The notes under the pieces: generated by a model
Seen by the model: only the letters and a program-made list of their open reading frames with translations
What the model was told of the DNA's origin: nothing
The model's database searches: none
Made by a program: the position numbers and the translations under genes
Source of the DNA: Ceratodon purpureus
Taxonomy: Eukaryota > Streptophyta > Bryopsida > Pseudoditrichales > Ditrichaceae
Assembly (NCBI GenBank): GCA_014871385.1
Contig: CM026428.1
Span: 3,815,621 to 3,879,620, forward strand
Length of the DNA stretch: 64,000 nucleotides
Direction: 5' to 3'
Shown: positions 1 to 64,000 of the stretch, piece after piece
How the letters are laid out: every line of letters begins with the position of its first letter
Position numbering within the stretch: position 1 is the stretch's first letter

Positions 1-760
1 CTTATAAATAACTCATCAAAAAACTATTTCTCAAATTCTTAGAGTCAGAAACCAAACCAATCACAAGATCATGATGTTTAAACTTCCAAGACAAGTTATT
101 TCCAATCCTTCAAAAACTAAAATCTTGGCTTCCACGAATTTTCAGAAAATATGCTTTGAGGTTTTAGAATGGGCAATTGAATATTCTATTTAAAGAATGA
201 CTTGAGATTCTTCACAAAAAATTTCAAAACATTAAACCTTAATTTTCATCTTCAAACCATAAATAATTAGAATAAGATGTAGAATAGAGGGAAAAACTAA
301 ACTACTAATTTTGTCCACATAAAAGTAGATATTGTCAATTCCAACGGTGAAAATGATGTAACAAGTAACCAAAAACTTTTCCAATTTTTAATTTTGAAAA
401 ATTGCTAAAATCGAGTTCAAAATCAATAGTTGAAGTTATTTTTGATGAAGAGTTGACCGAACTGCCCGCATAATATGACTTCTCATATCTCTTACCTCAC
501 TTATTGGATTGGCATGGCTCAAAGCTTCCTATGTGCATACAAATCAGTAGAAAATGATGATATTTTAATTTATTTTTAAAAAAAAGATTTGAGTTTTTTT
601 TATGCTGCCCGCGTTGAGATTTTGAACCTTTAATCCTTCATAACTTTTGCATTACATATCAGAATCATATGAAACAAAGCTTCACATGTACGTAATGACT
701 GAAAGAATCTACATACAAAATTTCAAAACTTAATAATTATTTTTGACGCCGTTGCAGCCT
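1..760. repeat. AT-rich dispersed repeat, copy 1
   Basis: This AT-rich noncoding stretch matches 41030-42120 at several collinear places: the segment around ATCATGATGTTTAAACTTC (69-87 and 41083-41101), the segment around GTCCACATAAAAGTAGAT (near 313 and 41868), and the segment around CATAACTTTTGCATTACATAT (near 639 and 42055). The two copies are clearly diverged. No coding potential or terminal repeats were seen, so the family is unassigned. Confidence 0.6.
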
Positions 761-1040
761 GCCCAAAATAGGCTGCGACCACATTTTGGACAGTGGATTT
801 AAGTCGCGCTAAGGGTCCCTTCACACCTGGAGGTGTGTACCACCGGCTACCGACTGTCTAACTCCGGGCCCTCCAAAAAACCCGTTTCCGATTCACAGGG
901 TTCGAGTTAATTTACAGGGGGTTGGGTCTCGTGATAGGCCAGAGTCGGGGATCGGGGGCCGGGGTTCTTGCTGTATTTAAGTCACGCTAAGAGAACTTCA
1001 GTTATTGTAAGTGTATTTAACTTATGGACTGAATTTTATG
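761..1040. other. noncoding junction segment
   Basis: This stretch of moderate GC contains two short related phrases (ATTTAAGTCGCGCTAAG near 798 and ATTTAAGTCACGCTAAG near 975). It lies between the AT-rich repeat and the first CpG-dense array. I see no gene in it. Confidence 0.35.
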
Positions 1041-1700
1041 TTACGTGGATTTGAACTCTGATCCCGCCCGCATGGTCGCGCGCGTTTGCGCGCGCCCGTA
1101 GTGTGCGTACTCGCGCGCGCGCGAACCTGCTCCAGCGAGAATAAAACCAGGATTACGCCCGCCCGTGCGCGCGCGCACGAACTGCTCGCGCGCGTGCGAA
1201 GTGCTCGCGCCCGTCGCGCCCACAGCGCACAAACGGATACTGAAATGTGGAACACCCGACGGTGTCTCCGTCGTTTGGCTCGCGCCCGATTCCGCATGCG
1301 CCCGCCCGATTTCGCGCGCGCCCGACAGTGCACGCGCGCGCGCACTGCAACCTGGGTGGGGGACTAATTTCTCTCCCCAAACTCTCTTTTCCATTTGCCC
1401 GCGCCCGTACGCGCGCATCGTCCTGATCGCGCCCGTCAAACCAACCGCGCGCGCGCGGTCGCGTGATTCTGAATCTCTTCCTCCCCCACAATGTCCCCCG
1501 CATTTCGTTCGCGCCCAATTTCGCGCGCGCCCGATTGCGCGCGCCCGTCAATACTCGCGCGCGCGCACTGCAACCATGTCATGGAAGTAATTTCTCCCCA
1601 TTCAGTCCCTCGTTCCATTTGCACGCGCCCGGACGCGCTCGCGCCCATCAATGCGGGCGCCCGTTTTGCACGCGCCCAAGCACTCCAACAACATCACTCA
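1041..1700. repeat. CpG-dense short-motif array (i), CGCGCCCG type
   Basis: A 650-bp array of degenerate CGCGCCCG, CGCGCGCGC and CTCGCGCCCGT motifs, with the C-rich version on the plus strand. It stays open in several frames on both strands only because it is GC-rich and low in complexity, so these ORFs are not genes. Arrays with the same motif are at 2850-3110, 3430-3775, 7806-8185 (opposite orientation) and 10128-10436. CpG is dense here although the surroundings are AT-rich. Confidence 0.75.
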
Positions 1701-1789
1701 AATAAATTTTATGATTCCCCCACTCTCCCATCGTATCCCCTTGTTTTTATTAAATAATCCCACACTCTCTAAATTTTTAATTGTTTTTT

Positions 1790-2700
1790 TTCCCCCTCTT
1801 TGAACAGTACGTTTTTATTTAACTCGTAATCTCATTTTGTCTGTTCATTTTTATAATATACTAAAGGTAGTAAATCTTCATGTCGACCCAGAGTCACATG
1901 AAGATCCTCTAAGCGCCTGAGTTCAGCTGATTTATATCCACTATTTTTTTTTTTCCCACTGTTTTTTTTTTCCCCCTTCGTTGAACACTACGCTTTTATT
2001 TAATTCCTTCTTTCATTTTGTTTGTTCAATTTTATAATTCCACCTCTCCCCCTTCTTCCCGCCTTATTTTTATTCAATACTTCTACGCTCTGTAATTTGT
2101 TTTATATTTTTTTTTCCCCTTCGTTGAACACTACGCTTTCATTTAATACCTTCTCTCATTTTGTTTGTTTATTTTTATAATTCCACCTCTAGTCTATCCT
2201 CCCGCCTTATATTTATTCAATACTCCTACGCTCTTTAATTCCTTTTTTTTTCCCCCCTTCGTTGAACACTACGCTTTTATTTAATTCCTTCTTTCATTTT
2301 GTTTGTTCAATTTTATAATTTCACCTCTCCCCCATCTTCCCGCCTTATTTTTATTCAATACTTCTACGCTCTGTAATTTGTTTTATATTTTTATTTCCCT
2401 TTCGTTGAACACTACGCTTTCATTTAATACCTTCTCTCATTTTGTTTGTTCATTTTTATAATTCCACCTCTAGTCTATCCTCCCGCCTTATATTTATTCA
2501 ATACTCCTACGCTCTTTAAATCCCTTTTTTTTTTTTTCCCCTCTTTGTTGAACACTATCATTCTATTTAATTCCTTCTCTCATTTCGTTTGTTCATTTTT
2601 ATAATTCCACATCTCCCCCATCCTCCCGCCTTATTTTTATTCAATACTCCTATGCTATTTAATTTGTTTTTTTTATTTTTTTCTTCATTTTATAAATTTG
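1790..2700. repeat. tandem repeat of about 141 bp with 281-bp higher-order period
   Basis: The phrase TTGAACACTACG recurs at about 1981, 2124, 2262, 2405 and 2548, with a diverged copy near 1800, each time after a T/C-rich run. Spacings of 143 and 138 bp alternate, giving a 281-bp two-unit higher-order period. No coding content. Confidence 0.75.
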
Positions 2701-2849
2701 AATGCCTATTCGTTTACTTTTTTTTTTTTTTTCTTTCTTTTGGGTACTCCAATCTCCCATACTAATGGATGGTATTTCAGTGTAGTCCAGTCTCTCCCTT
2801 AAGCTTTATTTTTTTTCTTTTTTTGAACTTACGACTTTTAAACTTCATT

Positions 2850-3110
2850 GAGCGCGCCCTGTTGGATCGCGCGCGTCCGAACGCGCCCGCAGGCGCCGGC
2901 GCGGTGGTGTCCGCAGTGGACCCATTGAACCTGCTCACGCGCGCGCGCGCACACTCGCGACCGCGCCCGCAAGTACGCGCGCGCGCCTGATTGTTCGACG
3001 CGCGCACGCGTCGTCCCCGACCTGCGCTCGCCCTGCTCGCGCCCACCCGTTCGCGCGCGCCTGCTCGCGCCCCACGCCGCCTGCGCGCGCGCTCGGGGTT
3101 TCAACTGGAT
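2850..3110. repeat. CpG-dense short-motif array (ii), CGCGCCCG type
   Basis: Degenerate CGCGCCCG and CGCGCGCGC motifs in the same orientation as array (i). It is followed by about 320 bp of ordinary sequence (3111-3429) in which I see no gene. Confidence 0.7.
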
Positions 3111-3429
3111 TAGTGCAGTAACTAGTAAAATTTATCCCATATTTTAAGTTAACACTCCCTGAGGTTAGCTTAAAACGACTTACCTTCCACTAGGAGGGCA
3201 GAAACATGAGGGGCGAAATGACAACCTGCTCTAGTTCTTAGACATGTGTGAATGGAGTGGTTTGTCCTTTCGCACTGTCATGTTTCTCATTTTTTTTACT
3301 AAAATAGGGTTCCTTTTAATGTAGATGTGCACGTGTATGTAGTTCACACACTTTAAATTATTTAAATTTTATTCATTTTTCCCTCTCGTTGTTACTTCTT
3401 CTCATAGAATTGAGGTGGTCAAATCGATC

Positions 3430-3775
3430 CCGGCCGTTTGATCGCGCCCGCACCCGACCGCCCGTGCGCGCCCGCGCCTGCATTCGCCCGCCGCTCTCCG
3501 CCCGTGCGCGCCCGCGCCCGCATTCGCCCGCTGCTCTCCGCCCGCGCCCGCCCGCGCCCGCCCGCGCCCGCCCGCTTCGCGATCCAGCGCTCGCGCGTGC
3601 ATGCGCCCGCCCCCGCCCGTCTTCCAGCGCGCGCGCTATCCGCCACGCGGCCTTCAATCGCGCGCACCCACCTGCGCCCGCCCGTTCGCCTCGGAGCGCG
3701 CCCGATCTTCTGGTGCGCGCGCGCCCGTTCGGTCGCGCCCGTCCGGACAGTACTCGCCCGGTCGAGGGCGGCAGT
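3430..3775. repeat. CpG-dense short-motif array (iii), upstream of the hAT gene
   Basis: A run of CGCGCCCG and CGCCCG motifs, C-rich on the plus strand, ending directly at a TATA box. Its position suggests a promoter-proximal or subterminal transposon array serving the hAT gene that follows. Function is inferred from position only. Confidence 0.7.
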
Positions 3776-3782
3776 ATATAAA
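3775..3782 (+). promoter_or_regulatory. TATA box of the hAT transposase gene
   Basis: A perfect TATATAAA lies at the end of CpG array (iii), about 245 bp upstream of the hAT start codon and in the right orientation. That leaves a leader of roughly 210 nt, assuming initiation about 30 bp downstream. Confidence 0.6.
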
Positions 3783-4025
3783 CTGCCCCCTTGATTTGAC
3801 ATCCACCTTACCTCCTTGCGTGCTTCATGTCCTGGGTCTCCTTGAGGGCTCCTTGCTTGAAACTGTTAGCTTGGGGAGACACTTGGTTTGGGTGGGGGGA
3901 ATGTAAAAATTCTTCTCTCCATAAATCAATGTGTCAGGCACTTTTCAGACACACTAAGTTATTCAGATAATAATCTTTTGGTACTACTGGTCCTATTAGT
4001 CCCGATACTTCCCTAATCATTCACT

Positions 4026-7000
4026 ATGGATCCGGATGAAGCGGTTGAACCGGTTGAAGTGGTTGCTCCGGCTAGAGCCATTCCAAGACTCGGTACGAGA
4101 GAGTGGGCACCATGGTTTTCGATCAAGTTCCAGGAAGGGTCACTGTCACATAAGGTAGCCCAATGTGTGTATTGCAGGACCAAGTTTTCGTACGTGAGGT
4201 CCAGGTGCTTTCAGCATTATGGTTGGGACCAGTCCAATCTCTCGAGGGTTTGCCAAAAGGCACCTACCGTAGTGAAGAGGAAGTTTCAGTTTTGCGCTGG
4301 AAAGATTCCCGGCCCTTTGACACAGGAGGAGGTGGATGGTATCAGGCCAACGTTCCCCGCGTCAGTTCAACGTGGAACATCCAGTGCTTCCACACACGGC
4401 ACTCTGTACGGTGGATCCGAACCCTCGTATAATGATTCCGAAGAGGACCGAAATGTCTCCAGTGTTGCACCTAGTAGGGCCGGTTCGAATACCACTAGGA
4501 GCTTGCGGCAACAGGACATGAGTGAAGTACTCCAGATCGCCAAGCGGAAGGAGCTGGACATGTTGTGGTCATCCTTCTTTTACGAAGCCAACGTCGCATT
4601 CAACGTGGCCAAGCACCCAGCATTTATTAAGGCGGTGAGCACAACCGCGGCTGCCGGATTTAACTACAGTCCTCCTTCCTATGACGCGATGCGAACAACG
4701 CACATCAAGGAAAAAAAGAAGTTAATCAAGGCAAAGATTGATGAACGTACGAAAACCTCGACCGAGTTATACGGGGGTACCATATGCTCCGATGGCTGGG
4801 ATAATGTGAATCGCCGACCGTTGATGAATGTCATGCTAGTATGTCCGGCAGGCGATGTATTTCTTGGGTCTGTTGATACGACTGGCGAGAAGAAGTCAAT
4901 GGGATATATTGCCGGGGAGATGAAGAAATATATTCGAGAAATTGGCCCTCAGAATGTTGTCCAGATTTGCACGGACAATGCAGCCAACATGCTTGGCGCC
5001 ATGGATAATATCCTGGAGGAGTTTCCTCACATGTACAAGCAGGGCTGTTGTGCCCATATTCTAGATCTTCTTATGGAGGACTGGGGCAAGGAAGTCTTTG
5101 TGAAGGATTTGGTCGCCAAGGCTAAACACGTGTGTCATTACATTCGGAGACACCATGTTCCCATGGCCCTTTTCCGCAAATTTGAACCGAAGTTGTCCTT
5201 GGTGGTTCCCGCTGAAACCAGATTCGCTTGTAACTATCTGATGATAGAGCGCCTTATGGAGGTTAAATTTGCTTTGGAGCAAGTGGTCATGGCACAGGAG
5301 TGGTACGAGTATGTCGACGGTTTATTCAACCAAACCGAGGGGGTGCGTAATCATGCACGCGCAAGCGTAGTGCGTCAAACAATTCGTGACGATGGGTTCT
5401 GGCATCAGTGTGACAACTTCACGCACCTAGTGAAACCAGCCCTAGTAGCTCTCAGGACCTTCGATGGAAGCCAGCCGGCAATGGGCAAGGCATGGATTAC
5501 AATGAGCAACCTAAAGGATCACGTGTACAATCTCCGAGGATCCCCTTGCTTTTTCCCACCTGTCATGGCAACAAGGATGGAGCTGCGGTTCGACCGTAGA
5601 TGGGACATGATGCATACCGATCTTCATTATGCCGCGGCGCTCTTGAACCCTTGGGTTAGAACGCATAAGGGCTTACAAGTCATAGGAGAAGCGAAGGCGG
5701 CTCTCAATCGGGTGTTTCGTCAGGTGGGTGGCCAAATGGGAATTCCATTTGGCGATCTTATGAAAGAGATGATCGAGTTCGACGAGGGACGTGGCCCTTA
5801 CAGCCCCGAAGTGACCATCGATATCAGAGGTTTGAATCTGGAACCCCATCAATGGTGGCAGAGGATTGGAGGGGGACCATTGGCAGTCATTGCGAAGCGC
5901 ATTTTATCTCAGGTCTGCTCCGCCTCATCGTGTGAACGGAATTGGAGCATGTACTCGTTTGTCCACAACAAGGTACGCAACCGCCTGGGGTTAGAGAAGT
6001 CTGAGGCCTTGGTGTACATTTATACGAATAGCAGACTCCTCCGCGAACGCCCAAAGCCCAACCCCCTCAGATGGTACGAGAACAATGCATGGTCAGAGGA
6101 GTCGGATCCGGAGAGAGATCCAAGCGAAGAGGAAGGAGATGACGACGATCATTACATACCAGTTGACCATGCAGGCAGTGGGGATGATGATGTCTGGGGA
6201 CATGATAACGTCGACGTTAACACGAATGGGCAAAACGACGGTAATGGCAACGGACGCGGTGACCCTAACCGCAACAATCCGCGTGACCGCAACAACCACG
6301 ACGATAACGGTGATGAGTACGACTTCAACAATGAACCAGAATATAACCAGGGAAACCCGGACATGAACATCTATGGAGACGAATTACCCACGCTCCCGGT
6401 ATTTGATGAAGCGGCTAATGCAGAAGGAAGAGGCGCTCGTGACGAAAGAGATGCTATTCCAGTCCAAATCAATCCTGAGAACAATGACGGGGTTGCAGAT
6501 GATTCATCCAGCGAGGACCATCTAGGCAACGATATCCATGCTGGCGATGATGATGACGACAGTGACGAAGGGGGTGATGGAAGTCATGGACGGGCTGTAG
6601 ATGGACCTCATTGGACCGGCCTCGTTAGTGGGGAGGGCAACTGGGGAACCGTTCCGGCACAAGGCGACTCAAGCTTGTTTCAAGAGATTCCTCCTGCTCA
6701 CGAGAGAAGGACTGTGCACGCAATCCCCGCACAGACTGTGGCTCCATCGCAACCCACTGGTACGGGGGGTATCGAACCAGATACAATCGTGGATGGAAGC
6801 CTGGCTCGGAGGCCCACAAGTTCAATGGGCGCAAAAATAGCTCGACTCCTTAGATCATCAGCAGCGGCGAGGCCTCCACTCAATCGAGCTAGTGGTAGTC
6901 GGCGTGGTGCCTCCACCGCCAAGCTAGTCCCCGTGGCGCCAGCTATAGACGAAGCCGTACAGAATGTGGCCCAACGTGGTGCGAAGAAGTCCACAGCCAA

Positions 7001-7472
7001 GGTTGTTAGGAAACCACCATCACAAGAACCCCGCGGAGGAACACGAAAGTCAAGCAAAAAAACTGGACCTGATCCCCTTCCATTCTATACAGGATACACT
7101 GAAGGGGGGCCTTCTTCTGGAACTGGGGTTGTTCGCACACGCATAAACTTTGAGGATGGCATCACAGCCATCGGTAATTCCGGAAAGGAGAGGCCTATGA
7201 AGCGCCTAGTAAGTGCCAGAGATGGCAATACGGGTGAAGTTTCCGTGCAAGTGCGCAATCTTACATCGGAGGTGGAAGGAGAGGTACAAGCTCCAGTGGT
7301 CGGAGCTCCTGAGGATGAAGGTGACAACGAGCACTCAGAGGAGGTAGACCCCGATTGCGATGAGGCGCCAGATGACGAAGATGTGATAATCCGGCACGAA
7401 TTGGGGCCCACTGTAGCTCGGAAAAGACAATCTTCACGCAAGAAGAAGCCCCGCAAAGCAAGGAGAGTCTAG
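4026..7472 (+). CDS. hAT-superfamily transposase with BED finger and long charged tail
   Basis: An intact, intronless 1148-aa ORF that starts at an ATG. An N-terminal BED-type zinc finger (CVYC at residues 47-50, H64, C76) should bind transposon ends. A DUF659/hAT catalytic core follows, with candidate catalytic D256 (CSDGW), D317 (CTDNAAN) and E637 (CERNWS), the last inside the C-terminal dimerisation region (about 625-670). Autonomous hAT transposases are usually 600-900 aa. Here roughly 460 extra residues follow: a very acidic Asp/Asn/Glu/Gly-rich stretch, then a Ser/Pro-rich and finally basic tail (RKKKPRKARRV) that looks like a nuclear localisation signal. A TATA box lies upstream after array (iii). 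The array beyond the gene (7806-8185) has opposite orientation, as expected of hAT subterminal repeats. I could not define exact termini or an 8-bp target duplication. No break is seen. Confidence 0.9.
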   Translation: MDPDEAVEPVEVVAPARAIPRLGTREWAPWFSIKFQEGSLSHKVAQCVYCRTKFSYVRSRCFQHYGWDQSNLSRVCQKAPTVVKRKFQFCAGKIPGPLTQEEVDGIRPTFPASVQRGTSSASTHGTLYGGSEPSYNDSEEDRNVSSVAPSRAGSNTTRSLRQQDMSEVLQIAKRKELDMLWSSFFYEANVAFNVAKHPAFIKAVSTTAAAGFNYSPPSYDAMRTTHIKEKKKLIKAKIDERTKTSTELYGGTICSDGWDNVNRRPLMNVMLVCPAGDVFLGSVDTTGEKKSMGYIAGEMKKYIREIGPQNVVQICTDNAANMLGAMDNILEEFPHMYKQGCCAHILDLLMEDWGKEVFVKDLVAKAKHVCHYIRRHHVPMALFRKFEPKLSLVVPAETRFACNYLMIERLMEVKFALEQVVMAQEWYEYVDGLFNQTEGVRNHARASVVRQTIRDDGFWHQCDNFTHLVKPALVALRTFDGSQPAMGKAWITMSNLKDHVYNLRGSPCFFPPVMATRMELRFDRRWDMMHTDLHYAAALLNPWVRTHKGLQVIGEAKAALNRVFRQVGGQMGIPFGDLMKEMIEFDEGRGPYSPEVTIDIRGLNLEPHQWWQRIGGGPLAVIAKRILSQVCSASSCERNWSMYSFVHNKVRNRLGLEKSEALVYIYTNSRLLRERPKPNPLRWYENNAWSEESDPERDPSEEEGDDDDHYIPVDHAGSGDDDVWGHDNVDVNTNGQNDGNGNGRGDPNRNNPRDRNNHDDNGDEYDFNNEPEYNQGNPDMNIYGDELPTLPVFDEAANAEGRGARDERDAIPVQINPENNDGVADDSSSEDHLGNDIHAGDDDDDSDEGGDGSHGRAVDGPHWTGLVSGEGNWGTVPAQGDSSLFQEIPPAHERRTVHAIPAQTVAPSQPTGTGGIEPDTIVDGSLARRPTSSMGAKIARLLRSSAAARPPLNRASGSRRGASTAKLVPVAPAIDEAVQNVAQRGAKKSTAKVVRKPPSQEPRGGTRKSSKKTGPDPLPFYTGYTEGGPSSGTGVVRTRINFEDGITAIGNSGKERPMKRLVSARDGNTGEVSVQVRNLTSEVEGEVQAPVVGAPEDEGDNEHSEEVDPDCDEAPDDEDVIIRHELGPTVARKRQSSRKKKPRKARRV

Positions 7473-7805
7473 ACTGTGGTCACCTTTTTAGCGCATGAAG
7501 TAGCAGTAAATCTAAACATAAAATCTACCGGCTAAAAACCAAAAAAAATACTACGTTATTCTTAATGTTTTTTTTTTTTTTTTGGTAGCACCTTCTTATT
7601 ACGTAGGCTTATACTGTTACTTAGAGTCAACCTAGTTCATTATCTCACACTCGAAGGAATTGTATGGTTGTGCTCTGTATTAATTTTTGTGCGCTAAATG
7701 CGGTTAATATATCTCCATTGAGTAATTTCCCAGTGAATTTTTTTGGTATTCTGTTCAATATACGAGTATACCGTAACCGAACCTGTACAGTGTATGTAAC
7801 GCTGC
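7473..7805. other. 3' flank of the hAT gene
   Basis: AT-rich with a T-run near 7567. It presumably contains the 3' end of the hAT transcript. I see no other feature. Confidence 0.4.
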
Positions 7806-8185
7806 CTATCCGGGCGCGTGCACTGGGACGGGCGCGTACAGGAAGGCGCCCGCAGGGGCACGGTGTCGGGCGCGTGCGCGGGGACGGGCGCGTGCACGGT
7901 CACGGGCGCGTACAGCGTGCTCGCGCGTACAGATAACCGGCGCGCGCAGGGGTACGGGCGCGAGCACGCGGGCACGGGCGCCTCCGGCGTCGGGCGCGCC
8001 CGATGTGGGCTGACGGGCGCGCACGTGGGCACGGGCGCGCAAACGCGGGCACGGGCGAGGGCAGTCCCCCGCGCGAACGCGGTGGACGGGCGCGTGCAGA
8101 CGGGCGCATGCGGATGGGCGCGTGTGGAGGCCCTGTGCGCGCGCGTGTACGCGCTTACGGGCGCGAACAGCCGAGGGGAGCATAA
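7806..8185. repeat. CpG-dense short-motif array (iv), inverted orientation
   Basis: The same motif family as arrays (i)-(iii) but with the G-rich version (CGGGCGCG) on the plus strand. It therefore forms an inverted pair both with array (iii) around the hAT gene and with array (v) around the kinase gene. It ends at a TATA-like box. Confidence 0.75.
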
Positions 8186-8187
8186 AA
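8182..8187 (+). promoter_or_regulatory. TATA-like box of the kinase gene
   Basis: ATAAAA directly follows array (iv), about 180 bp upstream of the kinase ATG. This repeats the array-TATA-leader-ORF arrangement of the hAT gene. Confidence 0.5.
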
Positions 8188-8364
8188 GGCGCCCCTTAAC
8201 CCTTATTTTCTACTTTTCAAAGTCTCCTCTTCCAGGTGGCTCCTTGTCCTAGCCCGTGACTCCACGTGCTCTGCTTGGAACTGCAGGAAGTGGGAGCAAC
8301 CAGATTGGGTGGGGGGGATCTTTTGGTTTTTTTTTTATTGTGTGTCCAGTTCATTATTCCAACT

Positions 8365-9933
8365 ATGTCGGTCTCTCGCGGATCCGGGAAACGCCCTGCC
8401 TACGTAGATCTTGATGCTCCTGTAGAGGATGTGATGGCAACCTCCACAGCACCGACCGTTACAGGCTCAAACCCGTCATCAAGCTCATCGGGAAAGAAGA
8501 ACCGGAAGTCGGCGAGTGAGAGGGACCCGGACTACCCACCTCCTCGGTACCAGGAATTCGTTAGAGAGCTAGCATTGGAGTGGTACGGATGTCGGAAACG
8601 GGAGATGATTACCCGTACGTACGTTGAGAAGGGGGAGACCGGAATTAAGGACTTAAAGACCCATTTGGAAGAGTATTTGTGGAAGAAGCTGGACCTTTCC
8701 GAGAGATATAATGATTGTATTCATTACTTTCATTTCCCTAAGTGGATGGAGCAACAAATAACAACAAACACTACGAACATTGTGCATGTCTTTGAGTGTG
8801 TCAACAAGAAGCCAAAGGAGGGCTACTCGCGGGCGCAGAAGGAAGAGATAGAGAAGCTCAAATATGTCCAGGATTCGTGCGCGAGATTCTCGAATAATAA
8901 GACGAGGGCGAGGCCATGGCTTGAAGCTGGACTGAAAAGCGCAATGGAGAAGTACTTGTGGGGAGCAGTGGTTGGAGTTCCGAGAGGGGTCAAGTTGGTT
9001 CCGCTGTCAGGCACAAAGGAAGGCGGTTATGGTAAAGTCCGAAAATTACGTATTGTTGGCATGCAAACCATACCTGAGACTTGTGTCTTTGCGGGGAAGA
9101 CGTCCAAGGCTCCTGACGAGACCCAGAAGCGGCACGAGACATCAATAGAAGCCATGGTTTGCAGAATTGACCATCCCGGCGTTATTAAGTTTTTTGCGGT
9201 CAATGACTGGACGATGGAAGCCTACACGCTTTGGTGGAATGGGGATTGCCTGCAGAATTTTCTGCACAAGTTCAATTCAAATATCGGTGAGGGTACTCAG
9301 AACCGTAACATCCACAAGCAGATCGATATGCCCATGGAAACACGTGACCGTGTTAAGGCCTTCCGCACCCATAGGGCCAAGCTAGCTTGGGCACTCATCT
9401 GTATTATGGACCGGGTGCATAAGGGGTATTTGCAGCATAATGACATCTCCCCGGGAAATGTCTTGCTTCACTTCCCAGAGGATAAAGTGAGCGAGGTTTA
9501 CATTGGAGTATGCGACTGGGGCCTTGCAAGTCGAGTGTGTGAGACAACTCCTTCAAGGTACGGTTACCCAAGTGATGAGGCGCGTACGGAAGCCTTCAAG
9601 GAACGTGGTAGTTTTGTGGCTCCGGAGTTGTGGTACACTTATGGTAAGCGAAATTCGGAGACCTCTTATGAAACTGTAAGGAGGAGACATCTATATACGC
9701 AGGCTGCCGATGCGTACTCGGTTGGAGTGGTAGCAAATAAGATTTGGGATAACGAGGACGACTTCGACCTTTTCAAGGATACAGCGGGGAAGGCTAGATT
9801 TGCGGTGGCGTTGAAGGAGCTCACAAATCCCGATCCCAAGAGCCGCTCCACCTTGCGTTTGGTCCACGCTACTCTAACAGCCCCTCCCTACAATTTCCAA
9901 ATCCCAGAGTGTTGTTATCGCAAACATATTTAG
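8365..9933 (+). CDS. protein kinase-like protein lying between inverted CpG arrays
   Basis: An intact, intronless ORF of 522 aa from the first in-frame ATG; upstream codons are open but lack an ATG. Residues 1-50 are Ser-rich and basic, and about 60-200 form a domain I do not recognise. The C-terminal half is a complete kinase fold: glycine loop GTKEGGYGKV (from about 216), candidate VAIK lysine K245 in FAGKT, helix-C glutamate about 258-262, catalytic loop HNDISPGN with D360 and N365, DWG in place of DFG (D384), and APE-like APEL. The catalytic and metal-binding residues are therefore present, so it could be active. The HxDISxGN loop resembles fungal FunK1-type kinases, but I would not assign a family. 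A shorter relative lies at 13369-14220. Because array (iv) and array (v) flank it in inverted orientation, it may be transposon cargo; this is inference. Confidence 0.8.
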   Translation: MSVSRGSGKRPAYVDLDAPVEDVMATSTAPTVTGSNPSSSSSGKKNRKSASERDPDYPPPRYQEFVRELALEWYGCRKREMITRTYVEKGETGIKDLKTHLEEYLWKKLDLSERYNDCIHYFHFPKWMEQQITTNTTNIVHVFECVNKKPKEGYSRAQKEEIEKLKYVQDSCARFSNNKTRARPWLEAGLKSAMEKYLWGAVVGVPRGVKLVPLSGTKEGGYGKVRKLRIVGMQTIPETCVFAGKTSKAPDETQKRHETSIEAMVCRIDHPGVIKFFAVNDWTMEAYTLWWNGDCLQNFLHKFNSNIGEGTQNRNIHKQIDMPMETRDRVKAFRTHRAKLAWALICIMDRVHKGYLQHNDISPGNVLLHFPEDKVSEVYIGVCDWGLASRVCETTPSRYGYPSDEARTEAFKERGSFVAPELWYTYGKRNSETSYETVRRRHLYTQAADAYSVGVVANKIWDNEDDFDLFKDTAGKARFAVALKELTNPDPKSRSTLRLVHATLTAPPYNFQIPECCYRKHI

Positions 9934-10127
9934 AAGTAGGCAAGTAGTGACAACAATGTGATATTCTCAGTTCTCCATAAGAGGGGACATTTTTTGTAAG
10001 TGGTTTACTGCCACAATTTTGCAAAACTTTTCAATAAACATTGCACTTCCCAATTGCCCTCTTCTGAAATACATGCCCTCTCTTGTCATTTATGATTTTG
10101 CCCGATGTCGCTCTTTCCCTACTAACC
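9934..10127. other. 3' flank of the kinase gene
   Basis: AT-rich segment that presumably holds the kinase 3' UTR. Nothing else is visible. Confidence 0.35.
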
Positions 10128-10436
10128 TGCAGCGCTCGCGCCCGACCGCCGGCGCCCGATGCAGCGCACTCGCCCAAATGCACGCGCCCGATCCAGGCTC
10201 GCGCCCACATGACCGCGCCCGATAAGTGTGCTCGCGACCGTCAATTGGATCGCGCCCGCAGCGACGCTCGCGCCCGTTCGCAGGCGCACGCGCGCGACCG
10301 GAACGACGCACGCGCCCTCGCTCTCGCGCACTCCAGCGCGCGCCCGTGACATCGCGTTCGCGCGGACGCTCGCGCCCGTCGTCCTGCTCGCGCCCACCCG
10401 CTCGCGCCCGTAATCGCGCTCGCGCCCGCACTAATT
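10128..10436. repeat. CpG-dense short-motif array (v), downstream of the kinase
   Basis: CTCGCGCCCG-type motifs, C-rich on the plus strand, inverted relative to array (iv). The flanks of arrays (iv) and (v) share the 7-mer TACAGTG (about 7788 and 10465), which could be a remnant of a target duplication. Seven bases alone are weak evidence. Confidence 0.7.
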
Positions 10437-10572
10437 CAGCGCTAGGTAAATTCGTTTTACCCTTACAGTGAGTCAACTGGTCAACGCCCTTATGTGACGG
10501 ACACGGGGGTCTGTCTTGTCACCATGACGGACTAACGGACTAACGGACGGTCGGTCCATTATGACAACCATG
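10437..10572. repeat. short ACGGAC-motif segment
   Basis: A short segment with ACGGAC and GACGGACTAACGGAC repeats, the reverse-complement sense of the GTCCG motif that dominates 12880-17900. It abuts the truncated end of MULE copy C, so it may be a detached piece of the GTCCG-type neighbourhood. Confidence 0.4.
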
Positions 10573-11076
10573 TCCTCAAGACGCCTCTTCTCCTCTGCCC
10601 CGCCTCCTGCAAATCTCAGCTCAGTGCCAGTCCCTGCAGACGCTGACCGCTACCCAGGGAAGAGAGACGGCAAGATGGTGAAGCGCACTGCCACTCGTCC
10701 CAATCAAGCGCAGCGACTCTCCATGGGCTCCTCCAAATCTCTTAAAGCGCGCCTCTGTTCCGTCACCATGATACCTGAGCCGAGCCACGGTTGCATCATT
10801 GGGCTGGATTCGGGCGTCGCTCCACACATCACACGGTACCAGATTACCATCAGTTCTTACCCTGGTTGCACTTGCCCAGCATTCAAGAAGACAATGACTA
10901 CGTTCCGTGGGAAGACTCAGTTCACGTATTGTAAGCACCTATACTACATATTCTTGAAGGTCTGCAACCGTGATCCCGAAGCGGAGCTTTTCATCCATGC
11001 GCCTACCTTCAGCTTCAACGAGGTCAAGCTACTCTTAGAGAGTGGAATCTTGCGTCACCCCTTGGCGAAGAAGTAG
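10573..11076 (+). pseudogene. 3' fragment of MULE transposase (copy C)
   Basis: About 167 codons matching the C-terminal end of the copy A transposase, including the SWIM zinc finger (CTCP...YCKH) and the shared HPLAKK ending. Everything upstream, including the catalytic domain, is missing, so no functional transposase can come from this copy. Confidence 0.85.
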
Positions 11077-11330
11077 GTAGCCCTCCTACTTTAGAACTTC
11101 CATTTCCACAATGGCCATTTGTCACGTAGTGAATGATTTTAGTAATATACCATATACTAAGTCAGCTATTGAGAAGCTGTATTGACTTTTTCATTATATT
11201 AAAGGCTTTGGCGTTCACATTGATTGCATTCTATTTCAATACATTGTATCTTGAAGAAGTGCACTATATACCTCGTATCCCCTGACATGTACCCTTTATT
11301 AAGGCAAACATATACTTGTTATTAGATGTC

Positions 11331-11783
11331 CTAATCTTCGAACCTAACACGTTTAGGGTTGCCCACTACACTATCAGCAGGACTGCCAGCCGCTGACTGT
11401 TCTACAGGAGAAACTACATTCGCATTCACATTCGTTCCCACACTTGGCAAATGTCCTTGGTATGATCGTTTCAGCAATGGCCCACCTCCCCGCCTCCGAT
11501 TAACTGATTCCCTGGAATAGGTTCCCCTTGGGATCTTTCCAACCTTCGAGTATGCATGTGGTTGCAAAGGCACATCTGCGTCCTTCTCTAGCACTCTGAT
11601 ATCATCCGAATTTTCTGAACGTGGAGGGTCAGCTCTTACATCCGGTTGTACCGCAACATCTGATGTCGACGGACGCCCTTGGCTGTTGGCCATCACCTCT
11701 TCTTCGTCCTCCACCTCAACATATGGTTGAAATGGACAAACATCGTCAGCGAGTGAAACAACAATATCTCTGACGTCTTCCAT
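11331..11783 (-). CDS. 150-aa acidic accessory protein of the MULE-type element (copy C)
   Basis: An intact ORF starting at an ATG, with the same length as the copy A protein (45497-45949) and only scattered substitutions. It begins MEDVRDIVVSLADDV, has an acidic VEVEDEEEV patch near residue 22, and a basic Arg/Ser-rich part near 90-110. It is convergent with the transposase fragment, as in copies A and B. No known domain is recognised. Retention of a full-length frame in two of three copies suggests it is a real gene of the element; its role is unknown, perhaps analogous to the accessory gene of MuDR. Confidence 0.6.
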   Translation of the reverse strand: MEDVRDIVVSLADDVCPFQPYVEVEDEEEVMANSQGRPSTSDVAVQPDVRADPPRSENSDDIRVLEKDADVPLQPHAYSKVGKIPRGTYSRESVNRRRGGGPLLKRSYQGHLPSVGTNVNANVVSPVEQSAAGSPADSVVGNPKRVRFED

Positions 11784-12011
11784 AGCTGCTGTCCCGTACT
11801 ACGGAAAAGAGCTTCACATAACACCAATACAAAAGAGGAAGAGACATTCCTTACTCTTATCTTAAATATCCCTAGAGAAGATGCTTGGCGCCCTTGAAAA
11901 TCGGCTATTCATTCATTTAGAAGTTGTCATCCTCCTAAACCGAATGGAAAAAGATGAAGGTTTAGCAGAGGTCATTTAGCATTTAAATTTTTCTTTAAAA
12001 ATTAAAAAATG

Positions 12012-12050
<39 letters not shown>

Positions 12051-12692
12051 ATTTATATAAATCGAAATTAAAAAGATTAAAGAAAAGAATAGCAATATTT
12101 AAAATGAAGGTTGAAAATAATATGAAGGAGATCAACAAATTGAATGTGAAAATAAAATGATTGTGAAAATAAAATGAAGGAGAGAATCAAATGCAAGGAG
12201 GCTTTTGACCCCTCTAACAAGATAGATAGAATAAAGAAAATTTTATAAAAAATACAAAACAAATTTCAAAAAAATTTAAAAAAAAAAAAAAAGAATGAGA
12301 AAGGCATGTAGACTATAATGGATGAATTCTAGCAATGTTAAGAAAATGTTACGGAATTAAATGTTACTTGATCCCTGTTCAGAGGTTCAATACCAATACA
12401 TTCCAAGCGGTAATTTGCATATAAATTTGAGGAGATAAGGGGAATTAATGTATGCTTGAACTAGTTAGAACGAGCTGGAGCATAGTAATTGGTGCACGTT
12501 AAAAAATTAATCACCAAGAAAAGAGAAAACGAACTACAAATTCAATGAAAATACTGTAATTAGTCCACGGTTATAGGGTCAATTAAATTACTGAAATTAG
12601 TAAATTTCCAAAAATACATTAAGAATATTCGAATCTTCTAATTTTATAATTTATTTTTAGTAAAAAAAGTGCTATTTTAAGGTTCTGTCCCC

Positions 12693-12771
12693 CATTCTGT
12701 GCTCTCCGCTCTCCAAATCTGCGCTCACCGCTCTCCGCTCTGCGCTCTCCGCTCACGTACAAGCTTCCCTC
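12693..12771 (-). repeat. terminal GAGC-rich repeat of MULE copy C
   Basis: Reverse complement of the left terminal repeat of copy A: the outer GAGGG..AGCTTGTACGTGAGCG is followed by GAGCGGA-type 8-mers and the GAGAGCACAGAAT phrase. Confidence 0.8.
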
Positions 12772-13368
12772 ACGAAGCGAACGACCCAACTGTTCGGATC
12801 CGAGAGTGAACGCTCGCCTAGTCTTCATACTACGATATGAGGAGACCTCCATTCCGTACTTATCCGAGCCGTGTCCGACAACCTCGTCACCCGTCCGCGC
12901 ATGAATCGGTCTGCTCCGCGACAGATGTGCGACCTCTGTCCGCCCACGATTAATATCCCCTTTTGGTGGCTCTCCGACCTCGTCCGCCGTGGATCCTTTA
13001 GTGTTCTGTGTCTTGCCCCTCCCACTCCCCCTCCTCGCACTCCCCTCCTCGCACTCCCCTCCTTGCGCCAGCCTCACTTCTGTGTCAGACATGCACTCTT
13101 CGCTACCCCGGATATGGCACTGTCCGACTCACTGTCCGGCGCCTATACTGATTGGATGATCTCGGAGGCTACTCGTCCGATCCTGTTGCCGGATGTCCGC
13201 TGCAGGTCGGACGGGTTGCATTGTAATCTTCGTCCCCGTTTGCGTACAGTTCACTTCCCTTCCGTCCGTATTAGAGTGCACCCTCCGCGGTCCCTCAATT
13301 TTGTCTATTTTATCCTGTTCCGAATAATAAAAATATCATTATTTTATTCCATCCCGGAGTGGCTTCAT
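12772..13368. repeat. GTCCG-motif array upstream of the truncated kinase
   Basis: From about 12880 the plus strand is dense in GTCCG (ATCCG, CGTCCGCC, CTGTCCG) and open in one frame by composition only. A splice-acceptor-like TTTTGCAG stands at 13368-13375, where kinase homology begins. The array appears to have replaced the 5' half of the kinase gene. Confidence 0.55.
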
Positions 13369-14220
13369 TTTGCAGGGAAGACCATGAAGGTGACTGACTT
13401 CAAGACAAGTCGCGATCAACGCTCTATCGAGGCAATGTCATGTCCAGTTGATCACCCTGGTGTGATTAAGCTGCAATACCTAAACCGGAAGACGCTCGAG
13501 TCGTACTCGCTATGGTGGAACGGAGGCTCGTTGAAGAACATGCGTGCGTTCGATTTGAAATTTGGGGAAACCCATGAAATTGAACTCCTCAAAGACGCAG
13601 GTCTGGACTTCGAGGCCCGGAAGAAGCTGGTCGTTTACCGAAAAAATCGAGCTCACTTGGCCTGGGCTCTCATGTGCATCGTGGATGTGGTACACGGCGA
13701 GGAAGTGCTACACTGCGACCTGCACCCTAACAATGTCATGCTCCACTTTCCAACAGACCGCGACGGAGCTATTTTCATAGGTATATGTGACTGGGGAATG
13801 GCTTCTTTCATGCCCGAATCGGCCCCTTCGTACTACGGAGTACAGAGCGAAGACGCGATAAAGAAGCACATGGAAATGTACAGTTGTGCCGCTCCGGAGT
13901 TGTTCCATGTGCATGGCTCTAGAGGCTCATCCCAATCCCCACGTCGCATGGCAAAGCAGCACCCTCACACGTACAAATCAGAGTCCTATAGCGTTGGAGT
14001 ACTCGCAAGGCAGATTTACAACTCCGACTCGACATCGGTTCTATTTCAGCAGAACCGCGATCCTAACGGGGTTAAGATGCGCTTTGAGCAGGGTTTAGAC
14101 GAAATGACCCAGATCAACCCGGCTGCTAGACAAACCGTCACACACGTCGTGAGGACGTTGAAGTTACCACCTTACAATCTGCAAACACCGAATATGTGTT
14201 TCCGGGACACCCATTCATAA
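13369..14220 (+). pseudogene. protein kinase-like gene, second copy, lacking its 5' half
   Basis: About 283 codons clearly related to the C-terminal kinase half of 8365-9933, starting at the FAGKT lysine segment. Shared landmarks are the IEAM..DHPGVIK strand, SLWWNGG, catalytic loop HCDLHPNN, the DWGMAS metal-binding motif, APEL, and a PPYNLQTPN..CF ending parallel to the first copy. The N-terminal domain and glycine loop are absent; GTCCG-array sequence lies upstream instead. The boundary coincides with a plausible splice acceptor, so an upstream exon elsewhere is possible, but none is visible in the preceding 600 bp. Divergence from the first copy is high, so this is an old duplicate or a different element family. 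Confidence 0.65.
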
Positions 14221-15459
14221 ATCACATGTGAGTATGCAAAACTCCTTAGAAACGTTTTGTCCAACGCGCAAGTACCGCTTCTTAGTGGTCTGACAATTTG
14301 AATATAACTATATCATTCTGAACACCAGGGTCCGAGTTTGCATTCGCCCAGGTTAGGCGCATAGGAGGTCATGTACCGTCTCTGAACAGATCAATTTGTA
14401 AATAGAGTTTGTTTGTCAAATTCCTGACCCCGAAGCCATGATAGAGTGATTGTAATTCCACAATATTGGGACCAGAGCCCTAAACACCCAACGTTTATTC
14501 CACGCCGGACCCTCTGAAAATGGTCCGGCGACGCGGACCACCCCCTTGCCCACTGCACCCACGGATGGTGCCCGTTCACCTCGAATCCGTGCGATCCGAC
14601 ACCCTCCTGCAGTGACCACTGTCCGACATCTAGTCCGCCCACTCCGCGTACTCGTTGTGCCCGCTCTCCGATCCGTCTTACTGGCGTCCGAATCATGCCC
14701 GCTTACCAGTCCGCCCCAGCCGCGTCCGCATATCATTGCCTTCCGACTCTAAACCCCGATCCGCATCCGCCTGTCCGGCCTCAATCGTCCGCTACATTAA
14801 ACCACTTCGGTCTTCAAACCTGGCGACGAGGAATGTCGGAAAGACCGGACGACTGGCCGAGAAATACGGCTCCTGTCCCGTGCTTAGGCAGAGACAATGT
14901 CACAAATCCTCTTCAACAACGTGAAATTCAAACTCTGACCAACTCATGAACGAAAATTCCCAATAGAACTTACGAACACGAGAGTTGATCGGTGTGACAC
15001 TTCAGTAGAATTACAAGGTGTATAGATTTTTTTGAATGCAATGAATTTCGTGTTCATCCATCTATTAAACCGTCTATTACCCACAGCCTACAGGACATTT
15101 GAAACACCATATTCATGTTGCAATGATGGAGCCTACTTGGATACACTGAGTGTTGAAGGAGGAGTACGAAGACAGGAAGTCCTGAAAGGTATGTTGTCAA
15201 GTCACAGTCGCCAATCCGAACTCAACCCCTCAAATCACCATAATGAGATGACCACCTTGGCGTTAAATATGGCGGCTGCCTGTAGGGGTAGCCATGGCCA
15301 GCCATGGCCAGGGCAGTTCCATTCAATCCACGCCATCGCTGAGACTTTTGGTTGGAGTCGCCATTGCATTCTGGTTCCAACTTGTAGTTCGCTGGTCTGA
15401 GGTTGCCCCGGTCCGATCGAAGAGGAGGGATATACCTGTTGCGAGTGAGAGGGGTCAGA
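14221..15459. repeat. GTCCG-motif array and leader region of the zinc-finger gene
   Basis: 14590-14860 is dense in GTCCG, GTCCGCCC and ATCCG motifs. 15032-15186 is open in one frame and ends in a good splice donor (AAG/GTATGT at 15187), so it may include an upstream exon of the following gene; this is unproven. TGTGACACTTCAGTAG near 14994 is echoed by TGTGTCACTTCAGTAG near 17303, so related direct repeats bracket the zinc-finger gene. Confidence 0.45.
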
Positions 15460-16937
15460 ATGGGAGAAGTTGGGAAGGAGAATTACTTTCACGTGAAGGT
15501 TGGGTTGCCAAATGCAGGTTTGGACCCCGCCTTCGACTGCAACCATGTCAGCAATGAGGAGCTAAGGTCCGTATTCGGAGAGAGGGTTCCTGGGAAGGGA
15601 TATCTCGTCGACGGAGCGAATTCAGGAGAGGTCAAGGCGAGAGTGTTGGAGCTGTACCCAGCAATCTCTCAAATTCCCGAGCTTCCTGCGGGTTTGTTCC
15701 TCCCGGAGAGCTTCGCGAGAGCGGTCGTTTCGGAGGTCTTCCATCGCTACCCAATGAACTGGGCAAAGTATGCGGAGGATCGCTGGAGGGGTAAGAAAAT
15801 CGAGAGCGGAGACGAACTCACAGTCCTGTATCGCACCCCTGACCGGAATGCCACCTACGTCGAAACCCTCTACAAGGGCCTGGAAGCCGAGATTGCGATC
15901 GCTGAGAAGGACTTCGAGACGGCCGTGGCAATCCATAGTGTTGCACACGAACGGGCTGCGCTTCTGAGGCAGACGGCCAAGCCACCGCTCACGGATATGG
16001 AGAGGTACAAGCTTCAGATCAAGCTGATGTGCATTGAGGAGACTATGGACTCCTCCGAGGCGAAACTGCAGAAGTGGGGGGCGATGAAGTCCGTCGTCGA
16101 AGGCTCTGCTGATGAAACATTCCTGAGGTTCTTCAAAGACGAAATTTTCGGCGAAGAACAGAGAATCTTGGAGGCTGGGGAGGAAGTGCAACGTATGAAG
16201 GAGGATTTAACTGAAACGTCGGCGAAGGATCTCGCGGTGGCCATCGGGGTTGAGAAACGCCTGTCTTCTGCAAAGCAGGATGCAAGGGACAAGGTGATGG
16301 GCTTGAAAGAAAATCTCCGCCAGCTTCAGATATGGTCGTCTACATCAATGTTCCGTGCCCCCAGTCCTCGAATCGCAGCGCCCACTCAGAACATCGAGTC
16401 AATTACCCTTACAGTGCAAGGTTGCTCCCTTTGTAACCAAGGGTTTCCGGCGATGGACCTCGTGACTGCGTCGTGCGCTTGCCCATACCACCCGTGGTGC
16501 GCTGCAGTGCGGACGTCGCTTAGTCAGAACTGCGCAAGATGCGGGGAGCATTTCGCAGAGAACTGGTTGAACAGCTTCGGCTTTTTCAAGTGCGAAGGTA
16601 CGTCAATGTCGCGCATGTGCATTGATTTCCAGTATTGCTGAATCCGTTGCGGAACCGAATATGAAAAACTTCCGACTTATGAGTCTGTATCTTGCATCTG
16701 ATAAGCAATTTTTTTTTGAAATTCGTTTTTGACATGATACTGTGCATTAGAGTGTCCAGGGCGCTGGTCCGGAACTGATATCTGAGTTTTGCTACAACAG
16801 CGCGAGTGGGGATTAGCAGTGCGCCAGATACCGGAGAGGGAGAAAAGAAGCGCAAGCATTTGAACTCGGACATTGGAGGGTGGAATTATGCGCGCAAGGA
16901 CAAGTCGGCCTCTACAAGCCGCCGGAAATCAAAATAG
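15460..16937 (+). CDS. coiled-coil protein with C-terminal RING-like zinc finger
   Basis: Predicted as two exons, 15460-16597 and 16801-16937, giving about 424 aa. The start is the first ATG; upstream in-frame codons are not ATG. Exon 1 has a strong donor (AAG/GTACGT) and the intron ends CTACAACAG. Joining the exons keeps the frame open through a basic, lysine-rich tail (GEGEKKRKH...SRRKSK), whereas reading through adds only a few codons. The middle (about 140-300) is charged and helical, probably coiled coil. Residues 322-375 carry a Cys/His cluster: CSLC, CACPYHPWC, CARC, resembling a RING or PHD-like fold. It may act in ubiquitin transfer or DNA/chromatin binding, but I recognise no named family. 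GTCCG arrays flank it, so it may belong to a mobile element. Confidence 0.6.
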
Positions 16938-17380
16938 TGTTTTCCACCTCCGATTTCTTGGAAGACTGCGACTGTATCTCAGCGACGGAATGGATTCATT
17001 GTGACTACGCAGTGAATTTTCTTACAGTAGCTTAGACACTTTACCTTTTTTAAACTCCCAACTGTGCATCCGAACCAGGAAAACTTTGATCAAAGACTGT
17101 TTGTAAGGAATTTTCGGACCTATACTCGTTTGATAACTAAGCTACTATCACGGAAGTCCTGTTTTTTATAAGGAACCTTCAGAGCTATACTCTTTCACTG
17201 ACTAAACTTCTACCAAGACAGCCATGTTTTAATGGATTCATCTCGATTACAATATATAATCTGATGGAATTCAATGTCGGTTTGAGAAGTAGTTGGTCAG
17301 TGTGTCACTTCAGTAGTGTCGGATGGTTCGAATTTCATATTTGCTCGTGAAGCAGTTGAGCTGTATGAAAATTGAAGACA
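16938..17380. other. 3' flank of the zinc-finger gene
   Basis: AT-rich noncoding DNA, presumably 3' UTR and spacer. It includes the second TGTGTCACTTCAGTAG-like repeat near 17303. Confidence 0.35.
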
Positions 17381-17385
17381 ATATG

Positions 17386-17900
17386 TTCCCAATCACAGCA
17401 TCGTGGACCACCCTGTATGTGTTCGTCCACATCGCGTCCGCCCGGTCCGAAAGCCTCCGTCCGCAATACGATCGGCATGAAGTCCGCCCACCCGGATACG
17501 CATTATCCCGCCTACAGGCCCGTCCGAGCCATGTTCCCAACACCCCACTGCATCGCGGACCACCCTGTATGTGTTCGTCCACATCGCGTCCGCCCGGTCC
17601 GACAACCTCCATCCGCAATACGATCGGCATCAAGTCCGCCCACCCGGATACGCATTATGCCCGCCTACAGGCCCGTCCGAGCCATGTCCGCCTACCAGTC
17701 CGGCCCACTCGCGGACTTCCCCGGCATTCAACGGTCGTGTTCCTCCTCAATCGTCCGCCAGGCCTAAACACGTCCGCCCCTGAACCCTAAATCGGTTGCC
17801 CGTCTCTGTCCGCCCGACTCCGCCGTCGGAACTCCTCCGGACATCCACGTCACCGTCCGGGGCCACCGCAATTCCAAGTAGGACGCCACGTAACGGGGCC
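17386..17900. repeat. GTCCG array with a 152-bp direct duplication
   Basis: The segment beginning near 17402 (CGTGGACCACCCTGTATG) is repeated at 17554 with few changes, a 152-bp period. Both copies and the following 100 bp are dense in GTCCGCCC motifs. It is low in complexity and open in several frames by composition only. Confidence 0.7.
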
Positions 17901-18503
17901 GAGTAACTCTTTTACCCACGCTACTCGCAGGACCTAGAGGACCCTACGCTGACCCCTATTGTGACGTCGGAGGACCCCCGTCACGACCCATTCGGACGTC
18001 CCGACGGAAAAGTCACGACCCGACGGCATAGAAAACCCTGACAGTAGCAGCTGCCTCAACCACTTTCAACTAGTCGCCAAGCGACCACCACCGAACCGCA
18101 GCTCATCTCTTCACCGTACGCAACCGAACAACAACAACCAACAAAACAAAAGAAAGAATTTAGCTGGGCTAGACTCCAACCACCAGAGTTGGTGTCAACC
18201 GCTCCAACAACTTTGGAGCTCCCACATATTCACCAGCTCCAGGCACCAGCCGTAGAGCTCCGACCGCCAAGCAGATCTCCACCGGCCTTCTCCGCTTCGA
18301 CACCCAACCGTAGCCAATCTCCAACCAGCCTCCTATCGACCTCCTCTCAACCAACAACGGAATTCACCGCCTTGATTAAGTAGAAATCAGTGGCCCTCCT
18401 TGAGCTCGCAGCCTTGACACTCTGCTACCACATGCACCAGTAGCCGTCCTTTGCTGCTTCCACCAAATCCACCACCGCACCACCAATCCACTTTCCGCCT
18501 TCT
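17901..18503. other. C-rich noncoding sequence, left flank of MULE copy B
   Basis: Pyrimidine-rich on the plus strand (CCACC, CTCCAACC). The same kind of sequence resumes at 26893, so copy B interrupted one continuous stretch. No gene is recognised. Confidence 0.4.
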
Positions 18504-18514
18504 CCGCAGTTCCT
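18504..18514. repeat. target site duplication, left (copy B)
   Basis: CCGCAGTTCCT occurs here immediately before the GAGGGTAGC terminus and again at 26882-26892 immediately after the other terminus. Confidence 0.9.
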
Positions 18515-18600
18515 GAGGGTAGCTTGTACGTGAGCGCAGAGCGCAGAGCGGAGAGCGGTGAGCGCAGATTTGGAGAGCGGAGAGCACAGAATGGGGGACA
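18515..18600 (+). repeat. left terminal repeat of MULE copy B
   Basis: GAGGGTAGCTTGTACGTGAG followed by GAGCGGA-type repeats and GAGAGCACAGAATG, nearly identical to 44494-44577. The subterminal motif GACCCTATAACCGTGG follows at 18706. Confidence 0.9.
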
Positions 18601-19499
18601 GAATCTTAAAATAGCACTTTTTTTACTAAAAATAAATTATAAAATTAGAAGATTCGAATATTCTTAGTATATTTTTGGAAAGTTACTAATTTTAGTAATT
18701 TAATTGACCCTATAACCGTGGACTAATTACAGTATTTTCATTGAATTTGTAGTTCGTTTTCTCATTTCTTGGTGATTAATTTTTTGACGTGCACCAATTA
18801 CTATGCTCCAGCTCCTTCTAACTAGTTCAGGCATACATTAATTCCCCTTATCCCCTCACATTTATATGCAAATTACTGCTTAAAAATATCATTGGTATTG
18901 AAGCTCTTAAGAGGGATCAAGTAACATTTAATTCCGTAACATTTTCTTAACATTACTAGAATTCATCCGCCATAGTCTACATGCCTTTCAACTTTTTTAT
19001 TTTTTTTATTTTTTATATTAACTTCCTTTGTTCTATCTATCTTGTTAAAAGGGTCAAAAGAGTCCTTTCCTTTAATTCTCTTTCATTTTATTTTCTCTTT
19101 CATTTTCTTAATCTCCTTCATATTATTTTCAACCTTAATATTTATTTTTGCTTTTGTTTACTTTTTTATTTTTTAATTTCATTTTTTATAAATGTTTATT
19201 TTTATTTTGTATTTTTCATTATTTCATTATTTATTTATTTTTTCTTTCATAATTTATTTTTTTATTTATTTTTTTATTTTTTTATTTTTTAAATTTTTAA
19301 ATGCTAAATGACTTCTGCTCAACCCTCATCATTTTCCATTCAGTTTAAAAGGATGACAACTTTCAAATGAATGAAAAGCCGATTTTCAAGGGCGCCAAGC
19401 ATCTTCTTCAGGGATATTTAAGATAGGATTCTGGAATGTCTCTTCCTCTTTCCTGTTGGTGTTTTGTGAAGCTCTTTTCCGTAGTGCAGGACAGCGGTT
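18601..19499. other. AT-rich subterminal and 5' region (copy B)
   Basis: Collinear with 44578-45496. It contains long T-rich runs (18990-19300), then GGATATTTAAGATA near 19411, the TATA-like box of the accessory gene. Open frames in the T-rich part are compositional. Confidence 0.6.
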
Positions 19500-19951
19500 A
19501 TGGAAGACGTCAGAGATATTGTTGTTTCACTCGCTGACGATGTTTGCCCATTTCAACCATATGTTGAGGTGGAGGACGAAGAAGATGTGATGGCCAACAG
19601 CCAAGGGCGTCCTTTGACAACGGATGTGGATGTACAATCGGATGTAAGAACTGACCCTCCACGTTCAGAAAATTTGGATGATATCATAGTGCTGGACGAG
19701 GACGCAGATGTGCCTTTGCAACCTCATGCATACTCTTAGGTTGGAAAGATCCCAAGGGGAACCTATTCCAGGGAATCAGTGAATCGGAGGCGGGAAGGTG
19801 GGCCATTGCTGAAACGTTCATACCAAGGACACTTGCCAAGTGTGGGAACGAAGGTGAACGCAAATGTAGTTTGTCCTGCAGTACAGTCAGAGGATCGCAG
19901 CCCTGCTGATAGTGTAGTGGGCAACCCTAAACGTGTTAGGTTCGAAGATTA
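19500..19951 (+). pseudogene. 150-aa accessory protein gene, broken (copy B)
   Basis: Starts MEDVRDIVVSLADDV as in copies A and C and is similar over the whole 150-codon length, but is interrupted by a stop after 79 codons (19737). Downstream sequence remains alignable to the shared VRFED ending, so the break is a recent point change. Confidence 0.8.
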
Positions 19952-20202
19952 GGACATCTAATAACAAGTATATGTTTGCTGTAATAAAGGGTACATGTCA
20001 GACATACGAGGTATATAGTGCACTTGTTCAAGATAGAATGTATTGAAATAGAATGCAATCAATGTGAACGACAAAGCCTTTATAATGAAAAAGTCAATAC
20101 AGCTTCCGTATTGCTGACTTAGTACATGGGATATTACTAAAATCATTCACTACATGATCAATGGCCAATGTGAAAATGGCAGTTCTAAAGTAGGAGGGCT
20201 AC

Positions 20203-21060
20203 CTACTTCTTCGCCAAGGGGTGACGCAAGATTCCACTCTCTAGGAGTAGCTTAACCTCGTTGAAGCTAAAGATAGGCGCATGGATGAAAAGCTCGGCTT
20301 CGGGATCACGGTTGCAGACCTTCAAGAGTATGTAGTATAGGTGCTTACAATATGTGAACTGAGTCCTGCCTCGGAACGTAGTCATTGTCTTCTTGAATGT
20401 TGGGCAAGTGCAACCAGGGTAAGAACTGATGGTAATCTAGTACCGCGTGATGTGCGGAGCAACGCCCGAGTCCAGCCCTATGATGCAACCATGGCCCAGC
20501 TGAGGTATCATCGTGACAGAACGGAGGCGCGCTTTCAGGGACTCGGAGAAGCCCATGGAGAGTCGCTGCGCTGGATTGAGACGAATGGCAGTGCGCTTTA
20601 CCATCTTGTCGTCTCTCTTGCCTGGGTAGCGGTCAGCGTCTGCAAGGACTGGCACCGAGCTGAGATTTGCAGGGGGCGGGGCAGAGGAGAAGAGGCGTCT
20701 TGGGGAGACCGGCTTCTTTGGCAGAAGTTGAAAGTCTGCTGCATCGACGGCAAGAATCTCAGTGAGTTTTAGGTTAGTACCTAGTTTCACTGGCCAGACC
20801 TCTCGAATGGAGGGCACTTCCTGGTCTTTTGAGTAGTGTGCTACCCATTTGCACTTAGTGCCTTTCACGCAGCGCTCAATATCATCGGAGTAAATGAAGA
20901 ACTTTGTCCTCTCAACTGTGTTCCTGCAATCGTTAGTCCAAAGCCCAGTATAGGTCGGTGCAGCAGTGCAATTGGGCCCCCTGACAATTCTCTCAGTGCA
21001 CTTCTTTTTCGTTACAGCTCTTTGGGCCCAGCAACACTTCGCAGAAGCTTTTGGGAACTG
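20203..21060 (-). pseudogene. C-terminal fragment of MULE transposase (copy B)
   Basis: Reverse-strand remnant matching roughly the last 280 codons of the copy A transposase, including the SWIM region and HPLAKK end. It has an internal stop just before the SWIM finger and no catalytic domain. Homology to copy A fades near 21060. Confidence 0.8.
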
Positions 21061-21729
21061 TGCTCTTGGGAAGGTGGAAGCACTTCCGGGAGAATGGACA
21101 TTGAGGTTGGAGGAGAGAGTGACACCTCATCATACTTTCATGAAGTGGGAGAATGATAACTCAAGGTAACTTCTACTTGGATGAAGTAACATTCCGGAAT
21201 AATGGACATTCCCTGAGATTTCTCTACTCTGACTCCCACTAATAAAGTAGAACTAATATGGAAAAGAAGCAAACCGACATGGATGCTTCAATTCGTACTG
21301 CACGAATAGCTCTCCAACATTTACTGGTCGCGAAAATAAAAGAAATTGAACACTTACATATAAGATGTTACTTGCAAAATTGCAATAGCAGTGATGTCAT
21401 GTTCCTATATTATCGAACACGCCAGTTCTATTTTTCCCAGATTCCAGACCTAATTCAAATATTGCAGCATGAGATGTAGCAAAATCTGAACGTCCAATTT
21501 AAAATTCATACCGTGAGAGGAATCAGCGGGGTTCCCTAACAAGATTTCTTCAACGTAAGGAATGTAGTGATAACGTGTTAAATGGTTACACAATGTTGCA
21601 AAAGTAACAACAGTAGCAGACAAAATAGAACTTACCTCAATATCATTTTAAGTGGTGCCACTGACTAATTTCCTCCATGATTCATAAACTGCAGCAATAG
21701 ACATCAAAAATTAGAATAGATCTCCTTCA
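21061..21729. other. unassigned internal segment of copy B
   Basis: Holds a short ATG-started ORF at 21258-21479 (73 aa, MEKKQTDMDASIRTARIALQ...) with no relative visible elsewhere in the window. I do not call it a gene. Confidence 0.3.
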
Positions 21730-22000
21730 TGCTTTGAATATAAACACAAACATTGCAAGCACATAAAAATAAATAAAAAGGTAGCTCACTTCAAGGTACT
21801 TGCAGGGTGCCCGAAGGGGTGCTTTGAATATAAACACAAACATTGCAAGCACATAAAAATAAATAAAAAGGTAGCTCACTTCAAGGTACTTGCAGGGTGC
21901 CCGAAGGGGTGCTTTGAATATAAACACAAACATTGCAAGCACATAAAAATAAATAAAAAGGTAGCTCACTTCAAGGTACTTGTAGGGTGCCCGAAGGGAT
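21730..22000. repeat. 90-bp tandem repeat, three units
   Basis: The phrase TGCTTTGAATATAAACAC recurs at 21730, 21820 and 21910, a 90-bp period with almost no divergence, hence a recent amplification. The matching reverse-strand ORF is a by-product. Confidence 0.9.
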
Positions 22001-22029
22001 GACTGGGGCATATTCATAGGCAGCCTTCA

Positions 22030-22098
22030 AACGTCACCACAGAGATTCGAACCCGCGACGTCTAGCTCGCTAAAGTACGCTCTACACCAAAAAGTACC
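22030..22098 (-). repeat. tRNA-derived sequence (SINE head or tRNA remnant)
   Basis: On the minus strand, TGGTGTAGAGCG resembles a pol III A box and GGTTCGAATCT a B box, about 36 bp apart. The anticodon stem does not pair well and a full cloverleaf is not formed, so it is a remnant or SINE head, not a tRNA gene. A partial second copy (AAAGTACGCTCTACACC) lies near 22490. Confidence 0.5.
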
Positions 22099-22600
22099 CA
22101 CCGGGTTTAAAAAGCAAAAGGCCGAAGCCGAAAACACAGGGCCGAAGCCCGTCACGCCCCGGCGCGGAGCGCCGAGGCGCGGGGCCCCGGGCCTCGCGGC
22201 CCGAGGCCGGGGTGCCCGGCCAGCGGGCACAGGTCCTAAAAATATCACGAAACACCAACTACCAGCCGGCCAGGCAAGAGGGCCCAGGCCCGGACATCGG
22301 CACCGGGCCTGCAGCAAAGAAAAACCTAAAAACCTAGAAGCCTACCAAATAAGCTACCTAGAAAGGACAAAAGAGGCAGCGCAACACCTGCCGAGCAAAT
22401 CTATCCCGTTGGATGTCTTGGTCCTAACGTGAAGTAACCCTGTCCGTCCGACAGCCACCTCGAAAACGCGTCCCCGTCCAATTGCTCCGCAAAGTACGCT
22501 CTACACCGCTGCTAACTACGTGCCCACAACACCAGCTTTCGGTGCGCACACCCAATCCCTTCGCTGATGTCGAGGTAGGTAGAGGGAACATACTATAAAA
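22099..22600. other. GC-rich noncoding segment of copy B
   Basis: Includes a strongly GC-rich stretch (22140-22230) built of GCGCGG, GCCCGG and GGGCCC words, and a partial tRNA-like repeat near 22490. No gene was recognised. Confidence 0.4.
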
Positions 22601-22691
22601 CGCACAAATGGCAGCAGTCATGGCCCCGGGGAAGGAGGGGGCTCCCAAGAGGCTTTCGGTGCCGAATGCCACCCTAGTGGTCACTCTCAAT

Positions 22692-23293
22692 GTGCAGGCT
22701 GAGGGGCATTCGGTGCCGAAAGCCCCCCATGAGGAGGGTGGCAGATGTGGGGGGAGGGGGTTTGAAGGAGATGTGGGTGGTGCCGACACCATGGTTCGAA
22801 GGGCAGAGGTGCAGGCTGAGGGGCATTCGGTGCCGAAAGCCCCCCATGAGGAGGGTGGCAGATGTGGGGGGAGGGGGTTTGAAGGAGATGTGGGTGGTGC
22901 CGACACCATGGTTCGAAGGGCAGAGGTGCAGGCTGAGGGGCATTCGGTGCCGAAAGCCCTCCATGAGGAGGGTGGCAGATGTGGAGGGAGGGGGTTTGAA
23001 GGAGATGTGGGTGGTGCCGACACCATGGTTCGAAGGGCAGAGGTGCAGGCTGAGGGGCATTCGGTGCCGAAAGCCCTCCATGAGGAGGGTGGCAGATGTG
23101 GGGGGAGGGGGTTTGAAGGAGATGTGGGTGGTGCCGACACCATGGTTCGAAGGGCAGAAGTGCAGGCTGAGGGGCATTCGGTGCCGAAAGCCTCCCATGA
23201 GGAGAGGGCAGATGTGGGGGTAGGCGGTTTGTAGGACATGGTGGGTGGTGCCAACACCATGGTCCCAGAGGCAGAGGTGCAGGCTGAGGTGGT
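22692..23293. repeat. 117-bp minisatellite, about five units
   Basis: GTGCAGGCTGAGGGGCATTC recurs at 22692, 22809, 22926, 23043, 23160 and 23277, an exact 117-bp period. As 117 is divisible by three and the unit lacks stops, it is open on both strands (39-residue repeats); this alone is no evidence of coding. Confidence 0.9.
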
Positions 23294-23349
23294 GGAATTC
23301 CTTACCTTGTTCACGACAATCTTATTGATTTCTGCCCCTAGAATTTAAG

Positions 23350-25357
23350 GAACCCTAAACCTCGACCGCTGGTTGAACAAAGGAGCATTCTGGGCAGGGG
23401 TATAGTACCTTCAAACTTTGTAGTGAATACTAGATGCACTCATTCTTTGTCCCTTACCAATCTTCACCTCAACAACTTTACCTTTTTGTTGCAGCTGGAA
23501 AAAGCTGTTACCCGGCCCGACGCTTATGTGGAGAGTTGGCGTATTCTCCTTTGGGAGAAGGCTATCCCCTCATTTCTTGGTACCCGCGCAGATAAGGCTT
23601 TCGATAAGAAGTTTGATTTTTCCAAATTTCTGGGAGCCGCAGATGTTGTCAAGCGTAGGACATACCGGTATGAAAATTATGAATTACGTCTTCGTATTCC
23701 ACTTGCTTTTTCCTTTTATACAATGTTAATAGAATGATTTTGATCTATGGCAGTTCAACTTCATTAGGTACTTCAAGAGAGAGCTGCTATCAAAAGGTGC
23801 AATTGCCCTTGAGAAGCTCCCCAAGTACTTCGCAGCGTGGATTCAGAAAGGCTTTGACCAGTGAATCTATACTCCTCAGCAGTTGAAGAGGTTGAAATTT
23901 CAGCACCTTGAAGCTGTTTGTTGGTATCTGGATTGCATTCGTTCATTCGCTATTGAGTCAGAAGCGGAACTGAAATCTAAACTTGATGGAGGATCGGCGG
24001 TTATCGAGGATTCTGGGGACGGTTCAGATGAGGCCAAAGGTCTGCAGGATCAATCATCGGCACTTCAACCAAAGAGAGGGAGAGCGCGGCGACTGCGAAC
24101 TCTGGGTTCGAAGTCCCAGGCCTCACAGGATAGTGGTGCAAAGTCTTCCGCACCAGGGAAGGAGACACCCAACGCTTCTCCAACTACAGACGTCCCAAAG
24201 CCATCTTTGACCACTGCAAATGCGCCTTCATCCATTAGTGCTTTCGAGATCACCAGAAGTCTCATTGAGCAGAGGAAGGCCAAACACTTTCCTCAAACAG
24301 CTTTCCACACATGTTTCCGTCTTCAACTCATTTGTGGATTCGATGTTCCGGCGAAAGAAGAAGCTCTTAAACAAGGGTGGCGACCCGGAATGGATCAAAG
24401 TTCAAGACTTCATTCGCAAGGTATGTTTCGTTCTCACAAGTTTTGCTTGACTACAGACTATTCGGTTCTGGATTCGCGTCTACGTTCGTGGTGGCAGTAA
24501 TTTCTCCTTCCAGACGAAGAAATCCCAATTGATACATGGGGTCCTCAACATTACCGAGAGTGATGCCATTTTAAACTGGACCGATGCGGAGTCGCAACAA
24601 TTGAATGGGGACATTCCGTGGAGAGGGCCAAGGGAGAAAACCCATGAGATGATACAGAGCATAATTGGAGAGCTTTCGAAGCCCGGCGACATAGTCCTCG
24701 ATTAGGATGCAGGAACAGGTAACCATTCATTATATGTGTCTCCTTGATTATTCCTCTCATTTTTCCCACAGTTTCTCACTTCTTTGTTACTCTCTGAGTT
24801 TTAGGGGCCTCCATCAAGGCTTGCCAGGCTATTGGTCGTCACATTATAGCTTTTGAGGATGACGTCCGAAGCCATATTCAACGCCATTCTCAAACCGTAT
24901 ATGGCTACACCATCCGCCATGGGCCCTCCTAAACATCCTAGAGCGGAAGCAACAGAAGAAGCACCGGTGAAGAAATCAAGACCCTCTAAGAGGTGTAAGT
25001 CTTTCTCTAGATTTTCTATCTTTTGTGCAATTTATCTTAGCATTGCTTCTGTTTGCAACTCTACCTACTCGATCTAACCACTGTCGGTTTTCTGTTGCAG
25101 AGTAGTTGCGGCAACACCGCCACGTGAGCCAAGAGCCGTGTCTTCTCCATCGTGGCCTCTTCATTCCAGCCCGATTCAGCCTTATATACTTCCGGACTAT
25201 GCAGAGGACTTAGCACAAGCGCTTCAATCTGGTGCCCTTTGATATGTTCCCAGTTGGCCAAGTACATTTGATCCCAGGGCCCTTGTATTTGTCGATGCAG
25301 AGGCTGTAGAAGGAGATTCAGAGTCATCGAGGTCTGAGAGTGGAAGTAGCGATTGAA
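23350..25357 (+). pseudogene. ParB-methyltransferase gene remnant (copy B)
   Basis: Matches the second half of the copy A gene (57430-59968) exon by exon: WLN(R)..FWAG, the YVES..W.KA.PSF.G...VVKR exon, the acidic/Ser-rich linker, the exon ending in the glycine-rich motif and the final Ser/Glu-rich exon. Exons 1-7 are absent. An internal deletion joined intron 10 to intron 11, leaving a 36-nt fused intron (24421-24456) and removing the exon that carries the catalytic-position motif. Several stops and frame changes are present. The motif I region has a stop where copy A reads DWNAGTG. Confidence 0.8.
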
Positions 25358-25719
25358 GCATGTCGTGAGTCTGAAGGAGGCTTTGGTCTATCATTGTTTT
25401 CATCTGATTTGATTTGATTTGATTAGAGTTGATTACATAATCTTTCGTCTACTTTATTGCAAGCCACTTAAAGTATTTATGATTCTCATTTCCATTTTAT
25501 ATTCCTCTATGTAAAGGTCTACAACTGCAAGACTTTTTGGCTCTCAATTCTCATGTGTTTAAAGGGAATACCACTTCACTTATGAAGTTGTTTTTGTTTG
25601 CTAATTATATCTAGTACACTAGACAACACTAACGTAAACAACTGAAATGCTCAAAATATATATTGCGCTGTAATTACTTTCTTTGTCATTCAACAACATC
25701 TCACATTTCCATAGCCATG

Positions 25720-26283
25720 TTACCTATTCTTGGGAGAGATCCACATACCATCTCTTGGAGAATTTTTCTTTCCTTCCGGCACATCCAAGACCTGATTCCC
25801 ATTGGCCCAAAGCAATGACCTTAACTGATCTAACTCAACGCAACTAAGTTCTCCAAGGGTCGCTGTCTCTAACCTCTCGTTGTAAATTGGATTTGCAAGT
25901 GTCCAAGAACTTCTAAAAACATTCCAGTTGATGTTGAACCGATTAACTTCGTGCTCGTCCTTTTGACTCCAATGGCGACCACTGTACGACAAGTAATCCC
26001 ACCTCGCTAGTTGAAGGCATGCGTATTCAGGACTGCTGTCAATCTCACGCTTCTACAACTTTGACACAGCACGAGCGTTCTCAACGACTTCAAACGTGAT
26101 TACCATCGGAGGAGTCCAAGCCTGCGTTGTACTACTACCTATATGATCCCAGGGGTTTGGCCCATCCGCCATCCGCTTAAGCAATTCCTGTAAAATCGTT
26201 TTCCAAGCAACGACCTCAAATGAATCGCCCATACCTTCAAACAAAAGCCTAGCAAGTACAAGGTTAAGTACTACAGATATCAT
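25720..26283 (-). pseudogene. reverse-strand right-end gene (copy B)
   Basis: Two adjacent reverse-strand open segments (26283-26053 and 25992-25720) read like one short protein interrupted by a stop. The downstream segment ends LDVPEGKKNSPRDGMWISPK, which resembles the end of the copy A protein at 60482-60853 (VVELPE...WTVYPSKD) and has the same position and strand. No known domain is recognised. Confidence 0.4.
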
Positions 26284-26808
26284 TGAGCTAATAGAACGTC
26301 AAAGACGTCTGCTAAGGTTTATATACATCGTTGCTTAACACTTAAGCTAGCAGTGCTCTTATCTAAAGACCGGGAAATCTTCGACGAAGACAAGCAGTCT
26401 GACATGGTTTACATGTTGGTTTCAGCAACTCCATTATTGTACACGAAATTTGAAATATTCCACGAAGTTTTCAGACCTTTAATTTTACCTTTTGTGAAAT
26501 TTGTTATTCCTTAAATTATTCATATTATCCTATGCAATATTTACTGTTGTGATCTAAAAACATCATGCTGGAATACTCGTATCTAGATCCAATAAGGGAC
26601 CAAATCTAAAGGAATGTATGCATGACGTCATCATGACATCAGCCCTAATTTGTATCTTAGAGAACAAACGTAATAAATTCTTACCAGAGATAATCCTGAT
26701 TTCCACGATAATATACTCTTTTCCTAAAAAAAGTGTCAAAATCAAGCCTTAATTTAGTAATTTTCCACGGTTATGGGGTCTACTTTGCTTTTGAAAATTT
26801 TGCTAATT
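26284..26808. other. subterminal noncoding region of copy B
   Basis: Collinear and highly similar to 61140-61549. It includes the motif CCACGGTTATGGGGTC (26765-26780), one mismatch from the subterminal motif of copy A. Confidence 0.6.
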
Positions 26809-26881
26809 GTCAATTCTGTGCTCTCCATTCCGTGCTCTCCGCTCTCCGCTCTACGCTCTCCGCTCACATACGAACTTTCCC
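26809..26881 (-). repeat. right terminal repeat of MULE copy B
   Basis: Reverse complement reads GGGAAAGTTCGTATGTGAGCGGAGAGCG..., followed by two GAGAGCACAGAAT-like phrases. It is nearly identical to 61550-61622 and an inverted, diverged relative of the left terminal repeat. Confidence 0.9.
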
Positions 26882-26892
26882 CCGCAGTTCCT
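26882..26892. repeat. target site duplication, right (copy B)
   Basis: CCGCAGTTCCT, identical to 18504-18514. Confidence 0.9.
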
Positions 26893-28455
26893 CATCCAAT
26901 TGCAACCCCTCCCAGCCTCCTTACACCAACCGACCGCCGCACATGCCACTGCCGCCCTCTAAATAGAGCCCCCAACTTTTGACAATAGCCAACGACCTAA
27001 TAAAATCCAGCCCATTCACAGCATCCACAACTTGCTGATACTGCTCTAGAGTCTCGATCTGTAGCTCCACAACTGCCGGCTCTCACACCTTGCACCGTAG
27101 ACAGAAGGAAAAAACGCTGCTCCTCCTCTTGACCACATCACCCTTCCGCTCCTGACTCCACTGGAGCAGCTTGGTTCTCCACCTCAACGAACCTCCGTCG
27201 TTCATTGAAGCCTTGTGAATTGCAGCGCCTCATTCAATCATCAATCACCGCGACCACCGGCGTCTTCCCCAATAACACCGCAGCCGGACAGTCGGCCTCC
27301 TACTTCAGTCCTTCAATGCTTTGTCTAGTTACCGCAGCCATTGACTGCAACTAAAAAAAAACCTTTGCAGCAACCGCTCCACAAATCTTCCGGCGAACGC
27401 AGCCAACTTAAGCAGCTCCACACCGAGTCAAAAATGAAGAGTTGCTGCTTCAGCTTGCCACCAATCTCAACCAGCCCTCCTCCTTCTGACTGATGCCTCA
27501 CTACCTAGCCTCTACCTAAAACCCACTGCCGGTGTCATCTTTCAAGCCAGCAGCCACTAACCTAGCCTTTATCTACAGCATGCTCCAGCAGCCATCTCCT
27601 AACTCCTAACTCAAAAATTAACTCCTTACTCACTATTCAAAACTTGTGCAAATCACTGGCTTACATCCGTTGCCTCTCCTAATACACCATACCTAACACA
27701 CTGCCATCCTAACTTCTGCTAACTTCAAAAACTAACCATATCTCCTTAGAGAGACTCTCCCTCACTCCTAACCAGCTGCCTTAAGCCGCCATTCTTTCTC
27801 ATGATACCATGCCCATGCCATGCACATGCGCATGCACTCTATACTCCATTAGCTAGCATTTTTTATTTTTTTTTTCCACCTAGCATATTTTAGACTACAA
27901 AACTAAATTGGTAATTTGGTAATTTCATTTGGCCACTACCCCTAACTACTAAATCCTCCGTTTCTTGACCCACGACTTCTCTAGTTCTAAAAACTAGGAT
28001 CCTCATAATTTGCGTCAATTCCCGTTTTTCTAATACTAATTTTCCTACTACACCAATAATAGCTCATCTTGAATTGTGCGCTCGTCCGTAAATTCTGGTG
28101 GCTGTATAAATGTAGTCGCTTTTAGTTCTTCAATTTTTCGAGAAACTAAAAAAAAAAATCAAATATTAAAAGTGGGATAATGAAAAAATAAGTATAAGAA
28201 TAGGAAGTAAAGGAAAAACGGAAATTAGATTTTAAGGAAAAATTTAAAATAGGTACAATAAAAATTAAAAGATGAATTGGAGTTTAGGAAAGGAAGAGAA
28301 ATAAAAGAATAAAAAAATTATAAAAAAATAAAAAAATATAGAGAAGTCAAGACTACAGATTTTGGAAGAAATTTGTAAAAATGGAATAATTAGTATTCAA
28401 GAGTCTAACTATTCTAGCTTTGATTACTTTTTCATCTAAAAAGTGCAAATTCCTA
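26893..28455. other. C-rich noncoding sequence, right flank of copy B
   Basis: Continues the pyrimidine-rich sequence of 17901-18503 up to about 27850, then becomes AT-rich. No gene or terminal repeat was recognised. Confidence 0.4.
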
Positions 28456-28673
28456 CTCCCTTTGTCTTACTAAAAGAGCATAGTTTGGTAAAATAATCAG
28501 TCTCAAAAAAAAAAAGTGGTTTTTAAATTTGGCAAAATTATTTCTAAATTTGGTCAACTAATTTTTAAATTTGGAAATTTGTTTCTGAATTTGGCCACTT
28601 ATTTCTAAATTTAGAATTGTCTTTAAATCTTTTATTATTAGCAAACCATGCTCTTTTAGTGAGACAGAAAGAA
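28456..28673. mobile_element. Stowaway-like MITE (Tc1/mariner group)
   Basis: A 218-bp noncoding element flanked by TA on both sides. The ends form an imperfect terminal inverted repeat: left CTCCCTTTGTCTTACTAAAA, right (reverse complement) TTCTTTCTGTCTCACTAAAA, both running on into GAGCAT. The interior is made of TTTCTAAATTTGG-like repeats. The TA duplication and CTCCCT-type end are typical of Stowaway MITEs. Confidence 0.75.
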
Positions 28674-30479
28674 TACTAAAATAAGGGATTTTGGAGTAAA
28701 AAGGGGAAAGTGAGCAAATTTGATGGTCAGACCTTAGCAAGGTAAGAAGCCCCATTTGTCCTTTACAACTTCTTTATCATGTTGAAATTCTTCCAGAGGC
28801 GTATGCGGAGGCTCCATCTCTTTTCTCGGCACCTTAGTTTAAACCTTGATGCAGATAAGTATTTTGACTTTTTTGTAGAGGTTGATAACAAAGTAGTACT
28901 GTCTAGTGACATTGCCTGTGAGAATGGGTAGATTGAGCCATCTAATGATGATAATATGTCATCTTTGATCAATCCTTTATTCCTTAAAAAAAACTTGTTT
29001 TATGACTATCTGATTTTATAAAATCTCAAATCTCTTATCTTGTGTTTTTTATTTATTCAGTGTTATTATTCTATAAAACAGACTATTCTGATCAATGCTC
29101 AGGTTTGCTAAGACATAGAGTCGATGTACAAGTCCTCGAGTCTGATCAATGCTCAAGTTTGCTAAGACATAGAGTCGATGTACAAGTCCTTGAGGTTCAT
29201 GCTCAGTTATTCAATTTTGTTTGCTCAGAACTTCATACTCATTTGCCACACAAAAATAGGGTGTCTAAATGTGACCTTTTGCGGTTTATTGGTCATTAGT
29301 TTCAATAAATATGCAAAAACATATCCCCGGTTATAGAACCCCCTTTTTGCATTTCATTCAAAACATCTCTAAAAGTTTTCTAGAATATCAAAAATTACGC
29401 TCATTACACACCGCTCACAGCTCACTGCTCACAAGATAACATTCTTGCTATTCATTCATGTGTGCACTAAAAATATAGAAGAAGAAATGTCTTTAAGTTT
29501 TTAGTATATTGAAATACCCAAAAAAATTGTCCCTACTTCTATAAATGGATTGTAATTATTGGGTAGAAAAGATTGTCATATACAGGCAAAATTAGACCTA
29601 GAGTAGCTAAAATTTTATTAGTTTTTAAGAATGCTCATAGTTTATTGAAGTCAAATGTTGAATTTATAATTTGGCTTTATCATTATGTTAGGTTACGATA
29701 GCACAATATTACAAAATTATAAACATTGCAAATCAAAATAATGAAATTAAATAACTTAAAATTGGAATTTTTATGATATTAATATTTAACTTCAAAAAAA
29801 TATCAATTAGATTCATAGTATTGATTATAATTATTTTTGCCTTATACTTCAAAATTTGCAAATAGAAAATTTATAATATATATAGGCTTTATTATAAAAG
29901 TATCAATGTTTAGATTTTTGTAGCTCATCAATTCAATTATGTTTATTCTTGGCTTTTTAAATTATGGAAAAAATTTAACACAAAAATTTCATATTTGAAA
30001 ACATTAGAAGTGCAATGAGTGCCTTACAGAACAACAAATTGGATACAATTCAAGTTAGAAATAACAAGAGATAGTTCATATTTATTCTAGCATAAGATTA
30101 GACCATTTTTTGTTTAGAAATGTGATTGGTCATCTTGCTATTAATTGATTAGACATTGTAATTTTATTATGAGTGAACGTATGGCTGGTAATTTTATTAT
30201 GAGTGAACATTGCATTTATGAATGAATTTCTTAAATTAGATGCTTCATCAAAAGTCACATACTAAAGTTTGATGTTGTATACACTAAAGGAGACAGATCT
30301 AAATCAATAGCTCTACTCTAACTATCATACATATCAAATTAAAGATCCATTCTAAGGCACAAGCACAATAAATTGGACCCAAAAAACGCTTATCTATTTG
30401 TCAATTTTAGCCCTTTTGCAAAAATTGCGCAAAAGTGATGGAAGATATTATTGAAGTCAATTTTTTTTTTTGTTAATGT
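28674..30479. other. AT-rich noncoding DNA with a 54-bp duplication
   Basis: A 54-bp unit (TCTGATCAATGCTCA.GTTTG...) is present twice in tandem at 29087-29194. A GAGC-rich end-like sequence lies at 29403-29446 (listed separately). Otherwise I see nothing. Confidence 0.4.
29403..29446 (-). repeat. GAGCAG-type transposon end (putative)
   Basis: The minus strand reads ATCTTGTGAGCAGTGAGC, then more GAGC-containing units. The same start (ATCTTGTGAGCAGCGAGCAG) occurs at 63457 in the opposite orientation. Both resemble the ends of the MULE copies (CTTGTACGTGAGCGCAGAGC). No partner end or target duplication was found. Confidence 0.4.
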
Positions 30480-31110
30480 AGATTCTCAACTTTTTTTTCT
30501 ACAACTTAGAAAAGTTTGTGCAAAGGAGACACTTTAAAATTATTGTATGAAGGCTTCAAATCCAAGCAAAGTGAATGCAGTCATTTGAAAAAGTGGCTAG
30601 AAAAGAACAAAAATAACTATCTAAAAATCACTTTTGAAGGAGTGATGCCTTCTATATATTGGAGAGGTATTCTAAAATGGTCAATTCATACACTCATTAA
30701 TTGGTTTGGAATTCCAAAAGCACCGCAAAGATGTTTTTCGGAGGGTCACTTGTACAGTATTTTTTGTGAGTTCTTTTTCATGGAACATTATTTTTTCCAT
30801 TAGAAAAAACATCCTCTAAAGACAATAAAAGGCACTTTGGAAAATTCATTTTCATGATTTAGAACTAAATTTAGTCAATTCAAGTTTTGATTGAAGATGT
30901 TTTTTTAGTATAGATGTATATAAGATAACTTTTGACACCTTAGAATATGATTGAAATGCTCAAGAACTACACCAAAATGCTCAAATTGAGCTTTGAGTTT
31001 TAAAAAACAGCACACTTCATATTCACTCCCTAGTGATCACATGTTGCACTTTGTGGTCCACTTTTATTGTGCTTCCTCCCTCTATCCAGGTCTCAGAAGC
31101 ATTTTATAGA
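30480..31110 (+). repeat. dispersed repeat, copy inverted relative to 62760-63380
   Basis: Matches the reverse complement of 62760-63380 along its length: AGTGAATGCAGTCATTTGAAA (30568), ACATCCTCTAAAGACAATAAA (30809), and the end around GCACACTTCATATTCACT and AGTGATCACATGTTGCACTT. The 95-aa ORF at 30516-30803 is not conserved as a protein in the other copy. Family unknown. Confidence 0.7.
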
Positions 31111-33476
31111 AATTATTTGATTTAATATGGCCTACTAAATTCTAAATGACATTAATATCGTGTAGTTTTTCTTCAAAGGTTACCTTGTATCTTTAAGTCG
31201 TGCAATTATAAACAATATGTGGCTATCAATTATTACTAATCTTATTCTTAGTTGTTTTTTGTTACTGTAGTATCCATCTTTGAAAGAGGAGAGTATTTAA
31301 ATGTCTCATTGTCCCCCTGTCCAGTGGGCACTGGGTCATTGGCATTACAACCAAACACTTTATTCACGCCGGCCTTGCTAAAGGGTTGGTGTTTCTATCT
31401 ATCTATCTATCTACCTAGCTATCTTCTAGAACCCTTGGATACATTGTTCAAAACTTAAATGTCTAATGAAATGTGCCTTCCAAAACTTTAACTTTATTTG
31501 AAATAGGGAGTTGTGATGCATCAAACTTAGAAACCATTTGTATGTTTGAGCAGGTTGAAAAATGACAGATCCTGAATAGTGTCGTATCCCATTTTGGGAG
31601 CATTAACTAGACCCTTAGAGGTTATGTTAATCCCAAGTTACTGCTGTTAAAATACAAATTTTGTAAACCTACTTTCAACATTATTGAATCATGCACTATC
31701 ATGTCCTAGCCTTCTACACAAGCCATCACACAAAAAGTGATTTTACAGTGCTGAATTTACGCTACTAGTGGAGGACCATGGATCTGCCTTAGCTGCATAA
31801 TGTGGAGATGGGATATTACCTGGGTTCTAAGATGGTGAGTGAACACTGCGATATTTAGGCAATGAACAGACTGGTTCTCCTCCCTACCTCCAACTGGTTC
31901 CAAGTTCTAACTTCGAACTTAGTCCCAGTGGTAACCAAGTTATTTTCTGCATCAAGGCTCTCTCAAATTTCTTGAGCTGCACTTTAAACTTCAATCTCTC
32001 TTCAAAGTTGATTCTTGCCATAGCCCAATGGCCAACCAATATCTTGATATTCTCACCTGGATCCACCTTGACCTACCTTGAAGTCCAGAGCAGATCACAA
32101 GAACAAAACTTGGCCAGTGGTTGTGCCTGATTCCTGAAGATTTGTGACTCCACCAAGGAATCACCTGGATTTATATGGTCATGCACTTAAGCCCTTACAG
32201 CTTCACAGCTGAAGTTGGTGCCTCAAAATCTTACACCTGTAGCCTTCTGAATTCTTACCTATCGCAACAAATACTGGAATTTACAGTAAGTGGATAGAGT
32301 TTCAGTATCCATTGAGCTCATTGTTCATGATGCTTGCTGCACTTTTGAATCCCACCTCTAAGGCAGACTTCAGATTTGAATGCCACTTCTCCACAGCTGT
32401 TATCACCAAAGGCTGCTTGTTTTCATTCCTGAATTAACTCTTGGGCAACTCAATGATGCTAAGTAGAATTCAGCATTGGTTATTTGATGATGTGTCATTA
32501 GAATGAAGCTTGTCAAGCACTTATTAAGTTTTAACCCCACACCATAATTACTTCCCTAATGCACTTGAGCTGTTATCATAAGGACTTCACTGGGAAGAAA
32601 TTAGAATTATGATCTCACCTCAGGGCCGGCTACTCACATCTCACTTGCAACCCAAATTCCCACCTATCACAAATTACGCAGAATACCAAGGCTCAATCAC
32701 GGTGACTCGCACCTCAAGGCACATTCCCCAACTCATTTCCAAATTACTCTTGGAACATCAGTAAACCCCTCTGGATCTCCCATTGTGAAAACCCATCACC
32801 ATTGGTCCGCTCCCAACTCTATCAGCTCATGTAGCCTCAACCCCCAACAAATAGCCCCACCAACAAACCAAGTAGCCCAACACTTTAACCCCTCGAGAGC
32901 CCTCAGAACCACCCCAGGGCAGCTGCAACATTAGAATCGGGGGGAATAAAAAAGAAAAAAAAAAACACCACCATTGACCAAACCAGTAACTTGGCACCAC
33001 CTGTCAATCAGACAAACAAACCACCCTCGGGCCTCGGGCAGCTTCAGAAATAAAAACAAAGATGATTCACGAAAAAGCCTTGCCATCCGACAAACCACCA
33101 ATGGATGAAACAAATGCAAAAATCACCCTGAATAAAAAGATGGACAAGGAAATAAGATGATGACAAACGAAGTTGCTCAACTCATTTGACTCGTTAAAAT
33201 GAAATTAAAATGAAAATGAAAACGAAAATATTGAAAATGAGAAACGAAACCGGATCAGCAAAGGCATTGGACTCGTTGGACTCCGGGCGAGGGAGCAGGC
33301 GAGGGCGATTAGTGGGGACCAGCGAGAAAAGCGTAAGCTAATTAGTGAAGTGACGCGGTACGTAAGACGGCCTCATGCAATGGCATTCTCTGTAATGACG
33401 GGCAGGCTCGGCCCCCTCCCCGCGGGCAGACGCAAGCGAAAGAGATCCATTCACACGGCGACAGAGGGGCTCGCCG

Positions 33477-33477
<1 letters not shown>
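31111..33477. other. noncoding DNA upstream of the BELL gene
   Basis: Contains a short ATCT microsatellite (about 31396-31420). From 33260 on, GC content rises and the sequence becomes purine-rich, as expected for the promoter or leader of the BELL gene. I see no other gene. Confidence 0.4.
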
Positions 33478-33555
<78 letters not shown>

Positions 33556-33605
33556 AGGGAAAGAGAAGGGGGAGAGAGAGAGAGGGCGAGTGAGTGAGTG
33601 CGCGA
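33478..33605 (+). repeat. (GA)n microsatellite in the BELL 5' region
   Basis: About 120 bp of nearly pure GAGA with a few GGGCGAGA interruptions. GA repeats near transcription starts are a common plant feature and can bind GAGA-binding (BBR/BPC) proteins, which regulate homeobox genes in flowering plants. A role here is inferred. Confidence 0.8.
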
Positions 33606-34604
33606 CCAATTGCAACCTTGAGCCTGGTGAGAGACGCCGGAGGGCGCGTTGAAGGCTTGCAGAGCGACTAGAGCTTATGACTTGAGGCATGAGGGCGAGG
33701 ACGACGACCACAACAGCAGCAACACTCTGAGAGGCGGAGCGCACGTCTCTCTCCATCGACCGCGACTAGCCTCGCTCGTGCATCTCCAGCCGGAGGAGGA
33801 CGGCGACTGCGACGTTCGGCCGGGTGCCTAGCCTTGCGAGCGATATCGACATCGAGCGCTGTGGTGCATCATTGCGGCCGTGGGAGGTCGCCGGCTTGGG
33901 AGACTGCTATTACATCGCACTGTGCGTTTCTTAGCGCAAGGGTGAACCGTTTGAAATGGCGCGTGGCGTGGTGCCGTGAGCGTGGGAGGGAGGAGAGCAA
34001 GCCGGTGGTGAGATATTCATCGCGTGGCCCTCTGGTGTGGTCCTCTGCGGGGCGCTCCGGTGTGCGGTCCAAGCTGGAGGAGTTGAAGTTAATTTGTTTC
34101 TGATGGTGGTTCTGGGAGTGTGTTGAGTTGGAGGAGGCGAGCTGCGGGGTGATCAGTACGTGCGAGAGGCCAGGGGTGATTGAGCGGTGGACGTGGGAGA
34201 GGAGGAGGAGCTTAGAGAAGAGAAGTGACGAGAAGGCAAGCGAGGAGAAGAGAGGAGGACCGAGCTTGTGTGAAGGAACCGACGGGGAAATGGCCGGAGT
34301 TTGGTGCGCGTGACGGGAGGCGTTGCGAGGTAAAGCCGGGGGGTTTGAGAGCGCGTGGATACTGCTGTAGGTTAAGGTGTGAGACGTGAAGCGTTTTGGT
34401 TGCTGCGGAGGAAGTGTTCGTGTTGGAGTGGAATCGAGCAGGTAGTTTCTGTGGACGGTAGGTTGTGTAGGCATGCTGCATTATTTAGTAAGGTTGTTCG
34501 TGCCGATCTGCTTGCGTGGTGATTTCTTGCGATATACTCACACGTGCTTTGTGCGAACCTAGGTCGTGCAGGAGCAGAAGAAACGTTCTGAAGACGTTCT
34601 TAGA
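33606..34604 (+). other. presumed 5' leader of the BELL gene
   Basis: GC- and G-rich, with no long conserved frame. A pyrimidine-rich segment ending ACCTAG at 34561 looks like a splice acceptor, so a leader intron is likely. Transcription start unknown. Confidence 0.4.
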
Positions 34605-37600
34605 ATGGATCCAACGGACTCATCTTTGCGAGCGTACCCCGGCGAGACAAACCAAAACTTGCAAGCTCCTGATCATCAGTACAACAACTCCATGATAGCT
34701 GCCGACTCCTACAACTTTATGACAGGGGGAGGGGTGCTGGTGGTCCCCGGTAAGGATCAAGCAAGCCAGCTGCAAGGTCCTCAATTATCAGAGGACGGGG
34801 CAGTTGGGCAAGACCACGCATCCGGTCCCTTAATCGGGACACTCTACACGAACCAGCATCAGCCGTCATCGGGAGACTATCCGAGTCAGTCGCCCTCTGT
34901 TCCAAAATCTCTGTGGGAAAGTTTAAATGGAGGAGGGTTATACAACAATCCCAGCATGCAGAATCTCCTAATTGGTGGAAGCGGCATGATGACTGCACCT
35001 ACAAGTGCAGTCACGGCTCAGCTCCTCATCGGTGGTCTTCAAGGAGGATCCTTTAACGATGGCGGTCATAGCGACCATGGGGGTGTTTACTACCCTCCAG
35101 CACCCAACAACCAGCAAGAACCGATGGCACAGGCTCTGTATTATGTAAATACAGCAGGATACAGCTCAAACGCCGGTTTTCATTCTGAAGGGCGGGACCA
35201 AGTTAGTGCTACCACGATATCGTATCCGACACACGATGAAGGAACTGCAACACCACAAGCCGCCTGCGACCAGGGCCAGCAACAATATGGTGTTGATCCA
35301 TATCTAGCGGCATCTGCAGGGGGGCTTCCCCTGTCGCTACATGATCAACACTCAGCAAGTCGCTGTGCAAATCAAAACTTCAACTGGCGAAATGTGGGGA
35401 ATGAACATTCGTTTCTACCTATGAATGAAGATTCCCAAAACCATCAGTCTCAGTTTGAAACTGATCCCCATGTGCCTCAGTTTAATGTATCACGTCACGA
35501 TCTCTCACATATGCAACAAACAGACCACATGTCAAATGGAGTTGGATTGCATATGGAACGCTTGAAAGGCATCGCCGTCAATGGACAAGGCTTGTCCTTA
35601 TCTTTGTCTTCACATCAATCGCATTTCCAATCGGTAGGAGGTCAATTGCAAGAAAGTGACCAGATGGGAAGGATCGATCAGGCAGCTGCTATGGCGAAGA
35701 CCAAGGAGCTCGCCTCAAGGTATTTAGCGGGAGGTAATGCTGATTTGAGCCGTTTCCGAACCCACTCCAGAGATGACGCCATCATGGGGGCAAAATTTCT
35801 ACAGGAACATATCGACAGTGCAGGCCGGACGCATCTTGCGGCGAGCAGTCACGGTAATCCATCAGGTGCCGGGCCGAGCAACCATATATCCGCGTCGAGA
35901 TTCCTCAGGTCGGCTCAAGCCATACTCAACGAAGTCTGTAGGGTGACAGCCCTGAAGCGGCCTCCAAGGCCAGCCAGATCTTCCGATCATCAGCAGTATA
36001 ACAACTGGAACAGTATGGCTGGAGTTAGCGCCTCTGCAAGTGTGGATGGTAACTTCACATACACTGGAAAAGAAGACTCGGCTCGCTCCTCGATCCTCAA
36101 CGAAGTAGATTCGGGTAGAGATCCAGCCCCAGCGTTCAACATTCACTCCTCCCCGCTTCTAGCTGTTTCTCAAATGGCTCTAGTTGATCACTCGGAGATG
36201 ATTCAGGGTCTCGCTGATGCAGCCAGGACGCAAAACCGAGATGGTCTGGAATCAAAGAAGCAAAAGCTTGGCCTTCTGCTTGAGGAGGTATGTTATTTCT
36301 GTTATTTGGGATGCCTTTCTTTGCTGATTCTCCAAGTTTGGATCGTTTGATCATGGACATCGTAATAACCCTCGAATCCGTTCCACTTACAACAGCATTG
36401 TACTGTCATTAGCAGGTGGAAGCTAGGTATCGCAGGTACTGTGATCAACTTCAGCTCGTCATTACTGCGTTCAACTCCCAGGCAGGGCCAAACACAGCAA
36501 CCCCCTACACAATACTGGCCTTGCAAGCAATGTCCCGCCACTTCAGGTTTACTAAATGATGCCAAAATCTCATCTATGACTGGACATGGATGCCTCGGAA
36601 TGGTTTCCGACAGTGAATCGTCCTGATTTAATTTCCTTTTTCCTTTCGAATTTGATGTTAGGACGTTCCTTGGTTGATGTACAGATAATGTGAATGTTAC
36701 CAATGCGTACTAGATGAAGTCATGATACACGTAACATATAAACAGTAGTGTAATGATGACTGAACGCACATGATATGTCCTGCTCAATTCCTGAAGGCTG
36801 TTAGGAACAGTAAATTCTCAAAATCCGCTGTGGTAGGTGTTTTCCGACACTGGATGAAATCGAGGAAGAGTGACTCAACTTGATAACATTCTAACTCATC
36901 ACTTGAGGCCTGATTCAAACCCCAAGTTTATCCTCAAACTGACTCCCCTGGACCGACAGGGCCTGCAGGGGGACCTTGCCTTAACTCTGTCATTACAAAG
37001 TCCAATCCGTTTTAATGTCATTCCTGTGAGGCATATCGATGATGATGCTGTGAAATTCTGAGAAAAATACGTTCGTGTACATGTGTAGCACTAGTGTTAA
37101 ATCCTCACTAAAACTTGACATCGGCTCTTCATTTCCTTGACGCTTTGCAGATGCCTACGGGACGCGATCGGGAACCAGCTGAAGGTAGTTAAAAGAGCCC
37201 TTGGGGAAGAGGTTGACAGGAACGCAGGATTAGGAGAATCCTCAAGACTACGCTACGTTGACCAGCAGATACGTCAGCAGCGTGCGCTCCAGCAGCTGGG
37301 AATGCTCCAACAGCATGCGTGGCGACCCCAGAGGGGCCTACCAGAACGAGCCGTTTCTGTGCTGAGGGCCTGGCTTTTTGAGCACTTTCTGCATCCGTAA
37401 GACATCTATCATTCCATCTCGTGATTCACAGAGAACACCGTGCACAAAGAGTAGGTTGTTTTCCAACATCTCGAGTGCTAGACTCGTATACTCTGCACTA
37501 GTGCTCATATCAATTCCATCAATTCCAGAGTCACAGCGAGTCTTGCGTAAGCGTCTCCCAACAACCTATCGAACGTCAGATCGGACGGCACTCGACATGT

Positions 37601-39036
37601 TTGCATTCACGTACATGCATCCAAGAAATCCTTGAAGTCTGAAAGTGTCCGAGTGCATGATGTTTCGTGTGGTGAATACTAATTAAGCTCATGTTGATTT
37701 GAGCAGATATCCTAAGGACGTTGACAAGTTATCGCTCGCGAAGCAGACCGGCTTGACAAGGAGTCAGGTACTTTCTACTCACTGAAGTGCATAATTCTTC
37801 GTCGTGCGATGCTGTGCTGATAGACGCTGGGTGACTCCAGTTCAGAAACAATAAATGAATAATTGAACAGTTCACTGACCGGTAGAAATCAAATCTTAAT
37901 GCCATGCTTGCAATCTGGTTGTCTGACGCTTTCGAGAACAGGTTTCCAATTGGTTCATCAACGCTCGCGTTCGACTTTGGAAACCAATGGTGGAAGAGAT
38001 GTACGTCGAGGAGCAGAAAGAGAATGACGAGCGCCAGGCGGCTGAAAGAGCTGCGAGGGATCAGGCGGGAGTTGAGAACGGCACCTTTGAGCAGTTTGAA
38101 GGCGACAGAGGTAATTCTGGCTTGCTTCACGAGGTCAGTGCAAACGCACAGGTGTCCAGGCCGATTCCCAGTGCCAAGACGAGAAACGAAGACAAAGAGC
38201 ATGTTGATAACGGTCCCAGCGTCGTCACGGAAGTTGGAGGGACATCCGCCGAAGTTCATCCACATCCCGTGATTCCCGCGGGTCGAAGTCTGGATGCTGA
38301 TGTTGCGGGAAACTACAATCAAGACGGTCGAGAAACAAAGAAAGCAAGACCAAATTCTGCCTCCGAAGGTTTCAAACCTATTAACGCATCCCCGATGCCC
38401 CCTGGAATGAACGTCGAAGGTGGAAAACTAGCGGAGGAGGCCCTCAATGTCCATGGTGAAGACGGGCGGGTTAAGGAGGACACCGATTTTGAGACTCATA
38501 GTCAAGTTCTGGATCAGAACCTGAATCAAGACCAGAACGGTTTCACTCATGTCTCTCAGCAAGGAACTGCGACAGTCGATAATATCCAACCCATTATTGG
38601 GGGTGGGGCCTTTGGAGCATTCGACGGTCATAACCTTGGCCACAGATCATATGCTAGCCATGAATCTGAACTCAGGTGTTATGCGACACGAGCAGCTTCA
38701 GTTACAAGCACTGGCACGGTCTCTCTCACGCTGGGATTACGTCATTGCGATGTAAACCAGAATCGATCATCACTGGTGTCTCCCAATTGTGATTTCGCGG
38801 ATCCATACGGCAATATTGATCGGAATGATCAAATTAACCAGCTGAACAGGCCAGTGGATCTTTATGAAGGGCGAACTGGTGATGTTAGTTACAATGGTCA
38901 TACGACTTCCACAGCCATGAGCAATGGCCACTATCTTGCACCTGTACTACAAGATAATTCCACCAACTCCAAAAATTCTAACAACTCGAATAACTCCCAC
39001 GGCCAGCAGCTTTCATCACCTCATCGTGAGTTTTAA
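34605..39036 (+). CDS. BELL-class TALE homeodomain transcription factor
   Basis: Five coding exons fit with consensus splice sites and matching phases: 34605-36287, 36416-36546, 37151-37396, 37707-37767 and 37942-39036, about 1071 aa. The ATG at 34605 is chosen because the codons before it follow a likely leader splice acceptor. Landmarks: an SKY-type segment [14 protein letters not shown] (near 431); a BELL domain across exons 1-3 ([11 protein letters not shown]...SRHFRCLRDAI); and a homeodomain of TALE type with the PYP extension and [18 protein letters not shown] recognition helix. LSLSLSS (about 332) and VSLTLGL (about 967) look like ZIBEL-type motifs. The 61-bp exon inside the homeodomain is characteristic of plant BELL genes. 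BELL proteins pair with KNOX proteins in the nucleus and control the diploid programme. The protein is longer than most relatives because of Gln/Asn/Ser-rich arms. An alternative donor near the stop (ATC/GTGAGT, 39025) could change the last residues. Confidence 0.93.
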
Positions 39037-41029
39037 GCTGCCAACTGACGGTTCAGGTAATAAATTAGATTCTACAATTAAGTTGGCACAAACGGTTCAT
39101 TTTAAGTTATTTCACTAAACTTTTCTGCAGACTGTGTGTTTGAAGTTGATTCTTTTAAATTAAAACTTCTGAAGAAACATTATGTTGATCAGTAACATAT
39201 TCACGAAGAATCTTACATTTCCTTTGGTTTCTAAATCTCCTGGTCCTGTTTGTCTGTCCAGGTTGCAGCAAAATTAGCAAATGGAGAAGTCTTACCCACC
39301 TCCTGGGACCAGCTACTGGTGCAGCTTGCTGAGCAGTCTAGCATCTCCTGTGGGATACAGAGATTTCAAGAACGAGGGTGGATTTCCTTCTTGATGCTTA
39401 ACTTGTTGTGTGCTTTTAGTGTGGTGTAGCAGTAGCCAATATAATCGTGTTGTTGAGCAGCTGAATTTGTAGATAAAGGAGGTATGTATGTCAAATGCCT
39501 CTAGATATATGCTCTTCAGTTACAACAACATCTATGCTCAAGCTATGGATTGTGTCTTTAAAATATATATACATATGTTTTCGTGTGCTCTTTACAAGGA
39601 CTATGTTCATTGCTGGAAACCTTTTTGTCATTAGCTAAAACTAATACTTTTCTCCAGATTCATTGCAGGCTGTCCTGTAATATGTGATACTTGTGCATAT
39701 CTGGGTCTCAAGTTCAGGATCTGGAACTTGACAAACCAAAGCAGAACTAACGCCAATGAGCGTGCAATAGTATATATGTATACATAGTGTATAAGTACTA
39801 CGTCATACTTTATGTGATTGTGTGATCCAACAAATGGGATACAATGAGGCCGGGTAAGATTCCAGGTCCATTTGAGCTAAGTTGCTAATAGATATACTTA
39901 CCTACCATACTATGACATTTCAGAATAAACGTCCTTCCGATCTCTCTCTTTGCGCTAAACTATTATTTAGGGTACTCATGCACGACTCTGCTAGACTACT
40001 GCAGCAACTCCTAGCCATACCTTAGGTCCTTAGCTTCGGTCCAAGTTTTAGTAAGGATAAATATGATAAAAAACTGATATTATAGTCACAGTAGAAAACC
40101 AAACTGGCGTTCTAGACATTCTCTGCAGCTCCCTGCAGGTAAGCTGAAGCCCCCAAATCGGTCCCTTCGACTCCGGTATCAACTCCGCTTGTCCTTGTGT
40201 TGTTTACAAGCAAGTTTATTATGCTGCTGTAGCATGACTAACCTTTGACAGTCACCTTATGGAGCAGAGTACTCAAACCGGAGTTTGGATACAAAGTGCA
40301 GCTCTCAGGTTTCAGTAGAGGGAATGCGCCTGTTTTCAATTGGGTTCTCCACGGAAAAGTGCGAAAGTTGCTCAAGTCATGTAGGCAGTGCCTCGCCTGC
40401 CCGTTAACCCTGACCCTCAAACGACATTTTGCTGCCCAGCGGGCAGCCCGAGGTATAATTTAGAGTTCCTTTGTGCCGGGCAGGGGTGTGCTTTTTTTTT
40501 TTTTTTGGAGTCAAATGGTGAAATTCCATTGCAAAGGAGAACTTACACCGTTGCGAAGGGTGTGCCCTTTTTGATAAAGGGACTTGGCAGAGAAGAGAAT
40601 CGACGAGTTGAACCGCACAGAATTTGCTTGCAACCACGCAAACCCACAAAAGGTCAATAGGCACATGAAGTGATTCACACACAAAATGATTCTCTCTTTG
40701 GAAATTCCGAAAATTTACCAAATTGCAAAGTAAATTCTCGAAATTGGTTTGCGCACCCAAGCGCCGGTGTCAAGAGCAGGTTTAGGTTTTTTTTTATTTA
40801 TTATTTTTTAATTTTTTTTAATTTTTTAAAAATAAATTTTAATACGAGCTTGATATGATTAGTTCACAGGCTACGTAGTGAGCTGTGACAATGCGTCAAG
40901 AACAAAAATACCCACAATGATTTTAGACCAAAAATTGCCTTTCAGACACTTTGTAAAGCAAGTTAGTTTTTTTTTAATTTCATGACATTTTTTGGCAAAT
41001 TTAGGTGTAGAATCTTGTAGTTAATTTTT
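39037..41029. other. 3' region of the BELL gene and spacer
   Basis: Presumably includes the BELL 3' UTR (to about 39600). The rest is AT-rich spacer with a T-run near 40491. I see no gene. Confidence 0.4.
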
Positions 41030-42120
41030 TGAAACATGTTTTTTCAAAATTTTAGAGGGAGAAACACAACCAACAATAAGATCATGATGTTTAAACTTCA
41101 AAAATAAGTTTTTTCCAATCATTCAAAAAGTTAAAATCTTAGTTTCAAAAAATATAATATGAATATTCAAAAATAATACTTAACAATTTTAAAATGGCTA
41201 ACTTCATATTCTATTAATAAAATGACTTTGAGAGTTTATCAAAAACATTTCAAAAGATAAAACCTTAAAAGCTTCACATCAAGGGGCATGTCCAATTTGA
41301 GGGCTAAATTCCTCACTTGTAATTGGCTAAATCGTTGAAATCTCCTCCAACATCTTTACACTTAGAGGCCAAGCCAATTTGATGGTATGAATGTTTTAAT
41401 CAAAAAATGCAAATTGTGACATGGCCCAAGTTTGGTGAATTGGATGCACCAAGAATGGAAAGCCAATTCTTGGCATTGGGGCCAATGTCAGACTTGACTG
41501 AAAATTCATTTTAATTAGAAAATAAATTCTTTCAACCAATTAGATGTGAAATTTTCAATTAGATGTGAAATTTTCAATTAGATGTGAAATTTTCAAGGGT
41601 TGAAATTTTCTAGATTTATTGGATTGGCTTAGCTTCTTGGCCCCAAGGCCATTACATACGGAAAAATTGGCCTTGTTATAATATTATTATAATGGGAAGT
41701 TGAGGCCGACATCCACTCAAAAATGGACATAGAATTTCATGTTATTGGCCCCAATGAAAATTGGCGCGGCCTCTATGTGTAAAGCCACCTTCAGTTTTCA
41801 TCTTCAAAAGATATGCGATATAAAACTAGATGCAATATGAAAGAACAAACTAAATTGATGATTATGTCCACATAAAAGTAGATAATGTCAACCAACCGTA
41901 TGAAAGTGATGTAATGCTCAAATGATGTAACGCCAAACTATATAATGCTCAAACCACAAAAATTATGGTATTTTTATTTTTATTAGATTAAGATATATTT
42001 GATTATTTTTGGATTGCCCTAAAGGCTAAGTGAGATTCAAAACCTTCAAGAGTCCATAACTTTTGCATTACATATTGAAATCTTATGAAACAAAGTTTTG
42101 CATGTACAAAATAACCTAAA
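41030..42120. repeat. AT-rich dispersed repeat, copy 2, with a nested insertion
   Basis: Collinear with 1-760. Near 41268 the similarity stops after ...AAACCTTAA and resumes at TTTTCATCTTCAAA (about 41794). In copy 1 these two sides are adjacent, so copy 1 is an empty site. Confidence 0.6.
41268..41793. mobile_element. non-autonomous insertion (MITE-like) inside the AT-rich repeat
   Basis: About 525 bp absent from copy 1 of the host repeat. Its interior has an inverted pair: CTTTACACTTAGAGGCCAAG near 41354 against the reverse complement of CGCGGCCTCTATGTGTAAAG at 41765-41784. A 19-bp unit (ATTAGATGTGAAATTTTCA) is repeated three times near 41540-41597. No ORF. The superfamily is not clear because no clean target duplication was resolved. 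Confidence 0.55.
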
Positions 42121-44482
42121 TAATTCATATTGCATGAAGATGAGGAGTAGCATGTGTTGTATGACTGTTTGAGGTATGTGCAATTTCTTTGGTGATTTTT
42201 TATCCTAGTGATTCTGTTTGCTTTGAGCTCCTTGCAGTACCTAGTGGCAGTAAGATGTACCATGCTCCTGTTATCTAAGGGTTGACGCTTAGCATGTGAC
42301 TCAATTTCTCTCCATTGGGATGAAAGTTCAAATAACAGGATCTCTTAAATTTGTGCCTGCGGTTCAAGGTTTTGGAATGTCAAAGAGGCACTCTGCGCTG
42401 CGAGGAGTAACATCAACGCACATGTAAGCCGTTAGCAATGGAAGGTGACTCGCAATGTTTCCTGATCATAATACAATTCAAGACTCTATTTCTTGTCATT
42501 AATCAGTGTAATTGCAAGTCATTTGGCAGAGTGATGTGTGTCACTCCAGTGCATTACGGTAGTCATATTATGTCCACTTTTACAGACCGTAGTCATATAT
42601 TGCACATTGGTTTCGGCATTTTAATCATCTTTCAGTATGAACTTGATATGGACACCTAGTGCGACTGTTGCGGAGGGTACTGTTGCAAGCGGAAACCCGT
42701 CATTCTTGAGAAAAAGGAAGTCTAATGGACATCAGACTCTACCTTGTGAAAATGATGGCTGTGAAAGTCTGTCTTCATATACCTGAGGGCCAGGATGCCT
42801 TGCTTCTTGATGACAGACAGACAATTACATTTAGCGCATGTTAGTGCTCATGATGCTAACTGTGTCATTTTCAAAACTCTGTTGCTTTGCTAGTTTCGAC
42901 AGATAAGCAGCATTGTAAGTGACTGATGCTAGTGTCGCCGAAATTTGTGTCTTGGTTGCAGTCATCAGCCACATTGTGCATGTGTCTCGTTTGTTTTGGA
43001 CATTCCCTCTGGTCTTTGTTTGCAGTAAATTTCTAGCTCCACTATTTGATTAGAGTCGTACAGTAGGATTCCGCAACACAATTCTCATGGGCGAACAAGT
43101 GTCTTCAAAATGTACCCTCTAGTTGCGGAGCTATTGATAGAAATCTACAGTGTGAACGTGTTGCAAAAACAAAACCCTACCCGAGTTGATAATGGACTGG
43201 TATCTCAATCTGTGTTTCTAGCGAATCTTCAATATCCTAAACCGGCTGGTATGACTAAATGGCGATAACAAACCAACACTGGTAGTGACCTCAACGGTGT
43301 TGTTTGCTGAATTTTGATCAAAATGTAGATGCATTGAGCACGTAGATGCGATCCTCTTCAACGTTTGTTGTCATAAGCTCAAAAAGCCTCAATTGTAGAG
43401 ACTGCTTGTAGTTTGTGATGGAAGAAAATAGTTGGTCTGCTCTCATAACTCTCATGGAGAATCTCTAGAGCGGGATGGAAGGTACTCGCCTCTTAAACCC
43501 TCAACAACACCTTGTAACCAGGTTGGTGGATGGAATAAAGGAATTGCACTTTTAAATGGGCGCAAATCACAGTAGTCTTGATGTGATGTAACATGTGAAA
43601 CTTTTCGTGGGGACTCTCAAGTTGGTGTAGACGTCTACTATTAAGTAGCGTTGTATTGATAATCTTCTTTGTTGTCGATATATCCATTGTTGCCTTGCTA
43701 TATTGTGGTGTCTTCAATTTTATAACGTGCAAAAAACCAACACATGTTGACATAACTACTATTGTGTTGGTTTTTTGCATGTTGACATGATTGATAACTA
43801 CTATTGTACATTTTATTTTTTTACATATATAAGAACTGTACAAAATCAAGTGCGAAACAACACTCTAAAATGTTCAAGTTGTATGTACACGAAGACAGTA
43901 ATGCAACTAAGAGTATGCAATAATTGAAATTCTAGAGCAAAAAATACTAAGCAACACCCTATAGCATCCCTTGAAATTCACAAAGCCACCACTTCATTAT
44001 CTATCTTCAATATTTACTACTTTCTATGCATTTAAACAACTGTAATTCTAAATTAAATTTTTCTTCTTTCCATTGAAATGTAAGAAAACACTTTCCTATA
44101 AGCTTCATTTAACTTCTTACAGATCTGGAAAATGAATACTCTTGCCTCCACGGGCACGGAGGGGTTTAAAATTCTAAGCCATCTACTTTTTTCCTCAATG
44201 ATTGAAGAAGACTAGTCCCTAAACGGTTATTCCTTCCTAATAAAGGTCAAACCCACAAGACAATTAACTAACTCTAACCCTAGACACTAGTTCATATTAA
44301 CCAAAGGTTAAAGTTATGATTCCTCCTTCACCTTGTAAACTCTCCTCTCCCTTGGTCATCTTCTCTTTTAGAATCATGTGGTTTTATGAAGCTCTATTGT
44401 TGCTTGGCCAAGCTCTTGTGTCCCACCTCCTCTATTGGTCACCTCTTCTTTTATCTAACTTACCTATGTGCTCTTTTCACTT
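42121..44482. other. noncoding DNA left of MULE copy A
   Basis: No gene recognised. A local imperfect repeat around GTTGACAT..AACTACTATTGT is seen near 43745-43805. The left target duplication of copy A ends this stretch. Confidence 0.4.
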
Positions 44483-44493
44483 CATTCTCTAGG
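44483..44493. repeat. target site duplication, left (copy A)
   Basis: CATTCTCTAGG immediately before the GAGGGTAGC terminus, repeated exactly at 61623-61633. Confidence 0.92.
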
Positions 44494-44577
44494 GAGGGTA
44501 GCTTGTACGTGAGCGCAGAGCGGAGAGCGGAGAGCGGTGAGCGCAGATTTGGAGAGCGGAGAGCACAGAATGGGGGA
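44494..44577 (+). repeat. left terminal repeat of MULE copy A
   Basis: The outer 22 bp are followed by GAGCGCA/GAGCGGA-type units and GAGAGCACAGAATG. The inverted, diverged counterpart is 61550-61622. Confidence 0.9.
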
Positions 44578-44684
44578 CAGAACCTAAAAATAGCACTTTT
44601 TTTACTAAAAATAAATCATAAAATTAGAAGATTCGAATATTCTTCATTTATTTTGGGAAATTTACTAATTTTAGTAATTCAATT

Positions 44685-44700
44685 GACCCTATAACCGTGG
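44685..44700 (+). promoter_or_regulatory. 16-bp subterminal motif, left
   Basis: GACCCTATAACCGTGG, 191 bp from the left end. A perfect inverted copy lies 101 bp from the right end (61506-61521), and it is kept in copies B (18706; 26765 with one mismatch) and C (12565). It is a candidate transposase-binding site. Confidence 0.55.
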
Positions 44701-45411
44701 ACTGATTACAGTATTTTCATTGAATTTGTAGTTCATATTCTCTTTTCTTGGTGATTAATTTTTTAACGTGCACCAATTACTATGCTCCAGCTCCTTCTTA
44801 CTAGTTCAGGCAGACTGTAATTCCCCTTATCTCCTTAAATTTATATGCAAATTACTACTTAAAATGTATTGGTATTGAACCTCTGAACAGGGATCAAGTA
44901 ACATTTAATTTCGTAACATTTTTTTAACATTGGTAGAATTCATCCACCATAGTCTACACGCCTTTCTCCTTTTTTTATTTTTTTTAATTTTCTTGAAATT
45001 TGTCTTGTATTTTTTATAAAATTTTCTTTATTCTATCTATCTTGTTAGAGGGGTCAAAAGCCTCCTTTCATTTAATTCTCTCCTTCATTTTATTTTCACA
45101 ATCATTTTATTTTCACATTCAATTTGTTAATCTTCTTCAAATTATTTTCAACCTTCATTTTAAATATTGCTATTCTTTTCGTTAATCTTTTTAATTTCAA
45201 TTTATATATATTTTTTTATTTTTATTTTTTTATTTTTATTTTTTTTTTATTTTTATTTTTTTTTTCAATTTCTTTAAATTAAAAAAAAAAAAATTAAATG
45301 CTAAATGACCTCTGCTAAACCTTCATCTTTTTCCATTCGGTTTAGGAGGATGACAACTTCTAAATGAATGAATAGCCGATTTTCAAGGGCGCCAAGCATC
45401 TTCTTCACGGA
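44701..45411. other. AT-rich 5' region between terminus and accessory gene
   Basis: Noncoding and collinear in all three copies, with long T-rich tracts at 45200-45290. Confidence 0.5.
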
Positions 45412-45419
45412 TATTTAAG
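45412..45419 (+). promoter_or_regulatory. TATA-like box of the 150-aa gene
   Basis: TATTTAAG, 78 bp upstream of the ATG. It is conserved in copies B and C inside the phrase GATATTTAAGATA. Confidence 0.5.
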
Positions 45420-45496
45420 ATAATGGTAGGGAATGTCTCTGCCTCTTTTGTGTTGGTGTTATGTGAAGCTCTTTTCCGTAGTGCGGGACAGCAGCT

Positions 45497-45949
45497 ATGG
45501 AAGACGTCAGAGATATTGTTGTTTCACTTGCTGACGATGTTTGTCCATTTCAACCATATGTTGAGGTGGAGGACGAAGAAGAGGTGATGGCCAACAGCCA
45601 AGGGCGTCCGTCGACATCAGATGTTGACGTACAACCGGATGTAAGAGCTGACCCTCCACGTTCAGAAAATTCGGATGAAATCATAGTGATAGAGAAGGAC
45701 GCAGATGTGCCTTTGCAACCACATGCATACTCGATGGTTGGAAAGATCCCAAGGGGAACCTATTCCAGAGAATCAGTTAATCGGAGGCGGGGAGGTGGGC
45801 CATTGCTGAAACGTTCATACCAAGGACACGCTCGAAGTGTGGGAACGAAGGTGAATGCGAATGTAGTTTGTCCTCTAGTACAGTCAGCGGCTGGCAGTCC
45901 TGCTGATAGTGTAGTGGGCAACCCTAAACGTGTTAGGTTCGAAGATTGA
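45497..45949 (+). CDS. 150-aa acidic accessory protein of the MULE-type element (copy A)
   Basis: An intact ATG-started ORF. The N-terminal half is acidic (VEVEDEEEV; a second run EKDADV near 75) and the middle is basic (ESVNRRRGGG, then KRSYQGH). It ends VGNPKRVRFED. I recognise no domain and predict no signal peptide or membrane segment. It is convergent with the transposase gene, 254 bp end to end, the same topology as mudrA/mudrB of maize MuDR, although I see no sequence evidence that it is related to MURB. Full-length frames in copies A and C argue for function, for example in integration or control of transposition. Confidence 0.65.
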   Translation: MEDVRDIVVSLADDVCPFQPYVEVEDEEEVMANSQGRPSTSDVDVQPDVRADPPRSENSDEIIVIEKDADVPLQPHAYSMVGKIPRGTYSRESVNRRRGGGPLLKRSYQGHARSVGTKVNANVVCPLVQSAAGSPADSVVGNPKRVRFED

Positions 45950-46203
45950 GACATCTAATAACAAGTATATGTTTGCTGTAATAAAAGATACATGTCAGGG
46001 GATACGAAGTATATAGTGCACTTGTTCAAGATAGATTGTATTGAAATAGAATGCAATTAATGTGAACAACAAAGCCCTTAATATAATGAAAAAGTCAATA
46101 CAGCTTCTATATTGCTGACTTAGTACATGGGATATTACTAAAATCATTCACTACGTGACAAATGGCCATTGTGGAAATGGCAGTTCTAAAGTAGGAGGGC
46201 TAC
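45950..46203. other. convergent intergenic region of copy A
   Basis: 254 bp shared by all three copies. It probably holds overlapping 3' ends of both transcripts, as an AATAAA-like signal occurs on each strand. Confidence 0.45.
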
Positions 46204-49200
46204 CTACTTCTTCGCCAAGGGGTGACGCAAGATTCCACTCTCTAGGAGAAGCTTGACCTCGTTGAAGCTAAAGGTAGGCGCATGGATGAAAAGCTCGGCT
46301 TCGGGATCACGGTTGCAGACCTTCAAGAGTATGTAGTATAGGTGCTTACAATACGTGAACAGAGTCTTGCCACGGAACGTAGTCATCGTCTTCTTGAATG
46401 CTGGGCAAGTGCAACCAGGGTAAGAACTGATGGTAATCTGGTACCGCGTGATGTGTGGAGCGACGCCCGAATCCAGCCCAATGATGCAACCGTGGCCCGG
46501 CTCAGGTATCATGGTCACGGAACGGAGGCGCGCTTTAAGAGACTCGGAGGAGCCCATGGAGAGTCGCTGCGCTTGATTGGGACGAGTGGCAGTGCGCTTC
46601 ACCATCTTGCCGTCTCTCTTCCCTGGGTAGCGGTCTGCGTCTGCAGGGACTGGCACTGAGCTGAGATTTGCAGGAGGCGGGGCAGAGGAGAAGAGGCGTC
46701 TTGGGGAGACCGGTTTCTTCTGCGGAAGTTGAAAGCCTGCTGCTTCGAGGGCAAGAATCTCAGTAAGTTTTAGGTTAGTACCTAGTTTCACTGGCCACAC
46801 CTCTGGAATGGAGGGGAATTCCTGGTCCTTTGAGTAGTGTGCTACCCACTTGCGCTTAGAGCCTTTCACGCAACGCTCGATATCGTCGGAGCAGAAGAAG
46901 AACTCAGTCTTCTCCACTAGGTTCCTGCGATAGTTAGTCCAGAGCCCAGTGTAGGTCGGTGCTGCTGTGCAATGGGGCCCCCTGACGATTCTCTCAGTGC
47001 ACTTCTTCTTCGTTTCAGCTCTTTGGGCCCAGCAGCACTTCGCAGAAAGTTTGTGAAGTCTCGAAATGTGCCACTCCTTCACGTCCACCTTGGTTTCTTC
47101 AACCGCGTTGACATGGCGAATGCCGCCCTTGTTCACAGGTGAAGGTAAAGGGGAATCAACTTCCTGGGCAGGAGGTTGGGTACATTGTACCTCGGTGTCG
47201 TGTTCGGAGTCGTCTTCCACAATGACCGGCATCTGCATAGGGCGAGCCCTGACGGCACGTCTTGGGCCTCTTGGGCGTGAGAAGTTGGTCTTATCCGGGC
47301 GATGAGACTCTTCGTCAGCTCCGATAAGGACGTCGGCTTTTCGCTTCTGTGAACCAAAGACTTCCGCTCCTGGCATGATAGGGTGACGGGTGCAGAACTC
47401 ATCCGCGCCTGGCATATCGAGCATGGGCTTGTCGAGCAGTGTAGGATTTCCCCATTTCTTCGCGTTGCGTTCAGCCATCCGGAGCCTGAGTTCCTTCTTG
47501 GATGGTCCTGTTCCGCCGACGTCACCTTTGAGGAACTGGTAGTAGTTGACAACCTGTAGAAATGCCCGAACGAAATCGTCCACGGTAGCAACGTAGAGGT
47601 CGTTCCCGTTGTTTCCTGAAGCTTGGAGCCACTTGTTGTGGACTGTTTCGGCGAGGTTACAGGTGGGCATCTCTGTGAGTTCTTCTTTCGTGAATTTCTG
47701 CAGATTTGACAGTAGATGCCGTTAGAATCACCGATTACAGTTTTGTAGGTTAGGGCTAGGAAACCAGTATCAAAAACATGAAAACAGAGTGCAGAGATAA
47801 TACGTCGGTCATGAATCCCCCCCACTGGCGGAAGCGGTGGTGCCAGAATGACAGCCACTGATCGAGTTTGATGAGCCCGCTCTCGCCAACGACCCCGGTG
47901 GATGCCCACCATGCTCGCAACGCGTGGTACAGAGTTTCCGCCTCTGCCATGCTGGTCGCATTCTTGTACTGAGTGCACATCTTCTTGTGCTGTTCCCAGA
48001 GTTCTTCGGGGAAGTGCTTCTGCGTATACGCCACCATGTTCTGAGTCCAGTGGAACAAGCACGACCTCTCCCGGTCCTCCATTGGGTCCTCTTTGTTGCC
48101 ATTGCCGTAAAGGATTCGCACTGCATTCCAATTCGCCTGTGCGTTATCCGCCATGAACCCCTTGAAGTTCGGCGCTGCAACGCCATTGATCTCCATGACC
48201 AGGTTCAGGTTTTTCCAGAAGACGAGCTGGGCCTCCGTGTCCTCGGACTGCATGTCGCAAGTGGCGATTGTCATCACGCGGCAGTAGGTGGCGTCGTACA
48301 CATGGCACGCCATTGTCGACCAATCTTTGACGCGTTTGACATGGTCGAACATGATCCATGCGTTCTCCAAATCGCCACCAGCTTGCATACGGCTGACCAA
48401 GTCGACACCGCTGCCCGGCCCGACCTCCGACATCTTGAAGACAAAGACTTTGTCACGCATGGATCCCTGACCAGGAAACCTATTCTCCTGGACATACGCC
48501 CAGAGACTGTTACCACGGAGCTTGGTGATACCGTCCATGATTCCGTACCTTACGAATTTTTTGAAGGTGGCGACTTTGTTGCGGATGTTGGGCGACGCCA
48601 TGTCTTTGCAACGATCCAAAACAGGAACCAGTTCCTCCATCGTCAGCTTCCTCGGTGGTGCATCCTCGGGCTGTAGAAGGTAGCTCCCGATGAGGAGTTT
48701 GCTCGCCTCGAGGACAACGGCGCTCTTCGTTGCTTTGTTGTTCATCTCTACCTGCTCCTCTATTAAGCTACTAATCTCTGCTTTAGAGTCTCTGTAGTCT
48801 CCTACTTTCACTGGATGATCATGTGTTCCGATGTGAATACAAGCTCTAGTCTGATTCGGTTTGCCCACAACGTAATAAATCTTAGCCTCGCATGTAGCTA
48901 CACATGATGGAGGTTCTTTACATACCTTGCACAATAGCGTGGAGTCAGATGGAGGAGGCTGGTCCATGACAAAAGCTTGCAGGGTACAGCCTTCGAACTC
49001 AGTCTCGTTGACCTCGAAGATCTTGGGAACACGCTTGAGGAAGTCACACTCCTGGTTGCTGCACCGAAGCCATCCGACGCAGGTGGAACTTCGAAAAGAG
49101 AGTCCGAAGTCGTTTTTGATGTTTGTTGTGATGGTCTTGGTCCACAAGTGTCCGTCGTATCGTTTGTCCATTCCCTGCATAGACTTGGCGGCGAGCTTAG

Positions 49201-49882
49201 AGGATCCTGCAGCAGCTGGGGGCAACTCAAAAAGAACCGGACCATCAAACTTCGCAGGCAAGTACTCTACTCTCTCGTGTCTAATAGTGGAATAGTCTAT
49301 TTTCTTCAAAATGTTTTTGGACCCACGCGTCTTAGCAATCTCTTTAAGGAGCGGAACAATGCTAACTGTGACCTGGGACAATGGAGGAGACACATTGGAA
49401 GGAGGAGCATCTGCGTGGACCTTAGGCACCAACTTGACGGGACTGACTTCGTCATCAGAAGAGAGTGATATGACGGTCGGAGGAGGTTTCTCTACATCTG
49501 AAGTCTCGGTACCCGGCTCGACTTTGACTTTGACATCACGAGGTAAGGGAGTCTGAATTGTGCAAGTAGAAGAGCGACGGGGGGTGAGGATCTCAGTGGA
49601 TGCAGCCATAAGAGAATCAGTAAGACCGTAGACTCTATAGGATCCAGGGAGGAGTCTCCACTGCAACATGTTGTTCTCATCTCTCACTGAAGGTTGCCCG
49701 AGGGTGTGGGTAACCTCGGCAGTAACGTCATCGAACATCTCCTCCTCTATACTGATGGAATCCTCACGGAAATGGAATCTGAGACTGAGGCGAAGAGAGG
49801 ACACCGTAGCTAGACCATCGTCATCTACGCGAAACCTAAGGGGGATGCCCATGCCTTGGGCGTACAGACAGACCATCCCCAT
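46204..49882 (-). CDS. MULE (Mutator-like) transposase with SWIM zinc finger
   Basis: Two exons on the minus strand, 49882-47804 and 47697-46204, joined in phase 0 (GAC/GTATTA donor, CTGCAG acceptor), about 1190 aa. The ATG at 49882 is the first; upstream codons are open but non-ATG. Order of parts: an N-terminal region with acidic Ser/Asp patches; a zinc-binding DNA-binding domain of the WRKY-GCM/FLYWCH type (CKVC near 317 through HIGTHDHP near 350); the MULE DDE catalytic region (about 480-640, with CHVYDATYC, SEDTEAQLVFW and FMADNAQANW); and a C-terminal SWIM finger (C1122, C1124, C1143, H1145). It should act in the nucleus, binding the terminal repeats and cutting and joining DNA with about 9-11-bp target duplications, which match those seen. 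It is divergent from the ParB-methyltransferase gene. No break is seen. Confidence 0.9.
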
Positions 49883-50609
49883 ATTCGCAGGGAAATCAGA
49901 GGCACTACAGGAAGAAGGGAGAAGAGGGAGTGTACCAGCCAAGCGCTATCTTGAGAGCAAAGTGAAAGGAATGATGCATCGTTGATGATCATTTTATTCA
50001 AGGTGGAATGTCCATGTCAACAGTTGGGGAATGATTCTGTCTGTTACGTAACGAATGTGTGCAACAAGAGAGACGGCGCTAACTGATTAGAATGTGCTTT
50101 TTGCAGGCCCATAAATATGTGGTAAGATTTTCAGAATATTGCTTCAAGTGTTTAAATGGTGGAGCAGATTCTATTTTTTAAGGAGTGTGATTGGATTAAA
50201 AAGAGCCGTATTTTCCTTCTGCATTGAAAACAATAAATATATAGAATTTGAATTAATCATATTCATGCATTACTTATATATGTATACGACTAATGCAAGC
50301 ATATGATTTATTCAAATTCTATATTTTATGCAGTGTTAGGGTTCCTCAATTTTCATAATACATTTCTGGACAGACAGACTGTGAGTGAGATTAGAGTGAG
50401 CCGTCACTTGAATCCATATTTAATACAAGTATTCCTGTGCTTAATTAAAATCTTTTAATATTTTGTGGGCTTGGTTTATTCTCTTCAAAAATAGATTGAT
50501 CTCATCAGCTTTAATTCAAAATACAATTTATTTATTGTTTTCATTAAATCAAGTAGGTTTAGAGTAAGGTAAGTATCTAGGGCTGAGTCAGGGGGGTTGA
50601 AGGTTTGGG
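49883..50609. promoter_or_regulatory. divergent promoter region of copy A
   Basis: A 727-bp AT-rich region between the transposase and the ParB-methyltransferase gene, both transcribed outward from here. It contains the palindrome described at 50238-50325. No clear TATA box was assigned. Confidence 0.45.
50238..50325. repeat. long imperfect palindrome in the divergent promoter
   Basis: Two arms of about 35 bp (50238-50272 and 50291-50325; AATTTGAATTAATCATAT against AATTTGAATAAATCATAT) are separated by 18 bp and differ at about five positions. It could be a small MITE or a regulatory hairpin or operator shared by the two divergent genes. Confidence 0.6.
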
Positions 50610-53600
50610 ATGTATAAGTTAGAGGGAAGTAAGGAGGAGAGCTATATTGTGAGGAGAGTTCATTTGTTAGTTAGACACATGAGGGACAGTGGAGGGTCAG
50701 CTCCCTCCACTTATGTCACTCCTAGACCTAGAAGAAAACCAGGTCGTACAGATTTTACGAATAGGAGAGCGAGGAAGAGGAGAGAGTCACGCAAGAAGGT
50801 AGTTTTGAAAGGTGACCATTTGAGTGCACCACTGAAAAGGAGAGGAGCAGGTCTGCCATTAGCCTTGAAATTTACTAGCATTCGCAAAGTCATTCTAGAC
50901 TCTATAGAGGAGGACAAGGAAGAGTATTTAGAGAACACCGTAGGCGGTAATCACGAGAAGGAGGTAGATTTAAGTGGAGAAACAGTTGAGGCCATGACGG
51001 AAGAATTAGTTTTTAATTGTAGTCAAAGAGTTGAGTCACCGCAGCCTTCTATTAGCTATAATGAAATTTCGACAGGGGAGTTGGGATCTCAAACAAATGT
51101 ATATGTTAACTCCGGAACGGTAAGCATTTTCACACCGTTTTGACTGCTGTGCATTGTTTAAATGAATTCAACATTCTAAAGAGTAGACGCATTTCTATTG
51201 ACAATGAATCAATCTAAAGTACCGTAGCATCAGCTTAAACTCACATACGGTAGCACTCACGACTGAAAATGTTTAAAATAAATGTGTAGAGTTACCAAAG
51301 GATAAGGGTAGAGGGAGATCGGAATTTTGACTCACCTTCTGAAGAGGGTCGTGAACTCGACCATTTGGCTGCCATTGCGAGGAGAGCGAGAATCGAGATA
51401 TTGGGAGCAGGAGAAGGAGGGTTTGCAATGGCTGCGAGGGAAGAGCAGGTGAGGGCGGGGCTTCTGAGAGCAGGTGAGGAGCAGGCGGGGGTCGGTGCAG
51501 AGGCCGCGGAGGAGGCTGCTGTCGAGATGGCGGTGGAGGAGCTGGGAGGAGCGGAGGAGCAGCTCGCGCCGCCTGGGGTTCCTGAGGAGCAGGAGAGAAC
51601 TGATGAGGACGACGAGGAGGGAGAACGGGAAAGTGGAGATGAGGTACGATTTTCCGGTGTCATGCGGTTTGATTGCTTGGTGTACGGATCTTGTCGTACG
51701 GGTTGATGGCGATGTGGCAAATTATGATTATGAGATGATTATTCTAAGTGCTGGGTGTTCAGAATTAGGGGGATTGGAACCTCTTTGCGGATTTACATGA
51801 TATTAGGTTTCGGGTTTTGGGTTTTTGGTTTACATCGAATGCGAGTCAAGGTTGCTTCTTGGGATTTGGGTTTTTGAGATGGGGATTGGATTGGGTGCGG
51901 GATGGGGATCAGATGCGTAGTGGGTTAGGGAGAGGGACAGGGAGAGGCCGCGGGGAGATGAACAGGGAGAGAGTTAGGGAGACGGACAGGGAGAGGCCGC
52001 GGGAGATGGACAGGGAGAGAGTTAGGGAGAGGGACAGGGAGAGGCCGCGGGAGATGGACATGGAGAGGGTTAGGGAGAGGGTTAGGGAGAGGGACAGGGA
52101 GAGGCCGCGGAGAGATGGACAGGGAGAGAGTTAGGAAGAGGGACAGGAAGAGGCCGCGGGAGATGGACAGGTAGAGAGTTAGGGAGAGGGAAAGGAGAGG
52201 CCGCGGGAGATGGACATGGAGAGGGTTAGGGAGAGGGACAGGGAGAGGCCGCGGGGAGATGGACAGGGAGAGTGTTAGGAAGAGGGACAGGGAGAGGCCG
52301 CGGGAGATGGACAGGGAGAGTATTAGGGAGAGGGACAGGGAGAGGCCGCGGGAGATGGACATGGAGAGGGTTAGGGAGAGGGTCAGGGAGAGGCCGCGGG
52401 GAGATGGACAGGGGAGAGAGTAAGGGAGAGGGACAGGGAGAGAGTTAGGGAGAGAACAGTAGGTGGTCGCGAGGGAGATGGGCTCTTCCTCATTATCATG
52501 TTTTTTTTTTTCTTTAAATTTAAAATTAAATGCCGACCCAGCCTACTCTCTGTAACGACAGTAGGCGGGACAGATATTTATTTTCATTATGTTACCGAGG
52601 CTCCCTCCTTTGAGGGGGAGCATTGCTTCACATTTTTGTTTAATGTTGTTGTGAGCGTTGCTAAGGTTTGCGGCTCTTCCTCATTATCATGTTTTTTTTT
52701 TTCTTTAAATTTTAAATTAAATACCGACCCAGCCTACTGTCGTTACAGACAGTAGGCGGGACAAATTTTTATTTTCATTATGTTACCGAGGCTCCCTCCT
52801 TTGAGGGGGAGCATTGCTTCACATTTTTGTTGAATGTTGTTGTGAGCATTGCTAAGGTTCGCGGCTCTTCCTCATTATCATGTTTTTTTTTTTCTTTTAA
52901 TTTTAAATTAAATACCGACCCAGCCTACTGTCGTTACAGACAGTAGGCGGGACAAATATTTATTTTCATTATGTTACCGAGGCTCCCTCCTTTGAGGGGG
53001 AGCATTGCTTCACATTTTTGTTTAATGTTGTTGTGAGCATTGCTAAGGTTCGCGGCTCTTCCTCATTATCATGTTTTTTTTTTTCTTTAAATTTTAAATT
53101 AAATACCGACCCAGCCTACTGTCGTTACAGACAGTAGGCGGGACAAATATTTATTTTCATTATGTTACCGAGGCTCCCTCCTTTGAGGGGGAGCATTGCT
53201 TCACATTTTTGTTGAATGTTGTTGTGAGCATTGCTAAGGTTCGCGGCTCTTCCTCATTATCATGTTTTTTTTTTTCTTTTAATTTTAAATTAAATACCGA
53301 CCCAGCCTACTGTCGTTACAGACAGTAGGCGGGACAAATATTTATTTTCATTATGTTACCGAGGCTCCCTCCTTTGAGGGGGAGCATTGCTTCACATTTT
53401 TGTTGAATGTTGTTGTGAGCATTGCTAAGGTTCGCGGCTCTTCCTCATTATCATGTTTTTTTTTTTCTTTTAATTTTAAATTAAATACCGACCCAGCCTA
53501 CTGTCGTTACAGACAGTAGGCGGGACAAATTTTTATTTTCATTATGTTACCGAGGCTCCCTCCTTTGAGGGGGAGCATTGCTTCACATTTTTGTTTAATG

Positions 53601-56600
53601 TTGTTGTGAGCATTGCTAAGGTTTAGGGCTCTTCCACATTATCATGTTTTTTTTTTTCTTTAAATTTTAAATTAAATGCCGACCCAGCCTACTGTCTGTA
53701 ACGACAGTAGGCGGGACAGATATTTATTTTCATTATGTTACCGAGGCTCCCTCCTTTGAGGGGGAGCATTGCTTCACATTTTTGTTTAATGTTGTTGTGA
53801 GCGTTGCTAAGGTTTGCGGCTCTTCCTCATTATCATGTTTTTTTTTTTCTTTTAATTTTAAATTAAATACCGACCCAGCCTACTGTCGTTACAGACAGTA
53901 GGCAGGACAAATATTTATTTTCATTATGTTACCGAGGCTCCCTCCTTTGAGGGGGAGCATTGCTTCACATTTTTGTTGAATGTTGTTGTGAGCATTGCTA
54001 AGGTTCGCGGCTCTTCCTCATTATCATGTTTTTTTTTTTCTTTAAATTTTAAATTAAATACCGACCCAGCCTACTGTCGTTACAGACAGTAGGCGGGACA
54101 AATTTTTATTTTCATTATGTTACCAAGGCTCCCTCCTTTGAGGGGGAGCATTGCTTCACATTTTTGTTTAATGTTGTTGTGAGCATTGCTAAGGTTTAGG
54201 GCTCTTCCTCATTATCATGTTTTTTTTTTTCTTTAAATTTTAAATTAAATACCGACCCAGCCTACTGTCGTTACAGACAGTAGGCGGGACAAATATTTAT
54301 TTTAATTATGTTACCGAGGCTCCCTCCTTTGAGGGGGAGCATTGCTTCACATTTTTGTTGAATGTTGTTGTGAGCATTGCTAAGGTTCGCGGCTCTTCCT
54401 CATTATCATGTTTTTTTTTTTCTTTTAATTTTAAATTAAATACCGACCCAGCCTACTGTCGTTACAGACAGTAGGCGGGACAAATATTTATTTTCATTAT
54501 GTTACCGAGGCTCCCTCCTTTGAGGGGGAGCATTGCTTCACATTTTTGTTTAATGTTGTTGTGAGCATTGCTAAGGTTTAGGGCTCTTCCACATTATCAT
54601 GTTTTTTTTTTTCTTTAAATTTAAAATTAAATGCCGACCCAGCCTACTGTCTGTAACGACAGTAGGCGGGACAGATATTTATTTTCATTATGTTACCGAG
54701 GCTCCCTCCTTTGAGGGGGAGCATTGCTTCACATTTTTGTTTAATGTTGTTGTGAGCGTTGCTAAGGTTTGCGGCTCTTCCTCATTATCATGTTTTTTTT
54801 TCTTTAAATTTAAAATTAAATGCCGACCCAGCCTACTGTCTGTAACGACAGTAGGCGGGACAGATATTTATTTTCATTATGTTACCGAGGCTCCCTCCTT
54901 TGAGGGGGAGCATTGCTTCACATTTTTGTTTAATGTTGTTGTTAGCGTTGCTAAGGTTTGCGGCTCTTCCTCATTATCATGTTTTTTTTTTTTGAAATAT
55001 TTTATATTAAATGCCGTCCCTGTCTACTGTTTTAGAGGGGAAGCATTGGTTGGAAGCGCTTCTCGGCTGTTGACTAGGTCGAATTCTCGGCTGTTGTAGT
55101 TTGGGGTACCATGAGAGTAAATGCGTGATGGTTATTTACTTGTTTAATTTTACATCTTAATATTCTTTTAACTTAACAGGTACAAGAATGTTCTTCCATG
55201 TTTGATGTAACATCATAAACGTGCCTTGTGACTTAGGAATCCTCTGAGGACAACATGGAGAGCCAAGGTCTATATCCGACTCCAGCAGAAACCGAGGTAC
55301 TTTTTTACTCTCTACAGAAAATCTAGGATTCTTTTGATCTTAATAGTGTGTCCTCGACCTCTAGGTTGTTGTTTCTCTCATTTTTAGATCTGCAAATTAA
55401 CCTTAAACTTTTTAATGTACTCTAGGTATATTCAGATGCTTCTGAGATGTCCGCTACATCCCCCATTTCAGTCATCAATGTTTCCGATCTCTCGGATTCA
55501 TTTGATCAGCCTTATTGTACCTGTGATGTAGCCAACCCTGTAGTTGGAGGTAGTGGACCTTTCGAGGTCCACTCTCCCCAATACATGCCCACTTCTCCCG
55601 TGTACATGCCTACCTCCCCAGTGTATGAGCCTACCTCCCCGGGGTACATGCCCACCTCCCCTCCACAGGGATCACCGCCGATGTCTCCACCCTCGCCTTC
55701 CTCGCCTATTAGAGTAAGGAGGCCAGCACATGTGGTCTTCGCGCTTCCGGCAATTCTGCCGTGCCCGGTTCAGCAAACCAGGCGGTTTTGGAGGAGGCGC
55801 CGTCACTGGAACTGTAGACAGTCCAAGGAGTACTATAGTCAAGCATCACGTAGATAGTTCCTTCCATCGCAGATGACGATTGACTTGTTACAAAAGAAAT
55901 GACAGTATGAAGATATATTGTTACTTTCTTTTACATACTTGTCTTCTTTGCATGACTTCCTTTGATTGTGATTCCTCTCTTAATTCGAACACCTCTTCGC
56001 AGGTTACGCTAACACAAGATGTGTTGGCAAAACCATCTTGCCCGATCGACTTGAAGACTGCTATGGAAGGGGAATTGCAGCATCGAATAACATACAAGTT
56101 GGACTCCAACGCCGTCATCAACAACTGCAGGATCAAACCGTCGCACACGTCTCGAATGCTGGTGCCCTTATGCAGGATGATTCCAATGCCCAAGGTTAGA
56201 CCAGTGGGTGAAATGGGGGTACAACACTTGGAGCGGGAGTTTGTTAAGGGATATAGAGATGGGGACCGCGTCATGTACATCTCCATGTACAATACCGAAG
56301 AGGAGACGAAGAATGTGACGGCGGAGATCATGGCCACTTGGAGCCCTTTATGGAGGGCCGCAAGTGATCGCTTTGATGATGAGGTCTCTGGGGACGAGGA
56401 GTTGATGCAGTTCTCGCACAAGATGTTTTATGTCTGGGAGGGTAATCATCGCCTCTCCGCTTGGCTCCGGCACATCAACAAGCATCATGCGGACGACCCA
56501 TCCTGGCACATCTCTGTGCATTGCATTGTACTTGACCCTCGTGGCCATGTGGGTATTCTCCTGCACGCTATGCACGACATCAACTGGTACGTTCAAAACC

Positions 56601-59600
56601 TTGAGTATTTGATATCCACTTGGAGTCATTTTCTATAATATTTCTTCCACTTACTTACTAATTTGATATTCAGGTCGACCGAGAATGACCACGTGAAGAG
56701 TAATCTCCCAGCAAAATTGTTTCGAATCCGCTCATTCGGAACGATGAAGCTGGAGGAGTTCAAGGACCTCCTGAACCCTCAAGAATACGATGCTTGTTTG
56801 AAAAACAAGCCCCCGAACCCGTCATGGTTTCCCCTGACTACTCGAGTTTTCATCGCCTTTCTCTACCGAGTAAGTTTGACCTCCTCTCCGTCTTCGCTCG
56901 TTCTATCTTCTCTCATACTTTTAAAGTTTAATGTCGTTCTTTTCTGAATTCTCTAAAAATTGGTTATTCTTCTACAGCGGGAAATTGCTGTGGCCTCGGA
57001 TGAAGCAGCTAATGCCTACATGGAGAAGACACCGGCGAATGAACAGACTGCGTCTGCGGTTTGGGAAATCATGAATGACGCGTCTGAGAAAATGGTGGAA
57101 TCCATAAAGAATAAGGACTTTACCAAGTACTTGGCAATTGCAAATCCCAAAAACGGAGACGACTTCCTGAATGAGGTAACAACTTCATTCAATATCATTT
57201 AAGAATTTGGAATTGTTTCAAAGTTCAGAATATTATTTTCTAATACTTCTCTGCTCCTGGCAGATCAATCGGCATTACAGTCTAAACTCCAAACCTGAAA
57301 TGTCCCTTGATAAGCTCCAGAAGATATGTCCGGCGGCCGTTGAGCCCAAATACAAGGTTCGGTGGCTGCGGTGGTGGAACTCATCTCTGAGTTCCAGACT
57401 ATCTTACAGATTTCCACCGCCAGGATTCAAGGATACTGATTTTGACCCTTGGTTGAACAGGGCTTCATTCTGGGCAGGGGTATGGTTTCGAAAAATGCCT
57501 TACCAATGACAACATGCTTTCTGAATTCTTTTCTCATTGGTACTTATTTCAATTCTGTATTTCAGTTGGAGGAGGCCGTCGTCAACGAGGTCGAGGACAT
57601 ATTCAAGTCGGAGAACCTCGATATCGACTGGAGGGCATTTCCTGATGTCCAACAGCCGGGCGATTACGTCGAGAGTTCACATATTATGTTCTGGGACAAG
57701 GCCTTCCCTTCGTTCATTGGAAAGAGAGCAAAGAAGCCCTTTGAGAAGAAGTCCGACTTCGCTAAATTCCCTGGAACCGCTGATGTTGTCAAGCGGGTTA
57801 TTTACCGGTATATTGCGTTACTTTTTCGCATTTGTGTATTCTAATTCGCTAGAGCTTTCTATGCTACTAACCTTCTAAATCTCTTCTCTTAGGTACTTCA
57901 TGCGAGAGCTTGTTTTGAAGGGGGTCATCACAGTCCAGCAGCTACCCAACTACTTCCGTTCTTGGACGGAGACAACCTCGGACCAGTGTATCTATTCTCC
58001 CCAGCAGCTGCAAAGGTACAAAGCTCCTCACTTGCTTGAGGGATGCTGGTACCTTGATTGCTCTCGTGGTTTCACGATTGATTCAGAGGTCGAAGTCAAG
58101 ACTCTACACGATGGGGGTGCGGTGGTGGTCGAGGACACAGAGGATGGTGCAGACGATTTTGGAGGCCCTGAAGATCAATCCTCTGCTCCTCCACCAAAGA
58201 GAGGGAGAGGAAGGCGACTGAAATCTCTGGGTTCTCAGTCAGAGGCATCACAGCAAACTGGTGCGGAGTCTTCCGCGCCAGCTGACAAGGCACCAGATCC
58301 GTCTCCGTGTGTTGTCGTTACCAACCCTTCTCCAGCTTCTTCGCCGGCTCCTTCATCGATCAGTGCTTCGGAGATCACCAGAGGTCTCCTTCAGCAGAGG
58401 AAGGCCAAACTATATCCTCAAACAACTTCTTCCGTTGGAGCTTCGATTTCCACACACGTTTCCGTCTTCAACTCATCTGTGGATTCCCTGTTGCGGCGAA
58501 ATAGGAGACAGGAGAGAAAAGGTGGCGACCCGGATTGGATCAAGATTCAAGACTTCATTCGCAAGGTATGTTCTTATATTTTGACATTTCATGGATTCAG
58601 CCACCTCTACTCGCTTTGTAGTTACTAACTCTCCTTTCTTGTTTCCTCCAGTTTGGGGCAGGCCGCGAAAACGAAGTTCCGGACCGGTGCAAACAAGAGG
58701 ACCATCTGGGAGTCGACTTGATCATTGCCGACATCCCTGAGAATCTTCCCGTCCCTTCCGTTTCCGTTCCCCCCACGAGTATTCCGCCTTGGAACTCTCG
58801 CTACAAGGATTATTTGTACGACATCTTCCATTTTGCAGATGAATTCATGCAGAAAGATGGTGCCATCTGCCTCATCTACAACACTGATCAGAAGCTGGCT
58901 AAGGATATCGAGGAAGAAGCTGCTGCTGGTGGATACGTGCTCTTCAAGGACTGGTGGGGTGTCAATGTCCTCGGCCTCACTTCTCCCACGAACCCCGAGA
59001 ACTTGGTAATTTTCCTGAACATGCCCTTCTCTTCGCTTACTGATAACCCTTCCGCTTCATTTTACTCACTAGTTTTGCTTGACTGCAGACTATGCGATTC
59101 TGGATTCGCGTCTACGTTCGTAGTGGCTGTACCTTCTCCTTCCAGACGAAGAAGGAAGACCTGATACATGGGCTCCTCAACATTACCGAGAGTGATGCCA
59201 TTTTCAACTTGACCGATGTGGATTCGCAGCTCATGAATGGGGAGGTGCCGTGGAGAGGCCCAAGAGAGAAATCCATCGAGATGATGCAGGGCATACTTGA
59301 GGAGCTGTCGAAGCCCGGCGACATAGTTGTTGATTGGAATGCTGGGACAGGTAACTATTCATGCATATCTTTGCTGAATTATTCTTCTCGTTTTTACCAC
59401 AGTTTCTCATTTCTTTGTGTCTCTCCGAGTTTCAGGAGCCTCCATCAAGGCTGCCCAGGCTATTGGTCGCCACATTCTCGCCTTTGAGGAGGACGAAGCC
59501 ATATTCAACGCCCTTCTCAAACCATCCGCCATGGGTCCTCCTAAACATCCAAGGCCGGCAACAGCAGGCGAAGCGCCTCCAAAGAGACCAAGACCTGACA

Positions 59601-59968
59601 AGTGGTGTAAGTCTTCTATTCTTTGTTTATATTATTCAATCATTACTTCTCTTTGTAGCTCTACGTACTCGATGTAACCACAGTCCGTTCTCTATTGCAG
59701 AGTAGTTTCAACAACACCGCCACGTGGGCCAACATCACTGTCCACTCCATCGTGGCGTCTTCATTCCAGCCCGATTCAGCCTTTTATACTTCCGGACTAC
59801 GCAGAGGACTTAGCACAGGCGTTTCAATCTGGAGCCCTTACGTATGTTCCTAGTCGGCCAACTACTTTTGATCCCAGGGCCCTCCTATTTGTCGATGACG
59901 AGGCGGTAGAAGGAGATTCAGAGTCATCTAGTTCTGAGAGTGAAAGTAGCGATTTTAGCATGTTGTGA
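50610..59968 (+). CDS. ParB-like / DNA N4/N6-methyltransferase fusion protein carried by the transposon
   Basis: Fourteen predicted exons: 50610-51119, 51290-51643, 55237-55296, 55426-55713, 56003-56586, 56674-56869, 56978-57175, 57264-57479, 57566-57807, 57893-58565, 58652-59005, 59089-59350, 59436-59606, 59706-59968. Phases match throughout, giving about 1456 aa. Exons 1-2: basic, then Glu/Ala-rich. Exon 4: four YxPTSPx heptads like the RNA polymerase II CTD. Exon 5: a ParB/sulfiredoxin-like domain (VRPVGEMGVQ, near 468, to VWEGNHRLSAW, near 549). Exons 11-13: a beta-class methyltransferase fold, with motif IV position DIPE (1134-1137, normally DPPY) before the SAM-binding motif I DWNAGTG (1307-1313) and AAQAIGRHILAFEED. 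A basic KRGRGRR linker suggests nuclear location. Membership of exons 1-2, across a 3.6-kb repeat-filled intron, is less certain, as is the last acceptor (the nearer AG gives a stop). Role inferred: binding or modifying element or host DNA. Confidence 0.7.
51926..52470. repeat. 48-bp minisatellite, about ten units, G-rich
   Basis: GGCCGCGG recurs every 47-49 bp (51946, 51995, 52043, 52103, 52152, 52199, 52247, 52296, 52344, 52392), within GTTAGGGAGAGGGACAGGG-type sequence. It lies in predicted intron 2 of the ParB-methyltransferase gene. Regular GGG runs give G-quadruplex potential. Confidence 0.85.
52481..55035. repeat. 190-191-bp tandem array, 13 units plus a partial one
   Basis: GGCTCTTCC marks unit starts at 52481, 52672, 52863, 53054, 53245, 53436, 53627, 53818, 54009, 54200, 54391, 54582, 54773 and 54962, with spacing 189-191 bp. 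Units are almost identical, so amplification is recent. Each contains a perfect 9-bp hairpin (CCTACTGTC / GACAGTAGG) and a second palindromic stretch (GCTCCCTCC..GGGGGAGC). The array fills most of predicted intron 2. ORFs across it (for example 54599-55099) are by-products. Confidence 0.95.
55582..55665 (+). other. RNA polymerase II CTD-like heptads (four) within exon 4
   Basis: Encodes YMPTSPV, YMPTSPV, YEPTSPG, YMPTSPP in direct succession, followed by a Ser/Pro-rich tail. The CTD consensus is YSPTSPS, so Tyr1, Pro3, Thr4, Ser5 and Pro6 are kept while Ser2 is Met or Glu and Ser7 is variable. Confidence 0.8.
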
Positions 59969-60481
59969 GTTTGAAGGAGGCTTCGGTCTATTGTTGTTTT
60001 CATTGGATTTGATTTGATTTAATTGGAGTTCATTGGGTAATCCTTCGTCTACTCTACTACCCTAAACCTAAACTTGTTATAATTCTCATATCAAATTTGT
60101 CTCCGTGTTTGTAAAGGATGAAATGTCACAACTGTAATGCTCAAAATATAATATGAAGAATGAAATGTTACAAAAGAAAGGCTCAAATATAATATTGTGC
60201 TGTTATTTATATTTTACTCATTCAAAATCCCACATTTGCATAGCCACGTTACCTATTCTTGACTTGGTGTACATCTTGGTTTCTGCTACTCCATTATTGT
60301 ACACGAACTCTGAAATATTCCACGAACTTCTAAGACCATTTCTTTTAGTTGGTTTTTCTTTTCTTATTTCTAGAATCGTCTATATTATATAAAACCATCA
60401 TGCTAGAATTCTCGCATCTAGATCCAATGAATGACCAAATCTTAAAGATTGTATTCGAACACCCCACTAGACTTCACAGTA
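59969..60481. other. 3' region between the methyltransferase gene and the right-end gene
   Basis: AT-rich. Contains a segment (about 60255-60365, CCATTATTGTACACGAA...) that is echoed at 61140-61240 and at 26395-26500 in copy B, so a local duplication flanks the small reverse gene. Confidence 0.45.
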
Positions 60482-60853
60482 CTAATCCTTCGAAGGATAT
60501 ACAGTCCAACTCTTGTCCATATCAAACCAGCAAGTTTCGCCATCCGATATGATCACTTCGGGCAGCTCAACAACTAGATTCTCATTGATGTTCGATAGCA
60601 AGGGATACGGGATTAGGGACAACTCCATAATACGGAGAAGCTCATTGGTACAAAGCACTGTCCAACGCCATTCACCTTCACCAACATGGAGGCTTCCGAT
60701 GTGCCTAAACGGTGGCAGGTCCATGCCTCGTTCCCTGGCGCGCTCCACCTCCAGCAGCCACGGCCGCAGCTCCTCATAACTCGCCGGTGCCTTTGGGGGC
60801 AAACCTACAGCCGCTCTCGTCCTCCTGGATCTCGCATTACACACCTTCGGCAT
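60482..60853 (-). CDS. small reverse-strand protein near the right end of copy A
   Basis: A 123-aa ORF from an ATG at 60853, facing the ParB-methyltransferase gene (convergent). It has an Arg-rich start (MPKVCNARSRRTRAAVG), a charged helix-like stretch (SYEELRPWLLEVERARERG) and a Trp-rich end (W..W near 65, GETCWFDMDKSWTVYP). I recognise no domain. A possible homologue holds the same place and strand in copy B (25720-26283), although strongly diverged, which supports a fourth gene of the element. It may have an upstream exon. Moderately uncertain. Confidence 0.45.
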   Translation of the reverse strand: MPKVCNARSRRTRAAVGLPPKAPASYEELRPWLLEVERARERGMDLPPFRHIGSLHVGEGEWRWTVLCTNELLRIMELSLIPYPLLSNINENLVVELPEVIISDGETCWFDMDKSWTVYPSKD

Positions 60854-61549
60854 CGCGCAACACACTGAATTCTTGTAGTCTTAAAAGGTTCCACATAAGC
60901 CTACAGATTGACCCCCCTGAACTCCATCGCTACCTTCGCATACAACAGAGAATGCCAAGGACTGTGTCACTATCCTAATACGCCACCTAGAAACAATCTC
61001 AAGAAACCAAGAGTGACCTCCTTCTCTGGAACCCAGCTTACCAAGTGTTGTTTCATGATGAAAATCTCCTACTTGTATCACTCAAATGAAGATGCTTTGC
61101 TGCCTAGGAAGAGAGAGTAATCTTCGATGAAGACAAGGACTCTAACAAGGTATATCTTGGTTTGAGCAGTTCAGATATTATACACGAATTTTGAAATATT
61201 CCAGGAAGTTTTCAAACCTTGCCTCCTTTATGTTCTGTGAAAGTTGTTTCTTTCCTTGTGCATTTTCATTAACCTATGAAAGAATTAATTGTTTGATCTA
61301 GAACTTAACGCCTGATCATTATATCTTGCCTAAATCCATGAGAAATCTAACAAAATATATGCATGACGTCATCATGACATCAGCCCTAATTTGTATCTTA
61401 GAGAACAAACGTAATAAATTCTTACCAGAGATAATCATGAGTTCCACGGTAATATACTCTTTTTCTAAAAAAAGTGTCAAAATTAAGCCTTAATTTAGTA
61501 ATTTTCCACGGTTATAGGGTCTCCTTTGCTTTTGAAAATTTTGTTAATT
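60854..61549. other. right subterminal region of copy A
   Basis: Noncoding. From about 61350 it is nearly identical to 26610-26808 of copy B, and it includes the inverted 16-bp motif at 61506-61521. Confidence 0.5.
61506..61521 (-). promoter_or_regulatory. 16-bp subterminal motif, right
   Basis: CCACGGTTATAGGGTC, the exact reverse complement of the motif at 44685-44700. Confidence 0.55.
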
Positions 61550-61622
61550 GTCAATTCTGTGCTCTCCATTCTGTGCTCTCCGCTCTCCGCTCTACGCTCT
61601 CCGCTCACATACGAACTTTCCC
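61550..61622 (-). repeat. right terminal repeat of MULE copy A
   Basis: Inverted relative to 44494-44577. It has GCTCTCCGCTCTCC-type units and ends GCTCACATACGAACTTTCCC. Nearly identical to the right end of copy B. Confidence 0.9.
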
Positions 61623-61633
61623 CATTCTCTAGG
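61623..61633. repeat. target site duplication, right (copy A)
   Basis: CATTCTCTAGG, identical to 44483-44493. Confidence 0.92.
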
Positions 61634-62759
61634 CCTATTCTTTGCACTTCAATTACAATCCACCTATAGAACCTCCTTCCCCATCATTCCAATATATTTA
61701 GATTGCGCCTTTTTCTTTTGCACAGTGCCTTGTTCATTACCTGTTTTGTTTTTACATTATTTACTTTGATGTACTTAAACTATGTGAAGTTTGCGGTGCT
61801 ATATTTTCTAGAAATAGGTTGACTTTAAGATTAAGAAAAGTGTTAGTGGTTGAATTTTTAGTTAAAGTAGGACATTTATTTTTATCTAAAAGTTATAACA
61901 AAGATGTGCAATGAGCATATCATAATATTGCTTTTTAAAAGTACACTTATATTTTTGTTCAACATTGTTTTCTTTCATGATAATGAAATATAGTATCATT
62001 ATATTGTACAATTGTTCTTTCATTCTTTACTTTGAACCATGAGAACATTTGGAAATTCTTTACAACTATTAGTTTAGTTTTCTAAAAGCTCTTTTCAATA
62101 TTGGACTTGGATGGATTTTGTAATGAGTTTACAATTGTTGGATATTGTTGTCTCACCATGATTCTTGTGGATTTATAATTTTATTATAGTGGACATTAAT
62201 TCAAATTGCATCTGGAATAATTTTAGAGTTGTTGATTAAATTCAAGGTCAATTATGTGTCTCAATATGATTTTTCAAAGCAATGAATGTGCAACACTCAT
62301 CACTTGTACAACAATAATGAAATATATCACCATTCTTTGAGCATTGTCTATTACAAGCATAGTTTGAATTGAATTACAATTTTCCTGGTAATATCCATCA
62401 AAATTGTATTTTATGGGAGAAAAATACATTTCTTGTTATAATTGAGTGTAATCAGGCCCTTTTACACTAGAGATGAAAGGTCGTGGGAAAAGAATTTTCT
62501 CCCAATGACATGCCTAAAAATTGAGAGGACTAAGAAATGTCACTTTACACCCAAAATTTCAGCCCACGAGACGAAACGAGGAGAAAATAACATGGACAGC
62601 ACTTTAGTCCTTGCTGGCAGCAAAAAGGCACATTTTTTAAGACCCCTAGATTTTTAGTCACACCCACCTCAAGAGGTGGGCCTGACTAAAAATCGGGGAG
62701 GCCATTTGGCCAAAATTCTTTTAACCAATCATTTTCAATTTTAAATAAATTTTCATAAC
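61634..62759. other. AT-rich noncoding DNA right of copy A
   Basis: No gene recognised. A perfect small palindrome at about 62651-62689 (GATTTTTAGTCA...TGACTAAAAATC) surrounds a CACCTC/GAGGTG hairpin centre. Confidence 0.4.
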
Positions 62760-63380
62760 CCTATATTAGAAAATGTATTAAAAAATTCAGCACATTGTTT
62801 GGGGGGAAGCACAATAAAGTGTACTACAAAGTGCAATATGTGATCACTAAGAAGTGAATATGAAGTGTGCTGTTTTTTAAAGCTCAAAGCTGATTTTGAG
62901 CATTTTGGTGTAGTTTTTGAGCATTTTAGTCACTTTTTAAGGTGTCATAAGGTATCTTATAGGCATCTCCATAAAAAAACATCTTCAATTGAAACTTAAT
63001 TTGACCACTAGTTCTAAATCATGAAAATGAACTTTTCCAAAGTCTTAATTTCTTCATTTGGGGCTTTTTATTGTCTTTAGAGGATGTTTTTTCCAATTAA
63101 AAAAACAATGTTCGGTGAAAAAAACCTTACAAAAAGTTTCCCTGAAAAAAACAGTGTTTTAAAAACGTCCTTGAAATACTTCTCGTCCATCCAAAATTTC
63201 ATTTAAAGTGGTCATTGTCATTTCTACAACCGCAATTCACAAACGGAGGTCCCCGTGGAATCAAAAGTGATTTCTGACAACATTTGACACTTGCTCTTAT
63301 CACTTTTTCAAATGACTGCATTCACTTTGTCGGACTTTGAGGTTCTCGTACAGCATTGTAGAAGACGCGAATTCTTACCG
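62760..63380 (-). repeat. dispersed repeat, inverted relative to 30480-31110
   Basis: The reverse complement follows 30480-31110 along its whole length with moderate divergence and small gaps. Noncoding. Confidence 0.7.
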
Positions 63381-63449
63381 TATTCTCCTACACTTTAGAT
63401 AATCAAGTCTATTTTCTATACCTAGACTTCTTCCCTACATACCAACCAG

Positions 63450-63500
63450 GAATGCTATCTTGTGAGCAGCGAGCAGGAGCAGCGAGCAGGGAGCACTGAA
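63450..63500 (+). repeat. GAGCAG-type transposon end (putative), element running out of the window
   Basis: ATCTTGTGAGCAGCGAGCAG, then GAGCAGCGAGCAGGGAGCAC and AT-rich sequence. The start matches the minus strand at 29446 and the layout resembles the MULE copy ends. If real, the element body lies to the right of 63500. Confidence 0.4.
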
Positions 63501-64000
63501 TTTTTTTTCGATTTTTTTTATTTTTTTGATATTTTTTTCCGATTTTTTTTTCTTCGCAAAATAATACAGTGTGTATTACCGCGGAATCTTTAGAGAATCT
63601 TGAGAGAATATTTATGATAAAATCTATGAAGATTCTAGGAATATTCTTTCGACAGAAAGACCTCAAACCAAATGTAACCAAATTCAAACAAAAAACAAAT
63701 TTGAATTCAAAAAATTGTAGCAACGGCTACTGAATTTAATTACACTAGTAATTTACAAAAATGGGTCACAATAGATGATGTGAATAAATGACCATCTACT
63801 CTATTCATATATAGATATGGTCTAAGATTAATACTATATAAAATGCAGTCCAACATACATGCTCATGTAGTATGCGCTACGATATCAAGGTATATCTAAG
63901 TAAAAAATCTAAAGAACACACAAAATCTGAAATACAGGCCTAGAAATGATCTCAATGCATATGAAAATCCTCACTATCAAAGATATCACTATCTCTTATA
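63501..64000. other. AT-rich noncoding end of the window
   Basis: T-rich tracts followed by AT-rich sequence. Nothing is recognised. Confidence 0.4.

What the first reader, a model, noticed from the sequence alone, without database searches (positions are those of the whole stretch)
50610..59968. A ParB-like plus DNA methyltransferase fusion gene carried inside a plant DNA transposon
The spliced model joins a ParB/sulfiredoxin-like domain (VWEGNHRLSAW signature) to a beta-class N4/N6-methyltransferase fold (motif IV position, then GDIVVDWNAGTG, then AAQAIGRHILAFEED). Such fusions are known from bacteria, phages and integrative elements. Here the gene has about 13 introns and lies between the verified ends of a MULE-type element. 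DNA-modification genes in eukaryotic transposons have precedent (TET/JBP genes in fungal KDZ elements), but I know of no described plant MULE with this cargo. It may protect or mark element DNA, or counter host silencing.
Basis: partly seen in the sequence, partly recalled or inferred. Interest (0 to 1): 0.92.

Follow-up and report, generated by a model that had tools for sequence, protein, structure and literature searches.

The report
Plant jumping gene carrying bacterial-type DNA methyltransferase
A large, intact-looking plant DNA transposon carries, besides its transposase, a selected gene whose end is derived from a bacterial-type DNA methyltransferase, so the element may mark or unmask its own DNA, although the enzyme's catalytic motif is altered and the proposed ParB part is unproven.

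Summary
The observation mostly holds. 44494-61623 is a complete 17.1-kb element with inverted ends and a perfect 10-bp target-site duplication. It has an open two-exon transposase frame and, divergently, a gene modelled as 12 exons (55255-59968, 1163 aa). A second, decayed copy (18515-26882, own duplication) carries part of the same gene, so the gene belongs to the element. In the five exon segments compared between copies, dN/dS is 0.09-0.45 in the true frame and 0.80-2.87 in the others; the other seven exons could not be tested. The C-terminal domain descends from a bacterial beta-class DNA methyltransferase: PF01555 E 1.4e-6, above cut-off; profile comparison E 1.8e-7, score 54 against at most 23 in 100 shuffles. 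ParB rests on a motif (VWEGNHRLSAW); no search established it. Catalytic motif IV reads DIPE; 27 of 27 bacterial relatives with a recognised motif end in Y or F, so activity is doubtful. Best reading: a Mutator-like element whose second protein, built on a methyltransferase fold, acts on the element's own DNA, perhaps against silencing. Whether it methylates is open.

The parts
44494..61623 (.). Element II, complete Mutator-like element, 17,130 bp
   Evidence: Terminal patterns with 0 matches in 100 shuffles; about 53-bp inverted repeat and 10-bp flanking duplication
44484..44493 (.). Left target-site duplication ATTCTCTAGG
61624..61633 (.). Right target-site duplication ATTCTCTAGG
44494..44571 (+). 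Left terminal inverted repeat
61554..61623 (-). Right terminal inverted repeat
47804..49882 (-). Transposase exon 1 (693 aa): Cys/His cluster and DDE-like core, both read by eye
   Evidence: Open frame; Foldseek lists ISCth4 transposase in 4 of the 50 rows shown, best rank 2, E 0.20, not significant
46204..47697 (-). Transposase exon 2 with SWIM-like CxC...CxH motif; the intron was chosen from many candidates
   Evidence: Pfam SWIM E 0.15, below cut-off; dN/dS 0.24 against copy I and 0.22 against fragment III
51924..55030 (.).
55255..59968 (+). Methyltransferase-like gene, model of 12 exons, 1163 aa
   Evidence: GT...AG introns and one open frame; frame-specific purifying selection in five exon segments
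55426..55713 (+). Exon with four heptads resembling the RNA polymerase II tail (YMPTSPV)
56003..56586 (+). Exon with the putative ParB-like segment; signature VWEGNHRLSAW at 56432-56464
   Evidence: Motif only; profile scores within or just above shuffled controls
58652..59005 (+). Exon with methyltransferase motif IV, altered to DIPE at 58730-58741; absent from copy I
   Evidence: Aligns with DPPY/DIPY of phage enzymes
59089..59350 (+). Exon reaching into motif I (GDIVVDWNAGTG)
   Evidence: PF01555 E 1.4e-6, 28.9 bits against cut-off 26.7
59436..59606 (+). Exon completing the motif I region (AAQAIGRHILAFEED)
50610..51643 (+).
   Evidence: Open frames only
18515..26882 (.). Element I, decayed 8,368-bp copy with duplication CGCAGTTCCT
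23515..25368 (+). Remnant of the same gene in element I; lacks the motif IV exon, has in-frame stops and a frameshift
10570..12771 (-). Fragment III: left end and transposase 3' part only

Best explanation
This is an autonomous-looking Mutator-like DNA transposon of a streptophyte. Its second gene, transcribed divergently from the transposase, encodes a large protein ending in a domain derived from a bacterial or phage beta-class DNA methyltransferase. Shown: the element's borders, the two genes, the methyltransferase ancestry, and past selection on the C-terminal half of the protein inside the element lineage. Inferred: the protein binds the element's own DNA, probably at the tandem arrays or terminal regions, and counteracts host silencing in a self-specific way, as VANC proteins do in VANDAL MULEs. 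The methyltransferase fold supplies AdoMet and DNA contact, with weak, altered or no catalysis because motif IV is DIPE.
For: Borders and duplications in 2 of 2 complete copies. tblastn finds the gene only in elements II and I of this window. dN/dS 0.085, 0.335, 0.429, 0.387, 0.452 in the true frame against 0.80-2.87 in the ten other frame readings; codon-position differences 99/77/166, p 6e-9. Methyltransferase ancestry. Different tandem arrays lie between the two genes in each copy, as reported for VANC targets (PMC10398659). Transposase also constrained.
Against: No expression, binding or methylation data. Nothing related was found outside the window (no eukaryotic collection was on hand), so conservation rests on two copies, one of them broken. 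Seven of 12 exons are untested by selection. No similarity to VANC was shown. The array-binding idea rests on position alone; the two copies' arrays share one 11-mer, and arrays of this kind may simply be neutral. The transposase has no above-threshold Pfam MULE or SWIM match.
Confidence: 0.42

Rival explanations
1. Active modification enzyme: the protein methylates adenine N6 or cytosine N4 in the element's own DNA, protecting it or marking it as active.
For: Motif order IV then I over the whole domain; purifying selection. The first change in motif IV is natural: 4 of 27 bacterial relatives read DIPY, and so does the phage frame of L001.
Against: The fourth residue is E; 0 of 27 relatives with a recognised motif have a non-aromatic there (17 of 44 candidate frames gave no motif IV and were not counted). 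The usual HPxQKP stretch also reads GPREKS.
Confidence: 0.22
2. Transposition cofactor: the protein works with the transposase at the ends (nicking, end recognition or methylation sensing), like second genes of some other MULEs.
For: Several MULEs carry further reading frames, mudrB being the first known (PMC6446971, passages). The bacterial ParB-methyltransferase BCE_0392 was reported to have m6A activity in E. coli and nicking-associated activity (PMC3459991 and PMC5512222, passages; an earlier assay cited there found no methyl transfer).
Against: The ParB-like part is unproven; nothing links the protein to the ends.
Confidence: 0.2
3. Passenger: a host or foreign gene captured by the element, with no role in its life cycle.
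For: MULEs tend to acquire host gene fragments (PMC6446971, start of abstract in listing). Copy I has lost the motif IV exon.
Against: Selection between copies in the true frame; element II keeps a transposase frame of its own, unlike Pack-MULEs (recalled definition); the gene model is complete.
Confidence: 0.12
4. Misreading: not methyltransferase-derived, or not part of the element.
For: ParB part unsupported; transposase lacks above-threshold Pfam matches.
Confidence: 0.04

Closest known systems
VANDAL MULEs with VANC anti-silencing proteins (Arabidopsis; PMC10398659, abstract and introduction read)
   Same: Element with an accessory protein gene; tandem repeats that differ between related elements in non-coding DNA
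   Different: No sequence similarity shown; the passages read do not describe VANC as methyltransferase-derived
Cytosine methyltransferase-carrying retrotransposons of dinoflagellates and the charophyte Klebsormidium (PMC5890265, passages read)
   Same: Mobile elements that encode a DNA methyltransferase, one host a charophyte
   Different: C5 cytosine enzymes of Dnmt type in retrotransposons; here a bacterial beta-class fold in a DNA transposon
DNA transposons encoding a DNMT in marine viruses (one sentence in PMC5890265; the cited paper not seen)
   Same: A DNA transposon with a DNA methyltransferase gene, so the general idea has a precedent
   Different: C5 cytosine type as named there; viral context; details not seen
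Phage and bacterial ParB-methyltransferase fusions (BCE_0392; loci L116-L119, L121, L123, L124, L129)
   Same: PF01555-like domain; possible ParB-like segment before it
   Different: Seven of those eight phage frames are 405-469 aa long (L119 is cut by the locus end); here roughly 500 aa lie between the two parts, the ParB segment is unproven and motif IV differs
TET/JBP genes in fungal KDZ elements (recalled)
   Same: DNA-modification gene as transposon cargo
   Different: Oxygenase, not methyltransferase; different transposase group
Bdelloid rotifer N4CMT (PMC8885841, search listing and start of abstract)
   Same: Bacterial-type amino methyltransferase in a eukaryote
   Different: Not transposon-borne as I recall

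Membership tests
Mutator-like elements (MULE) | Target-site duplication of 8-11 bp | tested here: met
   10-bp perfect duplication in 2 of 2 complete copies; range from PMC6446971
Mutator-like elements (MULE) | Terminal inverted repeats | tested here: met
   About 53 bp in both complete copies
Mutator-like elements (MULE) | MULE-type DDE transposase | tested here: inconclusive
   No Pfam MULE match at E 1 or on the core at E 10 (one residue mistyped); model mean pLDDT 49.4; ISCth4 (IS256 family, recalled) at rank 2, E 0.20, not significant
Mutator-like elements (MULE) | SWIM zinc finger (frequent, not universal) | tested here: inconclusive
   CxC-x18-CxH present; Pfam SWIM E 0.15, 12.1 bits against cut-off 19.6
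Beta-class DNA N4/N6 methyltransferase (PF01555) | Above curated profile cut-off | tested here: met
   28.9 bits against 26.7, E 1.4e-6, residues 879-934 of the 965-aa query only; three NCBIfam matches stay far below their cut-offs
Beta-class DNA N4/N6 methyltransferase (PF01555) | Motif order IV before I over the whole domain | tested here: met
   198 aligned columns, E 1.8e-7, score 54.4 against a maximum of 22.9 in 100 shuffles
Beta-class DNA N4/N6 methyltransferase (PF01555) | Catalytic motif IV (D/N/S)PP(Y/F/W) (recalled) | tested here: not met
   DIPE; filed as methyltransferase-derived, not as a working enzyme
ParB/sulfiredoxin superfamily | Profile or fold similarity | tested here: inconclusive
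   No ParB hit in Pfam, PHROGs, PDB or plasmids; two phage hits at E 7 and 9; six profile tests with 7, 1, 1, 37, 5 and 0 of 60 shuffles at or above the score; model pLDDT 39.6
VANC anti-silencing proteins | Homology to VANC; sequence-specific loss of methylation | not testable with these tools
   No plant protein collection and no experiment
Pack-MULE | Carries captured fragments and lacks its own transposase (recalled) | tested here: not met
   Element II has an open 1190-aa transposase frame over two exons

The most novel reading that the evidence does not exclude
A plant DNA transposon that writes or reads its own base modification with a bacterial-type amino methyltransferase, aimed at fast-changing tandem repeats inside the element, as a self-specific escape from host silencing.
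Probability: 0.2. Interest if true: 0.93.

Novelty: new variant of a known kind. Interest (0 to 1): 0.68.

Why it matters
Transposons and hosts fight over DNA methylation. A DNA transposon that has kept a gene derived from a bacterial-type methyltransferase under selection would be a new weapon in that contest. It would make testable whether a plant-lineage mobile element can place N6-methyladenine, whose presence in plants has been questioned (PMC12695648, passage), or N4-methylcytosine. Even if the domain is catalytically dead, it would be a methyltransferase fold reused as a self-recognition protein.

Tried and rejected
A phage profile put the alignment on the right motif but scored 14.8, below the five best of 100 shuffles (16.2-21.8). 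With an 18-residue head and a 39-residue inner stretch left out, or with the core alone, 1 and 1 (phage profile) and 5 and 0 (joint profile) of 60 shuffles reached the score; the whole segment gave 7 and 37 of 60. The trims were chosen after seeing the sequence, so I count them as a hint only. Positive controls: 14 of 14 phage ParB segments, each left out in turn, scored 141-262.

Relatives: no match in viral contigs for the cargo protein or the transposase, each scanned with six exact peptide patterns, so only close relatives could have been found. Structure: both single-sequence models were poor, and Foldseek gave 0 matches at E 0.001 for either. An IS256 profile for the transposase was dropped, because the 12 genomes searched held only short or broken matches; the two control searches were then not used.

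A conserved 155-aa frame (45482-45949) was considered as a third gene and not upheld: dN/dS 0.84 between II and III. KDZ class considered: no KDZ model among the Pfam matches of the transposase at E 1. A short stretch alignable with copy I at 71% (57364-57486) was left out of the dN/dS count.

Novelty rests on paper searches and 95 of an open-licence library; subscription papers and Repbase were not searched. On checking my calls I found that names DNA transposons with a DNMT in marine viruses; I added this and lowered interest from 0.70 to 0.68.
Full report
Setting. No whole genome is held for the window. The host is streptophyte-like: a frame at 34563-36350 carries a POX domain above its Pfam cut-off (E 1.1e-6) and one at 37927-39036 a sub-threshold homeobox KN match (E 9e-4), the layout of BELL-type TALE genes (the BELL label is recalled). 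The species is unknown.

The element. A self-comparison of the window found two large regions sharing the same ends. Element II runs from 44494 to 61623 (17,130 bp), element I from 18515 to 26882 (8,368 bp). The left-end pattern occurs three times and the right-end pattern twice, and neither matched in any of 100 shuffles. Both complete copies are flanked by perfect 10-bp direct repeats, ATTCTCTAGG and CGCAGTTCCT; 56 of 2,000,000 random pairs of 10-mers in the window are identical. The inverted repeats align over about 53 bp. A third piece, 10570-12771, has only the left end and the transposase 3' part. Duplications of 8-11 bp are typical of MULEs (PMC6446971, passages read).

The transposase. 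On the minus strand two exons give an open frame of 1190 aa; the intron was picked from many candidates. By eye it has an N-terminal Cys/His cluster, a DDE-like core and CxC-x18-CxH near the C-terminus. Pfam gave only a sub-threshold SWIM match (E 0.15) and no MULE match. The core model was poor (pLDDT 49.4); Foldseek's second row was the ISCth4 transposase at E 0.20, and 4 of the 50 rows shown are ISCth4, but none is significant. The superfamily therefore rests on ends, duplication length and motif. Between copies dN/dS is 0.24 over 285 codons (II and I, two codons with stops set aside) and 0.22 over 168 codons (II and III).

The cargo gene. Ten exons from 56003 to 59968 join in frame. Two more exons, chosen by eye, join in phase and provide ATG 55255, giving 12 exons, 11 introns with GT...AG ends and 1163 aa. 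In element I the gene survives as a remnant: in-frame stops, a frameshift and loss of the whole 58652-59005 exon. This lets selection be measured in five exon segments. There dN/dS in the true frame is 0.085, 0.335, 0.429, 0.387 and 0.452, and 0.80 to 2.87 in the other two frames (the first segment has saturated synonymous sites, codons with stops were set aside, and one short alignable stretch at 57364-57486 was not included). Differences by codon position are 99, 77 and 166 (p 6e-9). Since copy I is now broken, constraint before its decay was probably stronger (inference). Seven of the 12 exons, including the ParB-like one and the motif IV exon, have no such test.

The methyltransferase domain. 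Pfam PF01555 matches at 28.9 bits (cut-off 26.7; E 1.4e-6) over the motif I region only. PHROGs gives five methyltransferase families, best E 2.6e-10. NCBIfam lists three DNA methyltransferase models at E 6.7e-4 to 0.086, all far below their cut-offs. In the PDB, 7 of 7 sequences listed at E 5 or better are DNA methyltransferases, best E 0.0044. tblastn against phages found 222 records at E 1 or better; among the 20 rows shown the best E is 6e-6, and one place covers residues 726-926 at E 9e-5. A profile of phage enzymes aligned over 198 columns at E 1.8e-7, score 54.4, against at most 22.9 in 100 shuffles. The order is motif IV then motif I, as in the beta class (recalled). Motif IV reads DIPE. 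Among 44 bacterial frames with motif I, motif IV was recognised in 27: DPPY 14, DPPF 5, DIPY 4, DVPY 3, SPPY 1, none with a non-aromatic last residue (17 without a recognised motif are not counted, and one of the two search patterns asked for Y or E there). The proline change is thus ordinary, the glutamate is not. The HPxQKP stretch of the relatives reads GPREKS here. Catalysis is doubtful.

The ParB-like part. No support from Pfam, PHROGs, PDB, plasmids or phages (two hits at E 7 and 9). Profile comparison places VWEGNHRLSAW on the ParB GGHQR motif, but the whole segment scores below the five best of 100 shuffles. Shortened versions do better, with 0 to 5 of 60 shuffles at or above; those trims were mine and came after seeing the sequence. 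The single-sequence model has pLDDT 39.6, and the 50 of 370 Foldseek rows that I saw show no ParB. I leave it open.

Mechanism. The layout (transposase and second gene divergent, long tandem arrays between them or in the first introns) resembles VANDAL MULEs, whose VANC proteins bind non-coding element regions rich in tandem repeats and cause loss of silent marks in a self-specific way (PMC10398659, abstract and introduction). In the two copies here the arrays differ: 48-bp and 191-bp units in II, 90-bp and 117-bp units in I, with one shared 11-mer. Turnover of this kind is reported for VANC targets, though neutral arrays would look the same. I therefore favour a self-specific anti-silencing or marking protein. 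Shown: borders, genes, ancestry, past selection. Inferred: DNA binding, targets, effect on silencing.

What is known. A survey of MULE diversity lists further motifs and ORFs such as SET, ovarian tumour gene, FAR1 and PMD; the word methyltransferase has 0 occurrences in its main text (PMC6446971, passages). DNA methyltransferases in mobile elements are known from dinoflagellate and charophyte retrotransposons, as C5 cytosine enzymes, and that paper also mentions DNA transposons encoding a DNMT in marine viruses (PMC5890265, passages). Bacterial ParB-methyltransferases are known, with m6A and nicking-associated activities reported for BCE_0392 (PMC3459991 and PMC5512222, passages). My paper searches listed no MULE with such a gene; the library holds only openly licensed papers and I read listings and passages, not every paper.

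Verdict. A real, uncommon element: a Mutator-like transposon with a once-selected, methyltransferase-derived second gene. The bold reading, a transposon that writes its own bacterial-type base mark, is not excluded but is weakened by motif IV.

Noticed in passing
52481-55030: 191-bp tandem array of 13.4 units; 13 palindromes of the form AGCCTACTGTC(GTTACA)GACAGTAGGC were found, the centre reading GTTACA in 9 and the reverse complement TGTAAC in 4 (one of these with a further change), as if palindromes had flipped.
   Followed up: partly
55569-55661: Four heptads resembling the RNA polymerase II C-terminal repeat (YMPTSPV, YMPTSPV, YEPTSPG, YMPTSP) in an exon of the cargo gene.
   Followed up: no
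23515-25517 against 57655-60117: Copy I is a patchwork: 67% identity over 57655-58572 but 80% over 59065-60117, and one intron at 48% (36 of 75), suggesting exchange between element lineages.
   Followed up: partly
45482-45949 and 11331-11798: A 155-aa frame kept in II and III, but with dN/dS 0.84, so probably not a gene.
   Followed up: yes
4017-7472: Long frame with DUF659 (E 2.6e-34) and hAT dimerisation domain (E 2.4e-5), both above cut-off: a hAT-type transposase gene.
   Followed up: no
8260-9933 and 12841-14220: Two frames that look kinase-like; the first matches Pkinase at E 1.6e-7, just below the cut-off; the second was judged by eye only.
   Followed up: no
34563-39036: POX plus homeobox KN frames, a BELL-type TALE gene lying between the two elements.
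   Followed up: no
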